The translations under genes were made by a program, and so were the position numbers. Positions 1-64,000 of a stretch of DNA of 64,000 nt are shown piece by piece. This DNA is from Rhizophagus irregularis (taxonomy: Eukaryota > Glomeromycota > Glomeromycetes > Glomerales > Glomeraceae). Positions within the stretch are counted from its first letter, which is position 1. Every line of letters starts with the position of its first letter. The notes under the pieces were generated by a model. It was given only the letters and a program-made list of their open reading frames with translations. It ran no database searches and had not been told where the DNA came from. The DNA is taken from assembly GCF_026210795.1 (NCBI RefSeq), contig NC_089445.1, forward strand, positions 1,922,001 to 1,986,000, given 5' to 3'.

Positions 1-12
1 ATAGAAACTTAC

Positions 13-646
13 AATCAATAACATAAATAATACCAAAAATCATAAAATAAGCATTTAATATTAATAAAGTTAAACCTCTAATAATATAATGCTTTAGTAA
101 TTTATTTATTTCCCATCCAATTCTTAAACGTGATTCTGAAAACAAAATTATTCCAAATCCCATCATAAAAGCAAATCCAGGTGCTGCTAAATGAGTTACC
201 AATCTTGATATTGATGGAACCAAATCTTTATACACGGGTTGAGAATACCATGTTTCGTGTTCTAATAAAGTGGCACAGTATGAATTAACCTAAAAAAATA
301 AACATACTGTATGTATTATAAAAATAACTTATTTTACCTGTTAGGGCTGTTAAAAAAGATCTTGCATCTATAAGAGAAAAATCAGATTACATACATAACT
401 ATAACTGGTAAGAATATATGATACGTGTTATTTAATTTATATACATACGATCCAAAGATTGTAAAACCATTAAAAGTCCACGAAACACGTCCAAAACTAC
501 AACACGGCGTGGTTTGGTATTGTCACCCGTATAAGAGGTTGCCTTTAATTAACATAAATATGTCAATAATTTCTCATATAAAAGATGGTTTATTATACAC
601 ATACATTTCGTTGAATCAAAATCGTTCTTTCGTTCGGCTGAACCAT
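13..646 (-). CDS. DUF1624/HGSNAT-type membrane acyltransferase, 5' part (3' end outside window)
   Basis: Family members are multi-pass membrane proteins related to heparan-alpha-glucosaminide N-acetyltransferase, thought to acetylate sugars across a membrane; the substrate here is unknown. Four minus-strand exons can be read: 646-605 (ATG, 14 codons), 542-449, 367-338 and 289-13. The second exon encodes VVVLDVFRGLLMVLQSLD and splices to give LDHARSFL, the hallmark N-terminal motif of the family. The fourth encodes HLAAPGFAFMMGFG and two hydrophobic segments, then meets a GTAAGT donor at 12-7. Donors and acceptors are canonical. However, exon 3 ends one base into a codon, while exon 4 reads only in phase 0 (phase 1 meets TAA at once). 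So either the junction is misread or the gene carries a 1-nt lesion. The family call is secure; intactness is not. Confidence 0.75.
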
Positions 647-1993
647 TCTCTTTATGTACAGTACATATAAAAGAGATATGGTATACTTATATAAATATTT
701 AACAGCTATTGAAACATAGTACCAATTACTAATTAATTATTCCAGAAATATCTAAATAATTAGTTTTGCCGATATATTAATAATCATGTACTTGAACAAT
801 TGCATGTCCTATAAAAAAAGTCATCTTTTTTCCGTAAAAGGCTGGAATTAATCACAGAAATAGCGGGCCGAGAATAAAACACCTTGCGTCGGACCGGAAC
901 ACAGGAACATATAAAACCCGGGTCCGGTGCAAAAAACATCTAAAGTATTGCATATATATGAACACAAACTCGCGCAATAGAGGGGGGGGAGCCGCAATAC
1001 GGACAAAATTCAACCCGGACCCGTCACTAAATTAACCGCTTATCTTAATACTTAATTCGAAAATTACTAATACATTTCGGGGAATCATTTTTGCAAATTA
1101 ATGCTCAGAAATTTAGTGTTCAGAGTATAAATTTGCGTCATCATATATTAGTTTCACAAGTTTGATCAACTTATACTTACCATTTAAGGTTACGATGTTA
1201 TACAATTTAGTGATATTGCCTAGTATGAAAAATAGTGTAACCAAATGCTTGAAACTATTGTATGATTAGTTAAAAAATTTTTTCTTTAGCGACGTTGGAC
1301 TCCAGCCTTTAAAAACGCTATATTATACAATTACAAGAATTATAACGATCACAAAGTTAATATTTTTTATTAAAATATTATTTATATACTGGTAAATAAT
1401 TTGTTTTAAAAGGTATAAACAAAAAAAAATAAAAAAAATATTAAAATTATTCATTTCTATCAATCACAGGTGTCTAGCTTATTGTGCTTATACTGAGTGG
1501 TATATATGGTGGATACTTTTGGAATGTCAGTTTCTTCTAAACTACCTTTCTCTACCAAAAATAATTCCCCGAAAAATATTAGTAGAATTCACTATAAATC
1601 TTTATTTGTATTTATTATTGTTGTTCTTTTAATAGTGTAATAAAAATAGTAGTTATTTTGTAAAATAGTAAAAAAATATTTGTTCACCATTTCAAATTTA
1701 AATATTTTAAAATGTGAGGAAAAAAACAAACCCGTATAACCGATGGCTAACTAATATATCATTGGAGTATGTATAGTTCTCAAAAAAGTAATTAGAAAAG
1801 ACATTGAGACGTACTGATAAATAAAAATTTAAACTTTAATTTATAGTATAATATGTTAATTAACTGTCAAACTTAACATGTTGACAATTATAAATTATTG
1901 TAACTAATTTGTTTTACAGTACTTGGGACTTTATTTAAAAATAAAATATGAATTCAGGAAATTGGAAATCACATATAATATATAAAAATTCAA
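647..1993. other. Intergenic, no gene seen
   Basis: No convincing reading frame. A GC-richer patch at 860-1020 carries partly inverted copies of a CCGGACCC-like word and a run of eight G; it may be an old transposon scrap. The rest is AT-rich. Confidence 0.5.
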
Positions 1994-2505
1994 TTATTTA
2001 TTTTCTTTAATTGCGGTTTCCAACGCATTTCTATCAGCTCCAATAACATCAGCTCCTTCAATCTTCTTTCCATTCTTAAATAAAAGGAATGTCGGATAAG
2101 CTGTGATATTATATTCAGCAGTAAGTTCCTAAACAAAAAAATAATATATAGTTATTCAATATGAAATATCTTATTTTCAATTAAATAATAAATAAAATAA
2201 AATAAAATAAAAGGAAAATTTACTGGATTTTCATCACCATCTACTTTAAGAAAGATAACATCAGTGAATTTTTCTTCTGCAAACTTTTTGAAGACGGGAG
2301 CAATGGTTTTACAGGGTGTACACCACGATGCAGAAAAATCAACAACCACCTATTATTTAGTTATTTGTTATTATATCTAATTAATATCTAATTAAAACAC
2401 CTAAAAATAAATATATCTTAACACTGAATAACGTACCAACTTTCCTTTATTAAGGTGTTGTTCAAACTCTTCTTTTTTATGAATTTCGAAATAATTATCA
2501 GACAT
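1994..2505 (-). CDS. TRX: Thioredoxin
   Basis: Cytosolic thiol-disulfide oxidoreductase that reduces protein disulfides with electrons from thioredoxin reductase. Three minus-strand exons, 2505-2437, 2349-2224 and 2128-1994, all join in phase 0 and give 109 residues, the normal thioredoxin length. The N-terminal exon starts [14 protein letters not shown]. Exon 2 carries the active site WCTPC (cysteines at about residues 33 and 36, within [14 protein letters not shown]) and the core strand [12 protein letters not shown]. Exon 3 carries the conserved cis-proline in [13 protein letters not shown]. There is no signal or transit peptide. The active site is WCTPC rather than the commoner WCGPC, as in several fungal and plant h-type thioredoxins. 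The introns are short (74 and 95 nt). Confidence 0.93.
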
Positions 2506-3358
2506 TTTTTTAATTTTAACTGAAATGAAATTTTTTTTTTGAGCCTTATTTATATCAAAGATTATATGCATCTCAAGTAAAAATAATTCGCCATTTTAGT
2601 CAAATTAGTCTTACTTTTAAAGTATATATTATTAATCTTTGATTAATATGAATAATTTAGGTTAATATTTGCCAATTATGGATTTAGTCAAAAATTTTCA
2701 GATGAATATTTTTCATTGTGGAAATTTATTTGTGGAATGAGTCATCTTACTTGTTTGCTATATTTATAATTTATAATGAAGTAAAATGAAAAAAAACATG
2801 CGCGTCAATAACGTCAATAACGGATACAATGATACAATAGTTGGATACGCCTAGTGATGGGATTCCCATGGAATTTGCAGGAATTTAACGGGATCTGGTA
2901 CAAATCTCATAAAATTCCGCGTACCGGTTAATTAACCCTCCCTAGATATACGCCTCATGTGATCATGATTCACCAACTATTACACAGAAATTAAAAATAA
3001 AGTACACTCACTCTTTCATCTTTCAACAATTCTTTTTTTTTTGTTTTTTTAAAAAAAAAGGTTTCATCAATAATAATCTATATAGTATAATATTAAAGTT
3101 CTGATATAAACAAAGCATTTTAGAAGAAATATTAAGAAATATTACTGGGTATGGAATATTCCCTTTGTTAATTTAAATTCTTTTTAAATTCTTTTTAAAA
3201 CGTAATGTTTATTTTCCCGAAACAGTCTTGTCTACTTTTAAAAATCAAGTTGGTACCACAAGTATTAGTTTGGTAAGAGTTTCATTCTAATATTTATTAA
3301 TAATGTCGTTAATCTATAATCTAATTTTACTAAATTATTTCATAATCGTAATCCAGTA
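2506..3358. promoter_or_regulatory. Divergent intergenic region (thioredoxin / MPDU1)
   Basis: This is the shared upstream region of two divergent genes. Sequence from about 3080 to 3358 is recognisably repeated before the ruined MPDU1 copy near 54830-55130, so the promoter was duplicated with the gene. A short stretch at about 2852-2947 starts TAGTGATGGG, ends CCTCCCTA and has ATACGCC near both sides; it could be a tiny hAT-type MITE, but this is weak. Confidence 0.5.
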
Positions 3359-4102
3359 ATGATTCTCCCAGATATAATTAAGGTTCCTGCTGTTCAATTA
3401 ATAGGAGAAAAATGTTATTCGACTTTAGTAGAAGATTTTGATATTACTGATGTGGCTTGTCTGAAGATTTTATTATCCAAAGGTCTTGGTTTTGGAATTG
3501 TCTTAGGCGGTGCGTTGGTCAAGTTACCTCAAATCATAAAGATTTTAAGTGCAGGATCAGCTCGTGGTCTTAGTTTGTCAAGTTGCATCTTGGAGACTTT
3601 TGCTATAGGAATTGGTTTGGCTTATAATTTCCGTCAAGGAAATCCTTTTAGTACTTATGGGGAATTATTATTTTTGACGATAGAAAATATTATTATAATA
3701 CTTTTAATTCTTAATTATTCAGGTCGTTCTAAAGATCTTTATCTTACTGGTATTACAATAGTTGCAATCTCTTATGTTCTTGGTTCGTCATCGATAATAA
3801 ATGATGCTTTCTTGTCATATCTCCAAGCCCTCACTATACCATTCTCCATTTCTTCCAAGATTCCACAAATAATTATAAATCATAAGAATAGTAGTACAGG
3901 TCAACTTTCTTCTTTTGCTGTGTTTGGCTTTACTGCTGGTTCTTTAGCTAGAATATTCACTACATTATCTGAAGTTGATGATTCTTTACTTTTAAGTGGT
4001 TATATTTTAGGTTCTATATTTAATATAATTTTAACTATACAAATGATCAATTATTGGAATACTGAAAAGATAGAAAAGATTAGTACAGAGAAGGAAGATT
4101 AA
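3359..4102 (+). CDS. MPDU1: MPDU1/Lec35-type PQ-loop protein (mannose-P-dolichol utilisation)
   Basis: ER membrane protein needed for use of dolichol-phosphate-linked mannose and glucose in N-glycan, O-mannose and GPI assembly. It is a single exon of 247 codons, the same length as the vertebrate protein as I know it. The signature CLKILLSKGLGFGIVLGG, then LVKLPQIIKIL (first PQ motif) and SARGLSLSS, occupies residues 34-75. The second PQ motif is SSKIPQIIINHK near 168-179, followed by STGQLSSFAVF and SLARIFTTLSEVDD. Several hydrophobic segments fit a seven-pass PQ-loop fold. The start is the first ATG; nothing upstream extends the frame. A broken paralogue lies at 55131-55600 in the same orientation, so this appears to be the surviving copy. 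Confidence 0.93.
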   Translation: MILPDIIKVPAVQLIGEKCYSTLVEDFDITDVACLKILLSKGLGFGIVLGGALVKLPQIIKILSAGSARGLSLSSCILETFAIGIGLAYNFRQGNPFSTYGELLFLTIENIIIILLILNYSGRSKDLYLTGITIVAISYVLGSSSIINDAFLSYLQALTIPFSISSKIPQIIINHKNSSTGQLSSFAVFGFTAGSLARIFTTLSEVDDSLLLSGYILGSIFNIILTIQMINYWNTEKIEKISTEKED

Positions 4103-5253
4103 ATTTTACATTAAATAAGATATTTATTTAGCATTTTTTTTTTTTTAGACATAATACTAGTAAATGTGATTTGTAATTCTTTAATTTTGCAAGTTTTAAT
4201 AAATAATATTTCATTTAATTACAATTTTAAAATTTTTCTCTTTACCCAATTACATTACAGAAGTGAACTTTTTGCTAGAACTTTTTGAAGAAAAGAACTT
4301 CCATTAGAATACAAAATTAAAGTCTATAAGTATTTTTTATAAAAAAGTTATATATTTATATAATTCTAATACTTAATATTATTTAAAGTGTAATTATTCT
4401 TATAAAAATCCAAAAAAGCAAGGAATTTGATAAGCAAAGTTTAAATAAATTATATAATAATATAATAATAGTAAACAGCATCATTAATTAATATTTTTGC
4501 AAATAAACTATTTAAGTGATTATTATAGTATTTTAAAAAAATTAATAATAATAATCAAAAAAAAATAATAATAGATACAGTAGTTAATAGAATTATAATA
4601 GTATATAACTTGTTTTTTAATATATAAAGTTTTTTGATAAGAATTAAAGAAAACTACCAAAGTAATTTATATATTAGAGAATGGAAATTATTAAATGTCT
4701 AAAGTATTATAGTAATTATATAATCATTAATAATAAATAAAGCTAATAATTGAAAAAAAGTATTACTAATAAAAAATAATTAGTTAAATTCATTATATTA
4801 TGTTGCAAAATTTCAATTTATTTTTATAATATTTAATTAAAAAAAAAAATTTTATATTTGTTTTAATTAAAAATTTTTTATTACTATAAAAAAATATTAT
4901 AGTATATATATATAAAATAATTTGCAATACAATTATTAAATATTACATTAAAAATATTATATTAAACAAATAATAAAATATAACACTAATTTAATAAATT
5001 ATATAATTTTTAATTATATTTATTTTGATTATTGTTTAAAAAAATCTTACATTCTTTTAATATATAAAATTTTTTCTAAAATATAAAAAGTTTGTTTATT
5101 TTTATTAAATAAAGATTTACTAAATTTACAATTATTTGAAAAAAAAGTAAATTTTAAATCTATATTTTAATTCATACTTTAATTCTATATTTTAATCTTA
5201 TTAAAAATATTAGCTATAATTCAAAAAAGTATTATAATATAAAATTTTTATAT
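4103..5253. other. 3' flank and AT-rich spacer, no gene seen
   Basis: The first ~150 nt look like the MPDU1 3' region and are partly repeated after the pseudogene copy (about 55600-55740). The rest is extremely AT-rich with short A/T runs and no credible coding sequence. Confidence 0.5.
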
Positions 5254-5374
5254 ACTGTAATTAGCGTTCTGCAAATACCAATGCTAGCATAATTGGCATC
5301 ATACCAAGCATTGCCTAAGATATATATGCCCGAAACTAGGAAGTTTCACACGACGAAACCTGAAATGGTAAAAC

Positions 5375-6059
5375 CTAGGTATAGGTAAATATACGGAGGC
5401 CAACTCAAGGTTACACAGGCTGATCAATTACCGATTGAACTGAAGCCTTCATAAATTGGTTACACAAACGAAATTTCATATTAAAATTTCGCTTTTTTTA
5501 TTTTTTTCGACACGCACACATAAGAAAGTAGCCGATCTCAGAAGTTAAGTTTGTTCATATTAGCTTTATATAAACGAAGTTTTTTCATCCAAATTGAATC
5601 ACTGGTTAATTTCTTTTGTATTTTTATATGTTTTATTATATGACAATAGGAAGTTAGAAATTACAAACTTTTTTTTTTGAGATTTCAATAAAAAAATAAT
5701 TTTTTTTTTGCTTAAAACATTTAAAAATAGTGTTTTCTTCTTTCGTTGTGCATTATTTTCAAGTATTTAATAAACTTTTATATATTTTTGAGGTATTTAA
5801 AATAGCCGATCAAGTTTTTTGAAATATATAAACAAAACTGACAAAAATTATATTTATTTCGTAGTTTTCAGATTTTGTCATTTTCGCTAATTTTTTTCAT
5901 AGATCATATTGATTATCGGCCCATTTCTCGCTTTAAACATGGGGTATTTTTGAATTTTAATATAGTTACTTATAAAATTACTATAGGCTTCAGTTCTGGT
6001 CTTATGACCATAGCCTGTGTAACCTTGAGTTGGCCCCCCGTATATTTACCTATCTCCTA
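5375..6059. mobile_element. Nested MITE with ~90-bp TIRs
   Basis: This 685-bp element lies between perfect 8-bp duplications GGTAAAAC (5367-5374 and 6060-6067). The termini are long imperfect inverted repeats sharing TAGGTAAATATACGG, CCAACTCAAGGTTACACAGG and GAACTGAAGCCT. It has no coding capacity of its own. The interior at about 5531-5550 contains CCGATCTCAGAAGTTAAG, which resembles the conserved internal part of eukaryotic 5S rRNA. Confidence 0.8.
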
Positions 6060-6251
6060 GGTAAAACTAGTTTTAGAAAATTGATCAATTCCGAAACTGC
6101 TGAAATTATCCAAAATTACCGATACTACCCGAAATTATTAAAACTATATTTTATAATTAAATAATTTATAATTTATTGATTTTATGATTTTTATTGATAA
6201 AAAACTTTATTTTATTTGAAATTTATTATGATAAATCAAAAATTACATTTA

Positions 6252-8610
6252 TCAATTCATTTCTTCATTTTTCAAAATTGCTAAATTAACATATTCTTCG
6301 ATTAATACATATACATTATTCTTTGAAATTTCAACTTTTTCAAAATATTCTTCGTAGCCATCTTCATCTTCTTCATGATCATCATCAATTTCACTTTCAA
6401 AAAATACCGATTCATCAATTAATTTTTGAATATCATCATTATCTTGTCTTGAATTAAATTCAGCAGAATGCGTATTATTTTGATAAAAGTGTCAAACTTT
6501 GGCTATTGACTCAATCGTATTAGTATCCAAAATTGTTCTTTTTTTTCCATATAATCATCCTAATATGGAAAACATTCTTTCATATAAAGCGTTATGCGGT
6601 GTTACTGCAAATATTTTTAATGCTAGATTTTTCAAAAAAGGAGGTTGATTTTTACATGACATCCACCATGTGCAAGACGTAATACGATTTTTAACAAATG
6701 CCGTTGAATAAGTATCTTGTTTGGCTTTAAAATTCAGCATTTGAGAAATTAAAATTTCTTGGTCACTAATATTATACCCCATATTTTCCCATAACTTTTG
6801 CGTGTACTCTGAAATTTTTGTCCACATATTCTTTAATCCATTACCTAATAATAAAATAATTTTTTTATTTTAAAAAAGTTGTTTAACTTCAATAACCAAT
6901 ATTTAATAATATTAAATATTTACCTCGATAACCAGGATGAAGGAAATATGCTAATATATATGGCATAATATCAAAAGATTCCCAACGTTTATTGATAGAG
7001 TTTATTGCATGATTTCAGAAATCAGCTAAGCCTCGTTCAACTGGAATCTTATTAATAGTGCTTGCTAAACGAATTAAAGCAATAAAACAATCGGCAAAAG
7101 TAGTATTAGATGCTTCAACAGACAAAATAGTCTTTTTTAGCGGCTTTAATACTTTTAATACTGAGTTGATGTCATGAAAAAATCCACGAGAGATAATTGT
7201 TTTTACTATATTTTCTTTAATGATATCCTTATGTTCATCTGCAATTTATTAATTTATTTTTAAAATATTTTTAATTCTTTTTGCAAATTAATGAAAAGAA
7301 TGAAAAGAAAAAATAATTAATATTTTTAATAATTACCTTTTCTAATATTAGTTTTAGGCGCAAAACAGAATCTGCAGCATCGAATATTGTTGTCCATCTC
7401 ATCTCAACCCAAGTTTTAATTTTTAGCGCACTTTACCAATAGAGCTTTTCCTTGATGAGACTTGTTAAAAAATTTCACTATTTCGTTACATGATTTCAAA
7501 ACTTTTTTCAGAAAATCATGTTCTAATTTTTTAAATGATAATCTTTTATTATTAATAACAAGAATATTTAGCAAATTAATGAAATAGTTTAAATAAATTA
7601 ACAAAAACCTTACCAAGTATATCTTTAGTGATCAAATTAACACAATGTGCAATGCAACGAGTGTTAATAATAAATGGGTATTTTTCACTTATAATATTTC
7701 GAGCAAGAGCACAATTTGCAGCATTGTCTGTTACAACTGCAGCAAATTTATCAGGTCCAATTTTTTGAAGTACATTATTGATTTAATTTTGGGCCATATG
7801 TTTTATGATTGAAAGATCTCGAAGTCGATATAAGAATTCATGCCGATTATGAGTCATTATTATGAAATTGTAAATTGAATAACCTGCTGGATTCGTCCAC
7901 CCGTCTAAACCTATAATTAAAACGTAAAGAATGGTAAGTTTTTATAAATATGATAATGTAGTATATAAATTTTTTTTAAAAAAATCAATTACCTAATGTT
8001 AAATTTGTTGCCCTTTTAAGAATAGACTTTACTTGATTTTCAATTCTTATTACTGCGTGAGAAAGCATAATTCCTGCCAATTTTTCATGAGAAGGTAACT
8101 TGTAATTGGGTTGAAGTTTTTTAATCAAATCCACAAAAAACGGATTTTCAACAACTGCGAAAGGAGTACCATAGCATACAAATACTTTAAGTAAACATTG
8201 ATCAATTGTTTCCTGTTTTTGCTTTGATAATGGTTCAACACTATTTTGATCAACATCCCAAAAATCAGTAATATTTAATTGTTGAATTCAAGAGCGTTTA
8301 TTATTTTCAGTATCATCATTATCATTATATAATTGCAGGATTTTTTGAATATATTCCCTTTTTATTTCATCATTAACATTAAGACAATCTTTAGCGAGAT
8401 GAACTTGAAGTTCTTGTGGTCGTCCGCGTACCCACTTTTTTTCACAATAAAGACATTCAGCTGCGAAGTGACCAGCTGTTGATAAAGGGGCTTTAATAAA
8501 ATGTTCCCAAACAGAACTTTGTGGATGTCCACCTTTACTTTTAACATTTTGTTCAGGTTCTATTTATCTAGTTCTTTTATTAGTTTTATTAAGTGGCTGG
8601 CATACTTATC
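6252..8610 (-). pseudogene. hAT transposase, degenerate
   Basis: Reading the minus strand shows, in order: a BED-type zinc finger (about 8520-8390, ECLYCEKKWV then HLAKDC); a transposase core with DGWTNPAG near 7890 and VVTDNAANCALA near 7735; CIAHCVNLI near 7640; and a C-terminal hAT dimerisation segment (LKIFAVTPHNALYERMFSIL, about 6620-6555) ending in an acidic tail with a TGA at 6252-6254. The frame is interrupted by TGA at 6555, 7015 and 8288 (each where Trp is expected), a TAA near 7785 and a TAG near 8565. Apparent short introns lie near 6840-6920, 7240-7340, 7610 and 7910-7990. It belongs to the surrounding element and cannot make full-length protein as read. Confidence 0.85.
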
Positions 8611-9450
8611 GGTGTAAAGGAAAAAAATTTTAAAAATTTTTAAAAGACTGAAATAAAAAAATTCCCTAAAAATCTAATCTGATGACTGATCATCTACCTA
8701 ATATGGGTATAATTAATTTTTTACGTAATTTATTTAATATTTTATATAAAAAAAGTATTTCTAAACAATAAATAAAATGATTTAGGATTTCGGCATAGTT
8801 TCAGAGGTTTCATCATATTTCGGGAATTTCGAGTAGGTTTTGGAAGTTTCAGAAAAGGTTTCGAAAATGAACCAAATTCTGAAACAGTTTCAGAATTCGA
8901 AAATAATTTTGGGTGGCACCATTAGCCTGGTACTATATAGGGTACTGATGCTGATGTCCATTTACCTATCATTTTTTTAATTGGCACCTGGTATGCCTTC
9001 ATTGCCTGTATGTACCATATTAACATTTAGACACATACCAAGCTACTATGAATATCACTTAATTCTACAATACTAATGCATTCACAACTTAAAGAAAGTC
9101 AGAAAAATTCTAGTCCTCTTAATAATTTGCCAGAAATAGAGTGATATTACTTTGAGAAAAATTATTTATATTCTTTAATTTATGTATTTATAATTGTTAT
9201 TGATGTATTCAATATAATGTATGTGCCTTTTTCTCATAAAATTGTATTTTTTTCGTTGTTGAGCAAAAAAATATATGTATTATTTACTTAGCACTGTGTC
9301 CAAGTATTAGTGCTAATGCCAATGCTAATGCCAGTGTTCAAGCCTTTTTTTACCAGGCATTGGTACTTATATTGCAATGCTTATATTTGTGCCCAAAAAA
9401 TTTTTTTTTAGGCATAGGCATGTGCTGGATTGCAGAACCCTAGCTGTAAT

Positions 9451-10111
9451 TATTAATTTATAAGGCTATAAAAATCTTATTGTTGTAATTCAATTTTTTT
9501 TTAAAAATAATTAAAACTAATATCTTTAAATTCTATATTTTAATTTTATATTTTAATTCTTATATTCTAATTATTCTAACCTATCTTGTAATTTATACTT
9601 TAATCCTAATTTATATTTTAATTTTAATTTTAATTCCTTATCCTAATTTTAACTTTAATTAGTATAATTATATTAATTAAAAGGTAAAATTCAACCAAAA
9701 AAAATTCATTATAAGCCTAATTTAAGTATTCCTTTTTTTTTTTTTTTTTTTAATAATTTATATATGCTTTATTGATATTAGGTTTATATACCATACAAAC
9801 TAATTATCATGAGCTATATCCACCCAGAAGGATGCAATCATTAAAATACTAATTTAAGTATTTTTTTATAACCAAAATTATAATAATACTAACTATTTTC
9901 TAAAAAAGAAAAAAATTTATATGATTTTTTTGAATTTATTCTAAATATTATTAGATTTTACTAAAAAGTTTCTGGATTTTTATTTTTATTTTTATTTTTT
10001 TTTTTATTCGCAATGCATTTGATAGTTTATTAGATTAATTAATAAAGCCAAATACAAAAATAAGTAAAACCCTAATTCCTAAACTAATATTATTAACTAC
10101 TAAACTACTCG
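9451..10111. other. AT-rich spacer, no gene seen
   Basis: Low-complexity T/A tracts (about 9730-9750 and 9980-10005) with no recognisable feature. Confidence 0.5.
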
Positions 10112-10491
10112 TTATGCTGAAAAATACCCCACGTGTGTACTGTCAAGTGATACGTTTTGCTCAGAGGGTAAGGAACGTTTATAACGTCCTATCTTAGCAT
10201 TAATGCCTCTATTCTTCACAAGGCGATCATGGGACTTATTATATTACAAGTAACAAAAAAAAAAGAAAAAAAACAATATTTTAAAAATCCTGTAAGGCAA
10301 TAGAAATAAACACATCCAGATTGTCCCTTTTCCCATAAATCAACTAGCCCCAGTATTGGACAATTCCATCTAACCAAGTCGTAAGATTCTGCTAATGCAC
10401 CCTTGTAACTAAGGACCAATTTGCTATAGGTAAAAGAGTTCATACATTTAGTGAATTTTGCCAATTGAGAATGGATTAGATTGTGACACAT
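10112..10491 (-). CDS. Unrecognised gene fragment, C-terminal two exons
   Basis: A minus-strand exon at 10491-10312 (60 codons, ending EKGQSGC) splices with canonical GT...AG to an exon at 10234-10112 (40 codons plus TAA, ending STHVGYFSA). The two join in frame, which supports real coding origin, but I recognise no family. The apparent ATG lies inside the abutting LTR (which starts at 10482), so the true 5' part was probably removed or displaced by that insertion. The product is unknown, and it may be a dead remnant. Confidence 0.35.
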
Positions 10492-10999
10492 CGCCTATAA
10501 GATAATAAATAATTATCGTATGTTGCCACCGACATGTTGAGTTTGAATAATATCTTTGCTTGGTTTAAAATAAAAATTAGTTACGAAACATAATTTCTTA
10601 CTCAAATTTTAAATTGCGATAATTTTCTTTATTAATATTACTAATAAATATTAATAAAAATTATTAATGTCTCTTTTTCATTATAAAAAAAAGCTAAAAG
10701 AATGTGTTAGTTTTTATTAAGGGCGAACTAAAATTTTTATTTATCAAAGTCGAACTGCGGAATTCCTAATGAAATCCACTTATATTTATACATTTTAAGA
10801 AAAATATTTCTAATATCTACTATCTTTTTCTAATTAAAAATTTAAGAAAATAAAAGATATATTATCATATGACTATCTTGTGACTAAACTAAACTATAAA
10901 TATTATTTTATTGGCTAATTATTTATCCATCAGCTAATTATTTATCCATTGGATAATTATTTATCTATATTCTATTTTATTATATTTTCAGTTATTACA
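10482..10999. repeat. Left LTR
   Basis: 518 bp, TG...CA ends. It is clearly alignable with the right copy over its whole length but diverged, much of it by transitions. Near its end it holds three short direct repeats of a TAATTATTTATCC-like word. Confidence 0.7.
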
Positions 11000-11499
11000 T
11001 TTATCCTCCCCTTAAAAAATTTATGTCTTATAAATTAAGAATCGAATTCACTGAATGAAATTCGATATTGTAATAATTTATTTATATTAATTAAATTTAA
11101 TTTTTGATCTTTTAGAAATCATAATTTTTAATTTTCCCATCTCCTGATATTTTTAACTGATCCTGCATTTTACACGATACACAATGATATTGAGATCATG
11201 TATATTTTCCACTTAAATACTACAATCATAATTACAATAATTAAAATCTCAAATTTATATTATGATAATCTTGCCCTTTTTTTTTTGTTCATTTAATATT
11301 TATCACCTACTTTTTTGAGCAAGAAAGTTGCTCCACATTTTTATTCATTCATATTTTCTCAATATATATCACCTACTTTTAAACAAAAAGATTGTTCCAC
11401 TTTTTTTTTCGCTCATATTTTTTTTATATTATAACAACTAAACATAAATCACCTAATAAATCGTCTGATGATAATCAAGAAATGGAAGTTGAAGGAGGT

Positions 11500-12004
11500 T
11501 GTGACACGCCGCCCATAGGATATTAAAATAAAATATCGTATGTTGCCACCGACGTGTTGAGTTTGAATAATATCTATGCTTGGTTTAAATTAAGAATTAA
11601 TTACAAAAATTACAAAACATTATTTTCTTACCAAATATTATTTTAAAATCTCGAACTTAATAATATAATATTAATTAATTCTCAAGCGTACAATGAGCAT
11701 ATTCATATTTGAATAACTTTTTAATAATTAATATTTTAATATTATTTTTATTTGAGCCAAAAATTGACTGCGGGATTTCCTATCGAAATCCACTTGTATT
11801 TATACATTTTTAAGAAAAATATTTCTCATATTTACTACCTTTTCTAATAAAATTTGAAGATCTATTATCATATAACTATCTTGTTACACTAAACTAAACT
11901 ATAAATATAATTTTATTGGCTAATTATTTACCCATCGGTTAATTATTTATCCTTCGGCTAATTATTTATCCTTATTTTATTTTATTGTATTTTCGGTTAT
12001 TACA
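11500..12004. repeat. Right LTR
   Basis: 505 bp, same TG...CA ends, and shares the block CGTATGTTGCCACCGAC with the left copy. Confidence 0.7.
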
Positions 12005-12116
12005 AGGTATGTAAATATAACTCTTTTAACTCTTTTGTAAATTTATAGTAAGTTTTGCTTATATAGTTATATATAAGAAAAATAATTAATAAATACCAAA
12101 AATATGTATAATAGGA

Positions 12117-13101
12117 TTGAAAAAAAAACAAATTACGAAAAAAAGAAGAGATATTAACATTGAGAAAGCCAATCAGTTGATGAAAAAAAGTAAAAACCAT
12201 AGTAATAAAGAAGCTGCTGAATCTGCCGATAAAGAAGTTGTAGTAATAAATAAAAAAAAAAGTGATGATAATGATGATGATGATGATGATGATGTGGGTA
12301 AGACAGAAGATCATAAAAAACCTAAAGTATTTCAATCAAAGTCAAATTTAGAAATAATTGCTTGGCTCGTTGACCATCCAGAAATTTTAAGATTGGTACT
12401 AGAAATGAACAAAACGGATGTTGCTATCTCATCATCCAATAAAATTATGGATGTAAGTATTAAATTAACATGATAATATTTATTATGTCTAAATCTTTTA
12501 AATAATGTATTTTTAATATTTTAGGATAAAATTTGTCTATAAGACGAAAGTGTCAAATGTCTTTTTTTACATGCGAGAAGTCCATGTGGTGAAGTTTTTG
12601 ATGAGTTGATAACAAAAATTTTTAAAATCAAAATACATTCTAATGAAGCGAAAAGCTATCTCAAAAAAACCCAAAAATTTTTTATCAATTTCAGAAATAA
12701 GTTTAACCAAATTATTTTAACTTCTGTAGAAGAATTTAAAGAAATAAGAAAAAACAGGTATTTATTTAATTGTTTCGTAGCTAACCAAATAGTGCTGTTT
12801 GTATTAATTATTAATTTAATTATAGCACATCTACTGAAAGTTTATCTCAAAAAAAACTTATAGATTATGTTGATGAAGAATTTGTCCAAAAGATGTTAAG
12901 CCGACAGCTTGTAGCTGTTAATATTTCAGAATTAATAAGAAATGGAGGGTTTAATATCTTGGTTGATTTCGTAAGAGAAACCTTTATTTAAGGTTTCATA
13001 GAACAGAAAAAATTTGTCTGCCGTTAAAGAATTAGATAATATGACCAAAGAATTAACGATCCCTTCTAGGGGCGGAAATAAGATCGTTGATTCTTTATCG
13101 G
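12117..13101 (+). pseudogene. Unrecognised fungal gene, broken
   Basis: The N-terminal exon (12117-12449) encodes a basic then acidic low-complexity segment (run of Asp) followed by NLEIIAWLVDHPEILRLVLE and a GTAAGT donor. The next exon (from about 12524) continues the same frame with DKICL, then a TAA, then DESVKCLFLHARSPCGEVFD and a long helical segment. A further exon begins after a TAG near 12824 (TSTESLSQKKLIDYVDEEF), meets a TAA near 12990, and is frameshifted before SAVKELDNMTKELTIPSRGG. So the gene has at least two stops and one frameshift. The family is unknown to me. The codon pattern and conserved splice sites argue for a former gene rather than noise. Confidence 0.55.
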
Positions 13102-13989
13102 TAAATTATTTTATTTATACTGATACTTCATATCCTTTAATTATAGTTATTAATAATAATATTAAATTATACATAATTATAAATCTTAGCAAACACTCCA
13201 ATTTTTTTATAAAATTATGCATTTTATAACGATATTATATTGAATAAATTTAGTAAATTTTACAAGTAAATAATAATATGAAACATCATTATTCTAAACA
13301 TTATATCATAATGTCAAGTGATAATAATATAAAATAAAATGGATGTATAAAACTATAAAATGGTTGTCTAAGATATAACATTTTCAAGTTTAAAAAGTAA
13401 TTGTTGTTTTGTTAAAAATGGAATGGTTATTATGTAACGTTTCTTCTTTAATATATATGGCCTAAATATTTCTATGTATTTGACGTTCTTATACAGATCA
13501 AAAAGAATACATTTGCATAACATTTGCGTAAAGTAAGAACTTTAAAGTTTAAGCCAATTCTGACTGGTAATTTACAAAATAATAAACACATTTCTTAAAA
13601 AAAAATTCTGAATTAGAATACTTTTCCAGTTTTCATCTTCGATTCTGCAAAAAATTGAAAAGTTCAGGTGATAATTTAAGAAATATCCACCTATAAAGAG
13701 ACTAAACAATTATCAGTTGATCAAGTTCATGTAATACCAAATTTAATAAATTGTCTGATTAAATGATTGCGTATATTAAATGATCGTGTATATTATAAGG
13801 CTATAAGGCCTATTAATTCCTAAAAAGCCAATTTAACCACTATTTTATTTAAGACTATTTATTTTGTGCATTTTTTTTTTTTAAAAAAAAACTTTCTTTC
13901 TGAAAAGTAGAGTTTGCCTCCTATACCGTTTGCCATCATGCATAGTGTGTTATAGGAAAAGGTGGACTTGTTTGATTGATTATATAGGT
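13102..13989. other. AT-rich spacer, no gene seen
   Basis: No credible reading frame; scattered short ORFs only. Confidence 0.4.
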
Positions 13990-14240
13990 ATAAGCTTATG
14001 TTATATAGTTGTAAAACTTATATAATCAGTTTGATAACGTAATGAAAATCCTTTTCTCACTATGGGTCTTGTATTTAGAATCAAAATGAGCTTTGACAGC
14101 ATCACTCTCAATTGTCTTATCATTCCTATAGGAAAACTTATGAATATTCCATGTATTAAAGTAATGCAAGCAATTTCAATCCACAAACATGATGGTGCTA
14201 GCATAGCGGACATCTTTACTTTATCACAATTTTGTCGATC
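13990..14240 (-). pseudogene. Short coding scrap, unrecognised
   Basis: On the minus strand one frame reads a plausible protein-like stretch (FNTWNIHKFSYRNDKTIESD, then HFDSKYKTHSEKRIFITL), interrupted by a TGA at 14176-14178 where Trp would fit. No ends can be defined and no family is recognised. It may be a fragment of a transposase or a host gene. Confidence 0.3.
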
Positions 14241-14686
14241 ATTTGTTGATCATTATTCAATTTTATTACTTTGCTAAAAGTACTTTGGTTTAAAATTGTA
14301 CATAATAATAATTTTACAGACAGCTTAACATCCATTTAAATTTACTGCATATTAAATTTTATCAAAAAAAATCCCTTTAAATAGTTTATAAAGTTTTGCC
14401 AAATTTAGTCTATATGTGTATTTTAATAATATTCATAAACATTTGCTCAATGATAACTTTTTGATTACCTAAAATTCTACATGATTATTTTGGCCATTGA
14501 TTCTTGAATACCTAAATAATATACAGTCAACTCTCTTTATAGTCACACATTTGGGACAGTCCATATTTGGTGATTATAAAGAGATGTGACTATATAAAAA
14601 ATTTCTTATATTAGTACTATATCATAATTCCAGCCAAAAATTAACATAATTTTAGCCAAAATTATACTCAAAACTTTATTGTATCA

Positions 14687-15190
14687 TAACTCCACCAATA
14701 TTAATCGTAGAGAGATGATCTTACCGCCATTCGATTCGTCTTGATGAGACGGTTCTAATGGTATAAAATACGTCGAAATCCAATCACTAGATTAATTTCC
14801 GAAATTAAAAAAATATTAATGGTTTTTGTGTAATAACTCTGCCAATATTGATCCTAGAGAGACAATCTTACTACCATTCGATTCGTCTTAATGCGGCGAA
14901 TCTAATGGTATAAAATACATTAAAATCCAATCACTAGATCAAATTCCGTAATTAAAAAATATTAAATAGTTTTTAAGTAGTAACTCCGTCAATATTGATC
15001 ACAGAGAGATGAGCTTACCACCATTCGATTCGCCTTGATGAGGCGATTCCAACAAGCTATTATTCGTCTTTTTACAATCACTAGGTACCGAGAAATTTAG
15101 CAAAATGTTAAATGGCGCAGTAAACGTAAATCAAGAAATATAATAATGCCGATGCTTAACATTTTGTTGAATAACTCATCAGCCAGTGAT
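14687..15190. repeat. ~147-bp tandem repeats containing a palindromic core
   Basis: Copies begin near 14687, 14834 and 14981 and share CCATTCGATTCGTC, a loop, then GACGGTTCTAATGG or a variant, and CCAATCACTAGAT. A further partial copy follows the LINE (23072-23150). The core is related to the palindromes at 39880-40531. Confidence 0.75.
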
Positions 15191-15345
15191 CGCAAAAGGA
15201 TAAAACTAAACTAAAAAAAACTAAACTCTCTCCCGTTCTGCTCACTTGACAATATTTACGAAAAAAAATAAAAAATTTTTTCGAAGTTTTTTATTACTTT
15301 TTCTTTATATTTTCTTTATTTTAGATAACTACGACACTTTACAAA

Positions 15346-17366
15346 ATGACTACAGACAAGAAAAAGAAAAACAACAAGTCTAACAATGATACTACTTCTA
15401 AACGTCCTGCCTCTAGTTCTCCAGCAGGCAACGTTTCTGGTCAAGGTTCCTCTATATCTGGCCCTTCGAACACTCCACCTTCGACCACCTCCACTAATAA
15501 ACGTACCAGAGTCAGTGCTGAAGACTCTGTCATGGATGTTGATAAACCTCTCACGCCTCCTGGCCCTGTTGAGACAACTTCCGCTGAGATACCTTCTCAA
15601 CCCGATACCTCCTCTCTCGATGCTTCGCAACATGCCCCTACTAACACCAACGATAAAGGCAAAAGCCCTGAAATTACTCCTGCAGTCTCCTTCCCTGAAC
15701 GTGCTGCCTCTCCGGACGCGTCCCAAGCTGCAGTACAATCTCAACCTACACTCTTCTACGCCTCGGCCGCTCCTAATGACGTCGATGGCTTTTGGAATCA
15801 CTTCGCTTCGAACCGCGACGCGTGCGACGCGGTTGATCGACAACTTTCCTTGTTCTCCTCTTATGGTAGTCGTGCCACGTGTAGTGGATCCAACGATTTG
15901 AAGAGGATCATCGTACATTTCCGAAAAAAGGATGATCTTGTCAAAGCCGTAGCTTCCCCTATGGATTCTTTGTTTGGCTTGCATTTCCATGCATATGACC
16001 CCCAGGCTATTAAGGCTGATGAACACGCGCGTACCCTGTGGTTACCGATATCCCCCTTTTTCTATCTGACGCTCTTTTGCGTGGTACCTTTTCTCGTTAC
16101 GGCAATATTACTCGTTGCCATACCCGTTTATCTAAACTTTATCGTACTGCATACATTACTTTTGAATCTACTGGTGCTTTACAGAACCTCGACTCTACCT
16201 GGGGCGTCCTTTGTGGAGGACATTGTTTACGCATTTGCCCCACTACTTTCTCTCCTGACCAACGTGCTGAAAGACGCGCTCATGTTGCTTTACTTGCCGG
16301 TCTCCCGCGTGGCACTATAGCGGTCGATCTTGCTGAAATTGCCGAAGAAATTTCCGCTAAATCTATCAATGTTCCCTTCTCTATGAATTCTTACAATCCC
16401 AAACCTTACGCCTATTGCCATTTTGCCTCGAAACGGCTATGGAAAATGCTAAATCTATTTCACGTGCCCTCAAGAAAGTTGGCCTTACCTGGCACTCTCC
16501 GGATGAAGTCACTTCTCTCTGTCATCGATGTGGTCGCCCTAATTGTAACCCTGATCGATGTGGTTCTTCATCTAGATCTAATCGCCCTCCTCGCCCTTGG
16601 CAATCTAATGATAAATTACGTGCTTTATATAACAAGCATTTACCTCCTTCTCATCCTGCTAAACGACATAACCGTTTTGCCCGCCCTGATAACAATAATG
16701 ATGGACAAAGCCGTACCAATGTTTTCTCGCCTTCGCTCTAAATCCAGACCTAATACCCGACAACAATCTCGTTCTCGCTCTCAACATCGCCCATGGAACC
16801 GCGACAACCTTAATCACAATAATAATAATCAACATCGTCGTATTCCTGATGCAAATGAACTTGATCACTATGCTGATGGCATGGATGTTACATACCCTGC
16901 TCCTCCTACTGTGCTTACTGATTGGAAATCTATTGGTGCTGCTCTTGAAAAAGTAGTTGCAGAATTAGCCCTTCTTACCACACAATTTGCTACCATGAAC
17001 AGCCGCATCACTAATTTGGAATCTGCGATGGCTGCTCGTGCTCCTGTTCCTGGCCCTTTTGTCACTAAACCTCTCTCCTACATCCCTTCCTCTATGCAAG
17101 GATGGGATGATACAGTGAATCGAAATGATAATAATATCCTCGTTGATGTTAATTCTCCTCCTTTGCAATCAACAAGCGGGTTTTCCCCGATTCCTCATTT
17201 TGCTCCCATTCCACCTTCCAACGTCACTCCTTCCTCCCCTATTGATATGGAACAGCGTCTCTCCTCTCTTTCCGATACTGTTGCCTCTTTGGCTGGCTCG
17301 ATTAAAGAAGGAATCCAACAAAACAACCTCATCTTAGCTCGGCAACAAGGCCAAGCTAATCAATAA
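15346..17366 (+). pseudogene. LINE ORF1 (RRM and zinc-knuckle nucleic-acid-binding protein), frameshifted
   Basis: ORF1 proteins of this type coat the element RNA. The reading starts at ATG 15346 with a Ser/Thr/Pro-rich disordered region of ~130 residues. A region resembling RRM folds follows (HARTLW then VTDIPLFLSDALL, RTAYITFES). The frame must shift near 16035, again near 16430, and again near 16710. The middle piece carries a CHRCGRPNCNPDRC knuckle, and the last an Arg/Ser/Asn-rich segment, a helical region and the stop at 17364-17366. Three frame changes make it non-functional as read. The ORF2 frame follows directly. Confidence 0.8.
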
Positions 17367-20300
17367 TTGTTCTCTTTTCCCCCTTCTTTATTACCGATTT
17401 ATCAGTGTGTAATAATGATGGACAACAATAAACATAATTTTTCCCCTCACCCCTCTCCCCTTATTAAATTTGGTCAATTAAATGTTAATGGTTTATGTTC
17501 CCCAGTTCGACAACAACATTTGCTTAATTTTTTTCTCCACTCCTCTTTTGGTGCTTTATCTATTAATGATACGCGTCTTTCCCCTTCAAATGCTAAATTT
17601 ATTTTTAAAAATGAACATTCCCAACATCATTTTAAGTCCTATTGGGCTTGTTCATCTTCTTCTTCTCGCCCTCATGACGGTGTTGGTATTTTGTTACGAA
17701 ATCCCCTTCATAAACATGTTCAAACAATTGATTCTTGGAACGGTCGACTTCTTAAATTAGACTTGTTCTTTCATCAGACAAAAATTTCTATTATTTCTAT
17801 ATATTATCCCCCTTCTGGTTCTGTTCATCAATCTATTTGCAATGATCTTTTTGCCAAACTTCTTTCTTGGCTCGATTATGCCCGAGCTAATAATTATTTT
17901 GTAGTTATTCTTGGCGATTTCAATGCTGATGTTATCGCTCATTCTAATTATTCACATAATCATTTTAAGCTTCTTCGCTTGCTTTCTTCTCGGTTTTTTA
18001 CTGATCATCAAGCTCACTCTACTACAAATGGTCCTGATCCCACTTTCTTTCATGATAATGGATCCTCTAGACTGGATTATATTTGGTCTTCACCTGGTTT
18101 TCCTGCCCCTGGTCTTTTTTCGCAAGTGGTTACTTGCCCGGGTCTCCTTGATCGTCCTTTTACCGATCACAAAGTTCTTACAACTGTTTTTGACTTCAGT
18201 ACTTGTCTGGCTATTTTAGCCAAATCCCGTCTTAAACAAAAGAAAGAAATGCGTACTATTTTTTCTTATACTTCCACTTCAGTTGAACAATGGAATAATT
18301 TTACCACTGAAGTAGATGATTCTCTTGGAGTATATTTAGACAAACAATATCATTCTAATTTTGATTTCTCCTCTCTTTCTCTTGATCGTATGTGGCATGC
18401 ATTGAAAGCTGCCATAATTAGTGCTGCAATTGAAACTTTACCTTTTCGAAAAGTCTCCAACACACACCGACATTCGTACTCTCCTGAATTAACTAAACTT
18501 ATTGCTATTAACAAGTTTTTAGATTGATTTTTATATCACCTTACTACTCGTCGTTCTAATCGGCCTACTCAGATTGCGCAAATGACTGCTGCCTTGCCCT
18601 CCCATCTTGAAAATCTTGCAACCTTACTTCCTGATTATTCAGTTCCTACCTATTCTACAACCCCTGCATCTGTATTTAAATCGTTTTTACGATCACAGAA
18701 GAATTTAGTTTCTGCCTTTTTATCTACTAAATTCGCCCAACACCTTACGGACTCAGTGGAATATTATACTGCACTACGTGACGAACACTTTTCGACCTCG
18801 CTTGGCACCTTTATCGATTCTGCCCTATCAGTAGAAAAACGCTCGATTGTTCTTGACCGTGTTCTGGTCGTTTTGGACTCGACTCCTACATTATTAACGG
18901 ATCCTTCGGATATTAAACAAGCTGCTATTTCTCATTTTCAGTCAATTGTTTCTCCTCCGTTGGTCCGCTATTCTTCCATCACTTCATTTCCCGCCCGATG
19001 GCAACTAGCTTACACTCCTCTTACACACGTGTCTGCTTCACTATATGATCCTGTTTTGGCACCTATTTCGCTACAAGAATGGTCTACTGTGATTTCCTCC
19101 ATGCCAAATAACAAAGCTTCCGGCCCTTCAAAAATCTCTTATGAGATGATTAAACATCTGTCCGGTGAAGCCTTGGATTTCTCTCTTTTACTGGCCAATA
19201 CTTGCCTTTCTCGCGGTGATATTCCTGCTGACTGGCGTGATGCTGTGGTTTATCCTATTCCTAAACCTCACGATTTTGATGCTCAACTTAAGAACACTCG
19301 ACCTATTACTCTTCTGGAAACAGTTCGAAAATGTGTAGTTAAGGTCGTCACGAATCGTCTCTCCAACATTCTTGCTGATAATAAAGTTCTCCAAGGTGGT
19401 AATTTTGCTGGCTTACCTGGTGGTTCTACTGATGTCCCTATCAAAATGCTTGATGCGATTATCCATCAACATAAACATGACTCTACTGATGATCAGGAAC
19501 TATGGATCGTTTCTCAAGATATCTCTAAAGCTTTTGATTCTATGGATTTAAATATGCTTAAATTAGCTTTAGATAGGTTACATATCCCTGCACTTTTAGT
19601 ACGATTTATTTTAAATCTTTTTACACGACGAAATAATAAGATAATTACTTGTCATGGCGATACAGCTGCTTATAGAGTACGTGTTGGTATCGATCAAGGA
19701 GAAATCATTTCCCCTCTTCTTTGGGTTATTTATTTGGATCCCTTACTTACTGTTTTGAATCAAGAAGCACGAGATCCTTTTATTTTAAAATCTTCAGCTC
19801 TTTTAAATTATTCTCCACTTGAATTTGAACAATGTTCTTTACCAGTTTCACATTTAACGTTTATGGATGATTCTACACTTATTGCTTCTTCAAAATCTGG
19901 AATAGAAGATCGTCTTTCTATTACTGCTGAATTTTATACTTTAAATAATGTTCAAGCTAATTCAGCTAAATATGTTCTTCTTTCCTCTTCTTCCCCTTCT
20001 TCAACGATTATTTTTGATCTTACACCTTCCTTTTTAGTCTCTGATTTGTCTCTTTCCCTTTCCTCTTTATCTTTGCATGCTTCCTTTCGCTTTTTAGGCG
20101 TTTGGTTTTCTTTGTCCGTCTCTTCTGATTTTGTTCACAAACAAGTGCGCTCCATGGTTAAAGATATGGCAGCTCTTCTGGGACCAAAGAAATTATTAGC
20201 ACAACATGTGGCCTATCTTTATAATGCTGTCCTTCTTCCGCGATTGGAATTTCGTCTTCAAACTACCCTTTTCTCTGAAAGTACTATTCAATCAATAGTT

Positions 20301-22801
20301 AAACCTATGTTTTCAGTACTTCGTAGAAAAGCTGGACTTGCTGCAACTACTCCATTGGCTTTGTTATTTCTTAAACTTCCTTTTTCGATTCAGAATGCTT
20401 TTTATCGATTTCTTTCTTCCCATATTGCATCTTGGCAAAAAATTTTCATTCATCCTGACTTTAAGGATTTTGCCCTTTATGCTATCTCCTATCTTCAAGG
20501 ATATTTGGGTGCTGAAAGTTGCCCGACTACTATTACCTTAGAACCATGGTCACAGATCGTTTCTTTGCGAACGCACACTTTGTTTAATTCGTTATTATTT
20601 TCTTCGCGTTTAAACATCACGTGGTCTCTTTCCTTCCGGCCTCCGAGGCATGATCTACAACTTGCTTTGCCACTCCGATCTATTCTACCTCATTCCATTT
20701 TTCAATCGAGTTGGAAACTTTGGAAAAACTTGAATATATTTGTGCTCGCTCAGTTGGTTTCTCCTTGTGGACGTTATCTTATGAACTGGCCTGACCTTCG
20801 TTATCTTGGCATCGTTGGTCGTAAAGGACGGATCCCTAATTGGTTTAATTTTATCAATAATAATTTTCTCTCTTCTTCTTCTTCTACTTTACTTTTATCT
20901 TCATATTTTATTAATTCTTCTTTTACTTTAGCTTCCCTTGTTTATTAGATCATACTGTTAAAGATTATTCTTTTTATCCTCAATGGGCTATTAATCTTGA
21001 CTCTGCTACTCAAACTTTATCTGTTGGTCGTGTGTGTATCACTTATAAGAAACAAAACTCGGCTATTATGTCTCATTGGCTTCCTGTATCTAGCTCGGCT
21101 GATGAACGATCCTATGACCCTTGTCCCGGTTGTGCTCTTAACATTCCCGCCTTATCCATGAAATCTGCCATCAGACAACGCTGTAATAGCGAGAAATGTT
21201 TTTTTAATGTAACTTTATCGGATACTGTGGGCTATCCTACCAGAAACGCTAAAGTTTTCGCGGCTTATCTTCCCATTACTCTATCTACTTCATGGAGTTA
21301 TGCGACTTCCTTGGCTCTTGTTCATTTTTCGAACGCGTCTCCCGCTCTTTCTCCTCTCTTTAAGGATAGAATCGACAGAATTGAAGACACTATCTTACCA
21401 CTTTCTGTGCAATCTTTGTACACAGATGGTTCGTTCCATCCTGCTAATGATTCTTCGCCCTCTTCCATGACTTCTGCTTGGATTGCTTTTGATGATGTTG
21501 GACTTGTTCTGGAATCTTCTTCCATGCATCTCCCTTCTTACTTTCCTTCAGCTTTGCGTTCCGAAATTTCTGCTGTACTTTTAGGATTGAACGCCCTTTC
21601 TTGTGATTCATCAATCTCTATTCATACTGATTGTAGTCAATTAATTTCACTGTGGACACGGTTTGTTGATGCTCCCTTCTCACCGAAGTTGCTCCGAGAA
21701 CCTAATCATCTCCTTTGGCTTTCTATTCGACAACTTATCATGGATCGTAATCTTCATGTCGATTTGATTAAAGTCCCTGCTCATGGTGATGATATCTACA
21801 ATATACAAGCGGATTCTTTGGCAAAAGATGCTCATTCGTCTTTACAACCCACTGCTATACCTTCAGCATTTTGTTATGCTCCATGCTTGTTGACTTTTAA
21901 CTCCCTGCCTATTGACGTGAATATTCGACATTTTCTCCGCTCTATTGCAGATGCTCGTGCTCTTTTATCTTTCTGTTCACTAGCACGTTTTACTGCTCTT
22001 GGTTTTCCTTCACTTTTTGATTGGGCTGGTATATACTTTTGCCTTTCACAAATTAAAGGTTTCGCTTCACATAGGAATGGTCGTCCTGAATTTTGGATCT
22101 TCCGCATTAAACTTCTCTTGGATATGTTGCCTACCTTAACTACTCTTCAACAACGTAAACCTTACTTATATTCTCCTGACTGGCTCTGTCCGCAGTGTAA
22201 TTCTGCTCCTGAAGATTTGAATCATCTTTGGACTTGTCCTTATATTTTACCGGAATTAAATCCCTGTTTAACGCACCGGTCTGAAGTCATTAAATTTAGA
22301 GATTCTTGTTTATCTTCTTTCCTATCCTTGAAATCTTTGGATAATTCCTTTCATACCGATTTCTTTGCTTTGGATTGCTGGAACTATGAAGCTCCTTCTT
22401 CATCTTGTCTTTGGCTTACTCGAGGATTGTTGCCTGCGCATTTAACGGCATTTTTGAATCAACACTTTCCTCTCTCTGTTATATACAAGATTATTTCTCC
22501 CCTTCTTAATGACTTCCAAATCGAATTATATGGTGAAATTTGGCTGTGTCGGAATGTTCTTTTCCATGCTTGGGAAGAGTCGCAGGGTATCTCGGCTGCT
22601 TCCAAATTACGTGGCCCATCTATAAATTCTTTTCCTATTACTACTTCTCCTAAACAACTCAACTCTTCTTTGGCGTCAGTTTCTCAGGATTCCTGGATTT
22701 CTTGGATATCCTCTTCTATAATTCAGGGTGGATCTTGGATCTCGCACTTGGATTTTCTGCGCCGCTTAACAGTTCAACCTCTTAGGATTTCTTTCTGGTA
22801 A
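17367..22801 (+). pseudogene. LINE ORF2 (endonuclease-RT-RNase H polyprotein), broken
   Basis: Order of domains: an EEP endonuclease (FGQLNVNGL, SINDTRL with Asp where Glu is usual, ILGDFNAD, SRLDYIW, TDHK); a reverse transcriptase (NNKASGPS, NFAGLPGGSTD, VSQDISKAFDS, GIDQGEIISPLLW, and FMDD in place of the usual F/YADD); a ribonuclease H (LYTDGS, RSEISAV, IHTDCSQ, IQADSLAKDA); and a C-terminal Cys/His group (CPQCNSAPEDLNHLWTC). A TGA at 18525-18527 interrupts the frame between endonuclease and RT. The frame shifts near 20930, so RNase H lies in another frame (21032-22801). With these two lesions removed it would be about 1,800 residues. Confidence 0.9.
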
Positions 22802-23342
22802 CGGACTGGATTTTTGGAAGTTGGATAGTTGACTCACACTGGCCTTCGGGTAAAGTTGGGGTATGCGATTCTGTAATAGTTCAGTTTTTCTTTGCTTTAA
22901 TTTTATTTTAGTTTAGATTTCTTTACTTGTATGAATCGTGAAGCTACTCTTTTTATTTTTTATTAGTTTATTTTCTTATTTTTGTAATATTGTTCGATTA
23001 TATTTTCGAAGTCCAAAGTATAAATAAAAGATAAAGTCATAAGACTGTTTGTACAGCAAAAGGATAAAACTACCACCATTCGATTCATCTCAGTGAGACG
23101 ATTCTAACAAGCTATGATACATCTTTGTACGATTATTAGATGCCAAGTTATTTAATATATTCTTTATATAACTGTGATTATAAACGGTTCTTTTTAATAT
23201 AAGATTTTTGAGGATAGGTGTAATAGTGACTATGTGACTATATAGGATAGTTTTTAATAATAAAGTGTTTTGAACATTCAACTGGTGTGACTATATAGTA
23301 GAATGTGACTATAACGGGAGTGACTATAGAGGGAGTTGACTG

Positions 23343-23639
23343 TATTTTTAAAATTTTAAGTTTTGCCTGTAAATCTGTGGCTTCGCCTGAAGCTTCAAAG
23401 TCAAATTAGCAGATAATCGGCAAATATCGGCAAATATCTAATTATTAAAAATTTCAGTTTAATAACTTTGACAATATAATTTTTTTGCCATAAAACTTTT
23501 GTAATATGTTTTTCATAAATTATACTGCTAAAAACAAGCATTTTATGACTTTAACCGTAGCTTCAAAAATTAATGTGACATGATATATTATATGATCAAC
23601 AAAATTATCGGTAAAGTGATAAAAGCATGTCTGCTATGC
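23343..23639. other. Spacer, nothing recognised
   Basis: AT-rich DNA after the right end of the TIR element; no ORF or repeat stands out. Confidence 0.4.
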
Positions 23640-23846
23640 TGATGGTACTAGAGATATCGAGGCTGTAATTCAAAGCAGATTGGGGTACCATTTAAAAACA
23701 TCCCTCTCAAAATTTGTATGATTCAAACCGGAAGTGTTGTTGAAAAGGAAATGGATGTGTACGATCAGTTTTCTGAAATTTTTACTTTTAATGAGAAGCC
23801 TAAAGCAGAGTACTTCCATATCACTGTATACCCTCAGTCAGAATAA
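23640..23846 (+). pseudogene. Unrecognised coding scrap
   Basis: One frame reads DIEAVIQSRLGYHLKTSL. Another, overlapping it, reads FKNIPLKICMIQTGSVVEKE and continues to FHITVYPQSE and TAA at 23844. A frameshift would join them. No family is recognised. It lies just upstream of the SAM/REase pseudogene and could be the tail of another ruined gene. Confidence 0.35.
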
Positions 23847-24101
23847 TCTTCTATGTCATACTATGTAATAGTTTTTATGTATTGTAGGCCGACTACTAGC
23901 AACGTTTTTTTATTTCATAAATAAAGTATTATTTTTACCAGTACATGAAAAAGTGGATAACTTGCGATGATCAATACTTGTGCGACATAAAAACCTATAT
24001 TAATGCCCAGTATTCTCTTTCCCGAACAGAAATAAAATTTTACCTCACTCTGAAACGTAACACTATTTTTGTCTGAGCCTAATAACCATATAAAAAGTGC
24101 T

Positions 24102-25587
24102 ATGTCTACCTCAACAGCTGAACACGACTCTTACTTGGTTGAGAACTGGGATACAGAAACCCTTATCAATTTTTTGAAAGAGCTGAACCTCAAGCTAGAT
24201 GACGATGACTTGGGAATACTTCGCAACGAAAAAATTACAGGCCAAGATTTTCTTGACATGACCAAAGAAAAATTTAGTAGTTATAGTTTAAAAGGTGACC
24301 CTGCCATGAGACTTGTAAAAGAGGCCCAGGTCCTCAAAGAAAAGCCGAAGCGTGCATTCTCCTCATACTGCAGTTTGGAGGAAGTGTTAGAAAAATATGG
24401 CATTAAAAGTAGTAGTATAACGAGCATCCCTCAGTTCACACCAGGTAATTTATGCCAACTTTTTTTTTCGTTATAAATTTCCATTGACTTACACATTTTC
24501 CATTTATAGTATCCACTCAATCAATGAAAAATCTCCAAAGTTCAAGCTCTGCATAGATGACATTCTTCGTAGGATAAAAAATATGGGGCTAGTTGTAGAT
24601 AGTAATGAGGCTATGCGTTGTAAATACATTTCTACAATCCTTCATACTGCTGTCAGCATCCTAGGAGGATTGGTAATCTTGCCTCAGATGAATGTATCTG
24701 GTGAAGAAAGTTCCAGCCGTGTCAATTATATGATCAAGAAAATACTGGATTATTTGCTCGAAGAAATAATATATATAATCGAAGGAAAGCAAAACCAGCT
24801 GGGGAAAGGAGTGGCTTAAAACCTTATACAATGTTGAAGTTCGTGCGAAGTAAGTAATACCTTTTTTATGTCTAGTCTTCATTCGACTATCCTTCTATCA
24901 GAATATACTAACAAATCCTCATTTGTAAACATAGATGAACTTAGATACGCTCAAGAAAAAGCGTACAGCTGATGAAGCATTCGAGGAATATGAATATCAC
25001 TGGTAAAAAAATGGTCTATCCTACACATATCCTACACATATCTTACATATATCGGGTACTCAAAATGTAGAAAATCATACACAAATAATACACATATCAT
25101 ATACATATCGGGTACTTATATATATAGTATACCTATCAGGTACCTGATATATGTATGATATATATATTAGTACCCGATATGTGTATGATATGTGTATTAT
25201 TTGTGTATGATTTTCTACATTTTGAGTACCCAATATGTGTAAGATATGTGTAGGATAAATCATTTTTTTACCAGTGTATGTCTATGGTATTGTCACAACA
25301 GGTGAGAAAATGACTCTAGTGAAGGTTTCTGTTTTGCTTTTGCATTACTAACTCTCACAATTTCTTAGCCACGGACTGGTATTTCATTCTACATAGCACC
25401 GAGGCTATTTATTGTACGAGCAAGACATCTCTCTGACTGAAGACGCACTCAAGGACTCAACCAACTTGCGCAAGAATGTGAAGAGGATTTTAGGGCTTAT
25501 AGTGGGTTTGTTAAAAGATAGGTATCAGCTAGTGAAGAACTTGCAAATAAGAAGCGCCGTGTAGAGAAGATAATCAAGAAAAAATAA
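24102..25587 (+). pseudogene. SAM-domain plus PD-(D/E)XK nuclease-like protein (Crinkler-type family), broken
   Basis: The family, abundant in Rhizophagus, has an N-terminal SAM-like domain and a C-terminal restriction-endonuclease-like domain of the kind seen in Crinkler effectors. Exon 1 starts at ATG 24102 and shows the SAM-like run NWDTETLINFLKELNLKLDD, then KITGQDFLDM, PAMRLVKEAQVL and FSSYCSLEEVLEKYGI. Exon 2 gives CIDDILRRIK, MNVSGEESSSRVNYMIKK and IIEGKQNQLGKGVA, then TAA where Gln is expected (24817). Later exons give EEYE, then (after a MITE) YVYGIVTT, DWYFILHST, KRILGLIVGLLKDR, and a frameshifted tail ending in TAA at 25585. The exon 1/exon 2 join is also out of phase. The expected catalytic Asp (RVDY in relatives) is Asn here. 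Confidence 0.75.
24998..25276. mobile_element. 279-bp palindromic MITE inside the SAM/REase exon
   Basis: Perfect 16-bp TIRs (CACTGGTAAAAAAATG and its inverse) bound a long imperfect palindrome rich in TACCCGATATGTGTATG-like words. TAT is duplicated at 24995-24997 and 25277-25279. Removing the element and one TAT rejoins GAATAT with GTCTATGG and restores the reading EYVYGIVTT. Confidence 0.9.
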
Positions 25588-25780
25588 TCATATATATTAG
25601 TCTAGACGTCATGTATTGGATTAGCTTTGCTAACCAACATTTGTATTTATTTTCGCATGTATTAATAAAATTTTTCTTGGCAATTTTCGCTGACGGCCGT
25701 AATGCAAATTTAATAATAGAATGTATAAATACTAATGGACTTTTGAATATTTCATATCTTCTATAAAAATATTATCGATC

Positions 25781-27311
25781 ATGTCATCTGAGCTTGAATT
25801 ATTGAGACAGCGTATCACCGAGCTTGAGGCTGAGAATACGAAGTTGAGACAAATTATTGAGGAGAATAGCAAACGTGAAGCTGAAAATGCTGAACACAAG
25901 GTTAGAATTGAGGAATTGGAAAAAATAGTGCAGATATTTTAGCTGAAAATGCTGAGCTTAAAGCTGAATTAGCCAAATTGAGACATGATTTCGATTTCTC
26001 CAACCTCACTAGGCCTCAACAATTCCAACATGTTACTAATGTGCAGAACTTATGCTTTGTTGGAGAAGAATATATATCTTCGGTAACAGCTGTATCACAG
26101 CCAGATACTGAACCCGAGAGGCACTTAGCTTTGAATGATATACCTGATCCTGTAATAGACCAGTGTGTTAGAATAGCTAAACAGCACGTAGCTGATAGCT
26201 CAGATATCAAGTCAATGGAGGAAAGGGAGACGGATGCTTTCTTAGGTGAAATTATAAGAAAAGTGTTAACAATGATTTTAGGCAAAAGAATAGGGAAAAG
26301 AAATTATTACGTGAATCAGCTATCTAGGATTCATCTTCTGTAACGAAAGACAAAAAATCTCAATCACATAAGAAGAGGGAAGCGAAGATATTATATAGGA
26401 TGTATTTGATTTCACAGCCATTTCAGCATCTGAAAAACCCATATGACTGAAATTATCATGACAGAAAACCCACTTTCCGTCACTGAAAATACTGAAAAAT
26501 TCCATAGTTATACTATCTAAATTTTGCCTGTTTATATCAGAAAGCTTGCGATGCGAAAAAGTAAAGAATTATAGCCAATTAAGATAAAATTTTATGTTGG
26601 TATCATTATAATATAGAATTCGATAATCAAGTAAAAAATATTATGAAAACTAATCGAATTGGTGAGAAAAAAGTGAAAGGACAAATCTATGATTTTATTA
26701 TTGCGCAACTCGGTACTAAACATAACACATTACTTAAATAAACTCAGAGAGCAAGAAACATATACAAATTATTTGAGAAAATAGGGATTGATAAAATCAG
26801 GTATATCACAATATAGTGCGAATTCTTTATCAGAATTATCTGATAGTCAATTTCAAACTATTATTGATTATTTCTCTAAGAACTCCAACACTGAATTACC
26901 AGATGATCAGCATATCTCTGACATAGATTCCGAAGAGGGATTTCGAATGAGGTAAGCTTATCAACTATACCTATTCCTTTATTTTATGACTCTAATTCTT
27001 CAAAAGAATCAAAAGTAATCGGTCCAGATAATCCGCCCAAAGCTAATGACTATGATGATTTATATTATGATGATCCCATGTCTTTGTCAATGAAGAAAGG
27101 AACTAATGAAATTAAGTTAGATGATGAAAATGATGAAAATGATTCTGAAGAAGAAATGCCAGATGAATCGGATAATGATGATGGATATGATGGATATGGT
27201 GGATATAATGAATATGGTGAATGTGATAGAGGTTATTATTATCGTAATAGAAGATATGAAAGGAAAACCTCCTCAATGATGAGTCCCATTATCTCTCCAG
27301 TAACTGCTTAA
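25781..27311 (+). pseudogene. Coiled-coil repeat-family protein of AM fungi, broken
   Basis: It starts MSSELELLRQRITELEAENT, a leucine-zipper-like coiled coil, and shifts frame near 25930. It then continues through ENAELKAELAKLRHDFDFSN, SIKSMEERETDAFLGEI-like sequence, HMTEIIMTENPLSVTENTE (26430-26500), KTQRARNIYKLFEKIGIDKI (26740-26800) and an acidic tail with Tyr/Gly repeats ending at 27311. Several frameshifts and stops interrupt the segments. The order matches a large Rhizophagus family that I know only as hypothetical proteins. The function is unknown, and it is dead as read. Confidence 0.65.
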
Positions 27312-27408
27312 GAGAATTATTAGATGAATTATATACTCACATAGACTGAATTATTATATCTTTTTTTTTAAATCACGTGGATGGCTTATGCAAAGTCATA
27401 GAATTGAA

Positions 27409-27623
27409 CAGAGACCCGAATATCAAATCACAAATTTTTATCACGATAACAGTGAAAATTCCAATTTTATTCTGATAAAAATTTTCTAATTATTCTAGCC
27501 AGCTGGTGCCTTAATGCAGGATGATTTAGATTGCACTTGATTACACATGTCAGAATAAAATTATGTTTTATGACAAAAATTCCGTTTTATTCATTTATAA
27601 AATGAAATTTTTCTGGGTCTCTG
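27409..27623. mobile_element. MITE copy 1 (CAGAGACCC family)
   Basis: 215 bp with inverted ends CAGAGACCC. The right-hand half (AGAATAAAATTATG..., AAAAATTCCGTTTTATTCAT) is shared with the copy at 28672. No clear target duplication. Confidence 0.55.
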
Positions 27624-28671
27624 CGCTGAGGGCGATTACTGCGCCTGTGGCATGTATATAATTATCGAGCTAGTGATTTTTTTTTAGCAATGTATTCTGT
27701 GTGCGAATCCTATGGCTAACTAACTATTTTATATGATTTATGCGTTATAAATGTTGTCTGATAAAATTTATCAGAAACTCGGAAAGTAATTTTTAGATTA
27801 GCAAAGTGACGTTCCAGTTTTTTTTACAGCGTTTGTTACAAGTATCATTAATATCATTACATTTTTACATTAGCATAGATACATAATATCAACATCATCA
27901 AGTCAATACTTAATACATTATATGATAATTCTACTTCCTTTAATATCTACGTTAATAAACACAATAGACACAATTGGTGCTAAAGTATGAATTCCTAAAG
28001 ACACCGCCAATGACACACCCAATATTGTCAGAAGAATGACGAAAAATTAAACCCATTTATTAAGATAATATATCATTCCATTGCGTTCAAACATAACTTC
28101 CAGAATGACAACTCTAGTTATGAAATAAATTACATGTAAAATAATGATGAAGTTATTTGTTGCCATTACGCTTGTAAAGATCACTTCGTTTAAAAAAGCA
28201 ATCACAAAAGTTATAAGTATGTAAAGTATGAAGGTTATTATTTCTGAGCCAATTTCCTATAGGGTTTATTAGGAAAAAGGAACTGGCGAAAAAACTAACA
28301 TTTTTAGTAAATATTGTTGTTTTTGTTTTTGACAATGTCTTCTAAGTTAACATACCGACTTATTACGTTCTTGGATTATTCCTCTCAAAAATAAGTTCTT
28401 TGTTGCTTGTGTGGGAAATTCGTTATAAGTTCATTTTTGTTCAGCGTTCAAGCTGTCATAAACTTTTAGAAGATCTGGTAAAAGTCCATTATTTCTGTTG
28501 CTGTCAGCCATGTTTGAATTTTAAAGAAATTTATTTATGGTTTAAGTTCTTAGTAGTTTATGAAATATCAAATCAAAATTAAAAGATCAAAGTATGTAAA
28601 AAAGTATACTATATATAGGATATTTAATGGTGGCTTAGCTGATTGGCCAATCATCTCATGATTTATCATCA
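27624..28671. other. Spacer with possible membrane-protein scrap
   Basis: Mostly AT-rich. On the minus strand at about 28060-27920 one frame reads a hydrophobic stretch FFVILLTILGVSLAVSLGIH followed by LAPIVSIVFINVDIKGS. It may be a remnant of a membrane protein, but neither ends nor family can be given. Confidence 0.35.
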
Positions 28672-28866
28672 CCAGAGATTCTGACTAATTATATTGATAA
28701 TTCTAGCTAACGATAAACTGAGACATATCACAAAATTTATTAGTTGATCCACATTTATGATTGGCTAATTGTCATGTGTTAGAATAAAATTATAAAAATT
28801 CTGTTTTACGGCAAAAATTCCATTTTATTCATTTATTATAAAAATGGAATTTTTCCAGATCTCTGG
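28672..28866. mobile_element. MITE copy 2 (CCAGAGAT family)
   Basis: 195 bp with inverted ends CCAGAGAT/ATCTCTGG; its right half is homologous to the 27409 copy. Confidence 0.55.
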
Positions 28867-31800
28867 AATCAAACACTTGAAATGCACCGGCAAAATTATT
28901 GCCGAAGAATAGGAGTTGTGCAACATGCAAATTAATCCCATAACTGCGGGACAATAGAATCACATGCTAACAGCCTGATCTTTATTGCAGCAAGATTTCA
29001 TAAATAATAATTACATCATAATAAACTATTTTGTATAACACAATAAACTATTTATACTATACAATCCATTATAAGCCACTTTAGGCCAATGATGTTCTTT
29101 GGAAGATTGGAAGCATTTTGGAACCTTCCATCTTCCAATTCTAATGTTTATTCCAATTCCAATAGATTTTTATTGGAAGTTTGGAAGCATCTTAATTACG
29201 TGAAATATTTTTATTCAATAATATTTAATTACATGAAAAAAAGTTTTATTAATACTTTAAAAAATTTACATATTTAACATTTCATTTAAGTAATCAGGAG
29301 CATTTAAAGATGAATTAAATAAACTTCTAAGTTCCCATTTTGCTCTTTCATCTATTGCTGAATGCATATATTCATTTAAAAGATCACCTTCTAAATTACT
29401 ATTTGAATTTTCTCTCAACGTCTCTTCCTCCTCCATTCATGCTACTTCTTCTTTCATTAACATCTTTTCCCATTCATTTAATTCTCGCTTTCAATGTTCT
29501 GAATTAATAATATTAGTATTATCTTCTTCAATATTTTCAATATCTTCAGAATTTCAGAATCTTCAACTTCAGGATCTCCAACTTCAGTTTCAATATTCAG
29601 ATCCAGAAATTGTGCCTTATTTTGCTGTAACTCCTTTTCTCTTAATGAAAAATTAATAGATGTATGAAGTTGACTTATTGCCAATACTTTATCATTTTAT
29701 TAAAGATAAAAAAATTATTTTTAATTGATAAAGATAAAAATTACTGATCATTAAGTCCTGATTATTGATCCCATTCATTAAGTTAATAAAATTTTATTTA
29801 TTGATTCCAATTGTTAAAATAAAAATTCCATTTGTTAAGTTCCATTCGTCAAATTCCATTTATTAAGATTTAAAAATAAAAGTTAAAAATAAATTTTGTT
29901 AGTTAAAATAATAAAAATACTTTTGAAAAATTAAAAGTAAAATCATAACTTACTGTTAATCGATTACGACGAACTGTATATAAAAAACCCATAGATGACC
30001 ACATTCTCTTAACCAAAGCTGCATTCACACGTATTCCAAAAATTTTTAAAGCAACTGCACCCAATTCGCTATATTCATCTTCTACAAAAGACCAAAATTT
30101 AAAGACATCATTTCCAAATTGTTCAAAAGTTTCATTATTAAATGGTTCAACTTTTTTACGAAAATCTTCAAACTCTAACAATAATTGCTTTGGCCTTTTT
30201 TAAACTATACTTTGTAATAATATGTTAAATACTGTCCAAAGAAGTATATGACAAATTATTAAGTTCAGAATTAAAATAACCTAGACAATATTTTGGATGA
30301 AGCATAAAAGAAAGTAATAATAATAGTTATTCCTATTGATCCCATCTTTTTTTTAGCTGATCAATCATTTGATTACCTAAATTTGGATCTGAAAATTGGC
30401 TCCAAAATTGAACAAAATAACCAATAGCATGGAGTAATTCAAACAAACGTGCTTTATCACATTGAAGTTTGTTTAAGACACTACAATATGGTAATAAAAT
30501 ATCCTGTAAAAGCTCAATCGTTTTCCACCAATTATTATCTAAAAGTATTTGACAAAAATCTGAATTTAGATAAAGTTCATCAGTGTTTGATGAACCAACT
30601 TGCGGACGTTTATGACGAATTGCTAAATTCTATGAAAATAAAAAAAAATTAATTATATTAAATAATTATATAAATAAAAAAGAATATACTTACTTGTAAA
30701 GCTTGTTTAAATTGAACAAGACTTTTAAAACAATAATAGTGACTGTTCCATCTCGTTTTTCCAGGTATTACAATTGAATAGCATTTGTTATATAGCTTTT
30801 TTTGAATATCTCGCAACTTACCAATAAAATAACTATTGTTCACATTTTTAAAGTAAGCTGCAACTGTGATAGTTTTACTAGATGCAATTTTTAAAGCTGG
30901 AGATTCTTTAAAAATGTCACCAATTGCCAGCTGGCATTGGTGTGCAAAACAAAGAAGAAAAACAATTTCTAGAAATTCTAATTAAAGACACCACCTATTA
31001 CAGTATAATTAATATTAAATATAATTAAATATTAAATATTTAAAAATAATACATTTTAATTTTAATTACTATCACTTACTGAGCTGCTGCATAAGCAGAC
31101 GTATTATCAGATACTATTGCATTAAGTTTAATATTTAACCTATTGATTTCTTGAATCATTAATTAATCATTCACGTTCATTACTTATATCTGAAGTATCC
31201 CATATCAAAATTTCGCCAGAAGAAGTTATAAATAATGATCCAAAAATATGTTAATTTAAAATATTTTTCCATCCATCAAACGCTAATACTATTCCAATTT
31301 GATCATTGATTAATTTTTCATCTCTCAAAGTATTTAAATTTTTAGTTTCCCTGTTTAATATGCGATTAAATAAAACTTTTCTTTTTGGTAAAACAAGAAA
31401 TGAACTTAAAAATTCAAAAAATTCTAAAGTTGCTAGATGATTAACCCATTGAAATGGAAAGCCATTTGCTACTGACATTCTTAATAGAAGACGTTCAAAT
31501 TTTAGTGTTTCTTTTTATTCATTTTATGAATAAGATTGCCTTCAATTGAATTTTTTTTGAGCTACGCGTAGATAATGTTGATATTGAAGAATATAATTTG
31601 ACCAAAGCTACTTCTTCTGTTAATTTAAAATTTGAAACTTTAAAACTATTCTGCAAAGATTTTAGATATTTTAAAACTTTTTCATGATTATTTTCACTAA
31701 AATTATTATTATTTTGATATCTTTGACATTTATAGCTCATTTCTTCCTCTTCTTCATTATCCATTAAATAAATAATTTTATCTAATTTTTTTTGGTTCCC

Positions 31801-32107
31801 AATTTTTTCCTGAAAATGTACACAGTTTTTCAAATGATTTTTGATCTGTGGTTTTTTATTAGTAAAGGTATTTTTTAAAAGTTCATTATTTTCTAACTTT
31901 TCAACACATGCAATACATACTGCATAATTATTGCCACTGGTCGAAATAAAAACTTTCGGTCATGTGACAAATCGGCTGATCTGTCACACATTTTGGCCAA
32001 ATTTCGGAAATTATTAAAAATTGGCCAAATTTCGACATATATGATTTATGGCCGATTTATTGAATTATTTAATCAAACGTTACACATTACACGTTACGCA
32101 TATTAAA

Positions 32108-32300
32108 AGTTTAAAAAAGGATCATCTTATACATCCTTTTTTAAACTTTTTTAATTTTTTTCTTCCCCTCCCTTTTCCTTTCCTTCGTTCCTCTTCCCTG
32201 TTTCCCCTTCTTTCCCTTTCCCTTCCTTCGTTCTCCTTTCCCTTCCTTCACTTTTCCTTCCTTTTCCTTCCTCCTTTCACTTTTTTTACTTTTTTTTATA
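32108..32300 (+). other. Hairpin and polypyrimidine leader of array 1
   Basis: An inverted repeat (AGTTTAAAAAAGGAT and its partner, 32108-32147) is followed by about 135 nt almost wholly of C and T (32156-32290), then TTTTTTTATAG. Array 2 has the same hairpin-plus-polypyrimidine leader in its own orientation. Confidence 0.7.
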
Positions 32301-34735
32301 GGTTCGGCTTTCGGGTGGGCTTCTGAAGTATAGAAAAACCAAGTTTCGTAAGTACAAAACTTGGTTTATTTTTTTTTATTTTTTAATTTAATATGAACAG
32401 TTACTAACTGTTCTTTTTTTTACTTTTTTTTTAGGTTCGGCCGTTCAGATGGGCTTCCGAAGTATAGAAACCCCAAAGATTCATAAGTACGAATTCATTG
32501 GAGTTTTTTTTTATATTTTTAATATGAACAGTTAATACTAACTGTTCTTTTTTATTTTTTTTAGATTCGGCCATTCGGGTGGGCTTCCGAAGTATGGAAA
32601 AACCAAGTTTCGTAAGTTCAAAACTTGGTTTATTTTTTTTTATTTTTTAATTTAGTATGAACGGTTACTAACCATTCTTTTTTTATTTTTTTTAGATTCG
32701 GCCGTTCCGGTGGGCTTCCGAAGTATAGAAAAACCAAGTTTCGTAAGTACGAAACTTGGTTTATTTTTTTTTATTTTTTAATTTAATATGAACGGTTACT
32801 AACCATTCTTTATTATTTTTTACTTTTTTTTTAAGTTCGGCCGTTCAGATGGGTTTCTGAAATATAGAAACCCCAAAGATTTATAAGTACGAATTCTTTG
32901 GAGTTTTTTTTATATTTTTAATATGAACGGTTAATACTAACCGTTCTTTATTATTTTTTACTTTTTTTTAGGTTCGGCCGTTCAGATGGGTTTCCGAAGT
33001 ATAGAAACCCCAAAGATTCGTAAGTATGAATTCTTTGGAGTTTTTTTTTATATTTTTAATATGAACGGTTAATACTAACCGTTCTTTATTATTTTTTTTT
33101 AGATGTGGCCATTCGGGTGGGCTTCCGAAGTATGGAAAAACCAAGTTTCGTAAGTTCGAAACTTAGTTATTTTTTTTTTGTTTATTTTTAATATTATAAA
33201 CGGTCATTAATAACTGTTCTTTACTTTTTTTTAGGATCGGATGTTCTGAAGAACGGGAAAATTCCAAGATTCGTAAGAATCTTGGATTTTTTTTTATTTT
33301 TTTTAAAAAAAATATTACGAACGGTTACTAATAACCGTTCTTTTACTTTTTATAGGTTCGGGTGGATATCCGTATTCCGAAGAACTGGAAAATTTCAAAG
33401 ATTTGTAAGAATCTTAGATTTTTTTTTTATTTTTTTAAAAAAATATTACGAACGGTTACTAATAACCGTTCTTTTCTATTTTTTAGGATCTGGTGGGCTT
33501 CTGAAGAAAGGAAAACCAAGAAACCAAAATTTGTAAGTAAGTACGAATCTTGGTTTAATTTTTTTTGTTTTTTTTTTAATATATGAATGGTTTTAACCGT
33601 TCTTTACTTTTTTTTTAGGATCTGGCGAGCTTCTGAAAAATGAAAACCCAAAGATTCGTAAGTACGAGTACGAATCTTTAATTTTTTATTTATTTATTAT
33701 TATTACAAATGGTTTACTAACCATTCTTTCTTTTTTTTATAGGTTCAGGTGGGCTTCCGACGAACGAAAACCCAAAGATAAAGATTCGTAAGTACGAATC
33801 TTTACTTTTTTTTCTTTTTTCAAAGCTTTCTTTTAAAAAATTTTTTTTTTATTAATTAATTTATTTTCTTTATTTGGGTAGGTTTCAACTTCAGTTGGAT
33901 AGGTAATTTTCATTTCAAACTTTTTTTTTAAAAAAAAAACAATTTATTTAGTTTTTTTCTATTTTGTAGGTTTTGACTTCAGTTTATGGGTGTTTGATAG
34001 GTGAGTTTAGTTTCGAAACTTTGTTTTCTTTTCAAAACTTTAACAAAAAATATTAATTTTATTTATTTATTTTGTAATATCGGTTGTGATATCCTTGGGC
34101 TTTGGATATGTAAATTTCGAAATTTCGCCTTCTTTCGAAACTTTAAAATTTTATTTATTTTTTTATTTTAGGCCAAAGAAATAAAATTATTCGTTTCTCA
34201 TGAAAAAAAATTGCTAAATTTGACCCGGCCGCCCGGAAAAAAAATTTATTTTCAAAAAAAAATTTAGCCGATTCCTAGAAGATGATTGGTTGATTTAATA
34301 AATTTTTTGCGAGGGCTTAGGGTGGAAAAAAAATTATTTTTTTATGATTATGATTGGTCAAAACCAAAATCACATGACCAAATAAAATAAATTTTTTTAT
34401 CTTTTCGCAACATTTACATGACCCGCCCGGTCATGAGAAACGAATAAATTTATTTACTTGGCCTTATAGGTATCAGCTGTGATATCTCCTTAGCGAGCTT
34501 TAGATCGGTAAAGTTTCGTTTTCTTTTCGAAACTGTTTTAAGAAAAAACTAATTCTTTCTTTCTTTTTTTTGTAGGTTTTCACTTTAAACTTTTATTGAA
34601 CAGATTGTGTAAGTTTCATATTTCAAAACGAATTTTTTTTTATTGAAGAAATTTTAACTAATCATTTTTTCTTTTTTTTTGTAGGTTTCTTAACGAATTC
34701 TAGATTTTTTAATGTAGATGGTAAATGCTTCAGAA
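32301..34735 (+). repeat. Array 1: tandem intron/micro-exon-like units
   Basis: About 12 units of ~100-135 bp (32302-33810) are followed by at least five more diverged ones to about 34735. Each unit has a poly-T tract ending in TAG, an exon-like segment of 38-49 nt (for example 32302-32347, 32565-32611), and GTAAGT (ATAAGT in two units). That site is enclosed in a hairpin such as CCAAGTTTC-GTAAGTAC-GAAACTTGG. A second hairpin, GAACGGTTACTAACCGTTC, presents TACTAAC, the fungal branch-site consensus, followed by T-rich DNA and the next TAG. Exon-like segments have no common reading frame that stays open across all units. This could be a multi-intron non-coding transcript, a decayed micro-exon gene, or a satellite that mimics introns. 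Confidence 0.7.
34171..34463. mobile_element. PIF/Harbinger-like MITE inside array 1
   Basis: 293 bp with TIRs built on GGCCAAAGAAATAAAATTA and TTCGTTTCTCATGA, flanked by TTA on both sides (34168-34170, 34464-34466), typical of PIF/Harbinger. It sits just before a TAG acceptor-like site and leaves that site intact through the duplicated TTA. Confidence 0.75.
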
Positions 34736-35415
34736 TTAAAAAACAGAAGATGAAATATTATATATGTAGACTACATTGTATGTTAGTGTTAAATATATTG
34801 TATACGTAGGCGAAATATAGTATTAAATATATTATTGTAGGTGAAATAGGATATTATTAGTATTAAATATATATTATATATTAAATAAAAGGATTATTTT
34901 AACGCTCACCGGAGGTGAAATTCACCGAAGGTGAATTTTACCATATCACATGATTTATAATTATTGTATTAAAATTCGTTTTTAAAAAAAGTACAATTTT
35001 TAACATGATATTATGTAATTAAAAATACAATAAAAAGTACAATAAAAATGAATAAAAATATGTAAAATTTTCTCCCCTTTCTAATGAATATTTTATTATA
35101 ATTATTGAGTAAAAATTGATCAAGTTTCATTAGAAGTAATCAATTAAAAAAAAATTATTTGGAAAAGACTTTATTTTTTCTCCAAACCTTCCAAACCTCC
35201 CACCCACCTGCGGACAGCAGTTCTTTATATAGATTTTTCTCTTCCCCCTAAAAAACGTATTACAACATTGTACAATTTCGCATTCACTCTAATTAAGTAA
35301 TACGTAACGCAATTCAATAATTAATTAGTAATGCGCATATATAAATTACTATAACAACTATTGGATAATCAAATAATCTAACAAACTTACACTATATCAT
35401 ATATTGATTTCGCAT

Positions 35416-38400
35416 CTACTCTCTACCATTTGGACATCTTTTCTGATAATGACCTGGTTTTCCACAAAGACCGCATTTTCGTTGTGATCTTGACGTTATA
35501 TCACCATCATTACTTTGTTGAATATTAGTTTGACTTGTAATGCTTACGTATCACACTCCTTCCTGAAATCTCTATAGCACTTTTTATTCTTTTTTTACTT
35601 GGAGCTCCTTAAGGTTGCTTGCCGAAACCTAGGGGTTTAGGCAAGATGGCGTTTCGCCAAAAAGCGAAATTCTGCTGAAACTATATTAAAGTTATATTAA
35701 AAAACTGGCGAAACTTTGGAGAAAGGCAAAACTGCCGAAACTTATTATAAATGCCGAAACTGCCGAAACTCTGCCGAAACTATAATAAATCTATAGTAAA
35801 ATTTTGACGAAACTAATCGTAGGATTTTGAAGAGGTTTAGACAAGCAACCTTAGAGCTCCTCGAATTTTAGTAACATATGGATTTGTAGTTTGATTAATC
35901 AAATTCTCCTGTAAGGAAACAATTTGACTATTACTTTCCACAACTACATTAATAATTTTTGATTCAATACCATCACCATCACGACTCCTTTGCTTATTCA
36001 AAATGAAATCTTTTAATAATTTTACTAATTCAGTATCACTTCCAGTTTCTAATGCAATATTAATTGCAGTTTTAGCAGTTGAAAATGCTACGCCAAAACG
36101 ATTTCTTTGAGGAATAATTCTCTGAGCATTTTCTTTATGACAAGATCCTTGAAGTTGTCTTAGACTTTGAAGAGTAAAATCTACTGTTCGTGATGTTGTA
36201 TTAACTTCAGTAGATGACTCTAATGCTGTAAGTACTGGTGAATTATCAAGAATATCATCTAATTTCATTAAAATTTCATCTTTATACCATCTGATAGGTA
36301 TAATACTAATATGGAATCTTGCAGTACTTGAATAAAGCATTACTCGCCAAAAGTGATGGCAAATAATTCCTTTTGTAATAGATTCTATACACGTACAAAT
36401 ATGAGTCCCATCACTAAAAAGAGCCGCCAGATTTTCTTTACTAGAAATACCTCCTATTCTAATAATTCTCCATACTTCAATAATATTTGACGTATCTATA
36501 CCATCAAGTATAGCCTTCAATGTTATTTGTGGTTCATCTACCACTTCTTCTATGAAATTATCATCAATGGTTTCAGCTTGTAAATTCTATAACAAAAATT
36601 TATGTTAAACTCTATCTCAACTTATTAACAAACTAATTCAACGTGTTATTAAATTACCTCAAATAAGTATGATGTTAACTGTTTTTCATATGTAAAAGAT
36701 TGTGAAATTTGATATCGTTGTAAAGATAATATAAAAGGTGATAAAAATTTCACAATAATTGCATCAACACTTGAAAAAAATTGAGATGAAAGATGTGGTA
36801 ATCCAATTGGTGTATATTTCGCCTTAATATCTGTTAATTGACAGTACTTAAACTCCTCCTGATGTCTTTTATCAATTGTTTCTGCAATATCACAAAGAGT
36901 ACTTGCTGAATTTAAAGACCTTTTAATAATACCATTAAATGATTCTACACTTTGGGTACTTTGTATACCACCATTAAACTGGAATGGCATATAAGCTTTA
37001 GCCCAACTGATTCTATTACCATATAATGCCCCTAAGCATATAAACTGCACCACACTCTGAAATTCATTTATCATAAATGCCCAACGTTGCTCAAATAATT
37101 CTATGCTTAGTACGTTTCTACATGAATAAAAAGCCTTACTGAAAGCATGAAATCTTAATCCTAATTTTGATTTAAGATTCTTAATTATATTTTGCCAAAT
37201 ATGAAATAAACAATAAAAATGTGGCGTTGTAGGAAAAATTTGAGAAGCTGCATTAATTAATCCTGGCTCTGAATCTGTCCAAAATGCTTTTGGCGCAATA
37301 TTATCAGTAGCTTTCATTAAACATTGCAAAATCCATGTGTATGTAGATGCCATTTCGTCTTCCACTAAGGTGCATTTGCTATATTTCGAAATCGTTCATA
37401 GTTGTCTTTTACTATTAACACACTCAAATACATATTGTATTTATTGGTCTTACAAGTATTATCGTTTAATACTACATCAGAAAATCGTTGATATAATTCT
37501 TGTTGAGAGGGAGACATCCAAAAGATGCCTGATAAACGACATTCATTACCAGAATGTCTAATATAAATCTTCAAACGTGGGTCTTGAATCATTTTTTCTA
37601 AAAGTACATTAAGAAATAAAACTGAGTCCAGTTTTTCATCTCTATTACTTTGACGCAATTTATAAATTGCATTATAAACGTCTTGCTTGTGAAATACATG
37701 TTCTGGATACTTTTTTTTAAGTATCTCTAATTGTGTAATTGGCGCAACCTTACAATCTGAAAAAAACTTTAAATCTTGAATCATTTCACTATCAAGACGT
37801 CTATATCTAGCAATAATATGAGATATTTGTGCAGGATTTACCTCATGATTATGCACATCTTTTAATGTTGTGCACCCTATTTGATGTGCAGATTTAGGAA
37901 ATGTAAAGTTAACATGCCATTCACAATTGGTTTTAATCGTACCATGTAACCGATGTAATTTTTGATCCATGAATTTTCTAGGTTCATAATTACCACTTGA
38001 TGAACAACGAAATGATTTACGTCTGATAATAGTTGAATCATTAGGATCTTTATCATTACGGAAAATTTGATATCCAAAACCACGTTCTAAGCAATATTGA
38101 TGCATAAATGTATCAACTAATAACCAATCATCAAAAGAATCTCCTACAGCCAAATTATATTGATAATTACTATTACCAAAAGATGGTTCTAAAGGTAACG
38201 AAGTTTCTATATCTGTAAAATTATCATCTGAAGTTAAAAGTGGTTCAACAGGTGATACAAATGGTAATACAGGTGATACAGATAGTGGCTCAGAAAGTTC
38301 CAAAGATGATGGCAAAAAGTTTATATTAAAAGGTTCGGAATATAGTGAAAGGTTTATATTGGTAAAATTATCATTAAAAGGTTCAGAATATGTTGAAATA

Positions 38401-38459
38401 AAAGCACTTGTCTCATAATTATTATTATGATAATCAGAACAAAAAGCATTAAATTCCAT
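35416..38459 (-). pseudogene. MULE transposase (FAR1-like DNA-binding, DDE, SWIM, zinc knuckle), nearly intact
   Basis: The ATG at 38459 opens a Ser/Pro/Asn-rich N-terminus. A FAR1/WRKY-GCM1-like DNA-binding domain follows (GFGYQIFRNDKDPND, RKSFRCSSSG, CEWHVNF, KDVHNHEVN; about residues 125-220). The DDE core has LNDNTCKTNKYNMYL, then a 1-nt frameshift near 37365, then AFWTDSEPGLINAASQIFP and FHIWQNI. A short intron lies at about 36652-36586. The next exon gives a SWIM finger (HICTCIESITKGIICHHF). The C-terminus is split by the 244-bp MITE, after which TKIRG continues as APSKKRIKS, with a further frameshift before a CGLCGKPGHYQKRC zinc knuckle and TAG at 35416. Few lesions: a recent arrival. 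Confidence 0.85.
35610..35853. mobile_element. 244-bp hAT-type MITE, copy A (in MULE transposase)
   Basis: TIRs TAAGGTTGCTTG...CAAGCAACCTTA with a perfect 8-bp duplication GAGCTCCT (35602-35609, 35854-35861). It is almost identical to copies B and C. Removing it restores the transposase frame. Confidence 0.95.
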
Positions 38460-39773
38460 ATTATTATTAAAGAAACTAACTATTCAAAGTTATTTATTAT
38501 TAAGAAAGAAGGATTTTCTTTAAAAAAATAACAAAATGAGAAAAGTGGCGTCTTGGTATATTCAGGGGAAAACATTTTAAAAAATTATGAAAATCAAGGT
38601 GAAATTCACCTACGGTGAATTTTACCATAAAATTTATTAAATTTATGCATAATGCAAATCATAGCAAAATTCATCCTGGTGAAATTCACCGGAGGTGAAT
38701 GTAAAATTAATCCTAAATAAAATACAATTTTATGAATTAATGTTCAGTATAAAAATGCTATCTGAAACTTATGCGAAACTTAACCGAAATTTAGACGAGT
38801 GGCAGTCTGAGTGGTAACACTCGATAAAAACTTTCAGTTAAAAGATTTGTTCAACTTCGACTGGATTTCAGCCATAATTCGGGCCAAATTTGCCTATACG
38901 AAACCTGGCCAAATTGGACTATTTCGACTAGTGTGCATGAATTTTATTTTCCAAGAATTTTTATATATTTAGTAAGGCGATAAGTTCTAGGTCTTTTCAT
39001 TTTTTAAAGACGCGAAAATATAAATCAGTTATCAACGTCTCATGGTTTAACTACAAATATTTTAATCACAAAATCACAAATATGATTGCCAATTTTAGTA
39101 ATAAACAAATTGGAAGCTTCCATTGGAAGATCTAATAACTATGTTCAATTTCCAATTGATTTTGATTGAAAGCTTCCAGTGCACATGAAATATTAGAAGA
39201 TCGGCATCTTCCGATAATTCCAATTTTTTCCAATGGAACTTTCAATTCCAACAAAATGTTATTAGAAGTTTCCAAGAACATCACTGCTTTAGGCCATTTC
39301 TTTCTTGTAGCGGTCTGCACCTGAGATTCAAACGACTCTAACATGTCTAATAATCAGAACAACTTAAATAATAATGAAACCGGTAACCATAATGTCGATA
39401 ATGTTCAAGAAGATACCTTGGAAGACTTCGACTCAAACACTTGGATTGCCCCCAGTGAAATGCAACAGTTACCCACAAAAATATACAAAGGGAATTTACT
39501 TACTCCAACAGTTCGCAAAACTATTCTTCAAACAGAACCTAAAAATAAAGAAATATCATTTGACCTGCCTATTATGGATAAAAAATTATGAACCTCTATG
39601 CCTTGTAATGCAAAGGACCAAAATACCAATCTTAGACGTGCTGTTTACTGATTTTTATCAGTTATTAGACTGACAGATAATATTTTACAGCTCGTTTATG
39701 CTTCAAAACTTGAAGATACTACCTCTGAGCAGTTTCAGGCATGGGTACAATTGGAACAGACTGTCCTCAATAC

Positions 39774-40642
39774 TAGAGATGCAATCCGGATGAAATTTTA
39801 CAATCCGTGATCTGCACGGATCAATCCGGATTATCATAGGATTAAATCTGGATAATCCGGATTAACTTCAAATTTTTGGGTATCTCGGCATCCAATGATT
39901 ATATAGAGATGCACTATAGCTCGTTCGAATCGTTGCATTGAGACAATTCGAATGAGCTATAGTACATCTCTGTACGATCACTGGATGCCGAGATAATTGG
40001 CAAAATGTGAAACATCAGCATTTTTATTTACGATCATGCAAAATTTTACGTTTTGCCGAATATCTCGGCATCTAGTGATCGTACAGAGATGCACAAAAGC
40101 TCATTCGAATCGTCTCAATGCAACAATTCGAATGAGCTATTGTGCATCCCTGTACGATCGTTGGATGCCGAGATATTCGGCAAACCGCCAAAAATCAGTA
40201 GTATCGTAAATAAAAAATGCCGATTTTTGACGTTTTGCTGAATATCTCGGCATCCAACGATCGTACAGGGATGCACTATAGCTCATTCGATTCGTTGCAT
40301 TGAGACGGTTTGAATGAGCTATAGTACATCTCTGTACGATCACTGGATGCCGAGATATTCGGCAAAGCGTAAAATTTTGCATAATCGTAAAATGAAATTG
40401 CTAATGTTTGACATTTTGCCGAATATCTCGGCATCCAGTGATCGTACAGAGATGCACAATAGCTCATTCAAATCGTCTCATTACGACGATTCGAATGAGC
40501 TATTGTGCATCTCTGTACGATCATTGGATGCTGTTTCGAATTAAAACGGATATCCTTAATCCATCCAGATGCATCCATTATCTGTTCGGATCGGATGGAT
40601 TGGCGGATGATCCGAATTTTCAGATTTCAGATCGCATCTCTA
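39774..40642. mobile_element. 869-bp hAT-type non-autonomous element in DIRS gag
   Basis: The left end TAGAGATGCAATC and right end (inverse TAGAGATGCGATC) are flanked by a perfect 8-bp duplication CTCAATAC (39766-39773, 40643-40650). It has no coding sequence, and its interior is the palindrome array. Excision with one CTCAATAC rejoins the gag frame. Confidence 0.93.
39880..40531. repeat. Four ~125-bp near-perfect palindromes, ~180-bp period
   Basis: Palindromes at about 39882-40010, 40062-40185, 40242-40365 and 40422-40531 each read TATCTCGGCATCC, AGTGATCGTACAGAGATGCAC, AGCTCATTCGAATCGT and back. They are separated by ~50-nt spacers holding AAAATG...CATTTT words. All overlapping short reading frames here are palindrome artefacts. 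Confidence 0.88.
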
Positions 40643-42584
40643 CTCAATACACGGTCATTGGCTTTAGATGCCTTTCATTCATCAATAATTTACGCCAAGA
40701 GCAAGCAATCAAGGTGACTATTTTCCTGAATTACCACAAACCTTCCGATAAAGTCAAAGTATTTAGAGAGGAACTTTACCAAACAATTAAAGCTGAAAAT
40801 GAATCAAACAGACTCCTTAATGATGCCGCTTTTCAGAAGAAAAGATCTTATCAAAATAAGCAGAATTAATCATCATTCAATATTAACTACAAAACTTCAC
40901 AGAAACAGTCAAGTTATAACAGAAAGTATAAGAACAATAATAATTCCTAAAGAGGAAAATCACAGAAGTTGGAAAACTTCAATCAAGGTGGACAGTCACT
41001 CCGCCAGAGTTAAATCATATCACTTTCCCTACAAAGATTGCTGGAAGACTGACACAATTCAGACATTAATAAAGAACCTCGTACTTCGGACATCCCAAAG
41101 AGCAACCGAACTCGTATCACAAGGATACTTTCCAGAATGGCTACATCCACTGCCATTAGATATTGTTCCGTTATCCTACAAAGATCACAACAATTTGAAT
41201 CTAACAGAATTTTCTCAAGAAATACAGAAACTTCTAGATTCAGGTGCGATCTGAGAACTAGACCCACAGACACCTTGTTTTATTTCAAATATTTTTATAG
41301 TTTCGAAAAAAATGGGAAAGCTCAGACCTGTTATCGATCTTCACAATCTCAACCAATATGTTACCTATCAACACTTCAAAATGAAGAATTTAGATTTAAT
41401 CAAGTTATTAGTAAGACAAAATAACTACATAGTTACGTTAGATTTAAATCAGGCGTTTTACTGACTCTACAGCGAATCACAATATCCATATTTTACTTTC
41501 AATTTTTAAGAGAAACAATACTATTTTACATGTCTACCTTTTGGCTTAATGACAAGTTCTCGAATCTTTACGAAGATTCTGAAACCGATTATAAAGATGG
41601 CGAGAGCAAAGAGGGATACAGGTAGTAGCTTACCTTAACGTCTTGTCATGAAGTAGAATTGAAAAGCGATTAGAAAAAGCAAAGTGACTAATCAATCAGC
41701 TACAAATACATGATTTTACAATAAACGAAAAGAAATCTTGGCTCACACCTTGTCAAAGGATAGACTTTCTAGGCTTCCAGATAAATTCAAAATCAATGAG
41801 CCTGAAACTTTCAAGACAAATGTATTATTATCAGGTAAAAAGCAAAGATCATTCAAGACTACTGGGGTCACTAAAAAAATTTCTAATCAAGCAACCAATT
41901 CTGACAATTCTGAAAATATGGATGACTCAGAACTTTCTAGCAGACAAATCCAACACCTTATATGTGAGAAATGCTTTGAAGAGATTTCTATAAAATTTAC
42001 GAAAAATATGTCTTTTTGTCATGTAAACATGCTATGCACTATAACTGCCCTATAAAAAATATGTATACGGTTTTTATACTGTATATATGTATTTTTGATA
42101 CAGTTCGCATTTTTATATACGGCATATCATAAGTATAATGTATTATGTATACCGTTCGCAAAATGTGTTTAGTAAAAAATACAATAAAATATACGGTAAA
42201 CATACTGTATGATATGGTATATTAAATTCATACGTCTATAACATATACCATTTCTACTGTATATCAGTATTTTGTATACAGTTTACAAAAATATTGTAAA
42301 TGAATATGTATTATTTTACAGTATATTAAAATTTATATGTTTATAACGTATTTTCTACAAATATATACAGGTCAAATAAATAAAAATCAGATTTTTGCTT
42401 TTTTTAATATAGTTGTCTGATTTTTTAGCAATTTTAATATAATATTTCTGATTTTAATAAATATTTTTGATTTTAATATAATATTTCTGATTTTTAACAT
42501 GAAATTGCCGATTTTTGGCTATTTGTAATAGGATTTTTTGATTTTAATATAAAATTTCTGATTTTAATATATAACATGTGATTA

Positions 42585-43681
42585 GGACCCTGAACAATAT
42601 ATATATAGGTCAGATAAAAAATTCAAAATTTACTAAGGTCAATAAGCAAATATTTTTCATGTCTGCTAAGCAAACTTTTATCTAACCCATAAATTTTTTA
42701 CACTGCTAAGCAATTTATTTTATAATATATATATATTTATATATAATTTTTTTTATAAAATATGTATATAAAAAAAACTAAAAAACAAAAATTTTTGAAA
42801 TAATGTATGGATAAAGCTATTATTATTTTTTTGTAATATTACAACTTATAAATGTTTCTTATTAATATTTTCGTATATCTGTTCTGTGACTTCAGAGCGT
42901 AATTTAGGTACTTTAGTTAAAGGAATCATTCAAAACCTTTTTAAGTAAAGTTATTCAGCAGGTTCGAATCTATTTATATATAAATTTTTATTATGATTGA
43001 ATAGATATTTATGGATTTATTCATATTTTATGTAACGCCACCAATACGTGTAATTTTTATTTTTAAAATTTACTGTAAAATTTGTCAAAAAAAATATTTT
43101 TAAAAAATTTTCTAAGTAAAAATGAAATAACTTTTGTTGATTATTATAAAAATTATAGTGTAAAATTATAAAAAAACAGAAAAACACTTATTTTTCCCTT
43201 CCCATCCATCCGTTACTCTCATTTTCAATATATATTTTTTAACTGTTATACAGACACGTATATGATTTATAATTTTAATGTTATGCGGATGTGTATTTGT
43301 TTTATCAAAAACACATTACACAATCACGTCTAAAAATGTTTCCTGTATTACGTATACAATTAACTTATTCTTTGTATTAAAAATAGTAAATTTTTTTTAC
43401 ACAAACATGTTTATAACTTTGTTTACATATTTTATTAAATTTTTTTAATGTGAAAAATGTAAATATATATTATATTATATATATATATTAAAAAAATCTA
43501 TCCTGCTACACAAATATATATCTGACTATTAATAATTTAGTACTTTGCTACGCATAATTATATCTGACTATTTAAAAATTATGTTATTAAATAAGCAATA
43601 ATAAATCTCACATAGGAAAAATTTTTATATATTGGTTAAGCAAACTCAAAACCTACCTTTATATATATTGTTCAGGGTTTT
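42585..43681. mobile_element. 1.1-kb non-autonomous TIR element (CCCTGAAC family)
   Basis: Flanked by a 9-bp duplication ATGTGATTA (42576-42584, 43682-43690). The termini share ACCCTGAACAATATATATA. It is AT-rich and non-coding. The 52354-52784 element has related ends (ACCCTGGACAATTATA). Confidence 0.75.
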
Positions 43682-43899
43682 ATGTGATTATGTATTATAG
43701 TTTAATATTTATTTATTAACTTAGATTTTTTTTTTATTTTAGTTATAATTATTTTTTTGCCTCAAAAACTTTACTAAAATACTTTTTAAATACTTTATAA
43801 AATAGAATTAAAATTTTTTCTTAAATATAAACACATTTAAATTAAATAACTTATAATTTAAAATATAAATAAATATTATATTTTTTTTACACATATTTC

Positions 43900-45440
43900 A
43901 AAGTATAGTTTGAGCATTTTGGTTAAAGTAAATCTTATTCTTTTAATTAAAAGTAGTTCAGTAAGTTTAAAACTGTTAAGATATTAACCTTCATAAAAGT
44001 ACAGTTAATATTTTTGAAAGTATAAGACTAGTTTTCTCCCTATGTGATTTAACCCAAGTAACATCACCTACATAAAATTAAATCATGTAGATTAGTTAAG
44101 GTTAGAGTTAGGGTTAGGGATTGGGTTAGGGGATTAAGATTAGGGTTAGGATTAGGGTTAGGATTAGGATTATGGTTAGGGGTTAGAATTAGGATAAGGT
44201 TTGGGTTCGCTGGAGTTATTAAATTTGATGATGTCATTTTAAAAATAAAATTTCCAGTTATAAAAGTTATAAATTTTATTTTTTAGTACAGGTGATGTCA
44301 CCTAGGTGACATCTCCCAGAGAGAAAGTTAGCAAAATTCTTTTTGGAATTATTTACATTTTTTATATAATACAGTAGTATTAAATTACAAATTTTTTTAC
44401 CTTCAGAACGTATTTTGAGATCTTTAGCCAAAGTAAATCAACTTCTTATATTAATTGTAAGTTGTTTGGCAGGTTAAAATCTACTTGGATATTAATTTTC
44501 ACGAAGGTACAATTAATACTTAATGAGTTATTCACAATTTTCACAATGGTACTCATTTACAAATTTTATTTTTTTCTGTTTTATCATTTCAGAGCGTATT
44601 TTGAGCACTTCAGTCAAAGTAAATCGACTGCTTTTATTAATTGAAAGTTGTTCAGCAGGTCAAAATCTACTTGGATATTAATTTTTACGAAGGTACAGTT
44701 AATACTTGATGTGTTATTCATGATTTTCATAATGGTACTCATTTACGAATTTTATTTTTTCTATTTTGTCACTTCAGAGCATATTTTAAGCACTTTAGCC
44801 AAAGTAAATCGACTTCTTATATTAATTGAAAGTTATTCAGCAGGTCAAAATCTACTTGAATATTAATTTTTACAGATGTACAGTCAATAGATAATATGTT
44901 ATTCACGATTTTCATAATAGTACTCATTCACGAATTTTATTTTTTTGTGTTTTGACACTTTGAGCACTTTATCCAAAATAAACCAACTTCTTATATTAAT
45001 TGAAAGTTGTTTAGCATGTCAAAATCTACTTGAATATTAATTTTCATGAAGGTAGTACAGTTAATACTTGATGAGTTATTTACGATTTTTACAATGGTAC
45101 TCATTCACGAATTTTATTTTTTTTCATTTTATCACTTCAGAGCGTATTTTGAGCACTTTAGCCAAAGCAAATCGACTTCTTATATTAATTGAAAGTTGTT
45201 CAGCATGTCAAAATCTACTTGAATATTAATTTTTACGAAGATACAGTTAATACTTGATGAGTTATTCACAATTTTCGCAATGGTACTCATTTACAAATTT
45301 TATTTTTTTTATTTTGTCATTTCAGAGCATATTTTGAGCACTTTAGCCAAAGCAAATTGACTTCATTTATTAATTTGAAAATTGTTCAGCAGCTTAGAAT
45401 CTACTTGAATATTTATTTTAATGAAGGTACAGTTAATATT
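43900..45440. repeat. ~183-bp tandem repeats, about seven copies
   Basis: Each copy has T-rich DNA ending in TTTCAG, then AGCGTATTTTGAGCACTT, AAAGTAAATCGACTTC, TGAAAGTTGTTCAGCAGGTC, AAAATCTACTTGGATATTAA, and AAGGTACAGTTAATACTTGA. Repeat anchors lie near 43915, 44408, 44590, 44775, 44957, 45136 and 45320. The first two copies are separated by the MITE at 44027-44332. Confidence 0.8.
44027..44332. mobile_element. MITE carrying telomere-like repeats
   Basis: Imperfect ~45-bp inverted ends (CTAGTTTTCTCCC... and inverse CTAACTTTCTCTC..., both with ACATCACCT) enclose a ~110-bp run of TTAGGG and near variants at about 44098-44210. The right end holds the perfect 20-bp palindrome GATGTCACCTAGGTGACATC. 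It is inserted in the 183-bp array. Confidence 0.65.
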
Positions 45441-45900
45441 TGTGGAATTATTAATTTTTTATAATTGTGCGTATTACATTGAATTACAAGTAAATTTATA
45501 TTCTTAAATGTATTTTGTTTAAAATTTAATTATTTAAGATTATTTTTTTATTTAATATTGCTTAATAAAATATTTTTTAAAATTTAATTCAATATTACAA
45601 TATAATTTTTTATAAAAATATATATTTCATAATGTATATACAATTTTTTTGTATAGTGAAAAAACTGAAAAATGTAGTTAAGAATTGGTAATACAGCTGT
45701 AAAAAGTCACAAATCAGACAAATATAGCTAAAATCAGCAATCCAATTTGAATATGCAATTTAAAAATTGGCATATCCAATTTTTGTCAATTCGTACTAAA
45801 AAATCAGCTACAAAAAGCTACAAATCAGACAAATATAGCCAAAAATTGGTTATCTGATTTTTTTGCCAATTTTTATTTATTTGACGTAAGGTTTTCTACA

Positions 45901-48129
45901 CTTTAAAACATCAAACAATACTAGTATCCACTAATATATACTATCCAAAAACTCACTGATGTAAAATCACAATTATTAAAAATTCGCAAGAATTTTTGTT
46001 AATACTGTTTAATTTTTAAGTTCAAAGTCTGATTGATAATACTAAATTCAAAACTTAATTATAAATCATTTTTATAAATTAGTATTAAGATTTTAATTTA
46101 AAAATTAAGCAGTATCAAGGAAAATTCTCATGAATTTTTCTTAATACTGCTTAATTCTAATTTAACTAATTTAGTATTAAGGTTTTAATTTAAAAATTAA
46201 GCAGTATCAAGGAAAATTCTCACGAATTTTTCTTAATACTGCTTAATTCTAATTTAACTAATTTAATATTAAGACTTTAATTTAAAAATTAAGCAGTATT
46301 AAGGAAAATTTTTGCGAATTTTTCTTAATACTACTTAATTCTAATTTAACTAATTTAGTAGTATTAAGGCTTTAGTTTAAAAATTAAGCAGTATCAAGGA
46401 AAATTCTTGTGAACTTTTCTTAATACTGCTTATATTCGCCAATTTGTGAAATTAGCCAAAATTAAGATTTTCATAAAGATTTGCACATTTTAACAAGAAT
46501 TATGTTTCACAAGCTTAAATTATATGTGTTACATAATCAGATAATCTAAATTTATCAAAAAATAAAAAAAAAATTTTTAATGTTTATTTAAAAATAACAA
46601 TGGCAACTACTTTCTTTTTCAATTACTTTTCAATCATTTTTCAATCAGATTTTATTAGGTAACTTAGAAAAGTTTATAGGCATATATAGCAGGTTTTTTT
46701 TAATCAGTAATTAAGAAAACAAATATTAATAATTTATATTAATAAGAAAAATCTTTTTTCATTTATTTTTAATTTTAGTTCCTTCTTTTTTTTAGTAAAA
46801 ATATACAAAATAAAAATGTAAGTTATGCTTTAGAGTTTTTGAAATATTTTTTTTTGTTTTTTACTATACTGATTTTATTCTACTTGTTAATTACTTTTTA
46901 AAATTGATTTTATTAATTTATTCGATTTAAAACAGAAATAGCAAATAAAACCTTGTTAAGTAAAGTAAAAAGAGCTCAATAATACCTGTAAAGATCATCT
47001 TTTGGTAAGAATTATAATTTTAAAAATTTTTGTGTCAGAGTTTTATTCAATTAACAAAATCGTTAATATCTCAGCATATATATATGCTAAACACATATAT
47101 TTATATTCATATGAAATCCCAGAACCTAAACTACCTGAACAAAAAAAAATCATTCAAATTGAATAACTAAATGTGAAGATATTAATGATCAAAGTCAAAA
47201 GTTAAAAATAAATATATTGAACGTAATTATTCAGCAACTTGTGATTCAATTTATGCGATATTTGGTTTATAGATAGCTCTTGATTACTTCTTTCTAATGA
47301 ATATAAATTCATTCGTCTAGCATACATACACGTTAAGTTATTCAATATTTTGTCATAATAATTATATTTAAATTTTTTAATTTTAATGATATTATTAAAA
47401 AAATCAAAAAATAATATAATCAAATCAATTTTATTTATGTCAGCTGGTGTGAATCTATCATTTTCATGTAACTTGTATTTGCATTTGCTTAATAAAGTTA
47501 GTTTTTTGAATATAAAAACTTAATTCCATAAATCAGTCCATATGTTAATTCTAATTTAACTATTAAGCAGTATTAAGGAAAATTTTTGTGAATTTTTCTT
47601 AATACTGTTTAATTCTAATTTAACTAATTTAATATTAAGGCTTTAATTTAAAAATTAAGCAGTATCAAAGAAAATTCTCACAAATTTTTCTTAATTCTAA
47701 TTTAGCTAATTTAGTATTAAGACTTTAATTTAAAAATTAAGCAGTATTAAAAAAAATTTTTACAAATTTTCTTATTAAAAAAAAGAACTTTTAAATTACT
47801 AATTAAACTTTAAAAACAATCTGTATGATTTAAATTTTAAAAAAATACTTCTGCTTTTTGATTTTTACATTTCTATATTTCATTAACCAATTAAAATTCA
47901 GCTGATCGCTGATTACATGCATTAATAGTATGTTATTGTTTATTTTTTGTTTATTTTTTCAAAAATATTCTTTTCTCATCTTTTTTTTAGAAAAAAAAAG
48001 ACAATAAAAATGAATACCAAAATTATTTTAACATATAATAATAAAAATTAAATAAAAAACTTATTTTGATAATATATAATATATATATTTGTACTAAACT
48101 AATAATTATACAAAAAGTGATACGCACGT
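45901..48129. repeat. Palindromic ~115-bp tandem repeats in two blocks, AT-rich spacer between
   Basis: Blocks at about 45985-46440 and 47545-47780 repeat TTAAGCAGTATCAAGGAAAA and its inverse, each unit being a foldable palindrome. About 1.1 kb of other AT-rich DNA separates the blocks, suggesting an insertion, though no boundaries are clear. No gene is seen. Confidence 0.65.
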
Positions 48130-48373
48130 TAAGGTTGCTTGTCTAAACCTCTTCAAAATCCTACGATTAGTTTCGTCAAAATTTTACTATAGATTTATTA
48201 TAGTTTCGGCAGAGTTTCGGCAGTTTCGGCATTTATAATAAGTTTCGGCAGTTTCATCTTTCTCCAAAGTTTTGCCAGTTTTTTAATATAACTTTAATAT
48301 AGTTTTGGCAGAATTTCGCTTTTCAGCGAAACGCCATCTTGCCTAAACCCCTAGGTTTCGGCAAGCAACCTTA
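48130..48373. mobile_element. 244-bp hAT-type MITE, copy B
   Basis: Same element as copies A and C, in the opposite orientation. A perfect 8-bp duplication ACGCACGT lies at 48122-48129 and 48374-48381. Confidence 0.95.
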
Positions 48374-49149
48374 ACGCACGTATATCAATTAACAATTACT
48401 TTTACTAATATCTCTTTGGAATTGTAATGGTGAATTTTAACAATATTAATTAAACAACTATATGTACACCTTTTTATGTTTTTATTTTTATATTAATATT
48501 ATATGTTAATATATATTAATTATATTTTTTTTTTACTTTTATGTATTTTATTTAATTTTTTTAATATATTACTAACATTACTACTATCGTTTTATTACTT
48601 TTTTTATATCTAACTAATATATTAATAATATTACTACTTTACTAAAAATGGCCAATTTTTTGAAATATTTTTATAGATCTAGATACAATGGCTTTCAAAA
48701 TAATTGTGCAATTATTTTGTAAAATTTTTAAAATATATCAAGATATATTTGAGGTACTTTACTGGACAGGGTAATTTTTTCAAGATATCATATAATGCTT
48801 TTATGATATCATTAAATATACTTAAAACTCGTATTTTAATAATGTCATAAAAACATTTTATATAATAAAAAATAATCCAAAAAGCATGTTAAACCCCATT
48901 TCTAATGCTTACTAAGACATCATAAAAAAACGGCATTATAATTATGTTCTCAAAACCATTTTATGATATTTTTAAAATATTGTCAAAACACTTTACTAAC
49001 ATTTAAAATATTAATTATAAAATGTATTATGCAATTTATTATTAAGAATATTATAATATACAATAATGTATTATAAAAGTAAATATTAATCTATAAATAT
49101 TTCATTGTAATTAATGTTAAGCTTAAACCATACTAACACCACACCTGCC

Positions 49150-50756
49150 ATCAACTCTTCTGATAAAAATTCTCTTTGATTATAATCCACAGATACTTTG
49201 AGGTCTAGATTTGAGTCTAAAAGAGAAAAAATGAAACTTTAGTAATCATTTCATTATAAAACAATTTAAAGAAAAACAAAGAAAAAACTCACCTAAATCA
49301 GTGTCCAAATAAACTGAAAAACTAACCACCTAAAAAGAAAGAAAAAAAAGAACTATTAATAACAGTTCGTTAAATTATATAAAATGTGGGAGAAAACTGA
49401 AATTAGAAAACTTACGCGTCCAAAAAGATCCAAAGAGATCTGATGAGCAAATAAATCCCATATCAAAAGTAACTCTCACAGCCGTCTAAACAAAAGAAAT
49501 GAACATTAGAGAACATTTTATTAAAGAAATTAAATTTGAAAAAGGAAATATTCCAATTCCTCTTACCGAAATCTGAAATTCAAAATCCATGTGTTCACCG
49601 AAAATGAAATTCTGTAAAGAGGTTCCAACTAGCCACCTAAAAAAAGAAACAAAATAACGAAATCATAAGTAAAGTTTCGTTAAAATACAAAATTCATGTT
49701 ATAAACTTACCAAAATCTAACATGTCTAAAAACTATTGAATTGGATTGAGTTTTGGGTTGTTACGTGAGAATATCCTTGAATTCATCCATTATTATCAAG
49801 GGTTGAGGGAAATTATTCAAAGAACTGATCACTTAAAAAAAAGGAAAAAAATAACGAAATGTACAATAAGTAAAGTTTCGTTAAATATGAAATCTAAGAT
49901 ATTATAAACATACCAAATCTAAGATCTGTCGCCTAAAAAAAAAAGAAAATAACGAACATCAGTAACGTTTCATTAAAATAAAAAAATTTAAAGAAAGTAT
50001 TGTAAAATTACCAAAATGCTACACGTAAAAGAAATCCACAAGAATCGCCTAAAAAAAGACTTACAAAAAAGAAAATAAACATTCAGTTAATTAGAATGTT
50101 TCTTAAAGAAAAAAAAGAAAAAATGGAAGTTTCGTGATGAAACATACGAAACTTACCATTTTCTGAATTACTAAATTCCTAGAAACGGATCTTACAAAGA
50201 AGAAAGGAAACATTAGTAAACGTTTTCTAATAAAAAAAAATTTTTCTAAATAAATATACTTACTTTACGAAACAAATATCCCAAACCTACAAAAAAAAAG
50301 AAAGCGTTAGCAAACGTTTCCAATAAAAAAAATTAAAAAATAAATTCAAGTTTTATAACACTACAAAACTCATCATTTCAAAACTTCTAAATTCAACTTT
50401 CCGACCTACAAAAAATTAAAAGAAACGTTAGCTAATGTTTTTTAATAAAAAAATTAATAAAAATTAATTTAAAAGTTTTGAAGCAAAACTCTTCAAAACT
50501 TACAATTTCCAAAATCCCGCTGAAAGTCCTACAAAAAAAATATAGGAAATGTTAGTTATGTTTCCTAAAAAAAAAAAATTTTAATATAAAGTTTCAAAGC
50601 AAAAGCTTCGAAGCTTACCATTTCCAAAATCTGAAGTTAAAGGCCAGCTAGATGTCTAAAAATAATATAGGAAGCGTTAGAAACACTTTCCTAAAATTAA
50701 AAAAAAAATTTTAAAGTTTTGAAGCAAAACGCTTCGAAACTTACCATTTTGTTTTT
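49150..50756 (-). repeat. Array 2: intron/micro-exon-like units, minus strand
   Basis: On the minus strand about a dozen units follow one another. Exon-like pieces are about 19-120 nt, each preceded by a T-rich tract and TAG (or AAG) and followed by GTAAGT, GTGAGT or GTATGT. Downstream of the donor is a hairpin (for example GTTTCGAAGC, loop, GCTTCAAAAC). Before the acceptor a second hairpin, such as GGAAACATAACTAACATTTCC, presents CTAAC. Examples: donor GTAAGT at 50744-50739, exon ending GATTTTGGAAATG near 50622. Sequence identity to array 1 is low, but the order of parts is the same. Confidence 0.65.
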
Positions 50757-50952
50757 TTGAAAAATTCTGGTGAGAAAGGGAAAGGGAAAGTGGAAGTGCA
50801 AAGGAAAGGAGAAGGGGAAGGGGAAAAGAATAGGAGTGAGGGAAGGGGAAGGGTGAAAGAAAGGAGAAGAAGAGAGGAGGGAAAGGTGGAAGTAAAAGCC
50901 GTAAGAAAAAAAATTAAGCTTTTTGCTAAAAAAAGCTTAATTTTTTTTTCGC
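50757..50952 (-). other. Hairpin and polypyrimidine leader of array 2
   Basis: On the minus strand a perfect hairpin (AAATTAAGCTTTTT arms, about 50907-50948) is followed by ~150 nt that are nearly all C and T (polypurine on the plus strand, about 50770-50900), then the first donor. It mirrors the leader of array 1. Confidence 0.7.
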
Positions 50953-51744
50953 TATACTACAGCATGCGTAGTGGTAATTATTAATTTGATATTACGTGAT
51001 ACACATGATACATAAATTAATATAAATAGAAGGCTTTTTCCCAGAAAATTTTTTTATATCTTTTTTTTAGATGTATATATATCTCATATACACATATATA
51101 TATATCTATTAATTTTAATATTTTATGAAAAGGCCCCTTCTGAAACAGGTAAAGGCTAATTAATCCTATAGGGGGAGAGACATTGCAATTATTGCTACTC
51201 CTTCCACCTGTTTATAGTAAGTAAGGTTTAGTAATAAATTAAAATTTATCATTTATGTTTATAATAATATTATAAGTACATAATTATTAACAGCATGTTA
51301 GAAGCATTTAAAAATATTCTATAAATAGCTAATTTTACTTGCATTTAAAATAATTTTAAAAGTTTAATTGTAAAAAAATTTTCCAATATTTTAAAAATAT
51401 CACACTCTTAACAATAATTTTAAAGCATTATGAGAGGTTAAAATGTGCTTTAAGAACATTTTTATGATATTTTAAAAAAATTGGCTTGCCCAGTAAAGTA
51501 TTTTGAGATTAAAATATTAAAATAATATCAAAGTTAATTATATTATAATAATAAAATAATAACAAAAATATTAAAAAATTATTGTGATATTATTTTGAGT
51601 TATTTTTATAGACCTAGATACAATATAATTATAAAATAATAATAAAAATATAATAAAAACATTTTAATGTATTAAATGTATTTTTGTAGTATTTTAAAAT
51701 TATTACAAAATCATTTCAAGAAATTGGCCATTTTTAGTAAAGTA

Positions 51745-52345
51745 ACTTTTTATTATTTTTTTTTATATTTAAAATAATAATAATATTACTAATTAAATTT
51801 CTTTTTTTTTACTAACCTTTTATTATTCCTTTTTTTATATTTAAAATAATAATAATATTACTAATTAAATTTCTTTTTTTTTTATTTATATTTTGCTAAT
51901 ATTATTTTTTTTTACAAATAGTATATTATTTTATACTAGTTTTTTATTTATATTATTTATAAAAAATATTTGTATATTTAATATTATTTAATAAAAATTT
52001 TATTAATTATAAATGCATTTTAAATTCTGTTTGCAAATATAAAATATACGATTTAATTGAATAATATATATTATTTATCAGTACAAAATATGCAGTTTAA
52101 ACTGGAAAAAAGTACTGTTTATCAGTATAAAATATACGGTTTATTCTGAAAAAGTATACTGTTTACAATATAAAATATAAAATAATATACTGTTTATTAG
52201 TATAAAATATACGGTTTTTCTACTGTTTACAAGTATAAAACATACAGGTAAAACTGAAAAAATATATTGTACGCAAACCGTATATATGATACGGTGTGCA
52301 GAATACTGAATATATACAGTATGTGAAAATACTGTAATCATACGG
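51745..52345. other. AT-rich DNA and subterminal repeats, no gene seen
   Basis: Two near-identical ~75-bp stretches (about 51765-51820 and 51835-51890) are followed by ATACTGTTTATCAGTATAAA-type repeats belonging to the right end of the 10.8-kb element. Confidence 0.5.
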
Positions 52346-52353
52346 TAATAATA

Positions 52354-52784
52354 GAACCCTGGACAATTATAATTAAAGTCATATCTTCTATGCTAAAAAT
52401 TTATCCTTGTCATCCTGAACTTACTTTTAAAGCTATAGATACAAAACTTTGTAATAATAATTGCCCTCCTATTATCTATAATTTTGTTACTTAAAAAGTA
52501 ATATTTAATAATAGTAATTTTTATTTTTTTGTATATTGCTATGTATACCGATAGTGAAAAAGCATATATTTTTTTGCCAAATTTTGCCTGTGTAATGATA
52601 CTTATCTCAAATTCTAATCAGTAGATTTACAAGATTTTTGGTATCAAAAGATTCTTCTCTTCAAAAGAAACATTTTTTTCTATAGTAAAAAATAATATCA
52701 ACTTAATAAAATTACATGTTAAAAGAAAAATAAAGTTTAAAACATAGTAAGATATGACCTCAATTATAATTATCTGGGGTCCTG
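52354..52784. mobile_element. 431-bp MITE (CCCTGGAC family)
   Basis: A perfect 8-bp duplication TAATAATA (52346-52353, 52785-52792). The ends share GACAATTATAATT/GATAATTATAATT and GTCATATCTT. Confidence 0.8.
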
Positions 52785-52924
52785 TAATAATACTATAAAT
52801 ATACTGTTCGCAAAATACGAAAATACAGTATACTAATTGTATATATATTTTTTATAGAGCTATTAATAGCATTTTTTGATTCTGAAAGATTATTAAAATC
52901 TAAAAGCCTACTTGTGTAAACTGT

Positions 52925-54565
52925 TTAAGAGTTCATAGTATATAAAAGAGTAATACCAGTATAGAATGATAAAAAAGTAGTTAACTTTTTATTTTTATCT
53001 GCTTCTTTAATTTGTTTTCTCAATATATCATCTTCAGTAATATTTTAAAATAAATTACAATATAAATCTTTTAATTCATTTGCTTTGGACCATTTTAAAG
53101 AATTTGCATCCCAACATTGTTTAATTATATTTAAAATTGGTTGGAAAATATTGTAATCAGATTTTGGTCTAAATCCTTTACAAATTCGAATAGCTAAGAA
53201 TCCATCATGAGTAAGGTTGCTTGCCGAAACCTAGGGGTTTAGGCAAGATGGCGTTTTGCCGAAAAGCGAAATTCTGCCGAAACTATATTAAAGTTATATT
53301 AAAAAACTGGCGAAACTTTGGAGAAAGGCGAAACTGCCGAAACTTATTATAAATGCCGAAACTGCCGAAACTCTGCCGAAACTATAATAAATCTATAGTA
53401 AAATTTTGACGAAACTAATCGTAGGATTTTGAAGAGGTTTAGACAAGCAACCTTAATCATGAGCAATATTATAATAAGAGGAAAGTCCTGTACAAACTTC
53501 ATATGCAAGAATTCCAAATCCATAAATATCACTTTTTTGAGTATATTCTTTTTCTTTTAAAACTTCAGATATTACATAAGGTAATACTCCATATACTTCT
53601 TTATATTCATTTTAAGAAGGTTTTGTATTTATTGATTGATATAATCCTAAATTAACAATTCTAACAAAATCATTATTATATTTTAATACATTACTATAAT
53701 AAAAATCATGATGAATTAATCTACACTTATGAATATCTGCAAGTCCAATTGCAATCTTATATAAAATATCCAGCTTTTCTAACCAATTTATTGAATTAAA
53801 ACTATTATTTAAATATTGTCTTAAACTACCATGTGTTGTATGATTCATTACCATCATAAAATTATTAGATTCTGGATCTTTAATAATGCTATAAAAGTTA
53901 CCTATATATGTTGTTAAATGAACCATAAAAGCCATTTCAATCTAAAGGAATTCATAATTATGAATTTAGTTAATTTAGTATTTGTAAAAGGACAATATCT
54001 AGAAATTAATTAATTAATAAATAAGTAACTTACTTCTCTTAAAAAATCAACTGTAATATCCTGTAAGTTATATATACATTTTAAAGCAACCAGAAAATTT
54101 TCACATATATCAGCATTATGGTTTTTATTTCTTATTCATTGATTATTTTCATAATTCCATTCTGAAATAAATCCATCTTTTCAAATTGCTTCATAATTCA
54201 TAAATAGTTCCAAATCCTCCTTTGGCCAAATATTTAACATTTTCAAATCTATTATATTCAATCCACTCAAAACTTCCCCAATAATTAAGTTGTGCTTTTT
54301 GAATAAACTTATCAATTTCATGATTTCCACTAGTCCAATTTTTGAAATTTTGTTGAATGATACATTGACACCAATTATAAGCAGTTTTATATTCTTTGCA
54401 TAAACCATTCCTTTTATACAGGTATTTTAATTTTTCATTTAATATTAGTTTATCAATTAACAAACTTTGTTCTTCAGTTAAATTTTTATTGTTAAAATCT
54501 TTTATTTGTTCAAGTACATCATCGCTGAGCTTAAATTCTTCATATTGGATTGATGAATGAGACAT
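52925..54565 (-). pseudogene. Protein kinase of the expanded AM-fungal family, inactive
   Basis: The N-terminus (54565 on) has the typical region before the kinase domain with YNWCQCIIQQNFKNWTSGN and EIDKFIQKAQLNYWGSFEWI. It continues with the Gly loop LAKGGFGTIYE, then a frameshift and TGA codons at 54181 and 54136 where Trp fits. Next come FLVALKCIYN (catalytic Lys), an intron, GSLRQYL, LADIHKCRLIHHDFYYSNVL (HRD as HHD) and RIVNLGLY in place of DFGL, so the metal-binding Asp is gone. An in-frame TAA follows near 53613. After the MITE the C-lobe reads AIRICKGFRPKSD and IIKQCWDANSLKWSKANEL, with a stop near 53049 and the tail ending at about 52925. Confidence 0.8.
53212..53455. mobile_element. 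244-bp hAT-type MITE, copy C (in kinase pseudogene)
   Basis: A perfect 8-bp duplication ATCATGAG (53204-53211, 53456-53463). Removing it with one duplicate rejoins NIAHD with GFLAIRIC in frame. Confidence 0.95.
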
Positions 54566-54825
54566 TTTTATGTATAAACAGAATGAAAAGGTTTTTTTTT
54601 CGGAGTTTATTATGACAAAAAGTATGCAAATGTCAATAAAGAATAAAATGATGTGGCCATGACACGTAACTATTACACATTAATACATTCTTTCATCTTA
54701 TTAAAACAATAACTGACACTTATTATCGACAAGTGCAGATTTTTGAAAATACAATTATTAAATATAATAAGAAATATTTATTTTTACAATAAAACAATAT
54801 TTATTAATTGTTACTTAATTTTTGC
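54566..54825. other. Spacer between kinase and MPDU1 pseudogenes
   Basis: Upstream side of the kinase ruin; AT-rich, nothing else seen. Confidence 0.5.
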
Positions 54826-55740
54826 CATATAGTATAATACTAGATTTGACGTAAATAAATCAAATTTAGAAGAAATATTACGAAGTATAATAGGCATGGA
54901 AATTTCCTTTTGATAATTTAAAAATCTTTTAAAACGTATAAAACGTAATGAAACGAACTTTAAAATCAAGTTGATACCACAAGTATTAGTTTGTTAAGTA
55001 AAACAGCGGAGAAATTTTCTGCTCATTCTAAAAACATATCTCTTTAAACAAGTTTGAATTAAGAAATGTCGTTAATCTATGATTCTAATTTATCATTTTA
55101 TCAAATTATCTCATAATCGTAATACAGTAATGATTTTACCAGATATAATTAAGGTCCTGCTGTTCAATTGATAAAAGAAAGACATATTGATGTTACTAAT
55201 GTGGCTTGTCTAAAGTAATTATTATCCTATTATCCAAAGGTCTTGGAATTGTTGGCCAGATCCTAAAAATTCTAAAGCAAGATCAGCCGTGGTCTTAGCT
55301 TGTTGTGCTATAGGAATCGGATTGGCTTATAATTTCCGTCAGTGAAACCCTTTTAGTTACTATGGAGAATTATTATTTTGACGATAGAAATATTGGTACA
55401 ATACTTTCAATTCTTTAATTAATTATTCGGATCATTCTAAAGATCTTTATCAATCTTATGTTCATGGTTCGTCAACGATAATCAATGATACTTTCTTGTC
55501 ATATCCCCAAGCCTTCCTCGAAGATTCCACAAATAATTACAAATTACAAGAATAGTAGCACAGGTCAAAAGGTTCTCAGGCTCTGAAGTTTAATTTTAAG
55601 TGAATATATCTTAGTCAATATTTAATATACAAATGATAAGATATTTGATAATATATTTCGGGTAACACTTTTTGAAATGATATTGACAATTCTAGTAGAT
55701 GTGATTTGTGCATTGTGCAAGTTGATTAAATAATAATATA
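54826..55740 (+). pseudogene. Broken second copy of the MPDU1-type gene, with its flanks
   Basis: Homology to the intact gene begins in the 5' flank (about 54826 here, about 3080 there; shared AGAAGAAATATTA and CCACAAGTATTAGTTTG). The ATG at 55131 starts MILPDIIKV and is followed by a deletion/frameshift. Then come TNVACLK with a stop, LSKGLG-like sequence in fragments, RGLS, and AIGIGLAYNFRQ with a TGA, with missing segments, to about 55570. Weaker homology continues into the 3' flank (GTAGATGTGATTTGT). It is non-functional. Confidence 0.88.
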
Positions 55741-56381
55741 CTTAGCCGCAAATTAAAAATTTTCTGATTGTATTTATTTTTTATTCTTTGATCTGTTTTA
55801 TTTACACGAATTACACGAACTACGCGTTTGTTAAGAAATTATTCAAAATTATCCTTTTTAAAAATTTTCCGTTCTAACTCCGCCTATTATTATTAAAAAT
55901 TTTTTGATAGAACCTAAAAGGAAGTCATTAGCCATATACATCTAAGCCATAATATTAGATCAAAAAATTTTTACATATTTATAAGCCATACTTTTTAACC
56001 CTCCTGATTTGTTACGTCAGGGAAAAAAACCCCTTGATCTTTCCTTTGGAAAGATTACTAGAAAAAACATACGGCAATAAGCCATCATTTTAGTTTTAAA
56101 TTTATTTTTTGTAAGGAAAGGCTAAGTTTTTATTTTGATCAATCTTAAAATTTGTTAATAAAATTCATGGCTTTTTTCGGAAAAGCCACATTACAGTTTA
56201 AAAATGATTAATTTTATTAATCTGTACGAAAGATAATACATTATTATGATCAAATACATGGAAAACAAAAACAAACGAAAATAGATATATAAGCATGCCA
56301 TTTTTTCTCCTCTTTTCTTTCAAAATACCAATTAAAAAATTATTTATTTAAACCAAAAACTTAAATAAAAATAGCAAAAGA
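55741..56381. promoter_or_regulatory. Upstream region of the secreted-protein gene
   Basis: AT-rich; contains a TATATAAG box-like word at 56285-56292, about 90 bp before the ATG. No gene seen. Confidence 0.4.
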
Positions 56382-57321
56382 ATGAAAATTTTAGCTAAAT
56401 TTATTTTACCCTTTGCAGTATTTACTGCTCTTGTCAGTTCTTCTCCTCTACCACAAGAACCTCCCGCTCCCGGTCCTGCCCTTCCTTCTGGTGGAGAGAA
56501 AAAAATTGTTGTAGTAGGACCAGGTCCGGGTCCTTGGTCTGTTGGCTCTGAACAAGTTGCTACTTGGTGGTCTACAGGATTTACTTCAGATGGTTTGTAA
56601 AATAAAAGAAAATTTTTATATTTTTTATCTTCATCTTATATTATATTTCTTAAATATTTTGATATTATCATTCTTTAGATCCAATAACTGTCACTACTCA
56701 TGAGGAAAGTGGTACCACACCAATCTTTAGCGCAGATGTACGTAATGCTTTTAAAATCAATTTGCCTTAAAAAATTCATTTAAACATTAATAAAATTTTT
56801 GTTCACAAAAAAATTAGTCTACTCTTAATAAGGGAAGCACACAAATACCAATCGACGATAAATATACACCTGGAACTAATTATGTAACTGAAGTCAGTCT
56901 TAAATCAGATCCTTCGATTAAAGGTATTGGCCCAGCCTTCACAGTTACAGGGGGAGGTGGTGGTGGCGTACCTAAAGCAGCACCGGGGCCACCACCTCCA
57001 CCTGGCGGTCCATCAGGTGGTCCTCCACCACCTGATTCTGCTGGTGGTAAAGAACCTGAACCAAGCGGTAAAGGTCCTGAACCAAGCGGTAAAGAACCTG
57101 AACCAAGCGGTAAAGGTCCTGAACCAAGCGGTAAAGAACCTGAACCAAGCGGTAAAGGTCCTGAACCAAGCGGTAAAGAACCTGAACCAAGCGGTAAAGG
57201 TCCTGAACCAAGCGGTAAAGAACCTGAACCAAGCGGTAAAGAACCTGAAGTTCCCGGTGGTCCTCCACCACCGCCTGATGCTGGTGGTCCCCCACCACCT
57301 GATTCACCCAAAGCTAAATAG
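56382..57321 (+). CDS. Secreted Kre9/KNH-like cell-wall protein with PEPSGK repeats
   Basis: Three exons, 56382-56592, 56679-56737 and 56818-57321, join in frame to give 257 residues. The N-terminus MKILAKFILPFAVFTALVSS is a clear signal peptide. After a short Pro-rich linker, residues ~42-130 (WSVGSEQVATWWSTGFTSDD, PITVTTHEESG, PGTNYVTEVSLKSDPSIKG, FTVTGGG) match the pattern of the N-terminal Ser-Thr-rich/Kre9-KNH domain of fungal wall proteins. The rest is Gly/Pro-rich, with about ten PEPSGKE/PEPSGKG repeats alternating almost strictly, then PPPPP blocks and PKAK. There is no C-terminal hydrophobic GPI signal. It is likely secreted to the wall or interface; the role is inferred. The apparent ORFs on the other strand are repeat artefacts. 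Confidence 0.85.
57047..57251 (+). repeat. 21-bp coding minisatellite (PEPSGK)
   Basis: About ten copies of a 21-bp unit alternate between GAACCTGAACCAAGCGGTAA and GGTCCTGAACCAAGCGGTAA forms. Copy number is likely to vary between strains. Confidence 0.9.
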
Positions 57322-57660
57322 AAAGATAATTTTTTAAACTTTTATAGAAGACTAGATTAGATAAAAATTTTTTTTATTTATGTTGTATATCCACAGATAA
57401 ATATTTTAACCAATTACATTCCTTTATATCTATTTATTAACGATTACGTTCTTTTTATGCGTAATTAATAAAAAAATTTTAATGAAAATTTCATTGTGAA
57501 TAATATAAGTTGTTTTTGTCGAACTGTGGCTTGTGTATGGCACGAGATATTTAATAACTTTTAAACCAGCCACAAGCAAGGATAAATACAAAGCATTATT
57601 GGTGCATTTAGAAGGTGTATTTATTAGATATTTTCTTTCTTAATTATGAGCTATTAATAA
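57322..57660. other. 3' UTR and intergenic spacer
   Basis: Short AT-rich spacer; nothing recognised. Confidence 0.5.
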
Positions 57661-58368
57661 TGACTTCAGAAAATGAAAATGTAGTTGTGCATACCTGGGA
57701 AGACGTTAAAGAGATAGTAGGCAATTATTTAATAATTTTTTTTCTACGTTGAAGTTTTTTATTTAATATATATAACTTATTACTACTAATTTATTAATTT
57801 TTATCTTATTCAATTTATCAAAAAAGAATCCGGGTATTTATTTTCTCGTTTTCTATTTTCTTTCTTTCTTTTTTTTTGTTTTTTTTAATAAATTAAAATT
57901 TAACGTTTTATTACTTCCAGACGTTTGGAATTATTTTATCGCAGTAAATCAGAGCAATTAAGATATCGTGCATACAGAGAAAGAATAAAAAAAGAATATG
58001 GTTCATTAGACAATTATATTTATCAAAATGTTTTAAACTGGCCCAAAGAATCTTCCCCAAACGACCCTTCATTACAAGAATATTTTTCATCAAAAATTCC
58101 TTCAACTCATTATAATCTTCGATTAAACGATTTTCCTTATACAATAGATTCATCTATTTCTCATTATGTCCTTTGGTCAAGATTACCTTTCAGAGATCCA
58201 AATGATCGTAATGTAAAAGATGATATTAATTTATTTTTAAAAGAAAATTTTCCTGGAAATGAAGAATGGTTGTTTTTTATTAATCCTCCTCAATTACAAA
58301 GTATTAAAAATATTTGGCATGGTCATATTTTTGTAAGAGATATTCTTAACACCCCTAACAAAACCTAA
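57661..58368 (+). CDS. DUF3605-family protein
   Basis: Members are small cytosolic fungal proteins, some annotated as N-acetylglucosamine-induced protein 1; the biochemical role is unknown. Exon 1 begins at ATG 57661 and gives VVVHTWEDVKEI. The main exon starts at 57921 (after TTCCAG) and reads RLELFYRSKSEQLRYRAYRE, KKEYGSLDNYIYQNVLNW, RLNDFPYTIDSSISHYVLWS, EEWLFFINPPQLQSIKNIWH and GHIFVRDIL before TAA at 58366-58368. These blocks are the family hallmarks. The two exons do not join in frame directly. A candidate 7-nt micro-exon (57827-57833, AATCCGG, with AG before and GT after) would supply the missing residues but is one base short. So the 5' gene model is unsettled. Confidence 0.75.
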
Positions 58369-59095
58369 TTTTGAAAAATCGAGTAAAGAAAAAGCGAGAA
58401 GACATTTTAATATATTAGAATTTATTAATTTTTACTTAAACTTAAAATTGTCAAAAAAAGGAAAAAAATATTAATCCAATGACAGACCTTTATTGGTATT
58501 TACATAATTTTAATTAAGCTTAAAGTAAAGATTAGATAAGAAATCTAGCATATAAGAAAATAAATTACATAACGAAAAAGCTTATATAAAAGAATTGTAT
58601 GCTTATTTAATTAATCATACGTAAATTATCAATATTATAATAAAGAATAAATATAAAATAAAACCCTTAAATGAATTGTTATTATTTATTACTTTTCCGT
58701 CCAAATTAACCCTTATAATTCTACTTTAATTCTAATTATAAAATATATACATAATGCAATAAAAATGGTAAAAATGATGAATGTTTTTTTTTTGTAAGAA
58801 AAATATATATACACAAATATAAAACAGGAAAAAATTAAAATTAACGATATTGTTTTTAGAGTTGAATAAAGGAAAGGAGATTATCTAATAAAAAAATAAA
58901 CGACAAGAATTATAATAACATAAATAACATACAAAACCACCAATAATTAATGGATATAATAGTTGTGAGGATGACCACAAATCTAACAAAATTGGCCATA
59001 ATAAATGGAATTATCATTACAAGTTAATTTTTCTGTAAGAGTTAATTTTAAGAAAAATTAATTTAATAAAATAAATAGAATAGATAATTACTATA
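58369..59095. other. Convergent 3' region, no gene seen
   Basis: Lies between the 3' ends of the DUF3605 and GCN5 genes; AT-rich, with no features beyond likely 3' UTRs. Confidence 0.5.
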
Positions 59096-61226
<2,131 letters not shown>

Positions 61227-61648
61227 TGTGTTTTAATATAATAACTAATTAATTTTTTTTGAATTTCGTATAAAAAAAGCTTGAAAGTCGTAATATCACG
61301 ACTATTTTTATGAGAATTACAAAAAAAAAATACGGATGATTTAGAAACAATTGTTTAATGGAACAAATGATTTTTTTTTATAATTAAATCAAATAAATCT
61401 TCTAATTGTATACTACTGTTAATTCAGCTTTTATTTAAGAATATTGCACTCACGAGAATAAGAGAAAGTGTGTTGTGGATAAATAATTTGGGATAATACT
61501 TAAAAACTGATCAATAAAATGTTCACTGTAAATAAATGTGGATGTTGAAATGAATGAATTCGTTTTTTTTTTATAAATTGAAACATCGTTACACAATCGA
61601 TCATTATACGATTAAGTTTTATGATATCATCATACTCCAAAAAAAAAA
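61227..61648. promoter_or_regulatory. Divergent promoter (GCN5 / MSM1)
   Basis: 422-bp AT-rich region between divergent ATGs; no specific site can be named. Confidence 0.5.
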
Positions 61649-64000
61649 ATGTCTCAATTTCTTTCTAGTAAAAGATTTCCAAATTTTATAAATCATCAAA
61701 ATATTAATTCTTTGTTAATTAGTACAAGTTATATACGAAAAGTTACAAATTTACAACACATTATTTATAAACAATATGCCACATCAGCTTTTAAGAAACC
61801 AATTTACATTACTACACCAATTTTTTATGTTAATGCAAGTAAGCTATTTTCATTTCTTTATTTTTGTAATTAAATTTTTATTATTTTTATTTTATTTACT
61901 TGGGATTTTTTTTTTAAAAAAAAGTCCCACACATAGGACATTTATATTCAGCAGTAATTGCTGATAGTCTAAAACGATATTATGAATTGAAAGGTCATAA
62001 AGTTATTTTTAGCACAGGAACTGATGAGCATGGATTGAAAGTAAATCAAGAAATATTTGTTAGGAATTATATTATCGAAGGATTTCTCTATTTAAATCAT
62101 ATCAATTTTATTAGATTAAGCAATCTGCAGAGAAAAGTAAAATGAATCCACAAGAATTTTGTGACCAAGTTTCTAGTAAATTTAAGGTAATTAAAATTAA
62201 TATCTATTATATTATTCTTAATAGTTACATAATTATTTTAGTTACAAATAGGAACTTTTTGATATCGCCAACATCAGTTATACAACCTTCATACGCACAA
62301 CAGAACAAAGACATAAAGATGCTGTAAAATATTTTTGGGTAACTAATTACATCGTTATGAATATATTTTGTATATAAAGATATTAAAGTTTATTGTCATT
62401 TTCTAACAGAAGTGTCTTATGAATAATGGATTCATCTATAAAGGCAGATATAAAGGTTGGTATTCAGTATCTGATGAGGCCTTTTATAATACTTCTCATG
62501 TTCAAGAAATTCAAAATCCTGATTCAAAAGAAAAACTCATGGTTAGTTTTTTGTTGATAAAAAAATAAAATTGACGTGCCTTTAATAGTTTAATCGATTT
62601 TTTAGATAGCAACTGAATCTGGTCAGTCTGTAGAATGGACAATAGAAGAAAATTATAAATTTCGCCTTTCAGAATTTCAAGATAAATTAAAAAGTTGGTT
62701 AGAAGAGAATCCTCAAGGTATTATTATATTTGTTTGTTCACTCATATATGTTGGTATTATGCTAACATAATATCATTTTTATTTTTTTTAGTCATTATGC
62801 CGATTAATAAATTCAATGAAGTCAAAGCATGGATTGATAGTGGATTATCTGATTTATCAATATCTAGACCACATTCTAGACTAGATTGGGGAGTTGATGT
62901 TCCGGAGGATTCAGAACAAACAGTTTATGTTTGGCTGGATGCTTTGATCAATTATCTTACAGTAACAGGATTTCCTTGGCCACATGATGATTTGAATGGA
63001 TGGCCCGTAGATATCCATGTAATAGGAAAAGATATTTTGAAATTTCATGCAGTATATTGGCCTGCATTTTTAATGGCGGCAAACTTGCCACTTCCTCAAA
63101 AAATTTTAGCTCATTCACACTGGACGATGGAAAAGCAAAAAATGTCAAAAAGTCGTGGTAATGTAGTAGATCCAATTAAAGTAATGAATGATTATGGAGT
63201 TGATACAATTCGTTACTATTTAATGAGAGATGGTGGAATTGCAGATGATGGAGGTAAATTTTAAATTGTTTTTTCTATAATAATTTCTACATGTAAACTT
63301 ACTTAGCTATTATATGTAGATTATTCTGATGAGAACATAAAAGTACGATATCGAAAAGACTTGGCAGGGCAACTTGGAAATCTTGTATCACGTAGTATTT
63401 CTCCTGCATTAAATCCTTCTTCTATTGTTCCATCAGCACCTAAATTTCTCGGTGAAATAGCCGAAAAGGATGCTAACTTGTATTATAAATTACAAAGCCT
63501 TCCAGGTAATATTCATTTCATATTAGAGTTTATGAGATAAAGAATATAATTTTTTTTTATTATTTCACAGATCTCGTAGATAAACATTTCCAAAATATGG
63601 AATTTGGGAAAGGATTGTCATTTATATTTGACGCTATTGCTGAGGTAAAAGTTATTTTGATTATATGCTAACAAATAAAAATTTCCCTTTATTAAAAGGA
63701 TTATTTCATTTCAATAGGCTAACAAGTATTTCACAGATAATGAACCATGGAAATTAAAAAATGACAAGAATCAAAAAGAAGCTGTTAATAATATATTGTT
63801 TTACTCGGTAGAAACAGTAAGAATTTCGGGAATTTTGTTACAACCAGTTATGCCAACAAAAATGTCTGAATTATTAGATAGACTTGGAATACAAAAAGAT
63901 CAAAGGACTTGGGAATATGCTAGATTTGGTAGAGGATGGGATTTGAATAATAATCATAATAGAAAGATTAAATTTCATCATGATGAAAAAAGTGTTTTAT
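61649..64000 (+). CDS. MSM1: Mitochondrial methionyl-tRNA synthetase (3' end outside window)
   Basis: Charges mitochondrial tRNA-Met. Exons read: 61649-61838, 61925-62040, 62115-62186, 62252-62338, 62410-62541, 62606-62717, 62792-63253, 63320-63505, 63571-63644, and 63718 to beyond the window; all junctions are GT-AG and in frame. The N-terminus ([14 protein letters not shown], then basic and Ser/Thr residues, no acidic ones for ~45 residues) fits a mitochondrial targeting peptide. Class I synthetase motifs are present: [19 protein letters not shown] (HIGH), [50 protein letters not shown] and [12 protein letters not shown] (KMSKS). The anticodon-binding helices start in the last exons ([25 protein letters not shown]). 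The zinc-knuckle insertion of cytosolic enzymes is absent, as usual for mitochondrial forms. Confidence 0.96.

Follow-up and report, generated by a model that had tools for sequence, protein, structure and literature searches.

The closest described relatives of the element reported here are non-autonomous derivatives of CACTA/EnSpm (CMC) transposons. They share with it CACTG terminal repeats, 3-bp duplications, and tnp2 (PF02992), the latter in a longer element whose ends are the same. The difference lies in the body, which here consists of consecutive intron units with hairpins and, to our knowledge, has no described counterpart. Transposons with internal tandem repeats exist among non-autonomous elements and are similar in carrying tandem repeats inside such an element, but we know of none whose units bear full splice signals. 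Schistosome micro-exon genes contain many very short exons, keep their frame, and encode proteins. The exons described below are likewise very short, but no frame is kept through them.

Introners, as described in the available part of PMC9860276, are also non-autonomous transposon-linked DNA with spliceosomal intron signals. They insert as introns in many genes, whereas here 12–20 tandem introns lie inside one element. The SNORD115/116 host gene, whose tandem introns number 29 and 48, gives a non-coding transcript of tandem exon–intron repeats, which is also the plan proposed here (PMC11608373, in the portion available). It differs from the present locus, where the units are ~130 bp and mobile, and where no snoRNA or other Rfam family exceeds its threshold in the window. 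In Rhizophagus irregularis, CMC and Plavaka families occur together with many unclassified transposons, which make up two-thirds of the total, and intron arrays are not mentioned in the available part of that account (PMC11075540). A search of open-licence papers found no account of transposons made of intron arrays. The array described below is real and repeated, and represents an unusual build within a known transposon class.

The window, which is the whole stretch of 64,000 nucleotides of R. irregularis DNA that was analysed, contains a tandem array of exon-like and intron-like units, designated array 1. The features of this region are listed with their window positions.

31935–31962, + strand: left terminal inverted repeat CACTGGTCGAAATAAAAACTTTCGGTCA; the homology of copies begins at 31935.
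32105–32150, + strand: long palindrome AAAAGTTTAAAAAAGGAT ... ATCCTTTTTTAAACTTTT, upstream of array 1, from the sequence.
32160–32282, + strand: C/T-rich tract; such a tract also precedes array 2 and occurs in family D.
32302–33881, + strand: array 1 proper, 12 exon/intron units, from direct reading and donor–branch–acceptor parsing.
32348–32434, 32483–32564 (ATAAGT), 32612–32695, and 32743–32835, + strand: introns 1–4 of array 1.
32883–32971 (ATAAGT), 33020–33102, 33150–33234, and 33273–33355, + strand: introns 5–8 of array 1.
33405–33486, 33533–33618, 33658–33742, and 33788–33881, + strand: introns 9–12 of array 1.
33882–34170, + strand: diverged intron-like units, from sequence, parsing, and comparison with copy L011.
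34171–34464 (approximate), no strand assigned: later insertion with inverted-repeat ends; L011 represents the empty site, with a 3-base flank overlap.
34465–34735, + strand: diverged intron-like units, for example the intron at 34609–34684, common with L011 up to 34722.

Each unit spans ~130 bp. The exon-like segments are 38–49 nt long, with the ATAAGT junctions placed as in an earlier, sequence-only reading of this DNA, and have a composition of 0.33 A, 0.25 G, and 0.23 T. The intron-like segments are 82–94 nt long, have a T content of 0.55, and are sequentially composed of a donor, a branch motif, a T-tract, and AG. Of the 15 exact TACTAAC motifs in the window, seven fall inside array 1. The remaining five units carry TACTAAT (two units), TAATAAC, TTTTAAC, and TATTAAT. 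The units thus have the GT–AG ends, branch motif, T-tract, and workable spacing of U2-type introns, with ATAAGT in two window units. At 32883, the unit parser favoured a GTAC four bases beyond ATAAGT.

The sequence-only reading had described about 12 close tandem copies and at least five diverged ones. Direct reading and parsing bear out 12 close units at 32302–33881 and diverged units up to ~34735, which are interrupted by the insertion at ~34171–34464; L011, the closest copy of the window element, is without this insertion. The three core splice signals that it described, in their order and spacing, are real, and elements whose sequences differ widely follow the same plan. The two ATAAGT variants that it reported are located at 32483 and 32883. 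Its junction coordinates were close, but the second junction pair is 32611/32696 and the first exon starts at 32302.

A splice-model scan of the + strand of the window gave 19 matches, 15 of them within 32348–34684, with one cluster of five. The − strand gave 15 matches, 11 of which lie in a second array (array 2) at 49217–50744; both numbers include overlapping alternatives. The strict cluster rule picked up five units in array 1 and no unit in array 2. Twenty first-order Markov sequences of 64 kb each yielded a mean of 2.8 matches per strand, a maximum of seven, and no cluster of four or more. Array 1 exceeds chance.

The splice signals of array 1 are also stronger than those of host introns. 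The splice score has a median of 16.2 and a minimum of 14.0 in array 1 (n = 12), a median of 15.0 and a minimum of 9.3 in array 2 (n = 12), and a median of 11.0 and a maximum of 12.0 in 14 introns of host chaperonin genes (PF00118). The host control comprises 16 introns from five loci, of which the 14 that are 60 nt or longer were scored; their boundaries are frame-consistent choices of our own rather than annotation, and minus-strand chaperonin genes contributed no introns. Units of family A score 16.7, but were preselected above 13. Family B is only host-like, with a median of 10.0 over text-pattern picks from three near-identical copies, and some of its units begin with GC. Some family D introns score just 10.5–12.8. 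In the unit column model, built from 13 elements with 203 of 210 rows kept and seven short rows dropped, the consensus frequencies are G 0.92, T 1.00, A 0.99, A 0.97, and G 0.93 at the donor, and A 0.95 and G 0.94 at the acceptor.

A query with the region retrieved many dispersed copies from the genome (146.7 Mb, 32 contigs), with homology often beginning at window position 31935; 40 of the 633 candidates were scored, which makes the result a lower bound. The left terminal repeat of the window element begins with CACTGGTC at 31935. The left end of twelve retrieved copies is CACTGGTCGAAAT or a near form, and 10 of the 12 have the right end GACCAGTG or a near form. Ends of the form CACTGGTC...GACCAGTG are present in most retrieved copies, the exceptions being CATTGG in L010 and TACTGG in L012. 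A recognisable right end was not found in L003, L011, or the window copy. The left flank of L003, near 2000, is itself array sequence, as if the element had inserted in the exon-like part of another array. Nine of the ten two-ended copies, all except L005, are flanked by identical 3-bp sequences (ATT, ATA, TTG, CAA, AGA, GTA, TGA, TAC, and TAT). Identical flanks are found in 10 of 13 when the longer L013, L014, and L015 are added. The ten two-ended elements measure 2,700–3,410 bp and contain 16–21 unit matches each, the last match being partial in several. Genome-wide, the left and right end patterns have 101 and 100 matches, respectively, with up to three mismatches and 0 in the control, sister families included. 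L001 is sequentially composed of a terminal repeat, a palindrome, a C/T-rich tract, the array, a last exon-like piece with AATAAA, and a terminal repeat.

L013, an element 8.5 kb long, shares its ends with the array 1 carriers and has TAT on both flanks. One of its open reading frames encodes a piece of PF02992 (tnp2) transposase (E 8.2e-11, 41.9 bits, curated cut-off 28.6). A second gene, on the strand opposite the transposase, has coiled-coil-like matches that are all sub-threshold. Diverged intron-like units lie downstream of the second gene on the same strand; they were identified mostly by eye, and the model finds one. The presence of tnp2 in this same-end element identifies the carriers as CACTA/EnSpm-type. 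Array 1 is the body of a non-autonomous CACTA/EnSpm (CMC) DNA transposon: terminal repeats starting with CACTR, 3-bp duplications, and tnp2 in a same-end element are all found among its relatives. L014 was considered as an autonomous element and rejected, its ~4.5-kb interior being another element with TTAA on both sides. This insert in the array, at about 1467–5930 in the oriented copy, has GGGACAGATCG ends and open frames in several pieces.

The splice plan described in the sequence-only reading holds, and its setting is the main body of a transposon with ends. A free satellite is rejected by the discrete ends and the target duplications of the relatives, and a small cargo by the array making up most of a 2.7–3.4 kb transposon. 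A genome search with the hairpin motif gave 580 matches against one in the control; the motif is near-palindromic, and the number is hence not a count of units.

The same plan recurs behind other ends. One such element is present in the window.

48757–51498, − strand: array 2 element, same plan, 12 parsed introns, with strong matches between 50744 and 49217.

The array 2 element has the terminal repeat CTTTACTGG with TA on both sides, is inserted into an abundant short inverted-repeat element, and carries a palindrome at the place corresponding to 32105–32150 of the array 1 element. A near copy on contig C17 is split by a large insertion. Family B (L016–L018) shares its terminal repeats in part with the array 1 carriers and has the same plan with a different unit sequence. 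CACTGG was rejected as the outer left end of family B, as the 100 bp to its left are the same in L016–L018 and partly in L021. A third sister, L020, has GGA on both sides and strong intron-like units. Family D (L044–L046) has CATCAGGAAGT ends, with TA on both sides in all three retrieved copies, which are 93–97% identical in long alignments. Two of its copies have 13 and 14 parsed introns, the C/T leader ends in a donor, and the units are recognised by the family A model. The family D end pattern has 13 genome matches and 0 in the control; TA does not precede CATC in every one of these matches, and the duplication is therefore not fixed. L034 and L036–L041 look like family D, and at L042 (C30:6900-8300) a family D-like array is interrupted by an inserted element with a CTTTACTGG end. 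Two kinds of ends thus enclose related units, and a third kind encloses look-alikes, one of which lies in the window.

The window also contains several features of other kinds. LINE-like frames with endonuclease, reverse transcriptase, and RNase H domains lie at 16038–22801 on the + strand. Two adjoining frames at 36649–38459 on the − strand contain a MULE transposase domain and, slightly under its cut-off, a FAR1-like match. Long-unit tandem repeats are present at 39881–40531, 44402–45442, and 46075–46437 (181, 186, and 92 bp, respectively), with inverted repeats in the consensus units of 181 and 92 bp. A degenerate GTTAGG repeat run at 44095–44186 resembles an interstitial telomere tract. 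A 21/42-bp tandem repeat at 57046–57249, 98% alike at 42 bp, possibly encodes a short repeat peptide.

Most units contain two potential hairpins, exemplified in array 1 by the following.

32337–32366, + strand: 5′ splice-site hairpin AACCAAGTTTC / GTAAGTACAAAACTTGGTT, with the exon end paired with the intron start, from the sequence.
32395–32413, + strand: branch-point hairpin GAACAGTTACTAACTGTTC, from the sequence.

In 122 of 198 family A units, the last six exon bases show perfect complementarity to a stretch close to where the intron begins, in 90 of the 122 at offsets (loops) of 8 or 4 nt from the donor. The same complementarity is present in 5 of 12 array 1 units and in 15 of 34 family D introns, in the latter mostly at offsets of 12–21, and is absent from all 16 host introns and all 12 array 2 units. 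The branch motif lies in the loop of GAACGGTTA...TAACCGTTC. The stem scores at the 5′ site are 11.5 in family A, 10.2 in the window array, 7.0 in family B, 5.5 in array 2, and 4.2 in host introns; those at the branch are 8.0, 7.5, 13.5, 4.8, and 4.0, respectively. Shuffled sequences score 3.5–5.0, and host introns equal the shuffles. The hairpins of array 2 (fractions 0.167 and 0.279) and the 5′ stem of family B (0.154) are within the shuffle range.

Watson–Crick pairings in the branch stem number 1089, compared with 1060 (sd 5.7) when the arms are dealt out, a difference to which the relatedness of copies can contribute. The counts cover 204 of 210 units, with six left out for incomplete arms. 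G-U pairs are not in excess (52 versus 80 A-C), and there is thus no sign of RNA-level selection after insertion. RNAalifold on 40 units, drawn from 115 references in an alignment that shifts the 5′ hairpin, returned the branch hairpin only; two of the eight pairs in this hairpin show two-sided changes. Source elements could maintain the hairpins as RNA structures, or they could be maintained as palindromes in DNA, and the comparison of G-U with A-C does not favour RNA.

A role at the DNA level would have the palindromic units bound by the transposase or a partner protein, the splice-like motifs being incidental or by-products. The subterminal repeats of En/Spm are bound in this way, and non-autonomous elements retain mainly the sequence required in cis. 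The two palindromes in most units and the intermediates unbiased towards RNA are consistent with such a role. We nevertheless consider it unlikely. GTAAG, the branch motif, and the T-tract with AG are strand-specific and kept although the palindrome sequences differ between arrays, and one binding protein would not predict a splice plan combined with differing palindromes. In addition, the units occupy nearly the whole element rather than its ends alone.

The copies show signs of decay. Column 29, at the junction, is G in 92% and A in 8% of 197 units, and ATAAGT is found because the CpG spanning the junction decays (TTC/G to TTC/A). The idea that splice positions mutate more slowly than neighbouring bases holds in part. 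G is more frequent in the splice G columns (0.92, 0.93, and 0.94) than in the median of the remaining 20 G columns (about 0.78), but values of 0.92 or more are also found in four non-splice G columns, and the junction CpG is not clearly protected. The latter has changed to TG in 14% and to CA in 8% of units, compared with 27/19, 43/29, 13/12, and 10/15 at other CpGs; by eye, over 203 of 210 rows, its decay is not clearly different. The CpG pattern fits copies decaying neutrally after insertion. The best match of a unit is in another element in 181 of 194 cases, indicating that arrays are copied whole. Spliced retrocopies were rejected, as nothing credible was found with two junction patterns. 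The first gave three chance-like matches at three mismatches against 122 in the reversed control, the latter necessarily derived from a different repeat, and the second gave 0 matches and 0 controls.

These data bear on whether the arrays are inert relics, that is, an old transcript with many introns, picked up by a transposon, expanded by unequal exchange, and no longer spliced or useful. The C-to-T and G-to-A decay without clear protection of the splice junctions and the copying of whole arrays agree with this explanation. Family D, whose copies are mutually close and have strong signals in most parsed introns, and the recurrence of arrays behind three kinds of ends argue against it, and we regard a relic, like a DNA-level role, as having a rather low probability.

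A micro-exon gene whose spliced exons encode a repetitive peptide looked likely on base shuffles. The spliced chains of L001, L002, and L008 contain open stretches of 151, 187, and 154 aa, and openness reached 0/300 shuffles in three of seven copies and fractions of 0.003 and 0.023 in two more. Stop trinucleotides in the exon-like parts of the 13 elements, over all frames, have a frequency of 0.0258, compared with 0.0632 expected from composition. This reading was rejected after a random-phase control, in which the open stretches were not clearly longer in any of eight copies (fractions 0.094–0.920). The exon-like lengths are mixed modulo 3 (remainders 2, 0, and 1 in 112, 85, and 54 of 251), stops recur in some unit types as judged by eye, and no reading frame through the exons is kept across copies. 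A protein product is accordingly improbable. Searches for structured RNA found no Rfam family over its gathering score and no snoRNA in the window, and in L001, L013, and L016 only four weak matches, which fell well short of their gathering scores and did not include a snoRNA.

It is least probable of all that the arrays are an introner reservoir whose units leave to seed introns in host genes: the units are self-contained intron-like pieces within a mobile element, but in a small sample of ten hairpin-motif places all ten lay among several unit matches and none was isolated.

We lean, with moderate confidence, towards a CACTA/EnSpm-type transposon with a spliced, non-coding, many-intron transcript, in which the intron chain is kept for shielding or transcription. 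This reading builds on the transposon ends and the duplications beside them, the kinship with a transposase, the strong splice signals, the hairpins, and the recurrence in several families described above. The whole element would jump as one unit, probably mobilised by the tnp2-type transposase of related longer elements. RNA polymerase II would transcribe 12–20 short exons and U2-type introns after a C/T leader, to which the tract at 32160–32282 probably corresponds. The 5′ splice site would be held at or in the hairpin that the exon end forms with the intron start, and the loop of the second hairpin would present the branch point. The transcript would then be spliced, and splicing factors on the nascent RNA may protect the element against RNA-based silencing or sustain its transcription. 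Splicing itself appears to be what is kept, because the sequence, the frame, and the letters of the hairpins change while the splice plan stays. More tentatively, the arrays may represent a transposon-borne splicing module, present behind at least three end types and made of consecutive strong introns whose splice sites are presented by hairpins, in which splicing rather than any product aids escape from silencing or transcription.

Shielding from RNA silencing by introns is plausible by analogy. According to the available part of PMC5554785, nuclear RNA interference is restricted by introns in C. elegans, and work that it cites extends this to plants. The same source describes the opposite effect in Cryptococcus, where unspliced introns trigger RNA interference.

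If the arrays are spliced, they would constitute a group of transposons with introns as their main substance. Both the protection of mobile elements from RNA silencing by introns and the presentation of splice sites by RNA hairpins would then become testable. Within each element, some 12–20 related introns in graded decay form a natural series. The arrays may also explain part of the unclassified repeats that PMC11075540 reports in R. irregularis.
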